Part shown: positions 1-64,000 of the stretch, in pieces
Layout of the letters: the number at the start of each line of letters is the position of its first letter
How positions within the stretch are numbered: the stretch's first letter is position 1
DNA from: Luteolibacter sp.
GTDB taxonomy: Bacteria; Verrucomicrobiota; Verrucomicrobiia; Verrucomicrobiales; Akkermansiaceae
DNA: 64,000 nt
Direction: 5' to 3'
Assembly: GCA_030696085.1 (NCBI GenBank)
Contig: JAUYNL010000059.1
Location: forward strand, 1-64,000
The notes under the pieces: generated by a model
The model's input: the letters and a program-made list of their open reading frames with translations, nothing else
Databases searched by the model: none
What the model was told of the DNA's origin: nothing
Position numbers and translations under genes: made by a program

Positions 1-390
1 GACGGAATCCTGTCGTTCCACCGCCTCAACCTTCCTGCGACGCTCAATGTGACGTTTCTGAGCACCAACCCCATAGATAACGTGATGCGCAATTCGCGCG
101 GGATGATCGGCAAGGTTTGCCGATGTAACCCAAAGACCGACCAGTAGACCCGGTGGATGGGAGTGGCGCTGCTGCGGGCCCAGGAGGGCTTCCGGCGGGT
201 CAGGGGACACACGGAGCTGGGGCAACTGGCCACCGCGCTGGGACGGGCCGGTTCCGCCGCCTCGTCGCTCCGCTCCTCGTCGGCGCCACCGTCCCGTCCC
301 AGCACGGGTGAACCTTCGGAGCTTGCAAGTGAGATCGGATTCTCCTATCGAATGTCCATCAGCCAGACCGCTGAAATTCTAACGATTTAA
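1..390 (+). pseudogene. IS256-family (mutator type) transposase, C-terminal remnant
   Basis: Reading frame 1 from the window edge gives a protein that begins DGILSFHRL and continues with STNPIDNVMRNSRG, then after an in-frame TAG at 145-147 resumes with TRWMGVALLRAQEGFRRVRG. This is the conserved C-terminal end of IS256/Mutator transposases (HRL..P..L...L.STNPIEN, RW......RW, E..FRRVRGH). The resemblance fades near position 250; the open frame then runs to a TAA at 388-390. The N-terminal part with the DDE catalytic residues lies outside the window. The internal stop shows that the copy is dead, unless the stop is a sequencing error. The element ends against a truncated surface-protein gene on the other strand, which suggests that the insertion broke that gene. 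The terminal inverted repeat was not identified. Confidence 0.75.
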
Positions 391-871
391 CGGAAAGAAA
401 AATTTCCCCGGTCAGGTTGCTTGTCGGCAGGTCGATCACCACCAGATCCGCCGCGTTGTATCCCGGGGTGCCGGTGTCGAGCGTCAGGGTTTGAGTTCCC
501 AGACTCAGGGAAAAGCCGGAGTTGGAAAATTCCACGTTGTTGTTGAGCGTGGTGTTGGTGGGAGGGTTCGAATATTGGGCGATTCCGGACCGGCCGAGAT
601 TGTTGAACGTGAGGCCGCCCACGGTGATCGGGGTGAAATTCAAGGTGACGATGCGCGGTGCGGTGATCGGCACGGCCGAGCCGAAGGTGGCGATGTCACC
701 CACGTTATCCGGGGCCTGTGTGGTGGACGCCCAATTGCTGAAAACGGTCCAGTTGCCGGCGGCATCGGCGGTCCAGGTGTCGCTGGCGGCGGTGGCATGG
801 CCGCCGGTGATGGCGGAGACGGCAAGCGCGATTTGGCTCAGGCGGGACAGGCGGTTGAATGTGGGTTTCAT
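359..871 (-). pseudogene. Truncated autotransporter-associated beta-strand repeat surface protein
   Basis: The frame starts at ATG 871 with MKPTFNRLSRLSQIALAVSA, the same export module that opens the three large proteins at 4.6-12.3 kb, and follows with a signal-peptide-like stretch ending HATAA. The next 140 residues are Thr/Asn/Gly-rich beta-strand sequence (DTWTADAAGNWTVFSNW, GGLTFNNLG), as in the paralogues, which are 667 to over 1100 residues. This one stops after 170 residues, exactly where IS256-like sequence begins on the other strand, so it is most likely an insertion-truncated gene. A longer in-frame start exists at 940, but the conserved module argues for 871. Function is unknown; the intact relatives are expected on the outside of the cell. 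Confidence 0.65.
822..871 (-). repeat. Export-module repeat, copy 1 (codes the Met-Lys-Pro-Thr/Ser-Phe-Asn-Arg-Leu leader)
   Basis: The first 50 coding bases of the truncated gene are nearly identical to the first 50 bases of the genes starting at 6569, 8818 and 12325. They encode SFNRLSRLS(R/Q)IALA. Identity at the DNA level is higher than in the mature protein regions, which points to module exchange or strong constraint on the leader. Confidence 0.7.
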
Positions 872-1172
872 GGATTTATTTGTATTTTTTGATTGGGGAT
901 CAGTGGAATCGTGCGGATCAAACGAGTGATTTTCCCTCATTGACCACGTTTCGGGGAACAGATGAAAATGAGGGAATCAATAGTTATTGACGGCTATGAT
1001 GCGTAGTGTGGCAAACTTTTCATTGGAAGCTCTTTTTTCAAAAGTGCGATTATTGCGCAGGCATTTGGCAGAAAGTTCCGGCTCGTTGATAATCAATACT
1101 GCCCATCTATGAGGAGTGGGGGATGGGGAACGCCCTCTTAAAGAGTGGCAGACTCCAATCAAACGCCCTGCT
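872..1172. other. Intergenic stretch without a recognisable gene
   Basis: These 300 bases lie between the start of the truncated surface protein and the stop codon of the cytochrome gene. The part next to 871 is AT-rich and may hold the promoter of the truncated gene. Short frames here resemble nothing and no hairpin with a T tract was seen. Confidence 0.5.
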
Positions 1173-2195
1173 TTATTGGGTGCCCGCAGCTTCCGGGCGC
1201 TTGCCGCTGTGGCAATCTCCGCAATCCATGGAGTGGATGTTGTGCTTGCTGCCCGGGTCGCGGAACGTGGTGTCCATCTGCTCGACGTTGATCCCGCAAT
1301 TGGAAAACGCCGGGTGGCAGGTGGCGCAGGATTGTTTCGCGGAGTTGTTATGGGATGAGTGGCAATCCAGGCAGCTCAAGCCCTCGTGGACGCCGGTGGG
1401 GGTGCGGTCATCGCCGGATCCTGCCTGGCGGAAGGCGTTGGGGGCGTGGCATTGGGTGCAGAGGCGTTGGCGCGGGTCTGGTGAGACTTCCACGGTGCGC
1501 TCGCCGCGGAGCATCGGGGTGATGGGCAGCAGTTCGTCGCCGAATGAGGTTTTCTCGCGCCGGATATAGAGGTGGGAGGAGTGGAAACCGGCGGTGGGGG
1601 AGTGGATTTGGTGGCAGGCCATGCAGGGGATGGCCGCTTGTTTCGCTTTGGCTGGATCCTTGAGGTGCCAGGGGCCGGTGCTGGATACGGGCGTCACAAG
1701 ATCCTCGATATGGCCCTCGAAAAACATTCCGTGGCAGCGCAGGCAGTCGGCTGCCAGTTGCTCGGTCTTGTTATGTGTTTCATCGAGAAAGATGCGCTCA
1801 TAGGTGGCCGCGTGACCGCTGTTCTGCCAGTCGGAGAAACTTTGCGGGTGGCAGGTGCGGCAGGATTCCTGAATGGTTAGCAGGGCGTCTTCTGTGAGCC
1901 GGATCGGTTTGTCCGGTGAGCGGGTGAAGTGCTGCACCACGCGGTTGAGGTGGGCTCCGAGGGCGTGGGCATCGAGTGTGAGGGAGCCGCCGTGGCAATT
2001 GCGGCAGTGGAGCGTGCGGTGGGAGGATGAGGCCCAGGCGGCGTGCATGCCGGTCATTTCATGGCAAGAGACGCAGGAGTCCGCCGGATCGGCGTAATGA
2101 AACCAGGCCATCCCGCCGATGCTGCTGGCGATGAGGAAAACCGCCGGGATCAGCGCGGCGCTTAGAACGAGTCTGGAGCGGCGTTTGGCAGTCAT
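1173..2195 (-). CDS. Membrane-anchored nine-heme cytochrome c
   Basis: The protein has 340 residues. It has one N-terminal membrane anchor (about residues 9-31) followed by nine CxxCH heme c motifs at residues 41, 64, 112, 151, 191, 246, 275, 290 and 325. The start at 2195 is set by an ATGA overlap with the stop of the upstream GMC flavoprotein, so translation is probably coupled. The first two hemes sit close behind the anchor as in NapC/NirT-type quinol dehydrogenases, and additional His residues could serve as distal ligands. By position it should take electrons from the flavoprotein in the periplasm and pass them to quinone or a terminal acceptor. Canonical three-subunit gluconate or alcohol dehydrogenases use a triheme cytochrome, so a nine-heme partner is unusual. 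Electron acceptor and redox direction cannot be read from sequence. Confidence 0.88.
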   Translation of the reverse strand: MTAKRRSRLVLSAALIPAVFLIASSIGGMAWFHYADPADSCVSCHEMTGMHAAWASSSHRTLHCRNCHGGSLTLDAHALGAHLNRVVQHFTRSPDKPIRLTEDALLTIQESCRTCHPQSFSDWQNSGHAATYERIFLDETHNKTEQLAADCLRCHGMFFEGHIEDLVTPVSSTGPWHLKDPAKAKQAAIPCMACHQIHSPTAGFHSSHLYIRREKTSFGDELLPITPMLRGERTVEVSPDPRQRLCTQCHAPNAFRQAGSGDDRTPTGVHEGLSCLDCHSSHNNSAKQSCATCHPAFSNCGINVEQMDTTFRDPGSKHNIHSMDCGDCHSGKRPEAAGTQ

Positions 2196-3850
2196 CGGAA
2201 GTCGCCGCCTTTCCAACGGGCGTTGATGGAATCCGCGACCCAATAGGCCAGCGCCATGATGGTGAGAACCGGGTTGAAGCCGCCATTGGTGACGTGCAGG
2301 CTGCCATCGGCGATGAACAGGTTGTCGATCTCGTGGACTTGGCCGAAGCGGTTGGTGACGGATGTTTTGGGATCGTTGCCCATGCGGCAAGTGCCTGCCT
2401 GGTGTTGGCCGCCGCTCAAGCCGAGAGATTTTCCCGGGCTGTTGCGCCAGGTGCCGGTGGCTCCCATTTCCTTGAGGATGGCTTCGGCTTTTTCCGCCAG
2501 GAACTCGCCCGTCGGCAGGTCGCCGGGATGGCGCGTGCCCGACAGGCGGCAGACGGGAATGCCCCAGGCGTCCTTGACCGAGGGGTCCACGCTGACGCGC
2601 GCGGTGAAATTCGGGATTTCCTGCACGGGGCCGACGAGGCGGACGAGGCGCTTGTAGTTGCGGCGCTGGAAGTCCTTGTGGGCCTTGCCCCAGCGGGCTG
2701 CGCCGGGCGGGCGGTTGCGGCAGAAGTGATAGGGCAGGTCGATGAACTCATTGGCCAACACGCCGCCGCCCATCAGGCCCGGATTGCCATGGTTGAAATC
2801 ACTGATGGCCACGGTGGCACCGGGGCCGGCTTCCTCATAGATTTCCCGCTCCATCAGGCCGCTGGCACCCACGTAAAGATGGCCTTGCAGATTGCGGCCC
2901 ACCCAGTCGTTGTTGTTGCCTGCGCCGTTCGGGAACAACTTGGACTTGGAGTTGAGCAGCAGGCGGGCGGTCTCGGTGGCGGAAGCTGAAATGACGATGA
3001 GGTCTGCAGGCTGTTCTTGCGGGCGCTTGTTTTCATCGAAGTAGCGCAGTGCGCGGGCGCGGCCATGGTCATCGACGACGATTTCCGCTGCGACGCAGCC
3101 GGTGCGGACCTTGCAATTTCCGGTTGCCAGTGCGACGGGCAGCACTGTGTTCTGGCTGCCGGCCTTGGCATCGACCGGGCAGGCGAAGCCGACGCAGGAG
3201 CGCATGTGGATGCAGGCGGGGCGGCCGTTGTAAGGCACGGAATTGCGCAGCATCGGGATGGGAAAGGGATGCAGCCCCATGCGGGTGGCGGTCTCCGAGA
3301 TGAGCCGACCCTCGGTGTTTAGGGGGAAGGCGGGCATCGGGAACGGCTTTTTGCGCGGGCCGCTGTTCGGGTTGTTGGTGTAGTCCCCGGCGACGCCGAT
3401 TTCATATTCAGCCTTTTCATAATAGGGCTCCAGCTCATCATAACTCAGCGGCCAGTCCGCGAGGGTGGAATCCTTCACTTCTCCATAGGTGGAAACGAGT
3501 CGGAAATCCTGCGGCATGAAGCGCCAGGCCATGGCTCCGTAGCTGACCGTGCCGCCGCCTACACAGCCGGCGTTGTTTTGATAGCCGCCTTCGCTGGGCA
3601 GCACGATGCGCGTGGATCGGTTGTCACCGACCACCACGCGGCGGTGGCGTTGGTCGTCAGGGCCGAACGGATTGCCGTGGACCGGGGTGCGCTGGGAATT
3701 CAATTCGTCGTCGTCATGTTGATCGTAGCGCGGCCATTCGCCGCGTTCCAGCAGCACGACTTGCAATCCGGCCTGTGCGAGTTCTTTGGCGACGATTCCG
3801 CCGCCGGCTCCGGCACCGACGATGACGACGTTAACTTTCGGGAGTGGCAT
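2192..3850 (-). CDS. GMC-family FAD-dependent dehydrogenase, gluconate 2-dehydrogenase large-subunit type
   Basis: The protein has 552 residues from MPLPKVNVVIVGAGAGGG. It shows the dinucleotide-binding GxGxxG motif at the N-terminus followed by an acidic residue at the end of the second strand (LLERGEW). It also has the GMC flavin region (GGTVSYGAMAW), a cysteine-containing segment (HMRSCVGFACPVDA) seen in the gluconate/sorbitol dehydrogenase branch, and the C-terminal H.AGTCRMG signature with a final FIADGS...NP motif carrying the catalytic region. It oxidises an alcohol or sugar hydroxyl and hands electrons to a cytochrome partner. It overlaps the upstream subunit-3-like gene by 20 bases and the downstream cytochrome gene by 4 bases. 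There is no signal peptide of its own; export with a Tat-carrying partner is plausible. The substrate is unknown. A 36-residue longer start (3958) is possible but unlikely. Confidence 0.9.
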   Translation of the reverse strand: MPLPKVNVVIVGAGAGGGIVAKELAQAGLQVVLLERGEWPRYDQHDDDELNSQRTPVHGNPFGPDDQRHRRVVVGDNRSTRIVLPSEGGYQNNAGCVGGGTVSYGAMAWRFMPQDFRLVSTYGEVKDSTLADWPLSYDELEPYYEKAEYEIGVAGDYTNNPNSGPRKKPFPMPAFPLNTEGRLISETATRMGLHPFPIPMLRNSVPYNGRPACIHMRSCVGFACPVDAKAGSQNTVLPVALATGNCKVRTGCVAAEIVVDDHGRARALRYFDENKRPQEQPADLIVISASATETARLLLNSKSKLFPNGAGNNNDWVGRNLQGHLYVGASGLMEREIYEEAGPGATVAISDFNHGNPGLMGGGVLANEFIDLPYHFCRNRPPGAARWGKAHKDFQRRNYKRLVRLVGPVQEIPNFTARVSVDPSVKDAWGIPVCRLSGTRHPGDLPTGEFLAEKAEAILKEMGATGTWRNSPGKSLGLSGGQHQAGTCRMGNDPKTSVTNRFGQVHEIDNLFIADGSLHVTNGGFNPVLTIMALAYWVADSINARWKGGDFR

Positions 3851-4481
3851 GGGTTTCCGGGTTGATGGAGCTTTTCGCGCCGTAGCGGTTCTGGCCGATG
3901 AGATTGGGATAAGCCAGGCCGAGCATGCGATAACTCGCGTAGTCACGGTTGCCTCCATGGCGCGGGCTGCCGTAGAACCCTTGCCGGGTGTGCTCGATCA
4001 CGAGATTGAAGAAACCTGATTGGGATTGGTTTTCCCAGAATTCCTTCGGGGCCTGGTTCGCTTCGAGGGTACGCAAGGCGGCGGTTTGGCGTTCGAAATC
4101 AAGTTGCTCGAAGGCGCTTTGATAGACCTGCATGCAGGTTTTTTGCATGGCGTCCAAGCCCAGGCGGTAGGTTTCCTGGTGGCGGACGAAGGGCCCGCAA
4201 AGCTGGCGGTCGATATAGTGGATCACGCCCGCATCAGTGGCCCCCGGCGCGTCGTCGCGCGGGATGATTTGTTCACAGATGGCGATGAGAGTTCCGGCCT
4301 CTGCCGCGGAGAAGAAGCGATAGGCCGGTGCTGCGGAGCGGCCCCAACGAGTGATGCCCACCGAAGCGCCGACACCGAAAGACGCACCTAATATCGTGGC
4401 GGCGGAGAATTTTAACAGCGCGCGGCGGGTGAAGAAATCCGCCTTCGGCTCGACTGGTGGTTCGGATGGGTTGGTATGCAA
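3831..4481 (-). CDS. Gluconate 2-dehydrogenase subunit 3 family protein with Tat-like signal
   Basis: The protein has 216 residues and opens from a TTG codon; no ATG or GTG lies nearby in frame. Residues 19-45 (TRRALLKFSAATILGASFGVGA) have the twin-arginine and hydrophobic layout of a Tat signal. The body contains the family features FFSAAEAGTLIAICEQIIPRDDAPGA and a C-terminal region with GFYGSPRHGGNRDYASYRMLGLAYP, as in small subunits of membrane-bound gluconate-type dehydrogenases. It is the first gene of the three-gene operon and probably escorts the FAD subunit through the Tat system. Its promoter should lie in 4482-4565, before the beta-strand repeat gene. The family assignment is solid; the exact start is not. 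Confidence 0.85.
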   Translation of the reverse strand: MHTNPSEPPVEPKADFFTRRALLKFSAATILGASFGVGASVGITRWGRSAAPAYRFFSAAEAGTLIAICEQIIPRDDAPGATDAGVIHYIDRQLCGPFVRHQETYRLGLDAMQKTCMQVYQSAFEQLDFERQTAALRTLEANQAPKEFWENQSQSGFFNLVIEHTRQGFYGSPRHGGNRDYASYRMLGLAYPNLIGQNRYGAKSSINPETHATPES

Positions 4482-4565
4482 GGGGCAGCAGGTGATGGAT
4501 GGATGGGACTGCGAACCCTTATGATACGGATTTTTCGGTTCTATCTTTCAATGGCGGGATGAATT

Positions 4566-6569
4566 TTAGTCCCGGCGGCGGCGCAGCAGGGTGAGCATTC
4601 CGAGGCCGCCGAGCAGGGCTGCGGCGGGTTCCGGGATGGCGTGGAAGTAGATGTCTCCCACCGTACCGCCATTGGATGAGGTGCCGACGATGAATTCACC
4701 GCTTGTCGGTCCGCTTGCGAGGTTGCTGTAGGTCAGGCCCGAGGAAACCACGCCGGTGGTGCCATCAAAGGTCAGACCGGTCCAGGTCGTTGCGGAACCC
4801 AGGCTGGTGGAGAAGAGTTTATAATAACCGACCGCGCCGGTGTTGAGAAAATCCACGTTGTTGCCATTGAAGGCGAAGTCTCCCGCTGCCGCGCCTGCGA
4901 GGGCCAGCAGGTCGCTGGATCCGCCGGCGATCGAACCGATGGTCAAATTCGCCGTGCCGAGCTCGAACTTGAAGCCCGCGCCGCTGGCGATGCCGACGGT
5001 GCCGGTGGTGCCGGAAAGATCGACGGTGAGTGTGCCGATGCTCGCACCCGGTGCGATGAAGGCCCCGGTGGAAACGCTGATGCCCGCAATCCCGGTGGGA
5101 GCGATTTTTCCGGTGCCGCCAAGGATGGCTCCCGTGCCGGAAACCGCGACCGCGCCCGTGCCGGTGCCGGAACCGCTGGTGTTGTCCACTTGAAGCGTGG
5201 TATTGGCCAGCACGCTGGTGGTGGCGGTGTAGGTGTTGGTTCCGCTGAGGATCACTTTGCCGCCGCCTTGGATTTGAATGTCCGGTACTTTGTAGGTATC
5301 GGCGGGCGTTTGATTGGTGATATTGCCGGAGAAGGTGACCACGCCTCCGCTCGCGGCGGAAAGGTGCACGATGCTAGCCACTTTGGCGGTCGAGCTGGCG
5401 GTGGTCCCCAAAGTCACAGCGCCCGTGAATGAGGCGTTGCCGGTTCCATCCAGCCCGAGAGTGACTTCCTGGGCCACCGCGCTGGTATGGGTGTTCACTT
5501 CCACTTTGACTTTTCCTGAGAAATTCCTGCCGCCGGTCGTGAGCAGGCCGGCGCTTCTTCCGGTGGTCGAACTATTGTTCTCACCGACTGCTGCGTAGAG
5601 ATTGTTTCCCGTGCCCAAGGCGTTCGCCGAATCCAGATAAACGAACACGTTGCGGATGGCGATGGCACCGGCACCGGTACCGCTGTTCAGACTCGAAGTG
5701 AGTGATGAGTTGTTGCCGGAAATTCGATAGACATTGCCTGAATTGGGGTCCGCCTGGAAACGAAGGGTCTCGTTCAGTGAGCCGTTGTAGTTGCCCGTGA
5801 GATTGACTGACACGGCGGAACCACCACTATTGCCGAATTGATAGATGCCGCTGCCGTCATCGGAGAAGGTGATGTTGCTGGCAAAGGTGCCATTGCCCGT
5901 CAAGCTCAGGACGCTGCTGGCGGTATTCTTCCAGTTGAAGCTGGTTCCCAGGCGGGCGTATTGGCTTGCCCCTTCCAACCCGAGTTCGCCGCCCTCCAAG
6001 GTAAAGGTTCCCGACCAATCCGTGGAGGTTCCACCAAAAAAGCGCAGGGCTCCCGTGCCGGTCTTGGTGAGGTTGCCGCTTCCCGCGAGATCGATGCCCA
6101 CCCGGATCCGTCCGGCATTTCCGGAACCGCTGACGTTCCATGTCTGATTGGCTCCGAGGTTGATGTCTGAGCCTGCGGTGGTTTGATCGAACAAGATCGT
6201 GCCCGTTGTTTTCGCACTGTTGACGCCACCGGATCCGATGGTCAGTGACGTGACGCCAGAGCCCAGCTTCAAGGTATAATTGTTGGTATTCGCTCCATTG
6301 GCCCCAAAGGTCAAACCGGCCACCGAGCCTGCGGTGGCCCAGGAGCTGTCAATCGTGCTGATTAGCGTGGCATTGGCAGCCAAGCCGAGGTAATCGAAGG
6401 CGAGCGTCTCGCCGCTGGTGGCGGGAACGGACGCAGGACTCCAGTTGCTTGCGGTACTCCAGTTGCCATCGGTCGTGGAGGTCCAGGTGGCTGCATGGGC
6501 GGAAGTGATCGTGGCGGAGGCGAGCGCAATCCGGCTCAGGCGGGACAGGCGGTTGAATGATGGTTTCAT
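4566..6569 (-). CDS. Autotransporter-associated beta-strand repeat protein with PEP-CTERM tail
   Basis: The protein has 667 residues. It starts with the shared leader MKPSFNRLSRLSRIALA and a signal peptide ending near HAATW. The body is Gly/Ser/Thr/Asn-rich right-handed beta-solenoid sequence with autotransporter-associated repeat units such as LTKTGTGALRFFGG and GGGKVILSGTNTYT....TTLQVDN. The last 25 residues (IPEPAAALLGGLGMLTLLRRRRD) are a PEP-CTERM sorting signal: PEP motif, hydrophobic span and Arg cluster, normally recognised by an exosortase that is not in this window. The protein is therefore expected to be exported and surface-attached. The first 490 residues align closely with the neighbour at 6650-8818, but the C-terminus is completely different. 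It is the last of three tandem paralogues. A role as surface layer or adhesin is possible but not shown. Confidence 0.85.
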   Translation of the reverse strand: MKPSFNRLSRLSRIALASATITSAHAATWTSTTDGNWSTASNWSPASVPATSGETLAFDYLGLAANATLISTIDSSWATAGSVAGLTFGANGANTNNYTLKLGSGVTSLTIGSGGVNSAKTTGTILFDQTTAGSDINLGANQTWNVSGSGNAGRIRVGIDLAGSGNLTKTGTGALRFFGGTSTDWSGTFTLEGGELGLEGASQYARLGTSFNWKNTASSVLSLTGNGTFASNITFSDDGSGIYQFGNSGGSAVSVNLTGNYNGSLNETLRFQADPNSGNVYRISGNNSSLTSSLNSGTGAGAIAIRNVFVYLDSANALGTGNNLYAAVGENNSSTTGRSAGLLTTGGRNFSGKVKVEVNTHTSAVAQEVTLGLDGTGNASFTGAVTLGTTASSTAKVASIVHLSAASGGVVTFSGNITNQTPADTYKVPDIQIQGGGKVILSGTNTYTATTSVLANTTLQVDNTSGSGTGTGAVAVSGTGAILGGTGKIAPTGIAGISVSTGAFIAPGASIGTLTVDLSGTTGTVGIASGAGFKFELGTANLTIGSIAGGSSDLLALAGAAAGDFAFNGNNVDFLNTGAVGYYKLFSTSLGSATTWTGLTFDGTTGVVSSGLTYSNLASGPTSGEFIVGTSSNGGTVGDIYFHAIPEPAAALLGGLGMLTLLRRRRD

Positions 6570-7037
6570 GTGCTATCTTTAGGGTTTTGGGGAGATTGTA
6601 AGAGTAAGAGAAGGAGTGTGGGCGGTGTGCCCACACTCCTAGTTGGACCTTATTCGGCGGAGACGCGGACGAAGAGTTTCGGTGCGCCGAGCGGTGCGCC
6701 GCTGAGGGTGACTACCACGGTTTCAATGTCTCCGGCGGTGGTGATGGATTCACCGCTGATGGAGGCGGGAGTCCAAATTGCCAGGTCGGTGGAGGTTTTC
6801 ACCGTGTAGGCGAGGGGAGTCACGAGGGACAACTTGCGGCGGGTGTAGGTGAAGGTGCCGGTGGTTTTATTGAGCGGCACGGTGATCGGATTGACCGATG
6901 AGCCGAGCGTGGGATTGAGGCCGAAGGCGTATTCCTGCTGGTTCGTCAGGCCGTCGTTGTCCAGGTCGGCGGCGGGGTTGGTGACAATGGCCGGCAGATA
7001 AGTGGCGGCCCAGGTGTCGTAGTCGCTGCCGCTGACC
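6505..7037 (-). repeat. Long direct repeat, copy A
   Basis: About 530 bases are repeated at 8754-9287 with only scattered differences. On the minus strand the unit holds the last 390 bases of one surface-protein gene, its terminator hairpin, the short intergenic spacer and the first 65 bases of the next gene. This layout is what unequal crossing-over or gene conversion in a tandem array would leave. Confidence 0.8.
6612..6640 (-). terminator. Hairpin terminator after the 6650-8818 gene
   Basis: A perfect 12-base-pair stem (AGGAGTGTGGGC against GCCCACACTCCT) with a 5-base loop lies 9 bases past the TAA stop at 6650-6652 and is followed on the minus strand by a pyrimidine-rich TCTCTTACTCTTAC stretch. 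It is repeated almost exactly at 8860-8888. It looks like a rho-independent terminator with an imperfect T tract. Confidence 0.6.
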
Positions 7038-8818
7038 TTGGTGAGGATCACCTGGTTGGGGCCGTATTCCACCGCATAGCCGACAGTCACGCTGGCGAAT
7101 TCGCCGATGAGCTCGCCGCCGGTCAAGACGATTTCATACGTGGGTTCGGTGAAGCCGGCACCGAGTTCTTCGATGGTGAGGGTGGAGTCGGTGATGTTCA
7201 AATTTCCGGTGGAAACCAGTTGATCGCCGGTGGAGCCGTCGATTTGCACGGCGAGGGTGCCGGTGAGGGTGGTGGCTCCCACGGTGAGGTTTCCTACGCC
7301 ATTTCCAGGCGCGATGGTGCCCGCGGCCGTGACCGTTCCACTGATGGAGCCCACGCCTTGCAGGATGGCTGTATTCTGGATTTCCACCGCGCCGGTGCCT
7401 GTGCCGGAAACGTTGTCCACTTGGAGTGTGGTATTTGGCAGCACGGTTGTTTTGGCGGTATGGCTATTGATTCCGCTGAGGATCACCTTGCCGCCGCCTT
7501 CGATTTGGATATCCGGCACTTTGTTGGCATCGGCGGGCGTCTGATCGACGATATTGCCTGAAAACGTCACCACGCCACCGCCGGGGGCGGAGAGGTGCAG
7601 GATTTTAGCCGGTTTGAAAACCGTGGAGTTGGTGGTGGCCAAGGTCACCCCGCCGGTGAAGGAGGCGCTACCGGTTCCATCCAGCCCGAGAGTCACTTCC
7701 TGAGCCACCCCATCCGGGTTGGGGCTGCGGACATTCACGGGCACTTTGATTTTGCCGGTGACAGGGATGCCGTTGGTGGTGAGCAGTCCGGCGGTTCTCC
7801 CTACGGCTGTGTTGTTGTTCTCGCCGACTGCGGCAAAAAGACCGTTATCCGTGCCGAGCGCGTTTGGCGAATCCAGATAGACAAACACATTGCGGATGAG
7901 GATTGCTCCCTCACCACCGACATTGGCGAGAGAGGAAGTAAGCCCGGAGTTGTCGCCGGAGATCCGATAGACATGACCGGAATTGGGATCCGCTTGGAAG
8001 CGGAGCGATTCATTCAGTGCCCCCGTGTAGTTTCCCGTGAGATTGACGGAGACGGCCGTGCCGGCGCTGTTCCCGAATTGATAGGCGCCGCTGCCTGTAT
8101 CGGTGAATTCAATGTCACTGGCGAAGGTGCCGTTGGAGGTCAGGCTGAGGACGCTGCTGTTGTTGTTTCTCCATTTGATGCTGGGACCGAGCCGGGAATA
8201 TTGGGCGTTGTTGTCGGTCAGCCCGAGTTCGCCGCTCTCCAAGGTGAAGGTTCCCGTCCAATCCGCGGAGCTTCCGCTATGGAAACGCAAGGCCCCTGTG
8301 CCGCTCTTAGTGAGCTTGCCGCTCCCCGCCAGATCGATACCTACCCGGATCCGCCCGTCATTTGCGGATCCACTCACGGTCCATGTCTGGTCGGCATCGA
8401 GGAAGAGGTCCTTGCCGGAACCGACCTGGTCAATCAGGATCGTTCCCCGTGTTTTCGCGCTGTTGATGCCATCGGCCCCGATCGCCAGCGAAGTCACGTC
8501 TGTCCCTAGCTTCAAGGTGTAGCTGTTGGCGGAGGCGGGATCGGCGGCATCCGCCTGGAACTCAATTCCATCCACTGCGCCGGCCGTGGCCCATGCGCTG
8601 TCAATCGTACTGACCGGCGCTGTATTCGATGGCAAGGCCAAGTAGTTGAATGTGAGAAAGTCTCCACTGGTGGTGGGAGCGCTTCCTCCCCAGTTCGCGG
8701 CATCGCTCCAATTGCCATCGGCGGTGCCGGACCAGGTGGCGGCATGGGAGGAGGTGATCGTGGCGGCGGCGAGCGCGATCCGGCTCAGACGGGACAGGCG
8801 GTTGAATGAAGGTTTCAT
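6650..8818 (-). CDS. Autotransporter-associated beta-strand repeat protein with DxDxDG C-terminal module
   Basis: The protein has 722 residues. The leader MKPSFNRLSRLSRIALAAATITSSHAA matches the paralogues. Residues up to about 490 are homologous to the 4566-6569 protein along the whole length, including QADPNSGHVYRISGDNSGLTSS and NVFVYLDSPNALGT. After that it changes partner: the last 200 residues match the C-terminus of the 8900-12325 protein, including the almost identical final 125 residues that begin GSDYDTWAATYLPA. That tail contains an acidic calcium-binding-like motif (DLDNDGLTNQQEY) and ends LFVRVSAE, with no PEP-CTERM. The gene therefore looks like a recombinant of its two neighbours. 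Expected location is outside the cytoplasm; function unknown. Confidence 0.83.
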   Translation of the reverse strand: MKPSFNRLSRLSRIALAAATITSSHAATWSGTADGNWSDAANWGGSAPTTSGDFLTFNYLALPSNTAPVSTIDSAWATAGAVDGIEFQADAADPASANSYTLKLGTDVTSLAIGADGINSAKTRGTILIDQVGSGKDLFLDADQTWTVSGSANDGRIRVGIDLAGSGKLTKSGTGALRFHSGSSADWTGTFTLESGELGLTDNNAQYSRLGPSIKWRNNNSSVLSLTSNGTFASDIEFTDTGSGAYQFGNSAGTAVSVNLTGNYTGALNESLRFQADPNSGHVYRISGDNSGLTSSLANVGGEGAILIRNVFVYLDSPNALGTDNGLFAAVGENNNTAVGRTAGLLTTNGIPVTGKIKVPVNVRSPNPDGVAQEVTLGLDGTGSASFTGGVTLATTNSTVFKPAKILHLSAPGGGVVTFSGNIVDQTPADANKVPDIQIEGGGKVILSGINSHTAKTTVLPNTTLQVDNVSGTGTGAVEIQNTAILQGVGSISGTVTAAGTIAPGNGVGNLTVGATTLTGTLAVQIDGSTGDQLVSTGNLNITDSTLTIEELGAGFTEPTYEIVLTGGELIGEFASVTVGYAVEYGPNQVILTKVSGSDYDTWAATYLPAIVTNPAADLDNDGLTNQQEYAFGLNPTLGSSVNPITVPLNKTTGTFTYTRRKLSLVTPLAYTVKTSTDLAIWTPASISGESITTAGDIETVVVTLSGAPLGAPKLFVRVSAE

Positions 8819-9287
8819 GTGCTATTTTTAGGGTTTTGGGGAGATTGTAAGAGGAAGGGAGGAGTGTGGGCGAGGTGCCCACACTCCTAGAATTGGACCT
8901 TATTCGGCCGAGACGCGGACGAAGAGTTTCGGTGCGCCGAGCGGTGCGCCACTGAGGGTGACTACCACGGTTTCAATGTCACCGGTGGTGGTGATGGATT
9001 CGCCGCTGATGGATGCGGGAGCCCAGGCCGACAAATCCGTGGAGGTCTTCACCGTGTAGGCCAGAGGTGTCACGAGTGACAACTTGCGGCGGGTGTAGGT
9101 GAAGGTGCCGGTGGTCTTGTTGAGCGGCACGGTGATCGGATTGGCCGATGAACCGAGCGTGGGATTGAGGCCGAAGGCGTATTCCTGCTGGTTCGTCAGG
9201 CCGTCGTTGTCCAGGTCGGCGGCGGGGTTGGTGACAATCGCCGGCAGATAAGTGGCGGCCCAGGTGTCGTAGTCGCTGCCGCTGACC
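8754..9287 (-). repeat. Long direct repeat, copy B
   Basis: This is the second copy of the 530-base unit at 6505-7037. It covers the start of the 6650-8818 gene, the spacer with its hairpin, and the 3' end of the 8900-12325 gene. Similarity stops abruptly after the codons for the GSDYDTW region on one side and the leader on the other. Confidence 0.8.
8860..8888 (-). terminator. Hairpin terminator after the 8900-12325 gene
   Basis: The same 12-base-pair stem as at 6612-6640 with a different 5-base loop (GAGGT on the plus strand), 11 bases past the TAA stop at 8900-8902. It is followed on the minus strand by CCTTCC and then a less T-rich stretch than copy A, so it may terminate less well. Confidence 0.55.
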
Positions 9288-12200
9288 TGCGAAAGCAGGG
9301 CTTGGGTGGCGTTGTAGGTCACGGCATAACCGGAAGGTAGCCCGACCACGCTGGCAAAGGTGCCGGTGAGACCGCTGGTGCTCTCGGCAATCACGTAGGA
9401 TGGCTGGGTCAGTCCGGCACCGATCGGGGCGACGTTGAGAGTGGCCCCGCTGAGGTTGAGCGTGGCGGAGTCAACCAGCAGCAGGTCGTTGTTCGTGCCG
9501 TCGATTTCCACGGCGAGGGTGCCGGTGAGGGTGGTGGCACCGGCGATTAATTGGCCAATCCCACCGCTGCCCGGAGAGATCGTGCCGGCGGAGGTGACGG
9601 TACTGGAGATCGTGCCGGTTCCTTGAAGGCTGCCGCCGCTGGCGACGCTGATGCCGCCGACGGGAGTGATGGTGCCGTTGACTTCCAGAGTGCCACCGCT
9701 GGTCACATTGATCGCGCTGGGGCTGATGGAACCGATCACTTCCAGAGTTCCCTCGGCGACGTTGAGCACGCCGCTATGGGTCTTGGCGGTGGAGAAGACC
9801 GCTTTGCCGGGACCTTCCTTGGTGACGTCGGACGAGCCGACGATATCACCGGTGAAATCCACGGTGCCGCCGGTAGCGGCGGTGAGCGTGAGGTTCCTGG
9901 ACAAGCTCACGAGGCCGGAGAAGGTCGAGGCATGGGCGGAATTGCCGCCGAGGATGCTCTTGCCGGTGGACTGGTTGTTGGTAACGTCGATATCGCGGGC
10001 CACGGTGTAGGCGCCGTTGGTGAGCAATGACACGGTGGGCTGGGTCACGTCCGCGGCGAACACCTGCGGAGCGAAACCGGCGACAGTCGTCGAAGCGACG
10101 CTATCAATGATAAAGCTGGCGGTGGAGGACACCGGGAGCAGATAGAAATCCTTGTTGGCGTTTTGGGTGCCGTTGGTCACATGGACGCGCATGCCTTGAT
10201 TGGCCAGGATTTCCGCGGACTCATCCAGGGTTGAAACGCGGGTCCAGGTTTTGGCGGCGGTGTCCACGACATACACGCCGTTGCGGTTGGTATCGAAGTT
10301 GCAATCCTTGACCAGCACCGTGTTGCCGGTGACCAGGGTCGCACCATCCAGGATTCCGGCTTGAGCGGCATTATCGAAGGTGAACTTGGTGAAGGTGGTC
10401 ACACCATCGCCCGCAGTCCAAGCTGCGGCATTGCCGCCGGCTTTTTGCGGATAGATATTGCCAAAAGTAGCGGCATCCACGGTGATTTGTGATGGCACGA
10501 CGTCACCGAGGCTGACCGCGCTGGTGGCGGAGCCCAGGGCACCGCCGCCGGCCGAGAGTTTCACGTTCACGCCGATGGCTCCGGTGGTGGGGAGCGACAG
10601 GGTGATCTGCTTGGTGCCGGAATCGATGGCGGTGATGCGGGTGCCGGGAGCGACGTTGGCCACGCCGTTGGCCAGCGCCTGGCCGACGCTCAGGCCGGCG
10701 GGAATGGTGGTCACCGTCAGGGTGGTGGCACCGGTGCTGGCGGCCACCGCATTGTTGAGGATGAGGGGCGTTGCGGACGGGGCATCGCTACCTAGCAGGA
10801 CCGTGCCGGCACGCACCACGGTCTTGCCGTAATATGTGTTCACCCCGTTGACCTGGAAGCTGCCGGATCCGTGATAGACCACGCCTAGCGCGGCTTCGGT
10901 GAGAAGATTGAGCGGACTGCTGCCGCCATTAGTGACCCTGAAATCCTGGATCGCGCCGTTGAAGATGGCCGTGCCGCCATGCGAGGCATCATTGATGAAG
11001 CCGGTGACCGGACGGAGCCAGCAACGTTCCTGTCCGCCGCTTTCGGTATAGATATTGCCGTTGAAGGTCACGCTCTCGGTGTTGGCGGCGGTGGGCAGCA
11101 GGCCGACCATCCGGTAGCCCGGCTGGGATTTGATCTGGCCGTTGAGATAGTTGTTGGTGAACGTCCACACATCGGCATTGACGGTTCCCGCCGCCGGGGT
11201 GGCGTATAGTCCCGAGTTGCTGGTTGGAACATTGGCGTTCCAGTCCCCGATGCCGACACCCAGCGCGTTGTTGATTCCAAGGGCGGTGGCGCTGTTGGCC
11301 ACCAAGGCACCGCTACGCAGGCTGAAGAGGAATTTCTGGTGGGCGACGTCGTTGCTGTCAATGGTCAGGCCGCTGTTGTCACCGGACAGCACATAAGCGC
11401 CGGGGTTCGCGGCGTTGAGCACGCTCTGATTGGAACCACCGGCGGTCTTGCCGAGCAGGTTGCCGCTCAGATTGCCGGTGAAGTTGAGCGTGTTGTAGGC
11501 GTAGCCGTAAAGGCCACCGCCCATGTTGGTCTGAATGATGGCGCGGTTGTTGGTGGAGGCGACGAAGTTCTTGAACTCGAGGTTGCTGGCCACGCTGTTG
11601 TTGAGACCCGATGTGCCGTTGAAGTTGAGCGTGACGTTTTGGAGCGTGTCGTTGTTGTCGATGACGAGCTTGGCGGCGCGATCAAAGGAACCGGCACGGA
11701 CGGTACTGAAGGTCAACGTGTTGCCCAATGTGCCGTCGGTGTTTTTGAGATAGAAGGTGCCGGCGTGGGTGGTGGTATAGGCAGCATCGAAGAGGATGGT
11801 CTTGTTGTTGCTGGTGCCGGTGTCGAAGGTCAGCACGTCGGCGGCACTGTCGGCGACGAGGTTGCCGCGGAAGGTCAGGTTTTGGGCCTTGAGCGCCCAG
11901 GTCTGGCTGCCTGCGGTGGTGATGGTGCCGCCCACGGGGCTGTTGAAGGTGATGGTGGCCGGGTTGCCACTGTTGTTGGTGAAGCCACCGGTGCCGATGC
12001 TCAGGTTGGTGGTGGCCAGTCCGTTGGCCAGGGTGTAGATGCCTTCGTTAAACACCAGGCTCTTGATGCCGCCACTGCCGGTGGTGTTCCAATCGGCATC
12101 CACTTTCGTGGTGAGGGTGAACCCTGGGTTGCCGATGTCCTGGATGGAGATGTCCGCAGTGCCGTCTCCCGGTGGCACGCCGAGGTCCCAATTCGCCGCA

Positions 12201-12325
12201 TCGCTCCAAATTCCGAGAGCGGTGGTATCGGTCCATATGAATGGAGCTGCGTGGGCGGAGGTGAGGGTGGCGGCGGAGAGCGCGATCTGGCTCAGACGGG
12301 ACAGGCGGTTGAATGAAGGTTTCAC
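8900..12325 (-). CDS. Large autotransporter-associated beta-strand repeat protein
   Basis: The protein has 1141 residues when read from GTG at 12325, where the shared leader KPSFNRLSRLSQIALSAAT begins; the frame upstream of that GTG (to 12739) is low-complexity antisense of the response regulator and is not believable. The signal peptide ends near HAAPF. The body is beta-solenoid sequence with repeat units around FSTAKTHSGVLNVAEGTLEV and NGVNTYYGKTVVRAGTVLLGSDAPS. A region near the middle (TKFTFDNAAQAGILDGATLVTGNTVLVKDCNFDTNRNGVYVVD) resembles phage tail-fibre beta domains. The C-terminal 125 residues are the DxDxDG module shared with the 6650-8818 protein. It lies downstream of the two-component genes and may be controlled by them. 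Function unknown; a surface polymer or adhesin is a guess. Confidence 0.82.
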   Translation of the reverse strand: MKPSFNRLSRLSQIALSAATLTSAHAAPFIWTDTTALGIWSDAANWDLGVPPGDGTADISIQDIGNPGFTLTTKVDADWNTTGSGGIKSLVFNEGIYTLANGLATTNLSIGTGGFTNNSGNPATITFNSPVGGTITTAGSQTWALKAQNLTFRGNLVADSAADVLTFDTGTSNNKTILFDAAYTTTHAGTFYLKNTDGTLGNTLTFSTVRAGSFDRAAKLVIDNNDTLQNVTLNFNGTSGLNNSVASNLEFKNFVASTNNRAIIQTNMGGGLYGYAYNTLNFTGNLSGNLLGKTAGGSNQSVLNAANPGAYVLSGDNSGLTIDSNDVAHQKFLFSLRSGALVANSATALGINNALGVGIGDWNANVPTSNSGLYATPAAGTVNADVWTFTNNYLNGQIKSQPGYRMVGLLPTAANTESVTFNGNIYTESGGQERCWLRPVTGFINDASHGGTAIFNGAIQDFRVTNGGSSPLNLLTEAALGVVYHGSGSFQVNGVNTYYGKTVVRAGTVLLGSDAPSATPLILNNAVAASTGATTLTVTTIPAGLSVGQALANGVANVAPGTRITAIDSGTKQITLSLPTTGAIGVNVKLSAGGGALGSATSAVSLGDVVPSQITVDAATFGNIYPQKAGGNAAAWTAGDGVTTFTKFTFDNAAQAGILDGATLVTGNTVLVKDCNFDTNRNGVYVVDTAAKTWTRVSTLDESAEILANQGMRVHVTNGTQNANKDFYLLPVSSTASFIIDSVASTTVAGFAPQVFAADVTQPTVSLLTNGAYTVARDIDVTNNQSTGKSILGGNSAHASTFSGLVSLSRNLTLTAATGGTVDFTGDIVGSSDVTKEGPGKAVFSTAKTHSGVLNVAEGTLEVIGSISPSAINVTSGGTLEVNGTITPVGGISVASGGSLQGTGTISSTVTSAGTISPGSGGIGQLIAGATTLTGTLAVEIDGTNNDLLLVDSATLNLSGATLNVAPIGAGLTQPSYVIAESTSGLTGTFASVVGLPSGYAVTYNATQALLSQVSGSDYDTWAATYLPAIVTNPAADLDNDGLTNQQEYAFGLNPTLGSSANPITVPLNKTTGTFTYTRRKLSLVTPLAYTVKTSTDLSAWAPASISGESITTTGDIETVVVTLSGAPLGAPKLFVRVSAE
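12276..12325 (-). repeat. Export-module repeat, copy 4
   Basis: The first 50 coding bases of the largest surface protein match those of the three other family members. Here the codon before KPSFNR is GTG instead of ATG, a one-base change that would lower initiation if the module is otherwise the same. Confidence 0.65.
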
Positions 12326-12436
12326 GGAGGTTGTTTTGGATTTTTGGGTTTCAGATTGTGGAGGAATCGAGCAGGGAAAAGTGCTCCATTCACGATGAAA
12401 CACTGCCGCAAGATCGCGGTTTTTGAAAATTCGTCT

Positions 12437-12454
12437 ATTGGCCGATCGGCCAAT
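12437..12454. promoter_or_regulatory. Perfect 18-base palindrome after the response regulator gene
   Basis: The sequence ATTGGCCGATCGGCCAAT is its own reverse complement and sits 7 bases past the response regulator stop and 112 bases before the GTG of the large surface gene. It is preceded by TTCGTC. A near copy with the same TTCGTC prefix lies at 13153-13175 inside the last codons of the histidine kinase gene. It could be an operator for a dimeric regulator acting on the surface-protein gene, or a terminator stem for the regulator mRNA. Confidence 0.45.
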
Positions 12455-12461
12455 CGGGAGA

Positions 12462-13085
12462 TCAAACCTTGAGCAAGCCGCGCTCGAAGCCTCGAGCGAC
12501 GGCTTCAGCGCGGTCGGCGGCTTCGAGTTTGGCAAGCAGGGCGGCGACGTGGGCTTTGGCGGTGCGTTCGGCGATTCCGAGCAGGCGTCCGATTTCGGCA
12601 TTGGTGAAGCCTTGGCGGATGAGGCCGAGGACTTCGATTTCGCGGCGCGAGAGGATGCCGTGCGGGGTCTCGGTGGCGAGCAGGCGGGCGACGTGTTCGC
12701 CGATGGGGCGGCCCCCGGCATGGACCGCGCGGATGGCATCTACGAGTTCGGCGCGGCGGATGTTTTTGGTGACATAGCCGCAGGCACCGGCTTGGAGCGA
12801 GTGCTGGATGTCCTCGTGTGCCTCTGAGGAAGTGAGCATGAGGACCCGGGCTTCGGGAAACTCGGCGTGCAGGAGGCGCAGCGTTTCGATGCCGTCCGTG
12901 CCGGTGAGGCTGAGGTCGAGCAGCGTGACATCGGGGCGGTGCTGCCGCCACAATTGCCGGGCGGTATCCCCATCGTCCGCCTCGGCGACCACGGTGATGC
13001 CGGGTTCGAAATTCAACAGGTTGGCCAATCCAGCACGCAGGACCGCGTGATCGTCAACCAGCATGAGGCGAATGGGTAGGGACAC
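12462..13085 (-). CDS. NarL/FixJ-type response regulator
   Basis: The protein has 207 residues. The receiver domain (residues 5-120) has the acidic pair D11-D12, the phosphoacceptor D57 in LLDLSLTGTDG, T/S in VLMLTSS and the conserved Lys in YVTKN. The C-terminal LuxR-type helix-turn-helix (about residues 143-203) reads LSRREIEVLGLIRQGFTNAEIGRLLGIAERTAKAHVAALLAKL. It is encoded 48 bases after the histidine kinase and in the same direction, so the two form one transcript. Targets are unknown. The palindrome just past its stop and the adjacent large surface-protein gene are the nearest candidates. Confidence 0.93.
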   Translation of the reverse strand: MSLPIRLMLVDDHAVLRAGLANLLNFEPGITVVAEADDGDTARQLWRQHRPDVTLLDLSLTGTDGIETLRLLHAEFPEARVLMLTSSEAHEDIQHSLQAGACGYVTKNIRRAELVDAIRAVHAGGRPIGEHVARLLATETPHGILSRREIEVLGLIRQGFTNAEIGRLLGIAERTAKAHVAALLAKLEAADRAEAVARGFERGLLKV

Positions 13086-13133
13086 GGTGGAAACAAGGGT
13101 GCGTTGGTGAGGAGACGTGGTGCGAAGAAATCC

Positions 13134-15425
13134 CTATCCTGCGGGTGGCGGTTCGTCGATTGGCCGATCGGTCAAATCTTCATCGTAGGAGCGGAGTGGG
13201 ATTTCCGCGTGGACGGTAGTGCCTTGGCCAGGTGCGCTCTGGATGTGGAAGGAGCCGGAGAGCCGGTCCATGCGTTCACGCATTCCGAGCAGGCCGAAGT
13301 GGCCGTCGGCGGCGGTTTGCTGGGTACCGGGGTTGAAGCCGGAGCCGTCGTCACGGACGGTGAGGGAAATGCGATCCGGGTGTGGCAAGGAGCGGAGTTC
13401 GAGGGTGACGGTGCGTGGTGCGGCGTGTTTGAGGGCGTTGTGGAGGGCTTCCTGGGCGACGAGGAGCAGGTTGCCGGCGATGAAATCAGGCACACGGGGG
13501 AAATCCGGATCGGTTTTGATTTCGATTTGGGTTTCGCGGCCCGTGCCGAGTCGGCTGGCGATCATGGTGAGAGCCTCGGGGATCGACATGCCATCGAGCG
13601 GCATGCTGCGGAGGGTCCAGACGGAGTTTCGCAATTCATCGACGGCGTGGTCGAGCATGCGGCGGGCGAAGGCGAGGTGGACGGGTGGTTTGCCATGGGG
13701 CGCGGGGGTTTCGGCTTCGGCCTCGCAGGCTTCGAGTTGGAAACCGAGGCCACCCATGGTTTGGAGCAGGGTGTCATGGAGGTTGGCGGCGAGAAGGTTG
13801 CGCTCGCGCAGGGTGGCTTGGAACTCGACGGCGGCATCGCGGCGGGCGCTCATTTCCTTCGCCAGCAGGCGGGTTTTCCGGTGTACCTGGCGTTTCAACT
13901 GGAGGCTCCAGAAAATGACTGCGGCGAGGAGGAGGGCCACCACACCTAACAGCCCCGCGAGTCGGCGGGCCGTCCACCATGACGGGGCTTGGATCACCGA
14001 GACATCCTGGGCACCGCGCAGGATCAGATCCATCTGGGTGGGCCAACGGCGGAAACTGCTCTCCTTGTGCGGACCATAGGCGAGCTGCACGAGGCCGGTG
14101 ACTTCGATCTCGCTGCCAGGCCGCAAGGCATCGAGATTCCCGGCGGGGCCGGACAGGAGATTGGCCTGGAGAACGGTGCCGTTGTTTCCCGGGCGTTCGA
14201 GCAACAGCCGGTGTTGCGGCTGCCGGGGACTCACCCCGGCCTGCACTGCAAGCAAGCGTGCGCGAAAGCGCACGAGATGACCGTCGAAATCATGGGGGCG
14301 CGCCATCTGGCCTTTGGAATTGGCCAATTGATTGATGGCGATGATTTCCTCCGGTGTGATGTCAATGGCAGCGGGTGGCACGCCGGAACCGATCTTGAGA
14401 ATGGTGGCATCCCTGAGCATGCCGATCTCGCGGGTCATGTCCACAAAGCCAATGGCCTCGATGCGATCTCCCGGGTTCAGGACGAGAGCCGAGTTGGTCT
14501 CCACGCGCACGGCATTCAAGCCATCCTGCAGATAGAGAAAGGACTCGGGCAGGGAAAATACAACCGTGCCGTGGACTCGGACCCGGTGGGATACGGGCGG
14601 AGCGGGATGAAACGGCTGGAGATCTTCCAGCGAGACCCACGGCACCTTTTCGATCGGCGGAGCGGGTTTCTCGATCACCAGATCCCCTGGCTCATTGGTC
14701 CGGAGATAAGTCATGGTGAACTCCCCGCGAGTGTTGAAATGCGAGCTGGCACTGCCGCGCAGCAGGATCTCAGCATCGACAAGCAGGGCTGGATCCGCGC
14801 ACACGGCGCGGTCGATTTGGGCGATGAAGAACCCCGGATTGGCGTTCAAGAAAAGAGTCCATTTTTCATCATAGTATGACTGGAACCCCTGCACCACGGC
14901 ACGGACCTCGACGCGTCGGGAACATTCGGCGCCCTTGAGAAAACGTGTCCAGTCAGACCGTGTGATCACCGGCACGGGCGCCGGCAGCGGCTTGGTTCCC
15001 AAGAGGCGCAGCGTGTGCGGGAAAATGTTCGGAGCATAGCCACCCTGATTGGTATGCCCTTCCAGCTCGATCTCGAAACCCTCCGTCACCGTGCGGAACA
15101 AGGTCAAATCATCATCACTCACGCGGTGGGCGGTGAACGCCGCGTTTGCGTTCACATAGATGCCGCCGGTATCATCCTGAAGAATGAAATCAATTCCGCC
15201 CGCCCGATACGTAACCACGCCGCGGACACGAACCGGCAAGGCCAGCGCCGCCCGATTTTTCGGCAGGGCGAGAACGTCGGCGATGCGGGTGAGCGGGGCT
15301 GGCGCGGGTTCCTCCGCCACGGTTCGCGTGACGAGCAAACTGGCGGCCACACAGACGACCCATCGCGCGGATCCATGGGCAATGCGGTGACGAAAGGACC
15401 GGGAATTGGGTTTCAGATCGGGCAT
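13134..15425 (-). CDS. Sensor histidine kinase with extracytoplasmic OB-fold-like domains (NarX/DegS-type core)
   Basis: The protein has 763 residues from MPDLKPNSRSF; the upstream frame to 15680 runs into a relict of another gene and is rejected. A signal or membrane segment lies at about residues 20-35. The periplasmic part (40-480) contains two to three beta-barrel-like repeats of the type VRVRGVVTYRAGGIDFILQDDTGGIYV and VRVHGTVVFSLPESFLYLQDGLNAVRV, which resemble OB-fold sensor modules. A membrane span is at about 489-510. The kinase core is HisKA_3 type: phospho-His about H550 in NLHDTLLQTMGG, then a GHKL ATPase with the N box ALHNALKHA, DDGSGF and GHFGLLGMRERM. The partner is the regulator 48 bases downstream. 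The ligand is unknown. Confidence 0.9.
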   Translation of the reverse strand: MPDLKPNSRSFRHRIAHGSARWVVCVAASLLVTRTVAEEPAPAPLTRIADVLALPKNRAALALPVRVRGVVTYRAGGIDFILQDDTGGIYVNANAAFTAHRVSDDDLTLFRTVTEGFEIELEGHTNQGGYAPNIFPHTLRLLGTKPLPAPVPVITRSDWTRFLKGAECSRRVEVRAVVQGFQSYYDEKWTLFLNANPGFFIAQIDRAVCADPALLVDAEILLRGSASSHFNTRGEFTMTYLRTNEPGDLVIEKPAPPIEKVPWVSLEDLQPFHPAPPVSHRVRVHGTVVFSLPESFLYLQDGLNAVRVETNSALVLNPGDRIEAIGFVDMTREIGMLRDATILKIGSGVPPAAIDITPEEIIAINQLANSKGQMARPHDFDGHLVRFRARLLAVQAGVSPRQPQHRLLLERPGNNGTVLQANLLSGPAGNLDALRPGSEIEVTGLVQLAYGPHKESSFRRWPTQMDLILRGAQDVSVIQAPSWWTARRLAGLLGVVALLLAAVIFWSLQLKRQVHRKTRLLAKEMSARRDAAVEFQATLRERNLLAANLHDTLLQTMGGLGFQLEACEAEAETPAPHGKPPVHLAFARRMLDHAVDELRNSVWTLRSMPLDGMSIPEALTMIASRLGTGRETQIEIKTDPDFPRVPDFIAGNLLLVAQEALHNALKHAAPRTVTLELRSLPHPDRISLTVRDDGSGFNPGTQQTAADGHFGLLGMRERMDRLSGSFHIQSAPGQGTTVHAEIPLRSYDEDLTDRPIDEPPPAG
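13153..13175. repeat. Second copy of the TTCGTC-palindrome element
   Basis: The bases GATTGGCCGATCGGTCAA preceded by TTCGTC match the element at 12431-12453 with two differences, one of which breaks the palindrome. This copy encodes the last residues of the kinase (LTDRPIDE), so it is under coding constraint, whereas the copy at 12437 is noncoding. Confidence 0.45.
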
Positions 15426-15504
15426 GGGTTGTGGATCTCGCGGGGAAACGAGCGGTATCCTGCGTGAAATCGCCACCTTGTCCATTTCGAATGCCGGAGG
15501 CCCG

Positions 15505-15640
15505 TTTCCCAGCCTGAAGCATCGTTCGAAACAGTGCCGAAGGTGAAGTCGCCACCTGTCGGACCGACTCTGAAATTGCTGCAAGTCAAATCGGAGGAAA
15601 CCACGCCGGCGCCACTTCAAAGGCCAGCCCGGTCCGTGGT
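15505..15640 (-). pseudogene. Relict of a PEP-CTERM beta-strand repeat gene (C-terminal part)
   Basis: This stretch aligns at the DNA level with 4650-4770, the region before the PEP-CTERM tail of the 4566-6569 gene. The minus-strand reading GVVSSDLTCSNFRVGPTGGDFTFGTVSND corresponds to GVVSSGLTYSNLASGPTSGEFIVGTSSN of the paralogue, and an in-frame TGA follows the preceding AGL. Neither the upstream body nor the PEP-CTERM tail remains. It shows that the family once extended past the two-component genes. Confidence 0.6.
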
Positions 15641-15882
15641 GGATTTGCAGCATCTGACGACACGAATTCCAGAATCGCATTCAAATAGTGATCATATCAG
15701 TGGCTGGGCATTGAATGAATTCCATGGGATGAAACCATAGGCTTGCCAGGTTTGCCGCATCTCGGAATAACAGGGCCAGAAAATGCACCGGACATATATG
15801 GCGGATGCAGGCCAAACCGTAGCAACTAATTTCAGAAATTCCCGGCAACTGGCAGGTATCGGAAATTTCTCCACAAAAAAAA

Positions 15883-15911
15883 TTGACACTCCCGCAAAAA
15901 ACCGCTCTTGC
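15883..15911 (+). promoter_or_regulatory. Candidate promoter of the first lyase-lectin gene
   Basis: TTGACA at 15883-15888 is followed after 17 bases by TCTTGC. The same arrangement (TTGACG, 17 bases, TTTTAC) stands before the paralogue at 18441-18469, and the spacer and flanks share CAAAAA and CGCT blocks. The -35 element is good and the -10 is weak. The assignment rests on the conservation between the two copies. The rest of 15641-16024 shows nothing clear. Confidence 0.35.
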
Positions 15912-16024
15912 CCTCGTCCACTCGACGGAATGCGTGCGTCCTGTGATATCGATGCATCCGAATCTGACTGATGATATGACTTGAGCTACAGGCAAAGGAA
16001 CCAACAGAAATATCCGCAAAACCC

Positions 16025-18301
16025 ATGAAAATTATCAAAAATACCAAAACCGCCCTCCGGGCACAAGCGTTCGCTCCGGAGTTTTCGCCCCATCCCACCG
16101 TGAAAAAAAACACCTGGCGGACCAGCCTGTGCGCCGGACTCGCCTGTTGCCTCGCCCCGGCAACGCTGACCGCCGCGCCCTTGAACTATACTTTTGATAA
16201 CTTTGGACCCAACGCCTTGGTTGGAAACGGCTGGTATTCGGACAGCACATACTTCAATACCTTGCACACCGCCACTAACGGCGGGCAGCCGAACAACACG
16301 AGATATGCGCTGCGCGAAGGGGTGGGAGGCAGCCAGGGATGCGCGATCCGCAACTTTGGATCGCCATTTTTTCCAGGCGGCACCGGTAGAGAAACAAAAG
16401 CGCTGTTCCAATTGGATTATCGAGTGGGCGGGAGTACCGCGAGCGTTGAGCTTGCACTTGGCGGGAAACCCACTCCAACTCAAACTATCACCAGCGGCAA
16501 TCCGTCGTCATTTGGTCCGAAGATCAAGATCTCCACAAACGCTGCCGGGACGGGAGTTGTATTCTCGATCATTCCCAAGTCGGGCGCGGGATGGGGAACC
16601 AGCGTTGATCAGACGGTGGCGATTTCTCCTGCCACGATCCGGGTAGGGGACTGGATCCAGGTCGCGTTTGTGATGAATCTCACCGGTTCCGGCTCGGGTA
16701 CCATGAGTTACCGAAACCTGTCACTCGGCAGCGTGCAGAACACCGCAAATGTGTTGTATGCACCGAATCTTGGATTGAGTGCGGCAAGTTCCAGTCCGGA
16801 TCTATGGAATCAGGTCTGGATATGGAGTTTGAAACCAACTGTTGGCCTCGCGGCCGGAGTCGATAATCTCATTGCCACCGCAAATGGCCCTGGATCGGAG
16901 AATTTCGAAGGTGAGCGGACCAGTCGGACTCTCAATGTTTATCATTATACAGGCATCACGAACGGGGTCAGATTGCCGATGCTGTTCCCGGATTTTGTCC
17001 CGTTGCTTGCCAACCAATCAGCACAGATCAATCAGTTCAATAACGCTCATATCCCCGACTTCAACACCACGGCGGACTTCGCTCAAATTGTGCCCGACCC
17101 AACCGGTGGAACCAACAAGTGCGTGCGGTTGCACAACTTCGCAACCCCCGGAACCTCCAAAGGCCGGAATGAAATTCACTACAGCACGCCTTATGTGACC
17201 GAAAACCAACCCAACGGCACACAGTACACCTTCGCCCTTCGCTTTCACACTCCCGATTGGTTTTCTGGAGAAGTCATCCTTCTCCAAGGTTACTCGGAAT
17301 TCCCATGGCTTCGAATTTTAGCCAATTCCAATGGACGGATTTCTCTTGATCTGGCGAAATCAAGCGGATCTGTAGTGCAATATAATGCTTGGGAAACATG
17401 GAAGAATGCAAATCCGGGGGCCCCGGTACCTAGGGCATACAATCCAGTCACCGGACAATATGAGGATTTGTATGGCCCCACCACGCAGGCACAACAAACA
17501 GCGTGGAATTCATGGCTAGCTAGCCCGGTAGGAACTCCGCCGACGATCATCGGCCCCGACCTTGCTTTGATCTGGAATCCCGATGAACATCCGGCGCTCG
17601 GTTATTATAAAAAAGGTGGCTGGAATACCTTGGTGGTGCAAGTGACCCATAGCAATGATCCCGCCACTGGAAGAATCGAAGTCTTCGTGAACGGCAACAA
17701 GATGACCAGCTACCAAGGCCGGACGACTTACCTGACGGACAGCACCAGGATTCCGTGGCTGAAAGCGGGTCCTTATGGAACGGAGAACACCGTTTGGTAT
17801 GATGATGTCCATTGGGTGGATGGACATGTGTATCCCTCCTATCCGAACGAGCCAGGTCTCGAACACGGCGGGATCTACTCGGTGCAATCCGTGGTTGCAC
17901 CAGGCAAAAGCCTGAACGTGGTCAATGCTCACACGGCGGATGGAACCAACGTGCAAATCTGGGACACTGGCACCGCGCCGAATAGTCGCTTTACAGCCGA
18001 GTTGAAATCCGACGGCAGCTTTGAACTGATTCCCAACAACGCGCCCGGACAGCGGCTGGATGTCCATAATGCCGGTGGTTCTGGCTCCAATCTCCAGATT
18101 TGGCGGGTCAACACCCACTCCAACCAGAGATGGAAAGCCGAATGGAAGCAGTCGGATGGCAATTTCAAATTGAATCCTCAGCACACTACAGGCTTGAGCC
18201 TCGATGTGGTAGGCGGGGCAAATGCCAACGGAACCAACGTGCAAGTCTATACCGCCAACGACACGCCCGCCCAGCGCTGGCGTTTGGTCCGGGTGAACTA
18301 A
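16025..18301 (+). CDS. Secreted polysaccharide-lyase-like protein with C-terminal ricin-type lectin domain (copy 1)
   Basis: The protein has 758 residues. The N-terminus is a long basic leader followed by a hydrophobic segment (LCAGLACCLAPATLTAAP, about residues 36-53), so it is exported. Residues 55-290 form a first beta-sandwich-like region. Residues 300-610 contain FATPGTSKGRNEIHYSTPYV and TYTFALRFHTPDWFSGEVILLQ, which resemble jelly-roll polysaccharide lyases of the heparinase/glucuronan-lyase type (R.E. motif followed by a strand that lines the cleft). Residues 625-758 are a ricin B-type beta-trefoil with three repeats ending in (Q/R)RW (NGTNVQIWDT, NLQIWRVN, NGTNVQVYTANDTPAQRWRLV). Binding and cleavage of an acidic or amino-sugar polymer is inferred. 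It is followed directly by a paralogue. Confidence 0.7.
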   Translation: MKIIKNTKTALRAQAFAPEFSPHPTVKKNTWRTSLCAGLACCLAPATLTAAPLNYTFDNFGPNALVGNGWYSDSTYFNTLHTATNGGQPNNTRYALREGVGGSQGCAIRNFGSPFFPGGTGRETKALFQLDYRVGGSTASVELALGGKPTPTQTITSGNPSSFGPKIKISTNAAGTGVVFSIIPKSGAGWGTSVDQTVAISPATIRVGDWIQVAFVMNLTGSGSGTMSYRNLSLGSVQNTANVLYAPNLGLSAASSSPDLWNQVWIWSLKPTVGLAAGVDNLIATANGPGSENFEGERTSRTLNVYHYTGITNGVRLPMLFPDFVPLLANQSAQINQFNNAHIPDFNTTADFAQIVPDPTGGTNKCVRLHNFATPGTSKGRNEIHYSTPYVTENQPNGTQYTFALRFHTPDWFSGEVILLQGYSEFPWLRILANSNGRISLDLAKSSGSVVQYNAWETWKNANPGAPVPRAYNPVTGQYEDLYGPTTQAQQTAWNSWLASPVGTPPTIIGPDLALIWNPDEHPALGYYKKGGWNTLVVQVTHSNDPATGRIEVFVNGNKMTSYQGRTTYLTDSTRIPWLKAGPYGTENTVWYDDVHWVDGHVYPSYPNEPGLEHGGIYSVQSVVAPGKSLNVVNAHTADGTNVQIWDTGTAPNSRFTAELKSDGSFELIPNNAPGQRLDVHNAGGSGSNLQIWRVNTHSNQRWKAEWKQSDGNFKLNPQHTTGLSLDVVGGANANGTNVQVYTANDTPAQRWRLVRVN

Positions 18302-18324
18302 GCGTGGCAATGCCATCATTTTCC

Positions 18325-18357
18325 AGACCCGTTGCGCGTGTTTCGTGCATCGGGTCT
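18325..18357 (+). terminator. Weak hairpin terminator after lyase-lectin copy 1
   Basis: AGACCCG at 18325-18331 pairs with CGGGTCT at 18351-18357, enclosing a partly self-complementary loop, followed by TTT. It lies 24 bases past the stop codon. The T tract is short. Confidence 0.4.
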
Positions 18358-18440
18358 TTCGGCATGCCGATGACTCGAACGAGGCATATGGCAATGATGG
18401 TGCCGGAGTTATGGAATTAAAATTTTCCATTAAAAGAAAA

Positions 18441-18469
18441 TTGACGTTATGTCAAAAACACGCTTTTAC
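18441..18469 (+). promoter_or_regulatory. Candidate promoter of the second lyase-lectin gene
   Basis: TTGACG, 17 bases, TTTTAC, matching the position and spacing of the element at 15883-15911. It lies 80 bases before the ATG at 18549 and inside a longer open frame that would otherwise start at 18345, which is an argument for the shorter start. Confidence 0.35.
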
Positions 18470-18548
18470 CTCTGTTGATTCGGCGGAAACCCATGGCTTG
18501 TTGCCTCGCGGACCCCGGCCAAGCAAAAACCAAAACAGTAAAAAACCG

Positions 18549-20813
18549 ATGCAAACCCTGGAAAAAACCCAACTCGAGACCCGGCAACGACCGTTCGCGC
18601 CGGAATCCCCACCCCATACCAACGTGAAAATATCCCTCTGGCGGACCACCCTGTGCGCAGGACTCGTCTGTTGCCTCGCGCCGGCAACGCTGAGCGCCGC
18701 GCCCGTCAGTTATGGGTTTGACTCACTGAACAATGGAGCGTTGGTAGGGCAGAATGGCTGGTATGCGGACTCCGCGCAGTCGCCCGTCACATCCACGGCC
18801 GCTGCAACCGGAACAGGATTGAATACCACAAGAATCATCACCTCCGGGGCAAGCTATTCGGATCGCGCCATCCGTAACTTTGGAGCGCCATTTTATAGCG
18901 GCACGGAAACCAAAGCACTGTTGCAGTTTGACTATCGGGTGGGATCGGAATGGACAATGGGGCAATTCGCGCTGGGAGGTTCCAGCGATGTGAATTTGGT
19001 TCTCAATGGCAACAACACGGCTGCGTTTAGTCCGAGGATCAGCTTGACGCGGAATGATGCCGGGACGGGAATAAAATTCTCACTGTTCCCAAAATCGGGC
19101 GCAGGGTGGGGAACCGCCGTGTCCAATTCCATCGTGTTCGCTCCCGGGGTCATCAGCATTGGCGATTGGCTTCAGGTCCAATTGCTGATGAATTTCACCA
19201 CCGGCACGGGAACCTTGTTCTATAGGAATCTGACGCTCGCCCAAACGGCGTTCACGCCGTTGTTTTGGAATGCGAACCTTGGATTGAACGGCGCGAGCTC
19301 CAGCCCGAGTCAGTGGAACCAGGCATGGATGCGGATTGATCGGCCAGGAGGCACGCCTCAACTCGCCGCATTCGACAATCTGACGCTCGCTGCAAACGGC
19401 CCCGGATCGGAGAATTTCCAAGGCGAACTGGGCACCAGGTCATTCACGGTTTGGCATTATACCAACAGCCCGGGTGGCGAAAACCAACTGATGTCGTTTC
19501 CTGATTTTGTCGATCTGGCTAAACTGACGCCATGGGGAAATCACTTTAATAACGCCTATATCCCTGATATCAACAATACTGCGGACTTCGCCAAGATTGC
19601 GTTTGATCCGGTGTTGGGAGCGACCAACAAGTGCTTATGGCTGCACAACTTCGCGAAGCCGGGGGAGACCAAAGGTCGAAACGAACTGGCCTACAACTCG
19701 CCCTATGTGATCGACAGCCAACCCAACGGCACGCTATACACGTTTGCATTCCGATTTCATACCCCGGCTCTGTTTCCGGGAGATCTCATCCTGATGCAGG
19801 GATTCAACGAGTTTCCATGGCTTCGTATTTTGGCCAAACCCGATGGGCGGATATTTCTTGATCTGGCTAAATCAACAGGCTCAGTGGCTCAATATAACGG
19901 ATGGAACACATGGCGTAATGCAAATCCGACGGCTCCCTTGCCTACGGCATATAATCCCGTCACTGGGAAGTATGAAGATTTGTACGGTCCCAATAATGCG
20001 GCGGAACAGGCGGCGTGGGCCGCATGGCTTGCTAGCCCGGTAGGTACCCCGCCGACGATCATCGGCCCCCACCTTGGTTGGACTGGGGGTGCCGGTGAGC
20101 ATCCACTTCTCGGAAATTATAAAGTGGGAAGCTGGAATACGGTGGTGATGCAAGTGATCCACAGCAATGACCCTGCCACGGGAAGAATCGAAGTCTTTGT
20201 GAACGGTAATAAGATGGCAACCTACAATGGGAGGACCACCTACTTGGTTGACAGCGCAAAGATTCAGTTTCTCAAAGCCGGTCCGTATGGAACGGAGACC
20301 ACCGTTTGCTACGATGATATTTATTGGAAGCCAGGACATGTGTATCCCTATCTGAACGAGCCAGGTCTCGAAAACGGCGGGATCTATTCGGTGCAATCCG
20401 TGGTTGCTCCAGGCAAAAGCCTGAACGTGCTCGGCAATGGCACGGCGAATGGGACCAACGTGCAAATCTGGGACATTGGCACCGCGCCGAATTGTCGCTT
20501 TACCGCTCAGTTGCAAACCGACGGCAGCTTTGAACTGATTCCCAACAACGCGCTCGGGCAACGGTTGGATGTCAATGCCGCCGGCGTGTCTGGTGCGAAT
20601 GTGCAAATTTATATCGACAACGACACCAATGCCCAGAGATGGAAGTGCGAGTATCAAACGGATGGCAGTGGCAGTTTTGAATTGATTCCACAGCACAATC
20701 AGGCGTTGCGTCTCGACGTGAAGTCCGCTGGCACAGCCAACGGAACCAACGTGCAAGTCTATACCGACAACAACACCGCAGCTCAGCGCTGGCGTTTGGT
20801 CCGGTTGAACTAA
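18549..20813 (+). CDS. Secreted polysaccharide-lyase-like protein with C-terminal ricin-type lectin domain (copy 2)
   Basis: The protein has 754 residues from MQTLEKTQLETRQRPF. This start keeps the same distance to the hydrophobic export segment (LCAGLVCCLAPATLSAAP) as in the preceding paralogue; the frame is open back to 18345 but that part is promoter-like. Domain order is the same as in copy 1: beta-sandwich region, lyase-like region with FAKPGETKGRNELAYNSPYV and YTFAFRFHTPALFPGDLILMQ, and a ricin-type trefoil with NGTNVQIWDI, ANVQIYIDNDTNAQRW and NGTNVQVYTDNNTAAQRW. The two proteins are similar from end to end, and most similar around the linker before the lectin domain. They are a local duplication whose copies may have different polymer specificity. 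The enzymatic role is inferred from fold-like motifs only. Confidence 0.7.
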   Translation: MQTLEKTQLETRQRPFAPESPPHTNVKISLWRTTLCAGLVCCLAPATLSAAPVSYGFDSLNNGALVGQNGWYADSAQSPVTSTAAATGTGLNTTRIITSGASYSDRAIRNFGAPFYSGTETKALLQFDYRVGSEWTMGQFALGGSSDVNLVLNGNNTAAFSPRISLTRNDAGTGIKFSLFPKSGAGWGTAVSNSIVFAPGVISIGDWLQVQLLMNFTTGTGTLFYRNLTLAQTAFTPLFWNANLGLNGASSSPSQWNQAWMRIDRPGGTPQLAAFDNLTLAANGPGSENFQGELGTRSFTVWHYTNSPGGENQLMSFPDFVDLAKLTPWGNHFNNAYIPDINNTADFAKIAFDPVLGATNKCLWLHNFAKPGETKGRNELAYNSPYVIDSQPNGTLYTFAFRFHTPALFPGDLILMQGFNEFPWLRILAKPDGRIFLDLAKSTGSVAQYNGWNTWRNANPTAPLPTAYNPVTGKYEDLYGPNNAAEQAAWAAWLASPVGTPPTIIGPHLGWTGGAGEHPLLGNYKVGSWNTVVMQVIHSNDPATGRIEVFVNGNKMATYNGRTTYLVDSAKIQFLKAGPYGTETTVCYDDIYWKPGHVYPYLNEPGLENGGIYSVQSVVAPGKSLNVLGNGTANGTNVQIWDIGTAPNCRFTAQLQTDGSFELIPNNALGQRLDVNAAGVSGANVQIYIDNDTNAQRWKCEYQTDGSGSFELIPQHNQALRLDVKSAGTANGTNVQVYTDNNTAAQRWRLVRLN

Positions 20814-20837
20814 GGACCGCAATGAGGTGATCGATTC

Positions 20838-20871
20838 CGGCATCCATTGCGTGATTGCGCGATGGATGCCG
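20838..20871 (+). terminator. Hairpin between the second lyase-lectin gene and the helical repeat gene
   Basis: CGGCATCCAT pairs with ATGGATGCCG over 10 perfect base pairs, and the stem can extend inward through TGCG/CGCG to a 4-base loop. There is no proper T tract after it. It lies 24 bases past the stop at 20811-20813 and 23 bases before the next ATG, so it may attenuate rather than end transcription. Confidence 0.45.
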
Positions 20872-20894
20872 ATGTTTGAAATGAAGTTAGAGAA

Positions 20895-22322
20895 ATGCAG
20901 CGAAAATATCTTCTATTTGCAGCCGCCGCAATGGTGGCGGTGGTGCTGGGTTTGGTGGGGTATGGTTTGATTTCCGGTGAAAAGCCGGCGAGCGCCGGGG
21001 TGCCTGCCAGCGGGGCGGAGAACCCGCGCCGGGATCGCGGGCGGGCTGCGGCGGTGGAGCGGAAACGGGCGCTGGAAACGAGTGCCCCCGGATTGGAGGG
21101 AGCATTGGCGGAACAGAATCCGGCCCGCCGCGCGGCATTGCTGCGGCAATGGGCGGCCTCGGTGGATGCTGCCTTGATGGAGGAAACCATGGCGCGGATT
21201 TTGCAGACGAGGGATGCGGAGAGCCGTAAGGAGATCTGCCATGCCTTGCTGGCAATCTGGATTGAGCGGGACATGGACGGGGTGGCCGGGTGGTTCGGCC
21301 GGGAGGGTAGTTATGAGGAGATCGAGATGCGGATGGAGGCGCGTGGTTTTCTGCTGGAGGCCATGGCCAGGCGGGAGCCGGAGCAAGCGTTGGCCTGGCT
21401 GGAGCAGTCTCTCTCAAAACGGGCGCGGGATTTGTTATATGAACCGTTTTTCCTGCAATGGGCGGGCACCGACCCTGCGGCGGCGTGTGCCAAGCTGCAT
21501 CAACTCGCCGATGGCCGGTTGCTGGGAGACGCGGCCGCACGCTGGGCGGCCAGGGATTTGACCGGGGCGGTGGCCTGGGTGAAATCGCTGCCCGAGGGGC
21601 CGCTCCAAAGCCAGGCGATGTTGGAGGTGAGCTACCGGTGGACGGCTGCCTCGCCGATGGAGGCGGCGACTTATGCCGCGCAAACGGGCAACCCCGAGTT
21701 GCTGCGTGCCGTGGTCGGAATGTGGGCGGATCAGTCGCCCGAAACCGCTGCTGCCTGGGTGGCCGAGTGGCCGCCCGGTGAGGCGCATGATCGTGCCCTC
21801 GCTCATTTGGCGAACATCTGGTCCCAAAAAGATCCAGCCGCTGCGGCAGCATATACCGGGAGCCTGCCTGCGGGGGCGGATCGGGATCAGGCGATGGTGG
21901 CGGTGGCCTCGGTGTGGGCATATTCATCTCCCCGGCAGGCGGCGGAATGGATTCGGCAGTTGCCCGAAGGGGCGGCACGCGAGCAGGCATTGCAGCGATT
22001 GATCACGGCATGGGCCGGGGCGAAACCGGAGGAGGCGGCGAAGTGGCTGGGCACGCTGCCGGACGGTGGCTCGACGGACTTTGCCATCCGCGCCTACAGC
22101 AATACCCTCGTGCAAGCTTCTCCTGAGCAGGCGTTCCAGTGGGCAAACACGATCTCTGGTGAGGCGGCACGCCAGCAGCAGTTAGAAAGGGTGGCGGCTT
22201 CCTGGATTCTCCAGGACGAAGCTGCAGCGCGAGTGGCAATCACCGGATCCAATCTGCCGGAAAACACCAAGGCGCGGCTGCTTGCCGGCCCGCCGGTGTT
22301 GCTCGACGGATTCGGCGAGTGA
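20895..22322 (+). CDS. Membrane-anchored alpha-helical repeat protein of unknown function
   Basis: The protein has 475 residues. An N-terminal membrane anchor or signal (about 5-27) is followed by a basic Ala-rich linker and then about nine helical hairpins of 32-36 residues. The repeat reads roughly AL..LA..W...DP..AA.W...LP.G..R..A, e.g. EWPPGEAHDRALAHLANIWSQKDPAAAAAYTGSLPAGADRDQAMVAVASVW. Trp and Pro positions are regular, as in superhelical TPR/Sel1-like scaffolds. Proteins of this layout are common in Verrucomicrobiota but I know no characterised member. It probably stands in the periplasm and binds protein partners. It follows the lyase-lectin gene by 81 bases, with a hairpin between. 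Confidence 0.75.
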   Translation: MQRKYLLFAAAAMVAVVLGLVGYGLISGEKPASAGVPASGAENPRRDRGRAAAVERKRALETSAPGLEGALAEQNPARRAALLRQWAASVDAALMEETMARILQTRDAESRKEICHALLAIWIERDMDGVAGWFGREGSYEEIEMRMEARGFLLEAMARREPEQALAWLEQSLSKRARDLLYEPFFLQWAGTDPAAACAKLHQLADGRLLGDAAARWAARDLTGAVAWVKSLPEGPLQSQAMLEVSYRWTAASPMEAATYAAQTGNPELLRAVVGMWADQSPETAAAWVAEWPPGEAHDRALAHLANIWSQKDPAAAAAYTGSLPAGADRDQAMVAVASVWAYSSPRQAAEWIRQLPEGAAREQALQRLITAWAGAKPEEAAKWLGTLPDGGSTDFAIRAYSNTLVQASPEQAFQWANTISGEAARQQQLERVAASWILQDEAAARVAITGSNLPENTKARLLAGPPVLLDGFGE

Positions 22323-22344
22323 TGTGCGGCTTTTGCGGCTTCTG

Positions 22345-23937
22345 TCAGTTGCCTCGCGCTTTCAGAAGGGCGATGAATTCGGCAGGGTGGTTCGCGAGGT
22401 GCTGGGAATAGGCCGCCGCAATTTCGATGGACCATAGGAAATCCTTGTCCATCGTGGGTGGGTCGGCGCGTCTGCCTCGCTTCCACGCCGGATCGAGCTT
22501 CGCCAGCATGGCTTGGTCTTCCAGCGCCACTTGCTTGAAGTAGTTCCCAACCGCGTTTTCATCGCTTGGATTGGAATTGGCAAAGGTGAACAGCGCGTCC
22601 TGACGATCATGACAATAGGGCATGAATTCGGTTGTCAGGCGCAGGTCGGCGAAATCTCCGGCGTTTTTCGTGACGCGGTCTTGACAGGATGCCGCCAGAG
22701 CAGCCGCTTGCTTGAAGGGGTTCGGGATTTGTTGGTTCGCAAACAGGAGGTTCTTGATGTCCTGCTCTTTGGCCCAGGGAACGAATATTAAATTCGCGTT
22801 TTTTCCGCAAGTTGCTTGTGGAGACTTCTCGTAGAGCGTCCTGTAGATCATTTTCCAGTCCGCATCGGGTTTCGCGCCAAAGTGGGACGTAACGAACTCC
22901 GGGATCGCATCCATATAATGGTAATTCCCGTTATGGCGCAATAGCTCCGCTGCAATCGTGTAGGTATCCCATTGGCTGCCCTGAAGGTAACGCTTGGGCA
23001 CCCAGTTGGAAAGGATGACGCCGAGGTTGTTCGGCCCGCGCAGCTCATGGTAGGCCTCGGCATAGGCATTGATGTTTTCGAACTGCAACTCTCCGACGCG
23101 CGGCCCCCATCCGCACCAACTGACGGCCGGGCATCCGATCAATTTGAAGCCCCGGCTCAGGACGGCGTTGGCGTTTTCCACCACCTTGGCCTTGTCGGTC
23201 TCCCAGTAGTTCCAGTCCATTATCACGATGTCCTTGTCCAGCAGATCGAGGATGGCGCGGGTTTGATGGATCGGCACGTCACCCCAGATCACCGTCTGTT
23301 TTCCTATGGCTTTTACCCGGGCGTTCAGTTTGTTGACATATTCAGCCCATATCTGGTCCTTGCTCTTGGTTTCCAGTGCGAGTTTCGATGCCGCTCCAGC
23401 ACCCCAGTTGACCTCGTCGCAGCCGATGTGGAGATACCGGCTGGGGAAAATCGCGGCGACTTCCGCATACAAGTCCTTTAATAAATCGACGGTGGCGTCA
23501 TTCACGGGACACAAAGCGTTGAACTCCTCTCCGGGCGGTCCGTCATTCAGGAACCCGTATTTAGCCGTCTTGGTAATGTAGCTTGAATGCCCGAAGGATT
23601 CGATCTCCGGGATCAGTTCGATGTCTTTTGTTTTGGCATATTCCACCAGTTGCGTGAGATCCTTGGTGGAAAACGCGCCGTCGCACAGGTTCAACTCAGG
23701 GTGCGAGGTGAACCGGTAGGCGGAGCCCTGATCGTCGGTCAGGCGCAGGATCATGGAATTCATGCCCGTTTTCTGGCAGAAATCCATGAGTTTGAAATAA
23801 TGGTCCATGGTTTCCACGCCTCGTGGCGCGTCGATCATGAATCCTCGGAAGATGCGCTCCGGTTCCCCGGACGAGGCATTGCCGTGCAAGGCGCATATCA
23901 AGCCGATGATGGCGGGCCATTTTGTGAAGGATTTCAT
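22345..23937 (-). CDS. Glycoside hydrolase family 20-like beta-N-acetylhexosaminidase (divergent)
   Basis: The protein has 530 residues with a signal peptide (ending about residue 24, ASSGEP). It has the GH20 barrel: strand 1 FRGFMIDAPRG, strand 2 NSMILRLTDDQG, strand 3 IELIPEIESFGHS, and the catalytic pair D174-E175 in RYLHIGCDEVNWG. It lacks the extra N-terminal GH20b domain of the two other GH20 proteins here, so the barrel begins directly after the signal. In GH20 enzymes the Asp orients the substrate acetamido group and the Glu is the acid/base, releasing terminal GlcNAc or GalNAc. It is the last gene of the amino-sugar operon, 23 bases after the beta-helix gene. Specificity is not readable. 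Confidence 0.82.
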   Translation of the reverse strand: MKSFTKWPAIIGLICALHGNASSGEPERIFRGFMIDAPRGVETMDHYFKLMDFCQKTGMNSMILRLTDDQGSAYRFTSHPELNLCDGAFSTKDLTQLVEYAKTKDIELIPEIESFGHSSYITKTAKYGFLNDGPPGEEFNALCPVNDATVDLLKDLYAEVAAIFPSRYLHIGCDEVNWGAGAASKLALETKSKDQIWAEYVNKLNARVKAIGKQTVIWGDVPIHQTRAILDLLDKDIVIMDWNYWETDKAKVVENANAVLSRGFKLIGCPAVSWCGWGPRVGELQFENINAYAEAYHELRGPNNLGVILSNWVPKRYLQGSQWDTYTIAAELLRHNGNYHYMDAIPEFVTSHFGAKPDADWKMIYRTLYEKSPQATCGKNANLIFVPWAKEQDIKNLLFANQQIPNPFKQAAALAASCQDRVTKNAGDFADLRLTTEFMPYCHDRQDALFTFANSNPSDENAVGNYFKQVALEDQAMLAKLDPAWKRGRRADPPTMDKDFLWSIEIAAAYSQHLANHPAEFIALLKARGN

Positions 23938-23960
23938 AGGTTTTGGAATCGTGCGAAGTG

Positions 23961-26084
23961 CTATTTGGTGGAGATCTCGTTCTGCTCGACGTCCTCGAAT
24001 GTGTTATCCCGCAGAAGGGTACCCACAGCGGTGACGGCGATCTTGATGCCGACCTCGGCGTGGCGCACGGTGCAATGTTCGATGATGGCGTTCGCGGTGG
24101 CTCCGGAGAGGCGGAAGGAGGCGTTGTTCTGGCAGACATTGCGACGAAAAATCGCGCCGCACACCAGCGGACCGTCATAGACCTTTACCTCGTCGTAGGC
24201 GATGGTGCTGAAGCCTCCCGTGCGGTGGCCGTAACTGTTGCCTTCCACAATTTCGTTGTCGAGGAACTGGCAGAACCACGAGGGTTGGTGGCCCCATGCA
24301 TGCGGGTTGAGGCCCCAGACCATGAATCCGTCCGTCCGCGTGGCCTTGTTTTCGGCCACGATACAGTCATGCGCGGCGGCGTAGAGTTGGAACGGCCCGC
24401 CGTCCTCCAGCTCATTGCCGATGAACAGGCTCTGGCCGCGGAACGGCGCGATGGAGACGCGCGATTTCTGATCCGGTTCGACCGTCCATGGCCGGTCGAT
24501 CTGCCATTCCCGCCCTTTGTTCGCCGTGACGAAACGGTATTGTCCCGCGCCCTTGCCATCGAGGATCTGGACCACGCCGTCGGTCCAGTCGGTGCGGGGT
24601 TTGGGCGCGTATCCGCCGACCACCGGATCCGCGGCGAGGGTGACGCGGGTGCCGGAAACCTTCGCCAGCTTGCCGTAATACGCGCCGCCGGCGGCATCGA
24701 GAGTCATCATTTCACGGTCCGCACCATGCACCTGCCGGATTTTGTTATGGGCAAAATAGACATGCCAGCAGCGGGGGCTGAAAAACGAAGAGATATCATT
24801 GCCGATGGCGAGCAGGTTGTTGCCCTCCACCAGGTTGTCCTCGAAGATCAGCCGTTCGGTGTTTTCGATGCTGTAGCCGCGCCCGCCATAGCGGATGAGG
24901 TTGCGGGCGACGATGCCGGTCCTGGCGTTCCAAAGGTGCAAGCCGTAGTTGCTGGCATAAATATCGCAATCGGTGATCTCGATATTTTTTCCGCGTGGTT
25001 TTACCGCCGCGCCGCAGTCCCGGTGGGTGGAAGGGCCGCTTCTCCCTTGAAATTTTTTACCCCGATCTTCAATCAGGAAATAACAGTTCGCCCGGATTCT
25101 CACTTTGCGCAGAATGAAGCGCTTTGACGCGTCATCGCCGCCAATGACATTCTTATGGTTCTGGCAATAGATGCTCAGCGACTCGATGCCAAAGTCCACG
25201 CCTTTGATGAGATCTGCGGGCGGCTGGTCATAGTCCGGCCAGTAGAGGCTGGTGAGTTCCATCGACTCGCCGCGGAGGATCGTATTCGGCGGGATGATGA
25301 GGGGGCCATACACCGGGTAGCGCCCGCGCGGCAGGTAAACGACGCCGCCGCCCTTGGTTTTTGCCACCGCAAGCGCGGCGATCAGCGCATCCGCCGGTTT
25401 CGGCCCGAAATTCCTGACGCTGATCACCTCGGTCGGCCACGCTGTGCCAGGCCGGATGTTCACGGTGCCTGCGGCAGTCCAAGCGGCGCGGCCGCCGAGG
25501 CCGTTGTGGACGAAGAGTTGGTAGTCGCCCACCGCAAGATCGGCGGGTAGGGTGAAGGCCAGCGCATAGTTGCTTGGCTTTTGCGCCGTGAGCGTGGTGC
25601 TTTTGCCATCGGCGGCCCGCAACAGCGCGAGGCTCTCTCCACCGAAGTTGAGGGACTTGCCGAAGACACGCAACCAGCCGCCGGGCGTCGCCGTTTCACC
25701 TTCGTCGCCATTCCACCACCAGGCGTTGGGTTCGTTGAGCATGACGGATTCGGAAACCTTGGATCCGCTCCTGACGCGGCAGGTCCACACGCCCTGGGGC
25801 CAGGCTTTGGGAATCACGAACTTCAGCGAGCGCCCGTCACTTTGGAGTGGCTGGATCGCCGTCCATTTCCTGGCGGTGGGCGTGGAGTTTTCCAATGGTG
25901 CCGTGGCAGGCCCGTCGGATAGCGGGGCCAACTCGACACGACAGTCCTTGCCAAACGCCTCACCGATGACCAGCACCGCCTCATCGGGGCGCACCGGATC
26001 GGATGCCTGAATGATTTGCGGTGACGGGGCGGCGTGGATGCTTGAAGCGGCGGCAATGACAAGGGCTAACAGAAAAAGTCTCAT
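23961..26084 (-). CDS. Secreted right-handed beta-helix protein (pectate-lyase-like fold)
   Basis: The protein has 707 residues with a signal peptide (ending SIHAAPS, about residue 19). Residues 20-225 form two small beta-sandwich domains. From about residue 235 the sequence GGGVVYLPRGRYPVYGPLIIPPNTILRGESM is the typical entry of the pectate lyase 3/GH28-like beta-helix, followed by coils with NxxIRYGGRGYSIENTERLIFEDNLVEGNN and NKATRTDGFMVWG. Such folds are found in polysaccharide lyases, polygalacturonases and glycan-modifying enzymes acting outside the cell. Catalytic residues could not be assigned. It lies 10 bases after the clan GH-A hydrolase gene in the operon, which points to a role in breaking down the same glycan. 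Confidence 0.75.
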   Translation of the reverse strand: MRLFLLALVIAAASSIHAAPSPQIIQASDPVRPDEAVLVIGEAFGKDCRVELAPLSDGPATAPLENSTPTARKWTAIQPLQSDGRSLKFVIPKAWPQGVWTCRVRSGSKVSESVMLNEPNAWWWNGDEGETATPGGWLRVFGKSLNFGGESLALLRAADGKSTTLTAQKPSNYALAFTLPADLAVGDYQLFVHNGLGGRAAWTAAGTVNIRPGTAWPTEVISVRNFGPKPADALIAALAVAKTKGGGVVYLPRGRYPVYGPLIIPPNTILRGESMELTSLYWPDYDQPPADLIKGVDFGIESLSIYCQNHKNVIGGDDASKRFILRKVRIRANCYFLIEDRGKKFQGRSGPSTHRDCGAAVKPRGKNIEITDCDIYASNYGLHLWNARTGIVARNLIRYGGRGYSIENTERLIFEDNLVEGNNLLAIGNDISSFFSPRCWHVYFAHNKIRQVHGADREMMTLDAAGGAYYGKLAKVSGTRVTLAADPVVGGYAPKPRTDWTDGVVQILDGKGAGQYRFVTANKGREWQIDRPWTVEPDQKSRVSIAPFRGQSLFIGNELEDGGPFQLYAAAHDCIVAENKATRTDGFMVWGLNPHAWGHQPSWFCQFLDNEIVEGNSYGHRTGGFSTIAYDEVKVYDGPLVCGAIFRRNVCQNNASFRLSGATANAIIEHCTVRHAEVGIKIAVTAVGTLLRDNTFEDVEQNEISTK

Positions 26085-26094
26085 GAGCCTTATG

Positions 26095-29025
26095 TTAGAA
26101 TTTCACGGATGTTTCCAGCTCGATCATCTGTTGGATGCCGCCGGTGGCGAGGGCTTCCACGCGGACTGGGTTGACGCGGGAGGGGAGCGGGATGGTTGCC
26201 GTCGATTCGCCGTAGGCGGGGACGGTGATGGTGCGGGCGGGACTTTCCTGGTCTCCGGCGCTCACCGCGTAAGTGAACAGGGTGGGGGAGTCCGCAGGGT
26301 TGATGAATCGTAGATTCACGGTTTCCGCCGGCGTGGCGGCTTCGATTCGCACCAGCGTCTCCACGTTCAGGGGACTCTTGGAAAGCAGGAAGCGGGGCCG
26401 GAAGGCGGCTTCCAGCAGTTCCGCGCCGGCGGCGGCCTTGCGTTCGTTGCCGTAGAGATCGCACTCGGTCCATGATTCGTCATTGGCGGGGCGGATGCGG
26501 ACGGGGATCGGGCTGTCGGTGGACCAGATGGCGACGAGCGAGCGACCGTCCACGGCGAATTCATAGACCCGGAGGTTGGGGGCGAGTTTGGATTCCTTGA
26601 CAAAGCGGGCACCCTGGAGCTGGCGCACCAGATTGACGTGGGCGGTGAAGGAGGCTTTGGGCGAGAGATCCTCGTTGAAAAAACCAGTGGAGCCGATGAG
26701 ACCATACCAAAACGTGCGTTCGATACCGGTTGCGAGCGACTGGACATGGAGTTTCACCAACTCCGATGCCTGACCATCTTCTGACAGATAGGGCACGCCA
26801 CCCCAGCCGCCATTTTCGCCGACCTTTCCGGAATACATGCTGGTCTCGGTGTTCCAGAATGGTTTGTGGCCCTCGCCGATTTTCTTCATGAACCCGATCA
26901 CGCCCTCGGCCAGGGTTTTCACACGGTCCCACGATTGCCCCGGCTCGCCGACGCTGTAGAAATGCGAGTCCGCGATGTCATAGTCCGCCTGCGGTTTGAG
27001 GGCGAAAAAGGAAGGGGCGTCCCAAAGGCTTCCGGCGAAGGCGTAGGAAGTCATGGCCGTGCCGCCCTCGGTTCTATCCACGGTGGTATCGCCCAACGCA
27101 CCGAGCACGATTTTGATGTTCGGATCGGCGGCACGAATCGCCGCGGCGCTGGCCTTGAGGATGTCGGCATAGGTTTTCGGAGAAAACGGATAGAGTCCGT
27201 TGCGGGCCTCTGCTTCGTTCCAGATTTGATAGTAGTGGAGTTTTCCCTGATAACGGCGGGCCATGGCGGTTAGAAAATCACTCCACAGCCCCATGTCGGC
27301 GGGTGCGTAGCAGGCGGTGGTCATCATCTGCCAGGTTTCCTTTTTGGTAGGTTCGGTGGTTTGGAAGGGCAAGGCTCCGCCGGTGATGCAGACGAGAAGG
27401 GTGACGCCGGCCTCGCGGGCTGCGGCGACGGTTTGATCGAGCGCATCCCAATCATAGACGCCGGGCTTGCGCTCGATGTCATCCCAGCGCAACCAGAGGC
27501 GGAACCAGCGGGAGCCGGCGGCGGCGGTGCAGGCGAGGTTGGTGCGCATGATCGAGGCATCGAACTTCCCGGGGATCATGGAAAATTCCCTTTGGACGCC
27601 GAACCACGATTGGGAGGCAGGAAGCCAGGTTTTCCATGGGTTCACGATGGCGAAGCTGCGGCTCGCCGAGGCCTTGGTTCCATTGACCCGCAGGTCCGCG
27701 TGCAGTCGGTAGCTGCCGTATGGCAGGGACGGCAGCACCACGCGGTGGGACTTGGCGGAGCGCTCCCTGGGGGCGAATGGCCTGCCGACGGGTTTGCCAT
27801 GAATATCTTCAATGTGGAAATTCGAAGCGACACTCGCACCGACTCCCTCCGGGAAATCCAGACTCCATTCGTGTGGGCCCGGACCTGTGAAGGTGCCTGC
27901 CCCGCGACCGCTCGGGAAGGCGGCCTGCACGCTCGGCATGAACATCGAAAAGGTGAACTTGTCGATGCCGCCCGACCACACGCTATCAGACGCGGTTTCC
28001 CTGCCGATGAAAATGGAGCGATCCGCCACCGGAGAAAATTTCTGCGCCAAATGGCTGTCACCAATTTTTAGACCATCGACCCAAAGTGAAACCTTATTGC
28101 TGGAAAAGCGCACCCGCGCACTGTGTTTCTGCCCCTCGAGCCAATCCGGCACCGGCTTGATGACCTGCGAGGAGATCGCCGTGTTGTCCGAGCTGAGGCG
28201 GGCAAAAAGCGTCTTGCCTCCCCAAAGCATGAGGGTGATCGAGCTGGGCTCGGAACCGTTCATATTGAGGCCCATGGTGAAAAGCGCCTCGCTTTTCCCG
28301 GCCACCGCACCGGCACCGACGGTGAATTCCGCCTCGATTTCGTAAACGGCCAGCGGGCGCTCGACGCGCGAACCGGGCCAAGGGAATGACGCCGCGCCCG
28401 CGCCGGGCAGGGCGGGTAACTTGCGTTTCGGGGATTCGAGAACGGCACGCCCGCGATTCCATGTGAGTTTCTCCACTTCCACCAGCGGGATGCCGATTTC
28501 CTCGCGGTCAGCGGCATCTCGTGTGAGGAGCTTGATTTGTTTGAGGTCGAATCTCCCGGCCACGCCTTGCAGGCGGAATTGCGCTGTTGCCTTGGCCGCT
28601 CCCGGCGGCAGCGCGAACTCCTGATGGAGGGCGTTCCATCCTGTGGAAGGCGGACAAAGAACCTTGAGCGTCGTCAACTGTTTCCCAGCGCCATCCAGCA
28701 CATTGACCATCACCCAAGCGCCGTAATCCGAACGCGAACCGCTCACCCCTGTGCGGTAGGAAAAGGCCACGTCCAGCGCACGCAAGCCACCCATCTCGAA
28801 GGCCGGGCTAGTCAGTATCGCCATCTTGCCCGCCGGATCTTCCAGGCGCACGAAACGTTCTCCTACTGCGGAGCGCAGGATCCTGCTCTCACGAAAGTTC
28901 CATTGCGGCTCGGCATCGCCGGGCGTGAGCGAGAGGGTGCCGGCCGATGCCTGACAGGTGAAGAGCGGGAGCAAGGCGAGTTTCAGCCAGTGAGTGGGAA
29001 GACGGGAAATTATGTTAGTGTACAT
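26095..29025 (-). CDS. Secreted multidomain clan GH-A glycoside hydrolase (GH39/GH5-like)
   Basis: The protein has 976 residues with a signal peptide ending CQASAG (about residue 28). Residues 30-190 look like a carbohydrate-binding jelly roll, and residues 200-380 like a laminin-G/concanavalin-like domain (VDGLKIGDSHLAQKFSPVADRSIFIGRETAS). The central barrel (about 480-800) carries RWFRLWLRWDDIERKPGVYDWDALD, the acid/base motif YYQIWNEAE and the nucleophile motif FWNTETSMY, the two-Glu arrangement of clan GH-A. A beta-sandwich closes the protein. Its ATG overlaps the end of the epimerase gene by 11 bases, so it belongs to the amino-sugar operon. The family number is uncertain and the linkage it cuts is unknown. 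Confidence 0.78.
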   Translation of the reverse strand: MYTNIISRLPTHWLKLALLPLFTCQASAGTLSLTPGDAEPQWNFRESRILRSAVGERFVRLEDPAGKMAILTSPAFEMGGLRALDVAFSYRTGVSGSRSDYGAWVMVNVLDGAGKQLTTLKVLCPPSTGWNALHQEFALPPGAAKATAQFRLQGVAGRFDLKQIKLLTRDAADREEIGIPLVEVEKLTWNRGRAVLESPKRKLPALPGAGAASFPWPGSRVERPLAVYEIEAEFTVGAGAVAGKSEALFTMGLNMNGSEPSSITLMLWGGKTLFARLSSDNTAISSQVIKPVPDWLEGQKHSARVRFSSNKVSLWVDGLKIGDSHLAQKFSPVADRSIFIGRETASDSVWSGGIDKFTFSMFMPSVQAAFPSGRGAGTFTGPGPHEWSLDFPEGVGASVASNFHIEDIHGKPVGRPFAPRERSAKSHRVVLPSLPYGSYRLHADLRVNGTKASASRSFAIVNPWKTWLPASQSWFGVQREFSMIPGKFDASIMRTNLACTAAAGSRWFRLWLRWDDIERKPGVYDWDALDQTVAAAREAGVTLLVCITGGALPFQTTEPTKKETWQMMTTACYAPADMGLWSDFLTAMARRYQGKLHYYQIWNEAEARNGLYPFSPKTYADILKASAAAIRAADPNIKIVLGALGDTTVDRTEGGTAMTSYAFAGSLWDAPSFFALKPQADYDIADSHFYSVGEPGQSWDRVKTLAEGVIGFMKKIGEGHKPFWNTETSMYSGKVGENGGWGGVPYLSEDGQASELVKLHVQSLATGIERTFWYGLIGSTGFFNEDLSPKASFTAHVNLVRQLQGARFVKESKLAPNLRVYEFAVDGRSLVAIWSTDSPIPVRIRPANDESWTECDLYGNERKAAAGAELLEAAFRPRFLLSKSPLNVETLVRIEAATPAETVNLRFINPADSPTLFTYAVSAGDQESPARTITVPAYGESTATIPLPSRVNPVRVEALATGGIQQMIELETSVKF

Positions 29026-29935
29026 CGTGAATGCTTTTCAGAGTTATGGATATGCCCTCATCGAGGGTGTAGGCCGGAATCCAGCCGGCGGCCCGGAGTT
29101 TTCCGGCGCTGGCGCGGGAGTGTCTGATATCACCCGCGCGTTCGGGGCCATGCGAAACCTTGGAGCTTGATCCGGCTGCGGAAATAATCCGACTGGCAAG
29201 GTCATTGATGGTAATCTGTCCCCCGTAACCCGCATTGAAAACCCCTGTGACTCCAGGCGTTTCAACCGCGAAGGAAAGCGCCCCGGCGATGTCCGCGACG
29301 TAGATGAAATCACGAGTCTGCTCACCATCGCCGAAGATGGTGATATCTTCATTGCGCCGGGCTTTTTCAGCGAAGGCCGGAACTGCGGCGGCATAGGCGC
29401 CATTGGGATCCTGGCGCGGGCCGAAGACGTTGAAGAAGCGGATCGCCGCTGTCGCCAACCTGCCTTCGCGCTGATACATGTCGAGGTAGTATTCGCCATC
29501 GAGCTTGGTGATCGCATACGGACTTTTGGGCGCGGGGGCCATGGTCTCCAGCTTCGGGACCGTTGGTTCATCCCCATAGACTGCGGCGGACGAGGCGAAA
29601 ACGAGTTTTTTCACTCCTGCGTCGGCAGCTTCTTCCAATACATTGAGCAAACCATGAACATTGATGTCAACGCATTCGGCGGATTTGGTCATGGATTCGG
29701 AAACGCTTACCAATGCGGCGAGATGAAATACATAGTCCACTCCATTTACCGCCTCCCTCACCAACTCACGATCAGTGACCGATCCCTCGATGAATGTATG
29801 TCTGAGGCCGTTCAGATTGTGACGGTAGCCGGTTCGTAGATTGTCGAGAATCAGGATTTCATCGGCCTTATTTTGATAGCGCTCGGCGATGTGCGAGCCG
29901 ATAAATCCGGCTCCGCCCGTGATGAGGATTTTCAT
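29015..29935 (-). CDS. NAD-dependent sugar-nucleotide epimerase/dehydratase (GalE/WbpP-like)
   Basis: The protein has 306 residues. It is an extended short-chain dehydrogenase: GGAGFIGSH nucleotide-binding loop at residues 7-15, FHLAALVSVSES, the Ser at VFASSAAVYGD, the catalytic YAITK (Tyr/Lys), and FNVFGPRQDPNGAYAAAVPAF. These match UDP-glucose/UDP-GlcNAc C4-epimerases rather than reductases. No signal peptide, so it acts in the cytoplasm. The start overlaps the stop of the kinase gene (ATGA), and the end overlaps the next hydrolase by 11 bases. Together with the kinase it would interconvert the gluco and galacto forms of activated HexNAc. A nucleotidyl transferase that would make the UDP sugar is not encoded nearby. 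Confidence 0.86.
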   Translation of the reverse strand: MKILITGGAGFIGSHIAERYQNKADEILILDNLRTGYRHNLNGLRHTFIEGSVTDRELVREAVNGVDYVFHLAALVSVSESMTKSAECVDINVHGLLNVLEEAADAGVKKLVFASSAAVYGDEPTVPKLETMAPAPKSPYAITKLDGEYYLDMYQREGRLATAAIRFFNVFGPRQDPNGAYAAAVPAFAEKARRNEDITIFGDGEQTRDFIYVADIAGALSFAVETPGVTGVFNAGYGGQITINDLASRIISAAGSSSKVSHGPERAGDIRHSRASAGKLRAAGWIPAYTLDEGISITLKSIHDVH

Positions 29936-31080
29936 ATTTCAGCGAGGATGCTTGGTGTTTTTCCGTTTGAGCGCGCCTGCACGATCTCTTCCATTTCAGG
30001 TAGTCTTCGTTCGATCGCGGCGACAAACGCGAATTGATTGCGACAGCGGTCAAGATTGTGAGCTGGGCGCTTGATCTTGAAATAGACGTCACCCTGCAGG
30101 TAGTCGGTCAGGAAGCGGATGCCACATTCAAGGGTGAGGAGTTTTCCCGAGTAAGCGAGGTGATCCAGCTCCGCGGGGCACAGAAACGAGCGGGCGGCAT
30201 CCAGGTAACCGCAGACGAGTGAATCGAAACGATCAAGTCGGATGTCGAGATTGCTGAGATCAATGCTATCTTCCGGTTCGGTCGGTGTCGCGGTTCGGAC
30301 CATGTCGCCGAAGTCGTAAAGCGCGGATCCAGGCATGGTGGTGTCGAGGTCGATCACGCATACGCCCTCGGCCGTGAGGTCGTCGAGAAGGACGTTGTTC
30401 AGCTTGGTGTCATTGTGGGTGACGCGTTCGGGGATTGCTCCCGATGCGATGAGATCATGAATGCGCGCGCAGTCGGCGGCACGATTCAGCGCGAAGTCGA
30501 TCTCGGGCTTCAGCGCGGCGGCGCGATTCGAGGAATCGGCCTCAAGAGCGCGGCGGAGCGCCTCAAGGCGCTTGGGAGTGTTATGGAAATCCGGAATGGT
30601 TTCGTGCAGGCGTGCGCCTCCGAGCCCGGCCGCGAGTTTCTGAAAGTTTCCAAAAGCCCTGGCGGCTTGATATGCCTGTTCGTTGGTTTGGATTTCATCA
30701 TGACCACTGGCATTTTCAATGAAAAGATAGATCCGCCAGTAGTTGCCAAGCGGATCGATGGCGTAGGGTTTTCCATCCACCGAAGGAATGCAGGTGAGGG
30801 TCCTCCTGCGGGCATCCGGGCAGCCATCCGCGAGGAGTTGGCCCAGTGAATGGCGGGTCACCCGCTCGATGTTCTCCATCAGTGCGACGGGAGTCTTGAA
30901 AACATGGGTGTTGATGCGCTGGAGGATGTAGCGGATCTTCCGGCCGGCTTGGTCGAATGTCGCGCAATAGGTGTCATTGATATGTCCGGAACCGTATGGA
31001 TGCCCTTCGATGAAGTCGGCACGCATGTCGAAAAGCAGGGCGATTTCACGCAGATTTGGAGCTAGTGTCGTGGGAGCCAT
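29932..31080 (-). CDS. nahK: N-acetylhexosamine 1-kinase (NahK-like, aminoglycoside phosphotransferase fold)
   Basis: The protein has 382 residues from MAPTTLAPNLREIALLF; the upstream frame to 31173 has no conserved content. It follows the bifidobacterial NahK/LnpB pattern closely: GSGHINDTY near the N-terminus, IRYILQRINTHVF, NYWRIYLFIENA, AFGNFQ, the catalytic Brenner motif RVTHNDTKLNNVLLD and the metal-binding IDLDTTMPGSALYDFGD, and the C-terminal LTDYLQGDVYFKIKRPAHNLDR. The enzyme phosphorylates GlcNAc or GalNAc at C1 with ATP in the cytoplasm, which commits sugars released by the neighbouring hexosaminidases to a sugar-nucleotide route. It is 52 bases downstream of a GH20 gene and overlaps the epimerase gene by 4 bases. 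Confidence 0.88.
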   Translation of the reverse strand: MAPTTLAPNLREIALLFDMRADFIEGHPYGSGHINDTYCATFDQAGRKIRYILQRINTHVFKTPVALMENIERVTRHSLGQLLADGCPDARRRTLTCIPSVDGKPYAIDPLGNYWRIYLFIENASGHDEIQTNEQAYQAARAFGNFQKLAAGLGGARLHETIPDFHNTPKRLEALRRALEADSSNRAAALKPEIDFALNRAADCARIHDLIASGAIPERVTHNDTKLNNVLLDDLTAEGVCVIDLDTTMPGSALYDFGDMVRTATPTEPEDSIDLSNLDIRLDRFDSLVCGYLDAARSFLCPAELDHLAYSGKLLTLECGIRFLTDYLQGDVYFKIKRPAHNLDRCRNQFAFVAAIERRLPEMEEIVQARSNGKTPSILAEI

Positions 31081-31132
31081 GTGAGTGGTTTGAATGAAAT
31101 GTGGGGATATCCGGGATATGGATTCGGGCAGG

Positions 31133-32809
31133 TTAGGGTTTTCCTCCAACTGGGGATTCCGGCCTTGATCCATCCCGTCCTTCTTTGCCGGGTGGGCCTG
31201 CCGGTTTGCAATAGTTGAGCTTTCCGGCGTCGTAGTGCTTCATGATTCCATCAAGACGGGAGAGGAAATCATCGAGAATTTTCGACTCGTGCGGCGTCCA
31301 TGCCACTTCGGCGAGTGCGGCGATGCGGGGAAAGGCCAGGTATTGGACTTTTTTCATGTCCTTGGCGTATTCCGTCCAAAGCTGGGCCTGGGTGCCGAGG
31401 ATTTGTTTTTCCTGAGCCGGGGTTTCGGCGACGGAGGCCGGATTGTAGGAATAGACCTTCGCCAGGGGAAGGTCGCCGCCGATGGCTTCATATTCATCGC
31501 CTTTGGCGAGTTCCGCGGCGGCGGGGTTTTGATAGTAGTCGAAGTAGGTGTGGGAGGTGGTGGCCATGACGACATCGTTGCCGAGTGCGAGGGCGTGCCT
31601 GGCCCATTTGGCGTCGCGCCAGACCATCATGGTGGCGGATTGATCGAGGCCGCCTTCCTGGATTTCATCCCAGCCGATGAGTCGGCGGTTTTTGGATTTG
31701 AGGAATTTCCCGATCCGTCGGACGAACCAGCTTTGGAGTTCTTCTTCGTTTTTCAAGCCCTCGCGTTTCATCACCTCTTGGGCGAACTTGGATTCCCGCC
31801 ACTGGGTTTTTGGGGCTTCGTCGCCGCCGATGTGGATGAACTTCGAAGGGAATAATTCGCAGACTTCGCCGAGCACATCCTCCAGGAAACGGAAAGTCTC
31901 TTCTTTGGGTGCGAAGGTATATGGATGCACGCCCCAGCGGGTCATGACTTTGGGCGCGTAGCCGGGAATATCCGTGTTTCCAAGTTCCGGATAGGAGGCG
32001 ATGGCGGCAGCCGCGTGGCCCGGCATTTCGATTTCAGGAATGATGGTGATGTGGCGCGCGGCGGCATAGGCGACGATTTCCCTGATCTGGTCCTGGGTAT
32101 AGAAGCCGCCATATCGGACGCCGTCATCGGATTTGCGGTTGCCGTAAGGCGGTGACGATTCGCGGTAAGCGCCGACTTCCGTTAGCTTCGGATACTTCCT
32201 GATTTCGATCCGCCAGCCCTGATCCTCGGTGAGGTGCCAGTGCAGGGTGTTGAGTTTGTGAAACGCCATCCAGTCGATGAAGTCCTTGATGTCCGCCACC
32301 GGATAAAAATGGCGGCCGACATCGAGCATCATTCCGCGCCAGCCAAAACGCGGATAGTCGGTGATCTCGAGTGCGGGCAACCTTGCCGGAGTCTCGTCCT
32401 TCCAGATGGCGGCTCCGCGTGGTGGCAGAAGTTGTAAGATCGTCCGTGTGCCGTGATAGACGCCGGAGGAGTCCTTGCCGGTCACCACGACCGCCCCCGG
32501 CGATATAACAAGTTTATAGCCGCCTGCCGGGAGGTCCGCCGCGGCATCGAGGTCGAGACGGATTTCACTGTGAAGGAAGATCCGTAGTTCTTCGGCCGCG
32601 GTTTTCGGTGCGGTTCCGGTGAGCGCCTGCAAGTCGGCGGCGAAGAGATCCGCCTCGGTCTTCAGGTCGCGATCAAAGCGGATCGCGGTGCCGGCGGAGA
32701 ATTCGAACGCGCCCTCCCGCGCCGTTACCGAAACGGGAAGCGGGATCAACGGCAGGGAATCGGCGCACGCGAATCCTGTTAGGGCAGTGGCGATCATCAG
32801 GAGTTTCAT
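31133..32809 (-). CDS. Beta-N-acetylhexosaminidase, glycoside hydrolase family 20
   Basis: The protein has 558 residues; the start at 32809 gives a short signal peptide (MKLLMIATALTGFACADS). An N-terminal GH20b domain (20-150) is followed by the catalytic barrel: RFGWRGMMLDVGRHFYP, LNTLHWHLTEDQGWRIEI, IIPEIEMPGHAAAAI, the catalytic pair D330-E331 in FIHIGGDEAPKTQW, and WDEIQEGG and a late Trp/Tyr motif lining the acetamido pocket. It removes terminal beta-GlcNAc or beta-GalNAc by substrate-assisted catalysis. It is second in the operon, 34 bases after the GH109 gene. The short Pro/Gly-rich C-terminus (PAGPPGKEGRDGSRPESPVGG) is unusual and may be a flexible tail. Confidence 0.92.
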   Translation of the reverse strand: MKLLMIATALTGFACADSLPLIPLPVSVTAREGAFEFSAGTAIRFDRDLKTEADLFAADLQALTGTAPKTAAEELRIFLHSEIRLDLDAAADLPAGGYKLVISPGAVVVTGKDSSGVYHGTRTILQLLPPRGAAIWKDETPARLPALEITDYPRFGWRGMMLDVGRHFYPVADIKDFIDWMAFHKLNTLHWHLTEDQGWRIEIRKYPKLTEVGAYRESSPPYGNRKSDDGVRYGGFYTQDQIREIVAYAAARHITIIPEIEMPGHAAAAIASYPELGNTDIPGYAPKVMTRWGVHPYTFAPKEETFRFLEDVLGEVCELFPSKFIHIGGDEAPKTQWRESKFAQEVMKREGLKNEEELQSWFVRRIGKFLKSKNRRLIGWDEIQEGGLDQSATMMVWRDAKWARHALALGNDVVMATTSHTYFDYYQNPAAAELAKGDEYEAIGGDLPLAKVYSYNPASVAETPAQEKQILGTQAQLWTEYAKDMKKVQYLAFPRIAALAEVAWTPHESKILDDFLSRLDGIMKHYDAGKLNYCKPAGPPGKEGRDGSRPESPVGGKP

Positions 32810-32843
32810 CGGTAGTGTCTTGCTGGTTGAGCCAAGTGAGTGA

Positions 32844-34244
32844 TCAGGCGATGATGCCGAGCGCCTGGGTGGATTTCCAGTTGCCGCGGGTGAAGTCCGG
32901 GAAGGGCTGCGGAGCGCCGTCTTCGGCCACGGATTTTTCGCTGAGCGGGCCGACAGCGGACCAGAAGCAGCCTTCATAGACGTTCTGATCGAGTGGTTCA
33001 CCGTTGCGAAGGCATTCGATGACGCGGAAGAGCATCAGGTAGTCCATGCCGCCGTGGCCGCCTTCCTCCTTGGCAAGTGCGCCGAGGCGCTTGATGAGCG
33101 GGTGTTCGTATTTCGCGGCGATTTCCTCCCAGGCGGCACCCTCGGCCCATTCGTGGGAGCTTTTGGTGACGCCTTCGATGGCGATGCGGTTGGGGAATCC
33201 AGCGAGCGTGCCCTTGGTGCCTTGGATCAGGTTGAGTCGTGAGTAGGGACGGGGTGAGGTTTCATCCCACTGGACCAGGATGGTCCGGCCGAGAGTGCTC
33301 TTGATGATCGAGGTGCTCATGTCGCCGCCCTTGAACTCGAGGTTTTTCCAGGCGGGATCGGTGAGCTTGTCAGATTTTTGCGCGTGTTGGGCGCGGCCCT
33401 TGGCGGGCGAGGAGAAGGAAACGAGGCGGCCGAAATTGTCCTCGCCGCGACCGAGATTCATGTATTGGGCGACGGGGCCGAGGCCGTGGGTGGGGTAGAG
33501 ATTGCCGTTGCGGTTGGCATAGTGGAGCGTGCGCCAGGACCCGGTGGTGGATTGATTGTCCATCTGGCCGCGGAGGTCGTGGATGTAGGCGGCCTCGCCG
33601 TGGAGCAATTCGCCGATGACACCTTGGCGGACCATGTTGAGGTAAAGCAGCTCCTCGCGGCCATAATTGACGTTTTCCAACATCATGCAGTGGCGTCCGG
33701 TGGCTTCCGATGTGTCCACGAGATCCCATAAATCCTGAATTGTGTATGCGATGGGCACCTCGCTGAAGGCGTGCGCTCCGGCTTTCATTGCGGCGATACA
33801 CATCGGTGCGTGGAGTTCCCACGGGGTGGCAATGAACACGGCGTCCGGTTTGGTTTCCTCCAGCATTTTCTGCCAGGAATTCTCGTCTCCGCTGTAAACC
33901 TTCGGCTGGTGCCCCTTGGCCGTGACGGCATCCGCAGCGCGTTTCGCACGGTCTTCGTGGAGATCGCTCACGGCGACGAACTCGACGCCCTCGAGGCCGG
34001 CGAGCTGCCCGGCGTGGCCGGAGCCGCGGGAACCGACTCCGATGATGGCGACTTTGACTTTATCGAGTTTAGGCGCGGCGAAACCGCCCATATATTTGCC
34101 TCCCGTGCGGCGCGACGGGTCGGCATTTTTGGCGGCGTCCTGGGCGCTGGTGATGGCGGGCAGTGCTGCGAAACCGGCGGCAAAACCACCAATGGTTTTG
34201 ATGAAACTGCGGCGGGGATTGGTTGGGAGATCGGATGGATTCAT
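32844..34244 (-). CDS. Alpha-N-acetylgalactosaminidase, NAD-dependent, glycoside hydrolase family 109
   Basis: The protein has 466 residues from MNPSDLPTNPRRSFIKTIGGF, a twin-arginine signal (RRSFIK, then a hydrophobic stretch). A Rossmann domain follows (VKVAIIGVGSRGSGHAGQL, VAVSDLHEDRA, AVFIATPWELHAPMCIAAMKAGAHAFSEVP). The family-specific part includes ENVNYGREELLYLNMVRQGVIGEL, YIHDLRGQM, and the GH109 hallmark NRNGNLYPTHGLGPVAQYMNLGRGEDNFG. GH109 enzymes hydrolyse alpha-GalNAc with a tightly held NAD that is reduced and re-oxidised during the cycle; Tat export fits a protein that must fold around its cofactor first. It heads the seven-gene operon. A general Gfo/Idh sugar oxidoreductase is the alternative, but the THGLGP region favours GH109. 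Confidence 0.86.
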   Translation of the reverse strand: MNPSDLPTNPRRSFIKTIGGFAAGFAALPAITSAQDAAKNADPSRRTGGKYMGGFAAPKLDKVKVAIIGVGSRGSGHAGQLAGLEGVEFVAVSDLHEDRAKRAADAVTAKGHQPKVYSGDENSWQKMLEETKPDAVFIATPWELHAPMCIAAMKAGAHAFSEVPIAYTIQDLWDLVDTSEATGRHCMMLENVNYGREELLYLNMVRQGVIGELLHGEAAYIHDLRGQMDNQSTTGSWRTLHYANRNGNLYPTHGLGPVAQYMNLGRGEDNFGRLVSFSSPAKGRAQHAQKSDKLTDPAWKNLEFKGGDMSTSIIKSTLGRTILVQWDETSPRPYSRLNLIQGTKGTLAGFPNRIAIEGVTKSSHEWAEGAAWEEIAAKYEHPLIKRLGALAKEEGGHGGMDYLMLFRVIECLRNGEPLDQNVYEGCFWSAVGPLSEKSVAEDGAPQPFPDFTRGNWKSTQALGIIA

Positions 34245-34963
34245 GGGAATGGTGGTGTTTTTGGCTAGTGACAGGTGATGCGGTGGGTGATCGGGTGTCT
34301 TTAAACTACGGTTGGCAGGCTTTTCTTTCATGTGCCCGCCGATAATGATCCGCGCGCTGCAAATCGCTTGCCGCGGGTCCCACGGGACAGGCTTCCGCCA
34401 GGAGAAACGTCTGAGAAATCTTGACCGGGATCATTGCTGTGATCGGTGTCTCCATTCTATCGGCGATGGTGCGGACTTCGTTCCGTCCGGTGATCTAGAT
34501 GAACAGATGGTTGTCGCCAATTTCACGCGGCTGATCGGTTTTTTCATACGTGTCGGTCATTGTTTTGCGTTCCAGGCATTGGCTACCCTCCTTCCCGCGT
34601 CCGTCCCTCCTGGCGGTTTTTGCTGATAGGGGGTACGACGGGCTTGCAGAAATAATGAGGAATTTCTGGAAGTGTGTGGGATCGGTGGAATTTGGCGAGA
34701 TCGTCCATGATCTGGTATAAAGATGGAAAATTTTGGCGCAATCGTAGCAATTTTAAATGCCGGAACCTTGAAAATGCTTCCGAAACGGAGCAACAACAAG
34801 ACATTCATTACGAGAGGGTGTGAAAAAAACGTGATCCGCATGGATTATTGCCAATTCATTGGTGCCATCATTCATGACCCACACGAGGAGAATGCGCACA
34901 TGTGACGAAAACCCCACCACGGAGCATCCACGGCCCGACCAGGCAATTGACTCGGTTTCCTGA
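34245..34963. other. Long intergenic region upstream of the amino-sugar operon
   Basis: This 719-base gap separates the first GH20 gene from the GH109-led operon on the same strand, so it should contain the operon promoter on the minus strand. The half nearest 34963 is AT-rich. Several short open frames occur on both strands but none has a recognisable domain or codon pattern. I could not identify an operator, riboswitch or small RNA with confidence. Confidence 0.5.
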
Positions 34964-36844
34964 TCAACGGTCCTCGATCTTGGCGGGAAAGACGCAGATC
35001 GTGCCGTTGGAATCGTTTCCGCCATCGCTGCGGATTTCCGCCCGCAGGGTGTAGGTGGCACCAGGCGTGGGGGCGGGCAGGGCGAGGGAGAAGTCGAAGA
35101 TTGAGGGATTGGCACCGGCGGCACCCTGGCGTGCGTCGGTGGTGATTTCCTTGTTGTTTTCCAGCAGGGTGGGGTTGCGGATTTGGAGTTGGTGTTTGCC
35201 GCCGGTGTAGATGAAGCGTGCCTTGTAGGTGGCGGGTTCGTGGATGTTTTTGGTGATGTCCCACTCGTGGGCGGTCCAGGTCTCGGTGGGTTCGCCGGTT
35301 TTCCATGCGCCCGCCGTTTGGTACCATGCGGGTTCGGCGGTGGGGGAAACATGCAGGCCCATGGCTTTGAGTCGGGTGCGTATGGCTGGCAGGCGTGTGT
35401 TGAAGTCCGGCCACGAAATTTTGGCGGCAGGGGACCACGCGAGTTCGGCGATGGCGGCGGCGCGGGGGAAGAGTTTCCACTCGGCTTCCTTGCCGTCGTT
35501 GACGGTCTCGCTCCAGAGGCTGCCTTGCAGTCCGAGGATGTGTTTTTGGTTTTCCTCGGGGATGCCGGCCACGGGGTTGAAGGAGAGGATGCGCTCGCAG
35601 GAGTTCACCCGCACGCGGTAATAGGTGTATCCATCGGGCGCTTCGGTTTGCGGATAGTCGAGGTAGAGGGGAATATGAGTGGCCATCACCACGTCGTGTC
35701 CGGTGGCGGCGGCGTCCCGTGCGCCATTGGCCCGGAGGTAGGACATGACCGCCGCTCCGGGCGGTAGGCCGCCTTCGAAAATCGAGTCCCAGCCGATGAG
35801 GCGGCGGCTTTTTTTCGCCAGGTATGTATCGAAGTGGCGGACCATCCAGCTTTGCAATTCGTCTTCGTTCTTCAATCCGTTGGCGGTTTTTCGGGCCTGG
35901 CATTTTTTGCAATCTTTCCAGATTTGCTTCGGGCACTCGTCGCCGCCGATGTGGATGAAGGGGGAGTCAAACAGCGCGATGGTTTCGTCGAGGACTTGTT
36001 CGAGGAAACGGATGGCTTCGTCGTTGCCGGCGCAATACATGAACTCCGGCTTGCCGGTGCAGCTCAGGCGTGGGTAGGCGCGCATGGCGGCGGTGGCGTG
36101 GGCGGGCAGTTCGATTTCCGGGATGACGAGGATGTGGCGGGCGCGGGCGTAGGCGAGGATTTCGCGGATTTCGGACTGGGCATAGAATTGCGGTGGGCGC
36201 GTCGGGTTGGATTGATCGCCGGTGGCGCCGATGGTGGTGAGTTCGGGGAAGCGTTTGATTTCGAGCCGCCAGCCGGGCGAGTCGGTTAGATGCCAGTGGA
36301 AGCGGTTGAGTTTGAGGGATGCCATGGCGTCGAGGATTTTGAAAACGGCGGACTTGCCCATGAAGTGGCGGCTTTCATCGAGCATCAGGCCGCGCCAGCC
36401 GAAGCGCGGGGTGTCGCGGATTTCCACGCACGGGATGTTCTGGAGGTCTGCGCTGGGGGCGAGTTGGCGCAAGGTTTGTACGGCGTGGAAATAGCCTGCG
36501 GCATCGGAGGCGAGGACGACGATGCCGGTGGGGCTGACTTGCAGCAGGTAGCCACCGGCGGGGAGTTTTTCGCTGCGGGTGGAGGCGAAGCGGATGGTGC
36601 CGTCGTTGGGTTGGACGGGCAGGGGGAGGCCGCTTGTTGGTCGCCAAATTTCCGCGAGAAATCTTGCGGCAGCCTCGGCGGTGGGGGCGGAATAGGAGAT
36701 GGTGGTGTTTCGGGTCACCGCGAATTCACCGGATTTCGCGGTGAATTGGACGGGACGCGGGCAGAGCGCCGGCTCGGTGGCACCCGCATCGAAAACAGAA
36801 ATCCAGAGGGAGAGTCCCGCTACGACGACCAAATGCCGACTCAT
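34964..36844 (-). CDS. Beta-N-acetylhexosaminidase, glycoside hydrolase family 20, with C-terminal beta domain
   Basis: The protein has 626 residues from MSRHLVVVAGLSLW, with a signal peptide ending near residue 22; ATG 36856 would add four residues. An N-terminal GH20b domain (25-140) precedes the barrel: RFGWRGLMLDESRHF, LNRFHWHLTDSPGWRLEI, LVIPEIELPAHATAAM, and the catalytic pair D302-E303 in FIHIGGDECPKQIW. The last 130 residues (from about WYQTAGAWKTGEPTETWTAHEWD) form an extra beta-sandwich that is absent from the other GH20 proteins here and may bind carbohydrate. It is on the same strand as the operon but 719 bases away, and is transcribed divergently from the GH97 gene. Confidence 0.92.
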   Translation of the reverse strand: MSRHLVVVAGLSLWISVFDAGATEPALCPRPVQFTAKSGEFAVTRNTTISYSAPTAEAAARFLAEIWRPTSGLPLPVQPNDGTIRFASTRSEKLPAGGYLLQVSPTGIVVLASDAAGYFHAVQTLRQLAPSADLQNIPCVEIRDTPRFGWRGLMLDESRHFMGKSAVFKILDAMASLKLNRFHWHLTDSPGWRLEIKRFPELTTIGATGDQSNPTRPPQFYAQSEIREILAYARARHILVIPEIELPAHATAAMRAYPRLSCTGKPEFMYCAGNDEAIRFLEQVLDETIALFDSPFIHIGGDECPKQIWKDCKKCQARKTANGLKNEDELQSWMVRHFDTYLAKKSRRLIGWDSIFEGGLPPGAAVMSYLRANGARDAAATGHDVVMATHIPLYLDYPQTEAPDGYTYYRVRVNSCERILSFNPVAGIPEENQKHILGLQGSLWSETVNDGKEAEWKLFPRAAAIAELAWSPAAKISWPDFNTRLPAIRTRLKAMGLHVSPTAEPAWYQTAGAWKTGEPTETWTAHEWDITKNIHEPATYKARFIYTGGKHQLQIRNPTLLENNKEITTDARQGAAGANPSIFDFSLALPAPTPGATYTLRAEIRSDGGNDSNGTICVFPAKIEDR

Positions 36845-36988
36845 TTTGCAATACATTCCTGGATCGTGCCGAAAACATCGGCCTCGGGAAGCCGAAAATT
36901 AGATTGCTACATTTTCAGCGGTTTTTTTCATAGTAAGGCGATTGCCTCCAGTTCGATTTTCAACGGTCATCGATAGAGAAAAAATCCC

Positions 36989-38938
36989 ATGAAAAATTCA
37001 TCACTCCAAAATTCGCCCTGTCGGGTATTTGCCACCATGTATGCCTCCTTGATCGCCCTGTCTGGCGGAATAGTCCAAGCCGGGGAAACTTCCGGAGTGG
37101 CATCCAGCCCGGACGGCAAACTTTCCGTCACCTGCGGGATCGATGCCGCAGGTGCTTTCAGCTACGCGTTCCATGCGGATGGCGAAGCCATGATTTCTCC
37201 TTCCGTGATGGGATTGGATTTCGGAAACTCCGGAAAAATTCCATCAGCAGGATGGAAGGTGACAGGTGTGAAAAACCGCGAGTCCAACGAGGTGTGGAAG
37301 CCGGTCTGGGGGAAGCGGGCGGTGGTGCCGGACCAATTCAGGGAAAGCGCCATCGACCTCGCCGGAGAAAACGCGCCATTCGACCGGATGCGCGTGGTGA
37401 TGCGTGCATACGATGATGGCATCGCATTTCGTTATGAGATTCCGGCCGATGCCACGGGCGACGCCACCACCGCGACCGCCGACCTGACAACATATACATT
37501 CGCAGGCGATTTTACCGCGTGGTTTTACAACCGGGAACAGCACAATCTTGGGCCGGACAAACTCAGCACGATCACCGGAACCCGTGAACCCGTGATGACT
37601 GTCCAAGCCTCCGCAAAAGCCTTTCTAGCGGTCCACGAGGCGGACTTGCGGGCTGGTGAGCCGCTCCGGCTTGCCAAAAGCGGGCTACTGCAATTCACCG
37701 CCATCGCCGCGCCGGGGAAAGTTGCGGCGGGATATGTCGGTCCGTGGCGGGTCATTCTCTTCGGCCGTTCTCCCGGGGCGCTGGTGGATTCTCATCTGAT
37801 TGAATTGCTCAATCCGCCGCCGGTTGGGGATTTTTCCTGGGTCAAGCCCGGCGTGGCATTGTGGGATTGGCGCATCAACGGAGCCGAGGTGGATGGTTTC
37901 AAATATACCATGACCTATCCGTCGTGGACCCGGATGGTGGACTTTGCCGCGGAAAACCATATCCAACATCTCGTGCTGGACGCGGATTGGTATGGACCCG
38001 AGTTTTCCCACACCTCGGACCCGGTGAAGGGGGAAAAAGCCGGGGATGTGCAGAAGCTCATTGCCTATGCCAAACCGAAGGGGGTCGGAATCTGGCTCTA
38101 CCTCAATGATGTGGGCGGACGCAACTATCCAATCGATCAAACGCTCAAACAATACGGCGAGTGAGGCGCAAGCGGTGTGAAATACGGTTTCATGAACGAC
38201 ACACCGGAGGCGAAAAACACCCGTACCCGGATGATCACGGAGTTGTGCGCGAAGAACAAGCTTCTCTGTGATTTCCATGATGAGCCGGTCCACCCCTACG
38301 GTCAGATGCGCACCTGGCCCAACGCGGTGACCCGTGAGTTCTGCTTCGCCCAACTTGATTCCAAGCGGGTTTTTGAGCTCAAGACGTTTGTCACCACGGT
38401 CTTCGTCAACATGCTCGCCGGTCCCATCGACATGAACAACGGCATGTTCGACCTGCGCCAAGGCAAGACCACCCGTGTGGACAATCCGATGGAAGTGCCG
38501 TCCACCTTGGTTTCCGAGGCCGCCCGCACCCTGATTGTCTTCTCGGGAGCGACGATCATCCCTGACATCCCGGAGTTCTATCGGAAGTATCCCGTCCTGC
38601 TGGAATATCTATCAGCCCAACAGATGCCGTGGAGGGAAAGCAAAACCCTCTCCGGCGTGATCGGGGAGCACATCGTGATGGCGCGCCAGGCGGCGGATGG
38701 CAAATGGCTCGTCGGAGCGGCCACCAACGAATCCGCCCGCGAACTTGACATCAAACTTGACTTCCTCGGCGCCGGAAATTTCACCGCAACCATTGTCCAG
38801 GATGGCAAGGATGCCCATTACCAGAAGAATCGCGAAACCCTGCGATCGGAGATTCGTCATGTCACTTCCGCAGACACAATCCACGTGGGTCTCGCCCCCG
38901 GTGGTGGCGCGTGTGTGATTCTGGAACGGAAGCCATGA
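36989..38938 (+). pseudogene. Glycoside hydrolase family 97 gene interrupted by an in-frame TGA
   Basis: Two open parts, 36989-38164 and 38165-38938, are in the same frame and together read as one GH97 protein of about 649 residues with a signal peptide (ending VQAGETS). The N-terminal GH97 domain (SSPDGKLSVTCGID...YDDGIAFRYEIP) is followed by the barrel (HIQHLVLDADWYGPEF, GVGIWLYLND). The stop TGA at 38162-38164 falls in QYGE-stop-GASGVKYGFM, where GH97 proteins usually have Trp (YxxWGxxGVK). One base change, TGG to TGA, explains it. The continuation keeps CDFHDEPVHPYGQMRTWPNAVTRE and the C-terminal beta domain. Gly instead of Asp in GVKYGFM is as in the inverting SusB-like branch. Either a recent nonsense mutation, readthrough or a sequence error. 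Confidence 0.8.
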
Positions 38939-38985
38939 TGGCCCGTTGGAATTTTTCCGGTGCACGGGGAAAGATGAAGTGAATC

Positions 38986-39663
38986 ATGATGATCATGCTG
39001 CGTGCTGAAAAACTAACCAAACGATTCCTTGCCGACGAGGTTGAAACCACCGCTCTCGATCAAGTGGACTTCGAGGTCGCAAAGGGTGAGTTTGTTGCCA
39101 TCATGGGGCCTTCGGGTTGTGGGAAATCGACGCTGCTCAACATTATCGGCCTACTGGACTCTCCCACCGGCGGAACGTGTTTTTTCGACGGCACCGAGGT
39201 GGCGGGCTTGAAGGAACAATCACGGTCCAGGCTGCGGAAAGGAAACATCGGCTTTGTTTTCCAGAGTTTCAATCTGATCGACGAACTCACCGTCCGCGAA
39301 AACATCGCCCTGCCTTTGTTATATCTCGGAAAATCTCCGGATGAACGCGCGAGACGCACCGGCGAGGTGATGGAGCGTTTGGGAATCTCCCACCGCGCCT
39401 CTCATTTCCCTCAACAACTCTCAGGCGGCCAGCAGCAGCGGGTGGCCATCGCCAGAGCCATCGTAGCCGGCCCCAAGTTGATCCTGGCGGACGAACCCAC
39501 CGGCAATCTTGACTCCACCCATGGCCACGAGGTGATGGATCTACTGGCCGGACTCAACCAGGAGGGCGCCACCATCGTCATGGTCACCCACTCACCCGTT
39601 GATTGCCAACGCGCCCACCGGATCGTCAACTTGTTCGACGGCAAGATCGTGAACCCCGCTTGA
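38986..39663 (+). CDS. ABC transporter ATP-binding protein, MacB/LolD type
   Basis: The protein has 225 residues; ATGs at 38986, 38989 and 38995 are all possible. It contains Walker A GPSGCGKSTL, the Q loop FVFQSFNLIDELT, the signature LSGGQQQR, Walker B LILADEPTGNLDS and the switch His in VTHS. The sequence pattern is that of the ATPase subunit of MacB/LolCDE-like mechanotransmission transporters. It sits 47 bases after the GH97 gene and 11 bases before its permease. Confidence 0.92.
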   Translation: MMIMLRAEKLTKRFLADEVETTALDQVDFEVAKGEFVAIMGPSGCGKSTLLNIIGLLDSPTGGTCFFDGTEVAGLKEQSRSRLRKGNIGFVFQSFNLIDELTVRENIALPLLYLGKSPDERARRTGEVMERLGISHRASHFPQQLSGGQQQRVAIARAIVAGPKLILADEPTGNLDSTHGHEVMDLLAGLNQEGATIVMVTHSPVDCQRAHRIVNLFDGKIVNPA

Positions 39664-39674
39664 GGCACCCCGTC

Positions 39675-42158
39675 ATGCTGCATCATTATTTCATCGTGGC
39701 GCTACGCAATTTGTGGAAACACAAGACGTTCTCCGCGATCAACATCCTGGGTCTCGCGCTGGCGATGACGGCGTGCGTGTTCATCTTCATCCATGTGCGC
39801 ATGGAAACGCAGTATGACACGTTCTGGGGCAACTCACCGCGGTTGTTTCGCATCGTCCATGACCGCTATCAGAACGGAGTGTTGAATTTGAAGAGCGCCA
39901 AAGCCTGCTATGGAATGGGGCGCATCTTGCAGGAAAAACTGCCGCAAGTGGAGGCTGGCACGGAGATTTTCCGGGACATCGCCTCGGTCGCGACCGACGA
40001 GCGCCACATCCAGGACATCTCGATGTTCGCGGCGGAGGATTCGCTTTTCGAGGTTCTCCAGTTTCCGTTTGTGGTGAAAAAGTCCGATCATCCGCTGGCG
40101 GGAATTCATTCGGCTGTTCTATCGGAATCTGCGACGATCAAGCTTTTCGGCACCGCTCAGGCACTTGGCAAATGGTTTCGGGTTAATGAGGGTTGGGAGT
40201 TTGAGGTCACAGGAGTTTTCAAGGATTTTCCCGCCAACTCGCACTTGGGATTCGATCTTTTGATATCCCGCAAAACCTATGACTATTACGCCGCCCGGAA
40301 GGAGGGCGTTGGTGGCCGCGCGGTGGCGCGGGATGAAGAAAGACTCCGCGCCACGAAACGAGTCACGGATTGGTCGTTCGGAGGCCAGGGGCATTATGCC
40401 TATCTGCTGTTGCGGCCCGGTTCCGATCCCCGCCATGTCGAGGAACAAATCAACCGGATCAAGAAGGACTATCTGAAAAACGTCACCAAAGATGGCACCA
40501 GAATCGACTTTTTCCTGCAGCCGGTGCGCGATATTCACCTGCATTCAAACCGCATTGGCGAGGACAAGACCAATGGTGACTATCGCGCGGTGGTCGCCAC
40601 TGCCGTGCTAGGCTGCGTCATCTTATGCATTGCGTGGATCAATTTCATCAATTTATCGTTGGCCCGCTCGCTGGAACGGGCGAAGGAAGTGGCCATTCGA
40701 AAAGTGGCGGGAGCGTCCCGGCGGGAACTTGTAGCGCAGTATTTTGTCGAATACGGAATCATCAACTTCCTGAGCGCCATGCTGACCCTGGTGTTGGTGG
40801 TTGTTTTTGATCCGGCGGTCTCCGGGCTGATGGGACGTGAGCTTGCGGCGGCATCTGTTTTGCGGGATCCGGTCTTTCTCGGTGGTGCCGCCGTGGTGTG
40901 GGTTTTGGGAATCATCCTGGCCGGTTCTTACCCCGCCTTGATTCAGTCATCCTATGACAGCATGATGCTCTTCAAACCGAAGCATCAGTTCACCGCCCAC
41001 CGGCTGGACCCGCGGAAAATCCTGGTGGTGTTCCAGTTTGCGGTTTCCATCGGTCTCACGGTCGGCGTCATCACCATCTATCGGCAGCTCGACTTCATGC
41101 GCGGCCAAGCTCTCGGCGTGGACATCGGGCGCACGTTGGTCACGTATTCCTCGATGCGGGATCTGGGGAGTCCGAAGCGGATCGCCTCGTTGCAAACTTA
41201 CAAGGACAAGGTCCGCGCCCTGCCCGGCGTCGAGGCTGTCACCACGTCATCCTCGATGCCGGGCAGCGAGATCATCTGGCAGCAGCAGGATGTCCGGAAG
41301 GACGGCGACCCGCCTCATACCAAAAACAATTGCAGTTATGCCTATGTGGATCACGATTTCATCCCCGCCTTCCAGCTTACGATGCGGGCGGGCCGGAACT
41401 TTTCCGCCAACACCGCGGCGGAAGCCACAACGGTCATCGTGAATGAAAAGGCGGCCAGGAAATTCGGTTTCGCGGATGCCGGGCAGGCGGTGGATTCCAT
41501 CCTCTGGGTCGGCGGAAAACAGTATCGAATTGTCGGCGTGGTGAACGATTATCATCAGGAATCGCTGCGCAAGGAGATCCGCCCCGTGATTTTCTTTTGT
41601 GGCTACAAGTGGGTTTACGAAGTGGGCTACTACGCGATCAAGGTCCGTTCCGGAGACATCCGCGCGACCATCGCGGACATCCGTCGCGCTTGGCGGCAGA
41701 TCTATCCAATGGAGGATTTCGACTATCGGTTTCTGGATGAAACGTTCGATCAACAATACCGCGGGGACCGGCAATTCGGCGTGCTTTTCACCTTGTTCAC
41801 GTTGCTCGCGGTATTCATCGCCTGCTTGGGATTGTATGGTCTGGCCACGCATTCGATTTCGAAACGCACCAAGGAAATCGGCATCCGCAAGGTCAATGGA
41901 GCCACCACCCGGCAAATTGTTTCCATGCTTGCCGGGGAATTCACCCGCTGGGTGGCCGTGGCGTTCGTGATCGCTTGTCCGGCGGTCTATCTCGTGATGG
42001 AAGATTGGCTTGAAAACTACGCTTACCGGATTTCCCTGACTTGGCCGACCTTCGTCGTGGCCGGCCTGCTTGCTTTGGGCATCGCCATCGTGACGACATT
42101 GTTCCAAGCTTGGCGCGCCGCTACCCGCAATCCGGTGGACGCCCTGCGTTATGAGTGA
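39675..42158 (+). CDS. ABC transporter permease, FtsX/MacB family, two-unit
   Basis: The protein has 827 residues from MLHHYFIVALRNLWKHKTF; the frame upstream overlaps the ATPase gene and is rejected. One membrane helix near the N-terminus (AINILGLALAMTACVFIFIHV) is followed by a large periplasmic MacB-type domain, then three helices of an FtsX domain (about 310-450). A second periplasmic domain follows, and a final FtsX domain with LFTLFTLLAVFIACLGLYGL and KRTKEIGIRKVNGATTRQIVSML. This eight-helix layout is common in Bacteroidota and Verrucomicrobiota. With the ATPase and the adaptor it should form a tripartite exporter; substrates of such systems include peptides, lipoproteins and antimicrobial compounds. 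Confidence 0.9.
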   Translation: MLHHYFIVALRNLWKHKTFSAINILGLALAMTACVFIFIHVRMETQYDTFWGNSPRLFRIVHDRYQNGVLNLKSAKACYGMGRILQEKLPQVEAGTEIFRDIASVATDERHIQDISMFAAEDSLFEVLQFPFVVKKSDHPLAGIHSAVLSESATIKLFGTAQALGKWFRVNEGWEFEVTGVFKDFPANSHLGFDLLISRKTYDYYAARKEGVGGRAVARDEERLRATKRVTDWSFGGQGHYAYLLLRPGSDPRHVEEQINRIKKDYLKNVTKDGTRIDFFLQPVRDIHLHSNRIGEDKTNGDYRAVVATAVLGCVILCIAWINFINLSLARSLERAKEVAIRKVAGASRRELVAQYFVEYGIINFLSAMLTLVLVVVFDPAVSGLMGRELAAASVLRDPVFLGGAAVVWVLGIILAGSYPALIQSSYDSMMLFKPKHQFTAHRLDPRKILVVFQFAVSIGLTVGVITIYRQLDFMRGQALGVDIGRTLVTYSSMRDLGSPKRIASLQTYKDKVRALPGVEAVTTSSSMPGSEIIWQQQDVRKDGDPPHTKNNCSYAYVDHDFIPAFQLTMRAGRNFSANTAAEATTVIVNEKAARKFGFADAGQAVDSILWVGGKQYRIVGVVNDYHQESLRKEIRPVIFFCGYKWVYEVGYYAIKVRSGDIRATIADIRRAWRQIYPMEDFDYRFLDETFDQQYRGDRQFGVLFTLFTLLAVFIACLGLYGLATHSISKRTKEIGIRKVNGATTRQIVSMLAGEFTRWVAVAFVIACPAVYLVMEDWLENYAYRISLTWPTFVVAGLLALGIAIVTTLFQAWRAATRNPVDALRYE

Positions 42159-42183
42159 AGCATGAACCCGCCAACATCCCATT

Positions 42184-43449
42184 ATGGACCGACCCATCGA
42201 CCCGAAAGTGAAGAGAAAAGCGCTTTGGCTGAAGCGATCCGCCGTTGCCGCGTTGTTTTTCGCGCTCGCTCTCTATCTGATTCTGAGGGATGGCAGATCG
42301 GCGGTGAAAATGGACATCGGCAGGCTCACCCTCGCCAAGGCGGCGGTGAGTGAATTTCACGATTACGTCACCGTCATCGGTTATGTGGAACCAATCCAGA
42401 CCGTCTATCTGGATGCTACCGAAGGCGGCAAGGTGGAGGAGATTTTCATCCGCGAGGGAACCAAGGTCGCAAAAGGCGATGACATACTCAGGATCAGCAA
42501 TGACAACCTCGCGTTGCAGATTTCCAATTATGAGACCGAGGTTGCCCGCGCCACCAACGATTTGAAATCGATGTTACTGACATTGGAGAACCAGAAGTTT
42601 TACAACGAATCCAAATTGATCGAGTATCAGTATGACCTGATCAAGCTTGAGCGGGAAATCGCGAACAACGAGATTATGATCAAGTCCAAGGCGATCCCGA
42701 GCGAGACCTATCACCAAACTCTGGAGACCCATGCGCGGACGTTGCGGATGCGGGATTTGCTGGAGAAAAAGAACGCCACCGACACCGTCACTTTCGCGGC
42801 CAGAATCACCGCAGCGGAAGACATGCTGGAATCGATGCAAAAGAACCTGGAGACCAACCGGGCACGGCTCGGCTTGTTATGGGTCAAGGCCCCGGTGAAC
42901 GGCGAGCTGGCCACTTTGAATCCAGAACTCGGGCAGGTGATTCCCGGCGGTTCGCGCATCGGAACCGTGAACATCCTCGATTCCTACAAAATGAAGGCGG
43001 AGGTGGACGAGCATTACGTCGGTCGGATCAGACCGAAGCTCAAGGCGACTTGCGAATTTTCGGGCAAGGACTATCAGGCGACCGTTTCCAAGGTCTATCC
43101 AGAGGTGCGCGGAGGATCGTTCGCGGTGGATCTAGTGTTCAATGGCGGCGTTCCCGCAGAGATCCGAATCGGCCAGACATCCAAGACACGGCTCGAACTC
43201 GGGGAATCCGGTCGGGCGCTCATCTTGCCGCGCGGTGGTTTTTTTCAGTCCACCAATGGCCGGTGGATCTATGTGGTGGATCGCGCCAACGGCATCGCGG
43301 TGAGACGCGAGATCAAGATCGGTCGCCAGAATCCGGATTTTTTCGAAGTGATCGAAGGGTTGGAGGAGGGGGAGGAGGTGATCGTTTCCGGATATGAAAC
43401 GCTTGGCGAGGCGGACAAGGTGCTGTTGGTGGCAGAGGACAAGCGTTGA
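42184..43449 (+). CDS. Periplasmic adaptor subunit (HlyD/MacA-like membrane fusion protein)
   Basis: The protein has 421 residues. An N-terminal membrane anchor (about 20-35) is followed by a lipoyl-like half (VTVIGYVEPIQTVYLDATEGGKVEEIFIREGTKVAKGDDIL), a long coiled coil (about 100-210), the second lipoyl half (VKAPVNGELATLNPELGQVIPGG) and the beta-barrel and membrane-proximal domains ending in GLEEGEEVIVSGYETL. It links the permease to an outer-membrane channel; no TolC-like gene is in the window. It lies 25 bases after the permease gene, so ATPase, permease and adaptor are one transcript. Confidence 0.9.
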   Translation: MDRPIDPKVKRKALWLKRSAVAALFFALALYLILRDGRSAVKMDIGRLTLAKAAVSEFHDYVTVIGYVEPIQTVYLDATEGGKVEEIFIREGTKVAKGDDILRISNDNLALQISNYETEVARATNDLKSMLLTLENQKFYNESKLIEYQYDLIKLEREIANNEIMIKSKAIPSETYHQTLETHARTLRMRDLLEKKNATDTVTFAARITAAEDMLESMQKNLETNRARLGLLWVKAPVNGELATLNPELGQVIPGGSRIGTVNILDSYKMKAEVDEHYVGRIRPKLKATCEFSGKDYQATVSKVYPEVRGGSFAVDLVFNGGVPAEIRIGQTSKTRLELGESGRALILPRGGFFQSTNGRWIYVVDRANGIAVRREIKIGRQNPDFFEVIEGLEEGEEVIVSGYETLGEADKVLLVAEDKR

Positions 43450-43523
43450 TCGAAATGGGGTGAAATTCGTGGCCTTCTTCCGTTATACAGCACTGCGATG
43501 GTCGGCCGCCAATCGAGCCATTG

Positions 43524-44798
43524 CTACTGGAACTGAACTGCGGTAGTAACCATTGCGCCACGCTCGTCGGTGAGTGATAGATACCAGGTGTTGGCGTTTT
43601 GAGGTGGTTTGGGGGCGGTGATGGATTGCTCGTGGATTCCGGCGGGAATGCTCTTCCAGGTGCGCTTGGAGCGTGGGCCCGTGTCGCTGGTGAAGTGCAG
43701 GGCTGCTTCTGTGAGTGGAACCCGTGCGGTATAGGAAACTCTCACCTGCTCGCCTGTGATGACGGGCTCTCCAGGCACGGCGAGTTGTTTTCCGCTGCGA
43801 CAGTAGGTGTCGATGAACAGTCCGATTTCCTCGGGTTCCCAGCCGACGTTGTGGCCGTGTGGCATGCTGACCTGAATGCGCATTTGTTTCGTTCCCGGAA
43901 CGAGGTCAAAGGATTTCTGATAGCTGTCCAATGGATAGTGGACGTCGGACGTTCCATTGGCAAAAAGGATGGGCACACGGCAGCGCCCCAGGAATGCGGA
44001 GGGGTCGTAGGCATCGATCCAAGTCTGTCGCATGTCGCCGAGCTTGTCGATGCATGGGCGCTGGACCGATTCACCCTCATGGAGAAACCCACAACCATAC
44101 ACCGGCACGGCTGCCTTGAAGCGGTCATCCAGCGAGGCCACGATACAGGTGGTGAAGCCGCCCCAACTGATTCCGGTTAAGGCTGTGCGGGAAGCATCCA
44201 CCTCGGAAATGCCGCGCAGCAGCGAGTGGGCCCGGATGACGGAGGCTACCGCGTGGAATGGCCAGTGATCCGAAACCGGGCCGCTGATCGAATCGAATTT
44301 CTGCGGATGCTCCTGAGGCGGACCACCGTTAGGGAGTCGCGTGAATGTCGCCGGGTTGCTTGCCTGATAGGGAACCGGAACTCCGGTCTTGGGGTCGTAA
44401 ACCGGGTCAATGGGACGGCTTCCGCCCAGATCCATTGCGATGGCCGCGTAGCCACGTTTCGCCCATAGCCATGTCCATTCAGCGAATGCGGTGCCGCCGC
44501 CGCCATGAACGAGGACCACTCCGGGAAACTTGGCTCCGGGCTTCGCCTCGCCCAGCGTTACAGGTGAGGCAAAGAAGGCGAAAACCTCCGTCGGATTTTC
44601 CTGATAGGTCTCGCTCGTGTAGAGCAGTGAATGCACGGGGCCTTCTCTGGAAACCCAATGCATCGCCGGGGTCTTTCTCAACTCGTCCATCCGCCACGGG
44701 CCAACCTGTTCTGCGGCTGCCAGGATCAAGCTGCAAAAAAGCAGCCCATGGATTACCAGGAATTTGCCGGTTGGGCGGAGATTGCTGTGGAGATTCAT
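43524..44798 (-). CDS. Secreted alpha/beta hydrolase, acetyl xylan esterase or dienelactone hydrolase-like
   Basis: The protein has 424 residues from MNLHSNLRPTGKF, with a signal peptide ending AAAEQV; the frame upstream to 44927 is not conserved in style. It has an oxyanion region VVLVHGGGGTAFAEW, the nucleophile elbow ALTGISWGGFTT, the acid region FANGTSDVHYPLDSY and a catalytic His in MPHGHNVG. The last 85 residues form a separate beta-sandwich (PVITGEQVRVSYTARVPLTEAALHF). It probably removes acyl groups from sugars outside the cell. It is convergent with the adaptor gene and divergent from the SGNH hydrolase gene, with a 219-base shared upstream region. Confidence 0.82.
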   Translation of the reverse strand: MNLHSNLRPTGKFLVIHGLLFCSLILAAAEQVGPWRMDELRKTPAMHWVSREGPVHSLLYTSETYQENPTEVFAFFASPVTLGEAKPGAKFPGVVLVHGGGGTAFAEWTWLWAKRGYAAIAMDLGGSRPIDPVYDPKTGVPVPYQASNPATFTRLPNGGPPQEHPQKFDSISGPVSDHWPFHAVASVIRAHSLLRGISEVDASRTALTGISWGGFTTCIVASLDDRFKAAVPVYGCGFLHEGESVQRPCIDKLGDMRQTWIDAYDPSAFLGRCRVPILFANGTSDVHYPLDSYQKSFDLVPGTKQMRIQVSMPHGHNVGWEPEEIGLFIDTYCRSGKQLAVPGEPVITGEQVRVSYTARVPLTEAALHFTSDTGPRSKRTWKSIPAGIHEQSITAPKPPQNANTWYLSLTDERGAMVTTAVQFQ

Positions 44799-45017
44799 GC
44801 CGACGAGAAAGCATTGAGAGGGGAGTAACGCAATCGCCGAGTGGCTTCGGGTGAAAAATTGATAAAATCCGGGTTTTTTTGCTACGTTGTCGGGTTCTTG
44901 TTTCATAAGTGAATGGACTTCGTTCATTTGCTCCCGTGTTTTTCCATCGCTTGTGACGCCGCATCATCCGGCCAATGCACCATTCCGCAGAAACTTCAAA
45001 CCTACACCCGCCCAGCA

Positions 45018-46535
45018 GTGAAACCCTTCCTCCCGCTTTTCGTCCTTTGCTGCTTTCTAAACAGTCCCGCATATGCCGCAGCCCCCGCGGTTGCCCTCGA
45101 ACCGACCAACGCCACTGAAGCTGCGGCGAAGAAAGCTGCGGAGGACAAGGTGCTGGATGATCAATACCAGCATTGGAAAGGCGCTCTCCCTCCCGATCAC
45201 AGGCAGTGGGAGGAAACGCTGGAGGCCTGTCTTGGAACCTACTATTTGCCCCTTCACAAGCAGGACAAGGTTCGGGGAACCGCCAATGCCTGGGACTTTG
45301 TGAAGGATGATCCCAAGCTTCCACGCGTATTGTTGATTGGTGATTCCATCTCACGCGGCTACACCTTGCCGGTGCGGAAAAATCTCGCAGGCGTGGCAAA
45401 TGTCCATCGCGCTCCCGAGAACTGCGGCCCGAGTTCCAATGGCTTGAAGAAGCTGCCCATCTGGCTTGGCGATGGCAAATGGGACGTGATCCATTTTAAC
45501 TTCGGCATCCATGATCGGGCGACTCCTCTAGCGGACTATGAGCGTAATCTGGAGTCCCTGGTGACCCTGTTAAAAGCGACCGGAGCGAAACTCATCTGGG
45601 CCTCCACGACCCCCGTGCCTCGCAATGTTGCTGAAAATCAGACACCGGAAGCCATTGAGGAACGAAACGTCATTGCTCTCAACGTGATGAATCGGAACGG
45701 AGTCGCCATTGATGACCTGAACGTCTGGATCAAACCGGATCTCGCCAAATTGCAAAATCCCAATGACGTGCATTTCGGACTTCCTGGTTATGATCGTCTT
45801 GCCGAGCGTGTCGCCCACGTCATCGAGACCGCCCTGCCGGGAGCATCTGCAAACAACTCCGCGATAAAGCCCAGCGGCAAGCTGGAGATGGATAGCTACA
45901 GCTGGGAGGATCGACATGCCGCGGTGATGGCAGCCAAAGAGAAGATCAATCCCGAGATCGTGCTCATTGGTGATTCGATCACCCATTTTTGGGGTGGTGA
46001 GCCCGATGGCGGAACGGTCGGTAACCGCGGTGCGCAGGCTTGGCACGGCCTATTCGGCCAACGCGCAGTCCTCAATCTCGGCTTCGGCTGGGATCGCACA
46101 CAGAATGTCCTGAAGCGCATCGAGATGGGGGAACTCGATGGGATTAAGCCCAAAACGATCATCATTCACATCGGCACTAACAATCTGGCCGGCACTCCTC
46201 AGGCTCGGGCCAACACCCCTGCGGAGATCGCCGAAGCCATCAGTCTTATTGTGGATCGGGCACAGGCCAAATGTCCCGCCGCCCGAATCATTCTCATGGC
46301 CATTTTCCCCCGTGGTGAGAAGCCAAGTGACCCGGCGCGTGCCATTCTCGCGGACATCAATCAACGACTCGTTCCGCTCGCGCAAAAACCGCAAGTCACG
46401 CTGCTGGATACCACCACAACATGGCTCCAGCCCGACGGATCCATCTCCAAGGAAACGATGCCCGATTTCCTCCATCCCAATGAAAAGGGCTACTCCATCT
46501 GGGCGGATGCTTTGAGACCTGTCTTGCCGAAGTAG
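45018..46535 (+). CDS. Secreted protein with two SGNH/GDSL hydrolase domains
   Basis: The protein has 505 residues when started at GTG 45018 (VKPFLPLFVLCCFLNSPAYAAAP, a clean signal peptide); ATG 44913 would add 35 residues of non-signal sequence. The first SGNH domain (about 85-275) has VLLIGDSISRGY, the block-III like NFGIHD and a final DVHFGLPGY. The second domain (about 300-500) has VLIGDSITHFWGG, IIIHIGTNNL and FLHPNEKGY. In both the Ser nucleophile sits in GDS, the Gly and Asn form the oxyanion hole, and Asp-x-x-His lies near the end; Asn of block III is replaced by His in the first domain. Such proteins deacetylate sugars or lipids. The two different domains may act on two sites of one substrate. 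Confidence 0.84.
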   Translation: MKPFLPLFVLCCFLNSPAYAAAPAVALEPTNATEAAAKKAAEDKVLDDQYQHWKGALPPDHRQWEETLEACLGTYYLPLHKQDKVRGTANAWDFVKDDPKLPRVLLIGDSISRGYTLPVRKNLAGVANVHRAPENCGPSSNGLKKLPIWLGDGKWDVIHFNFGIHDRATPLADYERNLESLVTLLKATGAKLIWASTTPVPRNVAENQTPEAIEERNVIALNVMNRNGVAIDDLNVWIKPDLAKLQNPNDVHFGLPGYDRLAERVAHVIETALPGASANNSAIKPSGKLEMDSYSWEDRHAAVMAAKEKINPEIVLIGDSITHFWGGEPDGGTVGNRGAQAWHGLFGQRAVLNLGFGWDRTQNVLKRIEMGELDGIKPKTIIIHIGTNNLAGTPQARANTPAEIAEAISLIVDRAQAKCPAARIILMAIFPRGEKPSDPARAILADINQRLVPLAQKPQVTLLDTTTTWLQPDGSISKETMPDFLHPNEKGYSIWADALRPVLPK

Positions 46536-46569
46536 AAATGCCACCCAGGAAATCCTGACTCGCGCCATA

Positions 46570-49500
46570 TTACTGGCTTGTAATTCGGATGCGGAAGTAT
46601 GCCGCCTTCGCGTCTCCTGGATCAGGAAATGGCACGGTGACTGCCTCGGTTTCAGCGTCTTCGGCCACGGTGGTTGGCGTGGCAGTGGTCGCCTCCCATA
46701 ATGTTAGATCGTTGCTAAACTCGACGCTATAACCCAGCCCGGCGGCCGCCGCGTTCTTACGCCGGGCAAACAGCGCGAAGCGGTTGATCCCGCCTGAGCC
46801 GTCCGGCTCTTCGAAAATCGCCGGCCCGCCGTGTGTTTCGATGCCACCGCCATTCACACGCAGCACACTGAGTTCCGCCGAGGCGGGATCCGTGGCGAAG
46901 GCCCACTCGAGCAGGTTCGTCCAACCATCGCCGTCGGAATCCTCCGCCGGGCCGCCGAGATTGTGGACGACCGCCCAATCCTGATAGGGGGTCCGACGAG
47001 TCAGGCTGACTGTATATATCTGCTGGGTGATCCCGTCCTGCGCGGTGACCGCCGTGACGATGGGATTACCGCCAACTGCTAGATTGATGGGTGCACTGGC
47101 GTTTCCAGAGGCTACCGTCGTGCCGTTGACCGTCACCGTCGCGTGGCTTTCCTCAGTGGTCGGCGTGAGGGTGATGGCGCTTGTCGCGTTGGAAACACTG
47201 GCCGTGTAGCTGGTGGTGCCACCATTGAATACCGGCGTGAGGGTTCCGGCGGAGAGAGAGAGGCCGGCCAGGTTCGCATTGGTGCTCGGGGGAGTCAGAA
47301 GCACGTCGAAGATGTTGCTTTGACCGAAGTGGCCGCTGCCGTCATTGGCGTAGAGACTGATCCCGGCTCCGGCTTGCGACACGGTCAGGTTTCCGGCCCA
47401 CACGCCGGACGTGAATGCACCCGTCGTCGCGGGGCTGAGTGTGACCGGACTTCCGATGGTATATCTCATATCGACAAACCACCAACGGACGGAATCCACC
47501 GTGGTCGGGAAGACGTTTCCCGACGACGAATAACTCTGGTTGAGGGAGCCGTGTGGAAATGTCGTACCCATGTCGGCGCGTGCGTAATAAGGCGCACCAC
47601 CCGTAAGAACGCCGATCCGGTATGTCACGCCGACTTGCAATTGGAGCGGGCTGGCAAGGGGTGTATCGGTCCAGGTGCCCGGCGTGGTGGTCACGGGAAC
47701 GCTGGCCAGCAACGTGCCGGTGTTTGTCCAGATGGATACCTTGGTTCCCGAGAAACTCCGCACCGCCGTGACCAATATGTTGCTGGATGGCGTAAATGAA
47801 TAACCCAGGGTGTAGGTTCCCAAAGTGTATTTATTGGCAAAGACCGGGTTGTTGAGCAGGGTCCAGCTTGTGCTGCTGCCGGTAAATCCGCTGAGGCTCG
47901 TTGTGCCGGTGAAGTTCGTCACCGTGTTGTCGGCGACATCCCGTGCCGTGATGGTCGCCCCGAACGCGCTACCGGAAACTTGGGTCGCCACGGGACTCCA
48001 CCCGAAATGATGCAGCGACCCCACTCCCACCGTAAACGGATTGCTTGCTCCGGCATGCCCGGCTCCATCACTCGCGGTGATGACCAGGTTGCTGGCAAAG
48101 TCGTTTACCGTCACGTTCCCCGTCCACACGCCGCCTGCGAACGCCGTGGTCACCACCGGGGTGATGGAAGCCGCTCCGCCGCTTCCGCTCGCCGCTAGAT
48201 CGGCGGTGCCAATGTGATTGCTGATGGTTGTATTGTTGAAATCCTTCGCAGTGAGCGTCACGCTGAAGGGCACGCCGCGGACTTGCGGCGAGGCAATGAC
48301 GCTGATTTCATAGTGGTGCACGTCGTCATCGGTCACATAAATCGAGCCGTTGCCGTTAGTGAAGCCCGCTGCTCCGGCGGTGATGGTGATGAACTGCTGC
48401 CCGTCGGTCAGCGTGTTGTTCGGCGCAGTGAAATTGAAGGTCGTGGAGGTGAACCCGGCGGGAATGGTCGCGGTGGGCGGCACGGCGAGACGCGAGACGT
48501 TGCCGGATGCCAGGGAAACCGTGAGTGGCGTGGCCAGCGCCCCGGAAATTGAGACGATGCCCGTTCCTGCCCCGCTCTCGCTCACGGAACCCGGAAGCGT
48601 CAGCGCGAGCTGGGTCGTTTCATTGTCCTGCACGGCAATGCCAGCGGAGCCATCCGTCCAGTTGGCGACGTGCGCGGTGATCGTGGCGGGCTGCGTGCCG
48701 TCGATCAGAGCATTGTCCACCACGGGGATCGTGAAATTTGCCGAGGTTTGCCCGGCGGCGATGACGAGTATCGAGGGCACCGTCACCACCGTCGTATCAC
48801 TGGATGTCAGGTTCACGGAAACCGCGCTGGCAGGCGCAGCCGCCAGGGTAATGGTTCCCTGCACAGTGCCCACGCCCTCGGTGGTGGAAGCCGGCACACT
48901 CACAGTGATGGAGGTGGTTTCGTTATCCTGCACAGCGATCACACCCGCACCAGCGGCATAGCCGGAAGCACTCGCCGTAAGGGTGGCGTATTGAGTGCCA
49001 TCCAGCACCGCGTCGTCGAGGATGGCAATCGGAAAGGTGGTCGTGGTTTGCCCGGCAAGCAATGTCACACTCGTCGGCACCGTGGCTTCCGTGGTATCAC
49101 CCGAGGAAAGACTCACAATCAAGTTGCTTGTTGGTGCGGGTGAAACGGTGAGCGTTCCCATAACAGGCGCGGCACCCTCCGTGGTGATCGCAGGAACCTC
49201 AACGCCAATCGAGAACGTGGGGTAGGCACTGAAATCACTCATCACAAAACCGGATGGCGTTCCAAGACCCTTCGAAAGTCCGATCAGTCCGTCGCTGGCG
49301 GCGATTCCCAGACAGGTGATACGGATTCGTCCGTCGAAGAACATTTCAATCTGGAAGCTGTTAGAATCGTTGGTTCCGCTCTCCGGCACGCCTTGCCATG
49401 TGATGGCCACACGGTCGGCGGTCTGCTTGCGTGTGACCTGCCTGGTGGTGATCGGGAACAGGTCGTCAAAGAGCGCGGCGATGTGCGGCTTGCCGAAGTG

Positions 49501-51129
49501 ATTGGCGAGTGACACGGAAGAATTCGAGTCACCCGATCCAAAAGTCACATATCCGTTGCTGCCCACATAGTAAGTCGCATAACTGGTTCCATACAGCTTC
49601 ACCGTGGTGCCGCCGCTGAGGTTGAACTGCACATAAGTATCGTCGTTCATCACCATCCCGATGCCGCCGGTGGGATCCGTGGGAAAGGCGCTCACGGGTG
49701 CGCGTTGCACCGCATAGAAGCCGGGCGAACCGTCGGGGGTGAACAGGAAACTCTGATTGCTCACATCGTTGGGGCGATTGGCGTTGAACATCTCGGTAAA
49801 GAAATCCACCGGCACAATGACGTTGAACGAATTGCTCGATCCGCTGCGTCCGATGCCGTCTGTTGCGGTGATTACGATATTGGTATCCGCAGAGTGGATC
49901 ACCACGCTGCCGGTCCAGACTCCATCGACAAACCCGCTGACCGCAGACGGGGAAATCGTCACCGCGCCGGACGCGCCGACTGCCGTTAGAACGGGCGTGC
50001 CGGCGTAGCCCGTGACCGTGGCGTTGCTTGCGTCTTGCGCGGTGATGGTGACGTCAATGGACGCGCCTTTGGCTTGCGGCGAGGAAATCGTCGAGAACGA
50101 GAAGTGTTGAGCGGTATTGTCCGCCACGTTGATGCCGCCACCCGCGCCAGTGAAGCCGGACGCGCTGGCCGTGAGCGTCACAGCCTGCGTGCCTTCCGTG
50201 AGCGTGTTATCTGTTGCCGCCAGCGGAAAAGTCACCGCCGTGGCACCGGCGGGAATCGTGACAGACGGCGGCGCGGGAAGCCGCGACGGGTTGCCGGAAA
50301 CCAGCGCGACGACGAGATCCGCCGCGAGCGTTCCGGGAATCGAAACCGTAACACCAAACGAGGCTCCTTCGATGCATTGCGCCGGAAGACTCAATGATAG
50401 ATGGGTGGCTTCGTTGTCGGTGATGAAGATCTCCGCCGTGGCATCCGTCCAGTTCGCCACATGGGCGGTGATCGTCGCCGCGTGGGTGCCACTGATCCGG
50501 TTGTCATCGAGGATCGTCAGGGCGAAATCCACCGATGTGAGACCGGAGGGAATCGTCACGCTCACTGGGGTCTGCACGGCATCGGCGTCGCTCGTGCTCA
50601 ACTGCACGATCACCGCGCTGCCCGCCGGAGAGTCGAGCGATACGCTTCCCTGCACCGCTCCCGAGTTTTCATTTGCGGCGGGCGGCAATGTTAGAGTTAG
50701 CGTCGCTGTTTCATTGTCGTTGATCGCGATGACATGCGAGGCATCCGGGAAGCCGACGGCGGTCGCAGCAATGGTGGTGTTTTGACTGCCGTCCAGAATG
50801 GTGTCGTCGAGAATAGTGATCGGAAAAGTCGCAGTCGTTTGTCCGGCGGGCACGGTCACCGTCGCTGGCACGGTGGCTTCCGTGGTGTCGTTCGATGTGA
50901 GATGAACCACCAGATCGTTCACTGGCGGTGGCGTCGCGTGGATGGTGCCGGTGGCCGGACCAGCGCCCTCGGTGGTGGTGTTCGTGGAAGAACTCACGGC
51001 CAGTTGGTTGTTGCTCGCACCGAGGATTTCGATGTCGTCAATGTTCCAGCCGGTATAGGCAAGTGCGCCGGAGCTGGTGATAATCTGATAGCCCCAGCGG
51101 ATGAAGACAGCGGGATGGTTGTCCGCCAC
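46570..51129 (-). other. Repeat architecture of the M36 protein C-terminal half
   Basis: This 1519-residue stretch is open without lesion. It contains six Calx-beta-like repeats of about 90 residues in two triplets, each with TTEG...TVPAGQT(T/S)ATFPI.ILDD..(L/I)DG and a final DNET. Each triplet is followed by an invasin-like domain (SPQ..G....VT..A.D, then GVWTG...V..(A/S)...I..TDG.G.SG.S); a third such domain comes later. Between the triplets lies a nidogen-like segment with GSNGYVTFGSGDS. Near the end are a cadherin-like domain (GLSLSAGTLTPVFNGGTTSY) and the terminal module with EDSDGDGWTNLLEWAF. If the upstream stop is real, this half would need its own start to be made. Confidence 0.7.
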
Positions 51130-54097
51130 CTGGGAAATATCATAAGTCAGCGTGTTCCATGTATTGTCGATGACCGCCGCACCGGCGGGATTCTGGTAAA
51201 TGTTCGTCCAGTCGGTTCCGTTGTTGGAGACCTCGATGATTGCACGGACATAATTGGATCAGTCGGTGTTGAGCCAGCGTTTGAAGCGCAGTCTGGCGGA
51301 TGTAATGTTGGATAGATTGATCGCTCCGGTGGTCAGGTAATACGGAACGCCGGATGGAGTCGTGTTATAGGTTCCGCTGAGATTCACGCCGAAAACCTTG
51401 GTGCCCGTCGCGCCGGAAGTTGGATCCGGGTAGCCTTGATCGACAGCCGCGCCAGTGGGCGTGCCATAGGCCCACTGCCCCTGCCGCGTCCAGCCGGGAT
51501 CATTGGTGAGATCAAACTGGACGAGGCGTGGAGGAGACAAGTCGAGCGTGACGGCACGCGATATGTTCGCGCTGCTGTTCGCATTGGTGAACTGGAGGGT
51601 GGCGGAATGGTTGCCTGCCGCGAGCGCGTTGGCCGCGGATGTCAGACTGGCGGTGACCACGACGTTCGCGCCAACCGCGAGGGTGCCGGATGACGGGGAA
51701 ACCTGGAGCCACGGCTGGCTGGAGGAGGCGCTCCACGAGATGTTGGTGGCAGCCGTGTTGCTCAATGTGTAGGTTTGTGATGACGGGGAAAACGGACCGC
51801 CCGCCGGACCCGTGCTGGCAAAGGTCGTGCCGGGTGTGACCTTGAGATCGTCCGGCAGATCGTAGGACTCGATGACCCCGGAGGTCGTGTTCGGATTGGA
51901 TGGCACCGAGGCGTAGGCTCCCATGCCGCGTTTGGCAAAAGCACTCCACAACTCGTTTTTGTTAGCCCCGCCGTGGTTCACGAGATCCGCCTGGATGATC
52001 GCGTCGCGTGCCTGCAGATAGGTGGGGTTGGCGGGCGTGATTTTCATGCCGTCAGTCGCCAGTTGCAGGATGGTTTGGTTTCCGATCACCGCTCCCAGTT
52101 TCTGGATGAGGTTGGCACGCGCGTCCCACAGCGCCACACACCACACTTCGCCCATGTTGTGTTCCTCGTTGGCAAGCGAGGTGCCCATCGGATTTTTGGG
52201 GATGCCGGTGTGAGCGTCCGCCTTCGCAGGATCAATATCCTTGAGCGTTAGTGGATTCCTGGCCATGTCCGTCGAATAGGGATAGCGCCGGATGCCGAAG
52301 TAATAGTTGTCCGTGAGCAAGCCGTAGTGATCGGTCGCGTAGGCACCGATGGCATAGTTGCCGTTCACATCGTCGCCGGGCTGGCTCAGGAGACTGAGCG
52401 CGTAGAAATCCGACCAGCCCTCGCCCAGTCCCAAGGGTTGCATCAGCATCAGGAAATCGGAGCCGCCGCCCACGAGCCGGTTGCTCAATCCGTGCGCATA
52501 TTCATGAACCACGATTTCGGCGTCGATGGCACCATCGCGATCCGGGGTGGGCCCGGTGAAGACATACATCTGCATGCGCACCGGCGAACCATCTGCCGAT
52601 ACTGAAAAGTTGAAGTTCGCATTGTTCGTTCCGCCGCCGTCCTGGACATCCGCCAGCACCGCATCACCAGCCAGTCCACCGCGCCCGAAATTGTTCTGTT
52701 GGAAATTGCCCGAGGTTTCCGTGAAACCGAGTGCATACATTTTGTCGTGACACCAGTTGCACAGATAAAACAACTGGGTGATCGCAGCATTCCGATAGGC
52801 TGACGGGTCCAGCGCAAGATCCAGCGGGAAATCGAAATTGCGCGTCGGTGATGTGGCGTGCGTTCCCGAGCCATAGGTCGGGTTGCCGTTCGTCAGATCG
52901 AGATGCGTGTCCACGTTGTTGCCGTAGGTGGCGGTGACGCCGTCGTTGATCCATCCGTTAGGCGAGGCGGTCGTGTCGAGCGCCGGGGTGGTGATCAGAT
53001 TGCGATTCACGGCGGGAGGCTGGGCACTGGATGGCGCACTCCAGCCCGGCGACATCGGCGTGGGGCTGTCAAACGGCTGGTGCGTCGCCCCGTCCGCATA
53101 GACACGGTAACTGGCGTTGCTGATGTCGTGGGTCAGGGATACCCGTGCCAGCGCTTCGCCCGTGTTCGCATCCACAAACACGCGGAACATCTCGTTTTTT
53201 TTGAGACTCATCAGGGTCACGTCCCATGCCAATCGCACAGTCGCTGCATCCAAAGGCAGCCAAGAGAGCCGTGCCACAGTATCCGACAAAAGCGGAGCCC
53301 TGAAACGTTGCATCCGCTCCGCCCCCTTCCGGCGCGGAATCGGCCACTGCTTGGTCGGGCGTGATGGTATCGCCGAGATTGGCGGCTGCGCGTGTCACCG
53401 CCTGATTCACGTCAACCGGGGGACGTTCGATCAACGCCGAGCGTTGCTCCGCACTCAGGCCTGTAGCGGAGATCGCATCCGGCAGGAAATGGCTACCCAG
53501 AGAAATGAGTTCGCCGTCTTTCGTCACGTTGGCACGCAAGATGGTGCGATAGAGCGGGATTCCATCCACTTCCTGCTGCCAGACGAGAGTGTGCATTCCA
53601 TTGTGGGCACCCACATCCTCGCGTGTGATCCGCGCCTGTTCGAGCGAACTGGAGTCGTTTCCGAACAAGTCGGCATGGGCATTCAAAAACTCCTTCACCG
53701 TGGCTGCTGCATCACGTTTGTCAGAGCGGGTGCCGAAAAGAAAACGCCCGACGGCTACGATGTTGGAAGGAGCGCCAGAGAGAGGATCAAAGTCCACGGT
53801 CACTCCGGGCACCTTGGCGCGGAGTTCTTCCAGCGCGGCGAGTTGTCGTGGCGAAGTCCTGGCCTCGGTGACAGGCAACGGCCGCAGATCGGGAAGCTCT
53901 TCTCTGCCCTGCCACGTGGTTGCAGGAACATTTGCCGTTTTCAGTGGCGAAAAATGTGGGCTTGGTACAGCGATGCCGGTGTCACTGGATGAGTCTGGGG
54001 CACGGCAATCCCTGACAATCAGAGCAAGCATGATCAAGCCAAACATGGCGGCCATCAACGCCCATGGTATGCTTAATAGGGAAAATCGATTAAACAT
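46570..54097 (-). pseudogene. Giant M36 (fungalysin-type) metallopeptidase with repeat-rich C-terminus, broken by a frameshift and an in-frame TGA
   Basis: The whole reads as about 2508 codons on the minus strand. The start MFNRFSLLSIPWALMAAMFG (54097) is a signal anchor, followed by an FTP-type propeptide. At 53322-53326 a run of five G (minus strand) shifts the frame; with four G the reading is EGAERMQRFRAPLLSDTVARLSW. The catalytic part has IVVHEYAHGLSNRL with the zinc HExxH motif and the downstream GEGWSD. A BACON-like beta domain and an immune-inhibitor/MAM-like domain follow. An in-frame TGA at 51259-51261 interrupts that domain (RFKRWLNTD-stop-SNYVRAIIEVSNNG). The rest holds Calx-beta-like repeats, a cadherin-like domain and a DxDxDG C-terminal module. 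Exported protease; the two lesions suggest loss of function, phase variation or sequence error. Confidence 0.78.
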
Positions 54098-54312
54098 ACG
54101 CGGGATTATGATCTTGCAGTATGCCATTGCAAGGATTTGATGCTCGAGACTCGTCCTGTGTTCCGGCGGCAGGAAAAGTCTCCCACTTCCCCCGCACGCC
54201 CCGTCCATCGCTTGACGGATTTCCGGATTGTGGAAAAAACTGAGTGGAAAGGGGCTTGCCAAGCGCAAATCGAACGCCGCAATCTTCCCCCGAACTTCCC
54301 TTTATCCACATC

Positions 54313-54597
54313 ATGACCGATTTGCTCGAAGCCGCCGACCTCACCGCCGCGTTGAAAAAATGCCCCGAGTGGGAATATGAGAAGAATGCGATCACCCGGA
54401 CCGTGGAGTTCGAGGAATTCACCGAAGCGATTGATTTCGTCAACGATCTGGCGGAAATCGCGGAAGAGGCGCAGCATCATCCGGACATCACCATCCGCCA
54501 CACCAAGGTCACTCTGAAGCTCACCACCCACGATGCCGGTGGCGTGACCAATCTCGACGTCGAGCTCGCGCAGCGGGTCGATAATCTGGTGGACTGA
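54313..54597 (+). CDS. phhB: 4a-hydroxytetrahydrobiopterin dehydratase (pterin-4a-carbinolamine dehydratase)
   Basis: The protein has 94 residues, the usual length. Starting at ATG 54313 it reads MTDLLEAADLTAALKKCPEWEYEKNAITRTVEFEEFTEAIDFVNDLAEIAEEAQHHPDI; the EEAQHHPDI motif with two adjacent His is the catalytic pocket, and the C-terminal VTLKLTTHDAGGVTNLDVELA completes the fold. It dehydrates the carbinolamine formed by aromatic amino acid hydroxylases and so recycles the pterin cofactor in the cytoplasm. No hydroxylase gene is visible in the window. It is divergent from the M36 gene. Confidence 0.93.
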   Translation: MTDLLEAADLTAALKKCPEWEYEKNAITRTVEFEEFTEAIDFVNDLAEIAEEAQHHPDITIRHTKVTLKLTTHDAGGVTNLDVELAQRVDNLVD

Positions 54598-54622
54598 TCC
54601 CAACGCGCCGCGCCCTGGCCGG

Positions 54623-54766
54623 TCATGAAGCGATCACCAGCGTGAGCATCGGCAGGTGCCCCGGAAGAATCCCCAGCGCGCCGTCTGTTGTCTCCAGCAC
54701 GATGGATTTCACTCCGGGAAATTCCAGTTTCCCGCCGGGCATCACGATTTCCAGCTTCAAAGCCAT
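54623..54766 (-). pseudogene. Short stub related to the N-terminus of ATP synthase epsilon subunit
   Basis: A 47-residue frame starts at ATG 54766 and ends at TGA 54623-54625. It begins MALKLEIVMPGGKLEF and continues with SIVLETTDGALGILPGHLP before ending LVIAS. This matches the first half of the epsilon-subunit beta-sandwich, where the LGILPGH(A/H)P motif is highly conserved. The rest of the sandwich and the helical C-terminus are absent: the pterin dehydratase gene lies just beyond on the other strand. The start is 4 bases past the stop of the membrane protein gene, so it could be translated with it. It is a degraded gene copy or a very short member of the family. Confidence 0.6.
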
Positions 54767-54770
54767 GGAC

Positions 54771-55553
54771 TCACCGCGGAAGCATGAGTTCCTCGTCCTT
54801 GAAGCCTGTCAGTGTGCCGAGGCTTTTGAGCAGGCGTCGCAGCGTGAAGAACAGGAAGGCGAGGATGGGCACACCGATCACCGCGAAGCCCCAGCCGGTG
54901 AGCTTGGCGATACGCTCGTTGTAGAGTTCCCGCGCGTTGGCGGCGGTGTGGTTGAGATCGCCGAGGAAGTAGAGCGCGAGCCCGAAGTTCATCAGCGTGC
55001 TGATGAAAAACGAGGTGGCGAAAAGCAGCGTCGCCTGGAACAGGATTTTCCGATAGCGTTCCTGGCTTTGAGTTTCCTCGACCCGCCGCTCGATTTTCGG
55101 GATGTCGAAAAACGAATCGCTGTAGAGGGATACGCGCAGCAGCGGGCTGGAGGTGAAATGCGAGCCAATCACCGCGATGCCCAAAATCAGGGGGATGGAC
55201 GCCTCCTTGAGTCCGAAGAGCACGTCGGCGTGGGGTTTCACAGTGCCGTCGCCGTTCCAGAGAAAAATTGTCAGGCCGCCGGTGAGCAGCACCGAGACCA
55301 GGCCGAGCGCGGAGAAGAAATTCGCCTTGCGGGTTTTTACGAAATGCCAGACGCCATAGCCGATGGGGAAGGCGAGGGCGACTAGCAGCGCCTTGAGCGG
55401 GCCGATGTGCCATGGCTTCACCGCCTTGCCGATGGCCTGCTGGAACTCCGGATCCTTGCTCAGATAACTCAGGGCGAGCACCGGGATGAGCACATTGATC
55501 AGAATGTTGGCGAGCGGATGCTCCTGGTGATTGGACTTTTCGGGCGCGGCCAT
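54771..55553 (-). CDS. Multi-pass membrane protein (VC0807-like family), function unknown
   Basis: The protein has 260 residues from MAAPEKSNHQEHPLANIL; five more residues are possible at 55568. Hydrophobic segments at about 15-35, 55-75, 85-105, 115-140, 180-205 and 220-240 give about six membrane spans. The N-terminal part ILINVLIPVLALSYLSKDPEFQQ followed by WHIGPLKALLVALAFPIGYGVWHF resembles the VC0807/DUF3159-like group, which has no known function. It lies 51 bases after the ABC-F gene on the same strand and is followed by the epsilon-like stub. Confidence 0.7.
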   Translation of the reverse strand: MAAPEKSNHQEHPLANILINVLIPVLALSYLSKDPEFQQAIGKAVKPWHIGPLKALLVALAFPIGYGVWHFVKTRKANFFSALGLVSVLLTGGLTIFLWNGDGTVKPHADVLFGLKEASIPLILGIAVIGSHFTSSPLLRVSLYSDSFFDIPKIERRVEETQSQERYRKILFQATLLFATSFFISTLMNFGLALYFLGDLNHTAANARELYNERIAKLTGWGFAVIGVPILAFLFFTLRRLLKSLGTLTGFKDEELMLPR

Positions 55554-55604
55554 GAACTGCCGCAACAAAGCAGCGCCCGCCGCATTCGGAAATGAAAAAA
55601 ACCA

Positions 55605-57506
55605 TCAACCGAGATTCGCGCTCAAGGTCTCCAACTCCTCCCACCGCTGATAGAGCCGCTGGACATCGCTTTTCGCCGTGGCGAGCTGCTCCACCAGCGC
55701 GGGAATCTCCGCGAAGTTCCGCGCTTGGAATTCAGGATCGTTGAGGCGGATCTCCATGAGTTCAACTTCCTGCTCGGCAGCGAGGATCGTGCTCTCGATG
55801 CCTTCGAGTTCCGCCTTCTCCTTGAAGCTGGGTTTCCGCGGCTTCCCGTTCGACAGGGCGGGGGACTTGCGGCGCGCGGCGGCCTCGCGGGCGGCGGCTT
55901 GTGCCTGGGCGCGCTCCGCGGCCTCGCGGGCGTGGCGCTTTTCGAGATAATACGAATAGTTTCCCGGCTGGACGATCACGCCGTTCTCCTCGAAGGCGAT
56001 GATTTGATCGCAGATGCGGTCGAGGAAATACCGATCATGTGAAACACAGATCACCGCACCGCCGAAATCCGCGAGCGCCTCTTCGAGCATGCGCAGCGAG
56101 GGCAGGTCGAGGTCGTTGGTGGGCTCGTCGAGCACGATCACGTTGCCGCCGTTCTTGAGTACTTTCGCAAGCATCAGCCGGGCGCGCTCGCCGCCTGATA
56201 GAAGATCGACTCTCTCGTTGATGCGCTGGTCGTTGAAGAGGAAGCGGCGCAGGTAGTTGCGCGCCCCGAGCGGCTGGTTGCCGAACATCAGCTTTTCCTT
56301 GCCGCCGGAAATTTCATCCAGCAGCGAGCCGGTGCCGTCGAGCTGCATGCGCGTCTGGTCGATGTAGTTCACCTTCACGCGCTTGCCGGTGACGGAGCTG
56401 CCTTCCGATGCCGGGATTTGGCCGAGGCATAACTTCAGCAAGGTGGTTTTTCCCACGCCATTCCGGCCGACGATTCCGGTGCACTGGCCGGGCTCGAGCT
56501 TGAGGGTCAGGTGGCGGAACAACCAGCGCGGGTGGGCGGAGGAGCCGACATTGACGCCGGCGTTTTCAAGCTGCACCACGATGTCGCCAAGCTGCGGAGG
56601 AGGTGGTATGAGCAGGTCCATTTCCCGCTCCTCCGGCGGGGCTTCCATGCCTTCGATTTCGTAATACTGATCCATCCGGTGGCGTGACTTGGTGCCGCGC
56701 GCCTTGACGCCGGAGCGCACCCAGTCGAGTTCCTCGCGCAGGAAGCGCTGGCGCCGCCGCTCGGTTTGCTCGGCGATCTGGCGGCGCACCGCCTTGGATT
56801 CCAGAAACGCGGTGTAGTTTCCCGGATGAGAAAAGGCCCTGCCTTCGTCGATTTCGATGATCCGCGTGGCGATCACATCGAGGAAATAGCGGTCATGAGT
56901 CACAAAAATCACCGCGCCGGGAAATCCGCGCAGGTAGTCCTCCAGCCAGCGGATCGATTCGGCATCAAGATGATTGGTCGGCTCGTCGAGCAGAAGCAGG
57001 TCTGGCTGGCAGGCCAGCGCGCGGCAGAGGGCGACGCGGCGTTTTTCGCCCCCGGAAAGCGGGCCGACGGGAGCATCCAGCGCCGGTGCGTCCAGCGCGG
57101 TGGCGGTCGCCTTGATTCGGGAATCGAGATTCCAGCCATCCGCGTGATCGATCATGTGCAGGAGCTCCTCCAACTCCGCCTCGCTGCCCTCGCCATTTTC
57201 ATACCGCCGCACCGCCTCCACGATGTCAGACGCGCCCGCCGCGATGTTTTCCCGCACGCTCAGTGCGCCATCGAGTTCGAATTCCTGCGGCAGATAGCCG
57301 ATCCGCAGCGAGCGACGGAGCGCGATCTCGCCTGAATCCGCGGCATTCTGGCCGGTGAGGATTTTTAGCAACGAGGTTTTTCCACAGCCGTTTCGACCAA
57401 CCATGCCGATCTTCTCGCCAGCGGCGACGGCGAGAGTGACGCCGTCGAGCAGCGTTTGATAACCATAAGTCAGGCGGATTTCGTTGGCGGAGAGGAGGGC
57501 GGACAT
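55605..57506 (-). CDS. ABC-F family ATP-binding protein (Uup/EttA-like)
   Basis: The protein has 633 residues with two ATP-binding cassettes in one chain and no membrane part. Domain 1 has Walker A GMVGRNGCGKTSLLK, signature LSGGEKRR and Walker B LLLLDEPTNHLD. The linker with charged helices follows. Domain 2 has GIVGRNGVGKTTLLK, LSGGERAR and VIVLDEPTNDLD. The C-terminal coiled coil (about 525-633, Ala/Arg/Glu-rich) is as in Uup. ABC-F proteins act on ribosomes or DNA intermediates in the cytoplasm. The gene is divergent from the TonB receptor gene. Confidence 0.93.
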   Translation of the reverse strand: MSALLSANEIRLTYGYQTLLDGVTLAVAAGEKIGMVGRNGCGKTSLLKILTGQNAADSGEIALRRSLRIGYLPQEFELDGALSVRENIAAGASDIVEAVRRYENGEGSEAELEELLHMIDHADGWNLDSRIKATATALDAPALDAPVGPLSGGEKRRVALCRALACQPDLLLLDEPTNHLDAESIRWLEDYLRGFPGAVIFVTHDRYFLDVIATRIIEIDEGRAFSHPGNYTAFLESKAVRRQIAEQTERRRQRFLREELDWVRSGVKARGTKSRHRMDQYYEIEGMEAPPEEREMDLLIPPPPQLGDIVVQLENAGVNVGSSAHPRWLFRHLTLKLEPGQCTGIVGRNGVGKTTLLKLCLGQIPASEGSSVTGKRVKVNYIDQTRMQLDGTGSLLDEISGGKEKLMFGNQPLGARNYLRRFLFNDQRINERVDLLSGGERARLMLAKVLKNGGNVIVLDEPTNDLDLPSLRMLEEALADFGGAVICVSHDRYFLDRICDQIIAFEENGVIVQPGNYSYYLEKRHAREAAERAQAQAAAREAAARRKSPALSNGKPRKPSFKEKAELEGIESTILAAEQEVELMEIRLNDPEFQARNFAEIPALVEQLATAKSDVQRLYQRWEELETLSANLG

Positions 57507-57606
57507 GCGGTAAGGAGGAGATTCTGATCATCCCGACGGAAAGGTCCATCGCCGATCCCGGACAAGTCGACACGAGAAAATTTCAAAATTCGGGACGATT
57601 TTTCGA

Positions 57607-57635
57607 TTGACGGTTGCCCCGACCACTCGTTTCCT
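57607..57635 (+). promoter_or_regulatory. Candidate promoter of the TonB receptor gene
   Basis: TTGACG at 57607-57612 is followed after 17 bases by TTTCCT. Spacing and -35 are acceptable, the -10 is poor. The same TTGACR-N17-pyrimidine-rich layout stands before the lyase-lectin genes. It lies 39 bases before the ATG at 57674, which would leave a short leader carrying the Fur-like site. Confidence 0.3.
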
Positions 57636-57649
57636 TTCAGACACCTTCT

Positions 57650-57664
57650 TGAGAATGCGTCTCA
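57650..57664 (+). promoter_or_regulatory. Fur-like inverted repeat at the TonB receptor start
   Basis: TGAGAATGCGTCTCA has the 7-1-7 layout of Fur boxes with perfect TGAGA/TCTCA ends. It lies 9 bases before the ATG of the FecA-like receptor, where a bound repressor would block transcription. The inner bases deviate from the dyad. Iron control is inferred from the site and from the receptor type. Confidence 0.45.
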
Positions 57665-57673
57665 GTAATAATT

Positions 57674-59794
57674 ATGAAATCAGCACCAGAATTCCACAAG
57701 CAGGTTTCCCTGCTCATCGCCGCCGGCCTTGCTACTTCCACGCATGCCGCCGCGCAGGATGCACACAAAACCCTCGATGCGATGGTGGTCACCGCGGAGT
57801 CGGAGGCCGATGAGAGCAACCAGCAAGGCTGGTTGTCGGACGTCAGTGGGGCCGCGATTTTCGCCGGGAAAAAGACCGCGGTGATCGATTTGGACGCCCA
57901 GGCCCGAATCGTGGGAAACAATTACCGTCAGGCACTTTCACAGACGCCAAGTTTGCTTCTCTCCGAGGAATCCTCGCCACTGGTGAGCCTCGGCTACCGG
58001 GGGCTCAATCCACACCGGGCGCAATTCAGTCAGGTATTGCGCGATGGGATTCCAATCCATGCCGACCAATTCGGCTACCCGGAAGCCTACTACACCCCGC
58101 CGCTCGACACGGTGGATCGCATTGAATTCCTCCACGGCGGTGCTGCTCTCCAGCACGGTCCACAACCTGGCGGCGCGCTCAACTTCATCACGCACCGCCC
58201 CCGCACCGACAAGGAGTTCTCGCTCCGCACCCAGCACATCGTCGGCAGCGATGACCTCTATTCCACCTTCAGTTCGGCGGATGGTACGGTCGGGAAACTC
58301 GGCTATTACCTCTATTTCAACCACCGTGAGAGTGAGGGATTTCGCTCTGAAAACAGCGACTACGACCTCAACAACGCCGCCATCAAGCTGCTCTACACGC
58401 TCGATAACGGCGGGAAAATCATCCTCAACGCGGATACCTACGAGGAAAACCATGGCGAACCCGGCGGACTCTCCATCGCCGACTTCAACTCCGGCAGCCT
58501 GAAAGCCACCCGCGAATTCGATCAATTCTCGCTCGATCGCGATTCCGTCTCGCTGACTTATGAGATCGAACCGACACCGGATTCGTTCTTCACCACCACC
58601 GCCTGGTGGTCCGATTACACGCGCTACAGCAAGCGCCAGCGCGGCGGTGGATTCGGCACCGAGCCCAGCGGTCCCACCGCCAACTCGAACAGCATCGAGG
58701 ACCAGAATTTCAAAACATTCGCCATCGACTCCCGCTACCGCACCTCGTGGGGCCGCGATTCGCAGCACACGTTCAGCACCGGCATCCAGGTCTATCATGT
58801 GGACTCCCCGCGCATCGACTCCCGCGGAGCCACCGCGGAGGCCTCGTCCGGGCAGGTGCGCCGCGCCTCGGACCGCGAGGTGCTCTACATCCCGGTTTTC
58901 GCCGAGAACAAGTTCACCTTCGGCGACTTCTCGATCACTCCTGGCATTCGTTTGGAAAACGTGCGCCAGGAAGTGGATGAGTCGGTCAATCTCGATAAAA
59001 CCAATCCGCTCAGCCCGCTCGCCAGCAAGGAGGACACGAGCCACATCCTGCTTGGCGGGCTCGGTCTGGAATACGCCACCGATCCGCAATCCGCCATTTA
59101 CGGCAACATTTCCCAATCCTACCGCCCGTTGATATTTTCGGAGGCCGTGCCGCTCGGCAACAATCAGGTCGTGAGTGACGATCTGGAGGAGGGCCGTTCC
59201 ATCGAATACGAACTTGGATACCGCTCCCGCGCGACGGACTGGTTGACATGGGATGCCAGTGTTTTCCTGCTCTCCTTCAAGGACCAGATCGGTTCCGTGA
59301 CCCAGGGCGGAATCACCAGCTTTGAAAACGTGGGCGACTCCATCCACAAGGGCGTCGATGTCTCGGTCCGCACCGATCTGCTGGGCCTGATTTCCGGCAG
59401 CGACCGCTGTGGCTCGCTGGATTGGTATGTGAACGGCACCCTGCTCGACGCCGAATTCACCAGCGGCCCAAGCGATGGCAATACGCCGCAATACGCCCCG
59501 GATTTCATCCTCCGCACCGGCCTGAACTACAACTTCGAGAACAAGATCAAGCTGAGCCTCGGCGGCACTTTCCTCGATGACCACTATGCCAACGACAGCA
59601 ACGACAACAATTTCAAAGTCCCTGCCTACATGGTCTGGGATCTCACCGCCGAATACAAAATCCACGAAAATCTCCGCCTCCTCGCCGGCATCAACAACCT
59701 CTTCGACGAGAGCTACTTCGCCCGCGTCCGCAGCGACGGAATCGATCCGGCAAACGGGCGCAACTACTACATCGGCGCGTCCCTCGAACTCTGA
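57674..59794 (+). CDS. TonB-dependent outer-membrane receptor, FecA-like (ferric citrate/siderophore type)
   Basis: The protein has 706 residues with a signal peptide ending THAAAQ (about residue 27). The TonB box region is probably LDAMVVTAES. The plug domain follows with LGYRGLNPHRAQFSQVLRDGIPIHADQFGYPEAYYTPPLDTVDRIEFLHGGAALQHGPQPGGALNFITHRP, the FecA-type pattern. The rest is a 22-strand barrel pattern with aromatic strand ends, finishing YYIGASLEL. It would bring an iron chelate across the outer membrane with energy from the TonB-ExbB-ExbD genes that follow. A vitamin B12 receptor is conceivable because a cobalamin adenosyltransferase lies downstream, but the plug is FecA-like. Confidence 0.9.
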   Translation: MKSAPEFHKQVSLLIAAGLATSTHAAAQDAHKTLDAMVVTAESEADESNQQGWLSDVSGAAIFAGKKTAVIDLDAQARIVGNNYRQALSQTPSLLLSEESSPLVSLGYRGLNPHRAQFSQVLRDGIPIHADQFGYPEAYYTPPLDTVDRIEFLHGGAALQHGPQPGGALNFITHRPRTDKEFSLRTQHIVGSDDLYSTFSSADGTVGKLGYYLYFNHRESEGFRSENSDYDLNNAAIKLLYTLDNGGKIILNADTYEENHGEPGGLSIADFNSGSLKATREFDQFSLDRDSVSLTYEIEPTPDSFFTTTAWWSDYTRYSKRQRGGGFGTEPSGPTANSNSIEDQNFKTFAIDSRYRTSWGRDSQHTFSTGIQVYHVDSPRIDSRGATAEASSGQVRRASDREVLYIPVFAENKFTFGDFSITPGIRLENVRQEVDESVNLDKTNPLSPLASKEDTSHILLGGLGLEYATDPQSAIYGNISQSYRPLIFSEAVPLGNNQVVSDDLEEGRSIEYELGYRSRATDWLTWDASVFLLSFKDQIGSVTQGGITSFENVGDSIHKGVDVSVRTDLLGLISGSDRCGSLDWYVNGTLLDAEFTSGPSDGNTPQYAPDFILRTGLNYNFENKIKLSLGGTFLDDHYANDSNDNNFKVPAYMVWDLTAEYKIHENLRLLAGINNLFDESYFARVRSDGIDPANGRNYYIGASLEL

Positions 59795-59859
59795 ACCAGC
59801 ACCTCCCGCATCCGGGATTGTCAGCTCCCGCCACCGCAACTAGGTTCCCACAGCCCGCC

Positions 59860-60555
59860 ATGCCGCAGTCCCTGCTCCACGTCCTGAACATCGGCACGCT
59901 CGCCACCTGGCTGAGCGTCGTCGGATTTGGCACCCTGGGCGTGGTCGTGCCCCCATGGCAAGCGGCCCATCTGGAGCCCGCTGCGGAGGAAATGCTCTTA
60001 CAGATCGAGGATTTCACCTTGGGCGATACTCAATCGGCGGCTGCCGCCGAGGTGGCGGAAAGCGTGTTTTCGGAAATCACCGGAAGCCTGCCCGCGCCGC
60101 CGGAACTGGCTCCGCTGCCGGATATCCCGGATCTACCCGAATTGCCGCTGCGCATGGCCCGGACAGCCATCGCGACCGAACCCCGTCCGCAAGTCCGCGG
60201 TATAGTTAGCGGCGGCGAGAGGAGCCGAAAAAGCAACTCCAGCACCGTGTCCTCCCTCCAATCCGGCGGAAACACCCGCAGCAGCGCGGCAACAAGCAAT
60301 GCCGCCCGCATCGCCTCGGGGACCATGCCACCTCCCACCTATCCCGCCGAAGCCATCCGCAGACAACAATCCGGCGTCGTCCTCGTCACCTTCACCATCG
60401 GCACCAACGGTCGGGTGATTTCCGCCTACGCCAGCAAGCCCTGCCCCCATCCGCTGCTCAACAACGCCGCCCTCGCCGCAGCCCGCAAGGCAACTTTCCC
60501 GCCCGGTCCGGTTTACACACCCCCGCCCAAGCCCTATCACTTCCAACTCCGTTAG
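59860..60555 (+). CDS. tonB: TonB-like energy transducer
   Basis: The protein has 231 residues from MPQSLLHVLNIGTLATWL. A membrane anchor near residues 10-30 is followed by a Pro/Glu-rich periplasmic linker (AAEEMLLQIEDF, PELAPLPDIPDLPELP), then a Ser/Asn-rich stretch, and a C-terminal TonB domain (about 155-231): PPPTYPAEAIRRQQSGVVLVTFTIGTNGRVISAYASKPCPHPLLNNAALAAARKATFPP. It passes proton-motive energy from ExbB/ExbD to the receptor plug. It lies 65 bases after the receptor gene and 7 bases before exbB. Confidence 0.85.
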   Translation: MPQSLLHVLNIGTLATWLSVVGFGTLGVVVPPWQAAHLEPAAEEMLLQIEDFTLGDTQSAAAAEVAESVFSEITGSLPAPPELAPLPDIPDLPELPLRMARTAIATEPRPQVRGIVSGGERSRKSNSSTVSSLQSGGNTRSSAATSNAARIASGTMPPPTYPAEAIRRQQSGVVLVTFTIGTNGRVISAYASKPCPHPLLNNAALAAARKATFPPGPVYTPPPKPYHFQLR

Positions 60556-60562
60556 AAACTCC

Positions 60563-61222
60563 GTGCCCGCAAACATCGTCGTTGAAACTTTTGTCGAAGG
60601 CGGCTGGGTCATGTGGCCCATCCTCGCCACCTTCTTCCTCTCCCTCTGTGTGATCCTCGACCGCGTCGTTTGGTGGCTGCGACTCCACGCCACCCTCCGG
60701 CCGGCGAAGCAGGAGCAGGCCCGCAGCGCCATCGGCACCGGTGATTTCGCCGCAGCATGGAACCTCACCAGGAACACCCCGGATCCCTATCTGAAAAACC
60801 TCGCCGAAGGCATGACTCACGCCCACACCTCGATGCTAGCCGCGATGCAGCTCCATGCCACCCACCTCATCGAGAAATCCGAGGCCCGCATGTGGGTCAT
60901 CAGCACCATGATCACGCTGGCTCCGTTGTTAGGCCTGTTCGGCACAGTCGTCGGAATCATGGGGTCGTTCTCGTTCATCGGCGACGAGCAACTCGCCGCG
61001 GCCAAGGTCTCCGGCGGCATCGCCGAGGCCCTCATCGCCACCGCCTGCGGCATCGGCATCGCCATCATGAGCCTGCTGCCCTATAACTTTTTCCGCAAGC
61101 GCGTGGCCATGCTGCGCGGTTCGCTCGAACGCTGGATCAACCACTCCGAGCTGCTCTTCAAATCCGCCAAGGAACACGGGCACGACATCGAAGCCTTCGC
61201 TTCCCAACGCATTCCACGCTGA
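60563..61222 (+). CDS. exbB: ExbB/TolQ/MotA-family proton channel protein
   Basis: The protein has 219 residues from a GTG start, the only plausible initiation after the TonB stop 7 bases upstream. Three membrane helices: about 15-35, a central one in MWVISTMITLAPLLGLFGTVVGIMGSF, and one in SGGIAEALIATACGIGIAIMSLLPYNFF; the last two carry the conserved Leu/Gly/Thr residues of the family. With ExbD it forms the proton-driven motor for TonB. Its stop TGA shares one base with the exbD ATG. Confidence 0.9.
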   Translation: MPANIVVETFVEGGWVMWPILATFFLSLCVILDRVVWWLRLHATLRPAKQEQARSAIGTGDFAAAWNLTRNTPDPYLKNLAEGMTHAHTSMLAAMQLHATHLIEKSEARMWVISTMITLAPLLGLFGTVVGIMGSFSFIGDEQLAAAKVSGGIAEALIATACGIGIAIMSLLPYNFFRKRVAMLRGSLERWINHSELLFKSAKEHGHDIEAFASQRIPR

Positions 61223-61638
61223 TGCCCGTCCAACTCCAGAGCCGCAGCGGAGACGACGCGGGCGACGAAGCCCGAATCGAGGTCATCCCGCTCATTGACA
61301 TCATGTTCTTCCTGCTCGCCGCCTTCATGCTGGTGAGCCTGAGCATGACCCATCTCCAACGCGTGCCGGTCAATCTTCCCACCGCCTCCACTGGCCTTCC
61401 TGACGCCAGGACCCCGCCGTTCCAGATCGCCATCGATGCCAGCGGCGTCACCACCTGGGATTCCAAGGTGGTCACTCTAACTGAAATTACCGCCCGCCTG
61501 CAAGCAGCCGCCGTTCCACGGGAAACGCGAGTGTTGATTTCCGCCGATGAGCAATCACGCCACAAGCAGGTGTTGGCAGTCCTCAACGCGGTGCGCGACG
61601 CGGGCGTCGAAAAAGTCAGCTTCGAAACCAAAGACTGA
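61222..61638 (+). CDS. exbD: ExbD/TolR-family biopolymer transport protein
   Basis: The protein has 138 residues. A short cytoplasmic part ends in RIEVIPLIDIMFFLLAAFMLVSLSM, where Asp in the membrane span is the proton-binding residue of the family. The periplasmic domain (about 50-138) has PVNLPTAS and IAIDASGVTTWDSKVVTLTEITARL. It starts on the last base of the exbB stop, and is followed without gap by the coiled-coil gene. Confidence 0.9.
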   Translation: MPVQLQSRSGDDAGDEARIEVIPLIDIMFFLLAAFMLVSLSMTHLQRVPVNLPTASTGLPDARTPPFQIAIDASGVTTWDSKVVTLTEITARLQAAAVPRETRVLISADEQSRHKQVLAVLNAVRDAGVEKVSFETKD

Positions 61639-62079
61639 ATGAATTCCCGCGTCCTGCCCGCCCTCAACTTCATCGGATGCCTCGCCCTCACCGGCCTGGT
61701 CGTCATCCAGTGGCGCAAGGAACTGGCCTCGGGCGGCGCCATCGCCGGACTGAAAACCGAGCTCGCCGCGGCACGCTCAAATGCGGCGGAGGAAGCCAAA
61801 CGACGCGTCTCGCTTGAGCGCGACATCGCCGTGCTCAAGGAGTCCATCGAGGCCACTCAAAAAGCCGCCGAAACCTCAGCCCGAGAGTTCGAGGAAAAGG
61901 AACAGCTCAACTCCTCGCTGGAGACCGAACTCACCGCCGCCCGCGGGCAGGTCACCGCATGGGAGGCCGCCCTCAAGCAGCGCGATGAGCGCATCCTCGC
62001 GCTGAATGCGGACCTGGCAAAAACGCGCGCGCGTCTCGAGGAGGCGATCACCCGCCTCAAGGGAGCGGATGCCCGGTGA
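61639..62079 (+). CDS. Small membrane-anchored coiled-coil protein
   Basis: The protein has 146 residues. One membrane helix (about 7-23, LNFIGCLALTGLVVIQW) is followed by an almost continuous coiled coil (about 35-142) rich in Ala, Glu, Lys and Arg. The ATG follows the exbD stop directly, so it is translated in the same operon. I do not recognise a family. A periplasmic spacer or assembly factor of the ExbB-ExbD-TonB complex is a guess from position only. Confidence 0.75.
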   Translation: MNSRVLPALNFIGCLALTGLVVIQWRKELASGGAIAGLKTELAAARSNAAEEAKRRVSLERDIAVLKESIEATQKAAETSAREFEEKEQLNSSLETELTAARGQVTAWEAALKQRDERILALNADLAKTRARLEEAITRLKGADAR

Positions 62080-62177
62080 ATGAAAGGCGCCTCTGCTTGT
62101 GGAAGTCGGGCGGCAGGAACCGTGAGCCCGCCAAGTGTCGGGTGGACATTGATTTTCTTACGGCTAGCCTGCCGCCC

Positions 62178-62774
62178 ATGAGCATTATCACCGGCCGGGG
62201 AGACCAGGGGGAGACCGACTTGTTGTTTGGCAAACGCATCGCCAAAACCTCCCGGCGCATCGAGGCGCTCGGCTGCGTGGATGAACTCAACGCCGCGCTC
62301 GGCATGGCCCGCGCGTCCGGTGCGGATTCTGAATGGATCGCGCTCATCGACGCTCTCCAGGAAAAACTCATCGGCCTGATGGGCCAGCTCGCCACCCTGC
62401 CGGAGGATGAGGAGCGCTACCGGGAAAAGAATTTTCCATTTATCGAAATGACGGATGTCGGGTGGGTGATCGGCGAGGCCCACAAGTTTGAGAATCGCGG
62501 CATCCGTTTCACCGGCTGGGCCCGGCCCGGCGCGGAGGGCTGCCTGGCGCGCGCCAGCGTGGATTTCGCCAGATCCGTGGCCCGCCGAGCCGAGAGGGCG
62601 ATTCTGGCGCTGCACGAATCCGGCGAGACGGTGCCCGAAAGCGTGCGCCTGTTTTTCAACAAACTCGCTGATCTCTTGTGGATTCTCGCGCGGGTGGAGG
62701 GGAATGGAGAATATCTATCGGCGTCTGCGGACGATCAGCCCGCAGGTTGCGACAAGGCTCATGAGCATGCCTGA
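62178..62774 (+). CDS. Cob(I)alamin adenosyltransferase, PduO/MMAB type
   Basis: The protein has 198 residues from MSIITGRGDQGETDLLFG; 34 more residues are open upstream but do not fit. It has the N-terminal ATP-binding motif TGRGDQGETDL, RIEALGCVDELNAALGMAR, the helix-bundle motif FARSVARRAERAILAL and the C-terminal SVRLFFNKLADLLWILAR. It adds the adenosyl group to cobalamin in the cytoplasm. The last 60 bases overlap the end of the serine protease gene on the other strand. No B12 enzyme is visible in the window. Confidence 0.9.
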   Translation: MSIITGRGDQGETDLLFGKRIAKTSRRIEALGCVDELNAALGMARASGADSEWIALIDALQEKLIGLMGQLATLPEDEERYREKNFPFIEMTDVGWVIGEAHKFENRGIRFTGWARPGAEGCLARASVDFARSVARRAERAILALHESGETVPESVRLFFNKLADLLWILARVEGNGEYLSASADDQPAGCDKAHEHA

Positions 62775-63635
62775 GGGCTCCGGAATTACCGCGAGGATTT
62801 CAGAACGGTAGAAGCTCAGGTCGGCGATCGCCGTGGCATTGCCCAGCACAGCGGTTCCATTGCCACCGGGCTGGTTTTCAAACAATAGAACCGAAACCAT
62901 CATCCCGGAAAGTGTCCAGGTGACACCGCCATCGGTGGTGCTGAACACGCCGCCACCCGAATCTCCCGCCACTCCCTGTGCCTCCTGGGCTTTCGCCCCG
63001 CTGTTGAATGTGGTGGTGAAGGAACGCACATCGCCATGTCCATAACTGTAGGTCTGGCCATTCGTGGCCACATTGTTCTCGCCCCATCGGATGGTCCGTG
63101 TGTCGGTGGTTTTGAAGCCGGCGGCATTGATGAGGGCGTTTGGATAGGCCAGTGGGGTCCAGGTGTCATCGGCCAATCCCGGATTCACGACTCTTTGCCA
63201 AAAAGTGAGACTCGCTTCCTGGGTTCTGCCGTTGCCGATCATCATGACGTCGGTCGCCACCGTGGGAGTGCTTGACGCGATGGTCAGCGAAGGCAGGCCG
63301 GGATCCGTCCCGAGCCGGAAAAGCACGATGTCGGTGAATGTGGACAGTCCGGATCCCAGCGGATTCGTGACGCGGTGGAAGGTGCCCGCTTCCGTGGCGT
63401 AGGTGCTTGCGCCGAAGGTGGCGGTCGCAGGCAGGGTGGGGGCGACATGATTGGCGGATAGAACCCAGCCGTTGCCCAGATAGATGCCGGAGGCTCCATT
63501 CACGACTCCGATGTTGTTGAAATACGGCTGACCGCTCGGAGCGGAGGTATTGGAATCGCCGGAAATCACCACCACGGCGCGGGCGGTGGAAGGCCATGCC
63601 AACAAGGCCATGAGGATCAATGGGGCGTGTTTCAT
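62715..63635 (-). CDS. Secreted trypsin-like serine protease with PEP-CTERM tail
   Basis: The protein has 306 residues from MKHAPLILMALLAW, with a signal peptide ending RAVVV; ATG 63653 would add six residues. The catalytic triad is H63 (WVLSANHV), D102 (TFTDIVLFRL) and S226 (GVAGDSGGGVF), typical of chymotrypsin-fold enzymes. The last 22 residues (PEPSGMLMSLVATCGLIVRRRR) are a PEP-CTERM signal. The stop lies inside the end of the convergent adenosyltransferase gene, a 60-base coding overlap. It is the second PEP-CTERM protein of the window. A structural or processing protease at the cell surface is likely. Confidence 0.85.
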   Translation of the reverse strand: MKHAPLILMALLAWPSTARAVVVISGDSNTSAPSGQPYFNNIGVVNGASGIYLGNGWVLSANHVAPTLPATATFGASTYATEAGTFHRVTNPLGSGLSTFTDIVLFRLGTDPGLPSLTIASSTPTVATDVMMIGNGRTQEASLTFWQRVVNPGLADDTWTPLAYPNALINAAGFKTTDTRTIRWGENNVATNGQTYSYGHGDVRSFTTTFNSGAKAQEAQGVAGDSGGGVFSTTDGGVTWTLSGMMVSVLLFENQPGGNGTAVLGNATAIADLSFYRSEILAVIPEPSGMLMSLVATCGLIVRRRR

Positions 63636-63713
63636 GAGTCGCAAATGAGACATTCCGCGCCCGCTTTGGCAAACCAATTGAATCGAGTCGCAAATCTTCC
63701 CGCCATTGACGCC

Positions 63714-64000
63714 ATGGCCCGGATCGTTTCCCATCCGCGCATGTCCGAACCGACCCCGAAAAAATCCATCTCCTCCCACCGGTGGATTCTCGGATATTTG
63801 ATGCGGGAAAAGGCGATCTTTTTCCCATCCCTGGCCGCCCTGTTTTTCACGGCCATCCTTTCGCTGGGATTTCCGTATTTCCTCAAGGAGCTCGTGGGCA
63901 ATCCCTCGGATGCCCTCAAACAACAGGTCGATCCTGCGGTGATTCTCGCGCGGTCCAACCAGATCGTGCTGCAACTCGCCGCAGTTCTGGCCTTACAGGC
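63714..64000 (+). CDS. ABC transporter transmembrane/ATP-binding protein, N-terminus (cut by window edge)
   Basis: An open frame runs from ATG 63714 (alternative ATG 63741) to the end of the window. It encodes 95 residues with no stop: a basic N-terminus, SSHRWILGYLMREKAIFFPSLAALFFTAILSLGFPYFLKELVG, and the start of a second hydrophobic segment (IVLQLAAVLALQA). This is the pattern of the first helix of MsbA-like exporters (subfamily B). The ATPase domain is outside the window, so the call rests on the first helix only. It is divergent from the serine protease gene. Confidence 0.6.
   Translation, partial: MARIVSHPRMSEPTPKKSISSHRWILGYLMREKAIFFPSLAALFFTAILSLGFPYFLKELVGNPSDALKQQVDPAVILARSNQIVLQLAAVLALQ

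Follow-up and report, generated by a model that had tools for sequence, protein, structure and literature searches.

What does a tightly packed run of glycoside hydrolase, kinase and epimerase genes do in a Luteolibacter genome whose nearest named relatives are MAGs from lakes and ponds? The window, by which we mean the whole analysed stretch of 64,000 nucleotides from contig JAUYNL010000059.1, belongs to a genome of 3.77 Mb in 110 contigs, 96% complete (G000). Using the most likely starts, we recovered eight minus-strand genes between 36844 and 22345. In gene order they encode a GH20 (GH20c), a GH109, a second GH20 (GH20b), a NahK-like kinase, an epimerase, a clan GH-A protein, a beta-helix protein and a small GH20 (GH20a), separated by 719, 34 and 52 bases, overlaps of 4 and 11 bases, and gaps of 10 and 23 bases. 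The last seven genes, from 34244 to 22345, are so closely spaced or overlapping that a single transcript is plausible. This layout agrees with the coordinates of the first-pass annotation, which had described seven genes with gaps of at most 52 bases or overlaps and a third GH20 upstream. GH20c lies 719 bases further upstream and may form a unit of its own. A promoter scan of the operon scored below shuffled sequences, and a terminator scan was level with them. The whole 96%-complete genome has three GH20 genes, all within these 14.5 kb. We read the locus as a GalNAc/HexNAc salvage operon, with a probability of about 0.72.

The GH109 gene (32844..34244, minus strand) encodes a predicted alpha-N-acetylgalactosaminidase that matches PF21252 (GH109_C) at 183.9 bits, against a cut-off of 27, and carries an N-terminal Gfo/Idh/MocA NAD domain (PF01408, 68 bits). 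It matches 6t2b at 550 bits, an A. muciniphila enzyme deposited under the name "Glycosyl hydrolase family 109 protein 2". The GGHGG loop, the site of the catalytic acid-base according to the literature, spans residues 424-428 in the long ORF and aligns with 6t2b and 2ixa. The N terminus is a twin-arginine signal. Release of alpha-GalNAc by this protein is predicted from these features.

All three GH20 proteins have the catalytic Asp-Glu motif. GH20c (34964..36844, minus strand; PF00728 338 bits, PF02838 96 bits; HIGGDE) starts with a signal peptide-like sequence and has 6q63 as its closest solved structure, and GH20b (31133..32809, minus strand; PF00728 393 bits; HIGGDE) matches 7cbn at 517 bits. 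Both are ordinary two-domain beta-N-acetylhexosaminidases containing domain 2, and they are 41% identical to each other. GH20a (22345..23937, minus strand; PF00728 104 bits; HIGCDE) is a distant, shorter GH20 without domain 2. Divergent from GH20c lies a GH97-like gene (36989-38938, plus strand) with an in-frame TGA at 38162-38164, either a pseudogene or a sequence error.

The kinase (29932..31080, minus strand) has an APH fold (65 bits), and its PDB matches are NahK chains only: the N-acetylhexosamine 1-kinase structures 4ocu, 4ocj and 4wh1 (273 bits, residues 41-398 to 4ocu). It contains the phosphotransferase motif HNDTKLNN. 1-Kinase activity on GalNAc or GlcNAc is predicted, and specificity varies inside this family, as described for BT4240 (PMC11992087). 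In a tree of the kinases, the copy in the window belongs to an epimerase-linked clade of four members (support 99/97). The genome's second NahK-like kinase (C87:21437-22540), 70% identical to the first and with no epimerase adjoining, falls in a different clade.

The epimerase (29015..29935, minus strand; Pfam Epimerase 208 bits) is an extended SDR with a GxxGxIG motif and YxxxK at 140, predicted to be an NAD-dependent UDP-hexose/HexNAc 4-epimerase. It is closest to UDP-HexNAc epimerases: its best matches are 6wjb and 6wj9 (228 bits to 6wjb), structures of the P. protegens UDP-GlcNAc 4-epimerase PelX, followed by WbpP (1sb8, 188 bits). It shares a GDIRHS stretch with 6wjb, and the serine of this stretch seems, in a tentative placement by analogy with GalE and WbpP, to occupy the position of Tyr299 in E. 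coli GalE. A small residue at this position would leave room for the N-acetyl group.

The salvage operon would begin outside the cytoplasm, where GH109, secreted via Tat, would remove alpha-GalNAc from a glycan and the GH20 enzymes would remove beta-HexNAc. Free GalNAc or GlcNAc would be imported by a transporter encoded elsewhere, converted to HexNAc-1-phosphate by the NahK-like kinase, and activated to UDP-HexNAc by a UDPGP-type pyrophosphorylase, also encoded elsewhere. The epimerase would then interconvert UDP-GalNAc and UDP-GlcNAc; since its gene adjoins that of the kinase, the route may take GalNAc in as UDP-GalNAc and release it as UDP-GlcNAc. The product could feed envelope synthesis, or central metabolism through GlcNAc-6-phosphate and nagA/nagB. 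We infer every activity, localisation, flux direction, co-transcription and transport step in this scheme from what is observed: gene order, families, catalytic motifs, recurrence of the linkage, and the presence of UDPGP and nagBA genes in the genome.

The scheme spreads beyond the cluster, and the "complete external-to-internal route" proposed earlier is not supported. Neither a sugar transporter nor a uridylyltransferase is among the cluster genes, and no importer was identified; the genome's single UDPGP-type pyrophosphorylase gene is on contig C69, and adjacent nagB and nagA-like genes are on contig C82. The nagA match, at 200 bits, is below the curated cut-off of 226. This sub-cut-off nagA, the second kinase without an epimerase, and the lack of a transporter in the operon count against a salvage operon. 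So does the lack of a nearby GH109 at most kinase-epimerase pairs, by which the pair would also serve general HexNAc or UDP-sugar metabolism. As had been noted at first pass, no SusC/SusD pair, the criterion for a Bacteroidetes-type PUL, adjoins the cluster. The closest TonB-dependent receptor detected lies at 57674-59794 of the window. Elsewhere in the window are a plus-strand tandem pair (16025-18301 and 18345-20813), both of whose proteins match Polysacc_lyase (PF14099) and contain ricin-B lectin repeats; a fungalysin-like M36 metallopeptidase with a BACON-like domain (51259-53313, minus strand); and a multihaem cytochrome (1173-3958, minus strand) adjoining a GMC oxidoreductase.

We then compared gene linkage in other genomes. 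Of 195 family genomes, 183 have a relative of the kinase. Among 20 Akkermansiaceae loci inspected, 13 have the epimerase as the next relevant gene on the kinase's strand, a count that takes in one short fragment match and includes Akkermansia-like genomes. A wider set of 80 named loci came from Akkermansiaceae, other Verrucomicrobiota, Lentisphaerota, Kiritimatiellota and others; 25 of these have the pair, and 6 have GH109 close to the kinase. The kinase-epimerase pair is an ancient unit shared by Verrucomicrobiota, Lentisphaerota and Kiritimatiellota. GH109 is near the kinase more often than expected (P 9e-7 to 0.002, assuming 1-4 GH109 copies per 4 Mb), an estimate that treats loci as independent, assumes the density and is indicative only.

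Within the genus, 4 of 20 GH109 loci have a kinase or epimerase nearby, plus one cut by a contig end, in four arrangements: kinase-GH109-GH20 (G219/L181, where an orthologue of GH20b, 75% identical, adjoins the kinase and GH109), epimerase-GH109 (G127), GH109-epimerase (G190), and epimerase-kinase at some 8 kb from GH109 (G061). Orders in the wider set include GH109-kinase-epimerase (L198), SSF-GH109-GH2-kinase-epimerase (L215) and kinase-GH109-SSF (L260). The recurrence of GH109 and GH20 beside the kinase and epimerase in varied order points to a functional association. The alpha-GalNAc/beta-HexNAc theme of the first-pass annotation is thus borne out by tight linkage of GH109, GH20 and the NahK-like kinase here and by its recurrence in other genomes. 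Conservation of gene order, which had been suggested as a check, applies in part: the linkage of GH109, GH20, kinase and epimerase recurs, reshuffled, and the remaining trio of GH-A, beta-helix and GH20a has no orthologue among 73 genus genomes. Conservation of the whole operon in the genus is rejected, as the trio lacks orthologues there and relatives of the GH-A and beta-helix proteins sit apart.

The conserved part of the locus is explained; the trio is the unexplained remainder. Earlier family labels held for GH109, the three GH20s, the NahK-like kinase and the epimerase, whereas "clan GH-A" and "beta-helix" place their proteins in no named family. The 976-aa GH-A protein (26095..29025, minus strand) is secreted, by prediction, and joins a laminin-G-like part to the catalytic domain. 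It has no GH family match in Pfam, and GH112 (LNB phosphorylase) was rejected as its identity, as Pfam gave no match. A phmmer search reached PslG (4zn2, E 5e-8), and a six-member profile reached PslG and GH39 beta-xylosidases. The expected catalytic Glu pair of strands 4 and 7, E604 in WNE and E727 in WNTE, is invariant in the six relatives. Together these assign the domain to clan GH-A, with a weak PslG/GH39 likeness. The beta-helix protein (23961..26084, minus strand; PF13229), also predicted to be secreted, has an Ig/IPT-like part and a right-handed beta-helix. Its profile matches alginate C5-epimerases, GH55 and GH110, so it is possibly a lyase, hydrolase or epimerase; a single-sequence structure model (mean pLDDT 34) was too poor for a fold search. 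Two relatives (L174:7972-11076 and L175:735-3857) have a C-terminal extension resembling, by eye, a GDSL/SGNH esterase domain, a hint of a family acting on acylated glycans.

The matches of GH20a in genus-mates are all distant GH20s, most of them at 25-39% across a portion of its length. Relatives of the GH-A protein, at about 30% identity, occur in other Verrucomicrobiota; those of the beta-helix protein are at about 27-34% (tblastn), with no close orthologue found within the order. Relatives of the two adjoin neither one another nor a kinase. Compared as a possible sign of recent transfer, GC3 values of GH-A, beta-helix and GH20a (0.74, 0.77 and 0.71) overlap those of GH109 and GH20b (0.75 and 0.69) and do not set the trio apart. 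The trio is probably a lineage-specific addition attacking other linkages of the glycan used. That it is a novel depolymerase set acting on some GalNAc-containing polysaccharide without a characterised locus, plugged into the old kinase-epimerase salvage unit, is a speculation that we would not favour. Either way, the three proteins are concrete targets in the search for new glycan-cleaving activities.

The breadth of the kinase in the family also fits a different reading: that kinase and epimerase are a housekeeping HexNAc-salvage/UDP-sugar unit that provides the cell's own envelope or exopolysaccharide with UDP-GalNAc and UDP-GlcNAc, with hydrolases that merely share the promoter and no dedicated catabolic pathway. 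Many loci have the pair with none of these hydrolases adjoining, and the nearest epimerase structures, PelX-type (function described in PMC9135694) and WbpP, come from polysaccharide-making pathways (PMC9135694). However, GH109 and GH20 recur by the pair in independent arrangements, above the expectation from the assumed GH109 density, and we regard a purely housekeeping role as possible but doubtful.

The glycan itself could be bacterial. Instead of an animal glycan, the locus may recycle or remodel a GalNAc-containing exopolysaccharide made by the cell itself or by a neighbour, with the GH-A and beta-helix proteins cutting the backbone and GH109 and GH20 trimming the ends. The best solved relative of the GH-A domain is the exopolysaccharide hydrolase PslG, and the lake and pond origin of the relatives fits; yet the PslG similarity is weak (E 5e-8 with the single sequence), GH39-like domains have many substrates, and the operon has no polysaccharide synthesis genes. 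We consider this version unlikely. Use of mucin-type O-glycans of an animal host, as in Akkermansia muciniphila, seems very unlikely. Among solved structures GH109 is closest to the A. muciniphila enzyme, and both GH109 enzymes of A. muciniphila are active on alpha-GalNAc substrates, though not the Tn antigen (PMC11790493), which we count in its favour. Sialidase, fucosidase, sulfatase and M60 peptidase were not found among the annotated window genes, however, and A. muciniphila has 11 GH20 genes to the three here. Mucin, one of the substrates first proposed, is possible, but since the closest named relatives are from lakes and ponds, gut mucin is not an obvious choice. The salvage operon remains our preferred reading.

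Known systems offer several points of comparison. The Bifidobacterium longum LNB/GNB pathway likewise links a NahK-like kinase to a GalE-like epimerase, but its lacto-N-biose phosphorylase (GH112) and GalT-type uridylyltransferase were not found among the operon genes here, which instead encode hydrolytic GHs. A. muciniphila, of the same bacterial family, has GH109 enzymes (Amuc_0017, Amuc_0920; 6t2b) with the same fold and GGHGG loop; the comparison is at the level of the enzymes, and in the window GH109 shares its operon with the kinase and the epimerase. One Verrucomicrobia subdivision 3 MAG has a one-strand operon (L205:28-20743) more complete than that of the window, in the order MFS-GH109-GH20-GH29-x-PIG-L-NagB-kinase-GH36-like-epimerase-GH16, and also DUF4838. 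It keeps GH109, GH20, kinase and epimerase in the window's order and adds an MFS transporter, a GH29 fucosidase, a PIG-L deacetylase, NagB, a GH36-like enzyme and GH16, but lacks GH-A, beta-helix and small GH20.

In Bacteroides thetaiotaomicron, biochemical and genetic work has characterised operon BT4240-43 of PUL BT4240-50 (GalNAc kinase, GH2, MFS, GH109): its GH109 releases GalNAc, and growth on GalNAc requires the GalNAc-preferring NahK-type kinase linked to it, which serves chondroitin sulphate GalNAc as well (PMC11992087). The first-pass remark that no described locus with this set was known therefore loses its force as a sign of novelty, as BT4240-43 already couples GH109 to a NahK-type (APH, PF01636) HexNAc 1-kinase (PMC11992087). 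The same two genes share one tight run in the window. BT4240-43 includes a GH2 enzyme and an MFS transporter, with SusC/SusD and an M60 peptidase close by, whereas the window locus has GH20, epimerase, GH-A, beta-helix and small GH20 and no transporter. The coupling of GH109 to a NahK-type kinase, known from gut Bacteroides, thus extends to Akkermansiaceae of non-gut type and to other Verrucomicrobiota, where it takes several gene orders and lacks SusC/SusD. By this analogy, the window locus appears to work like BT4240-43 with a different composition.
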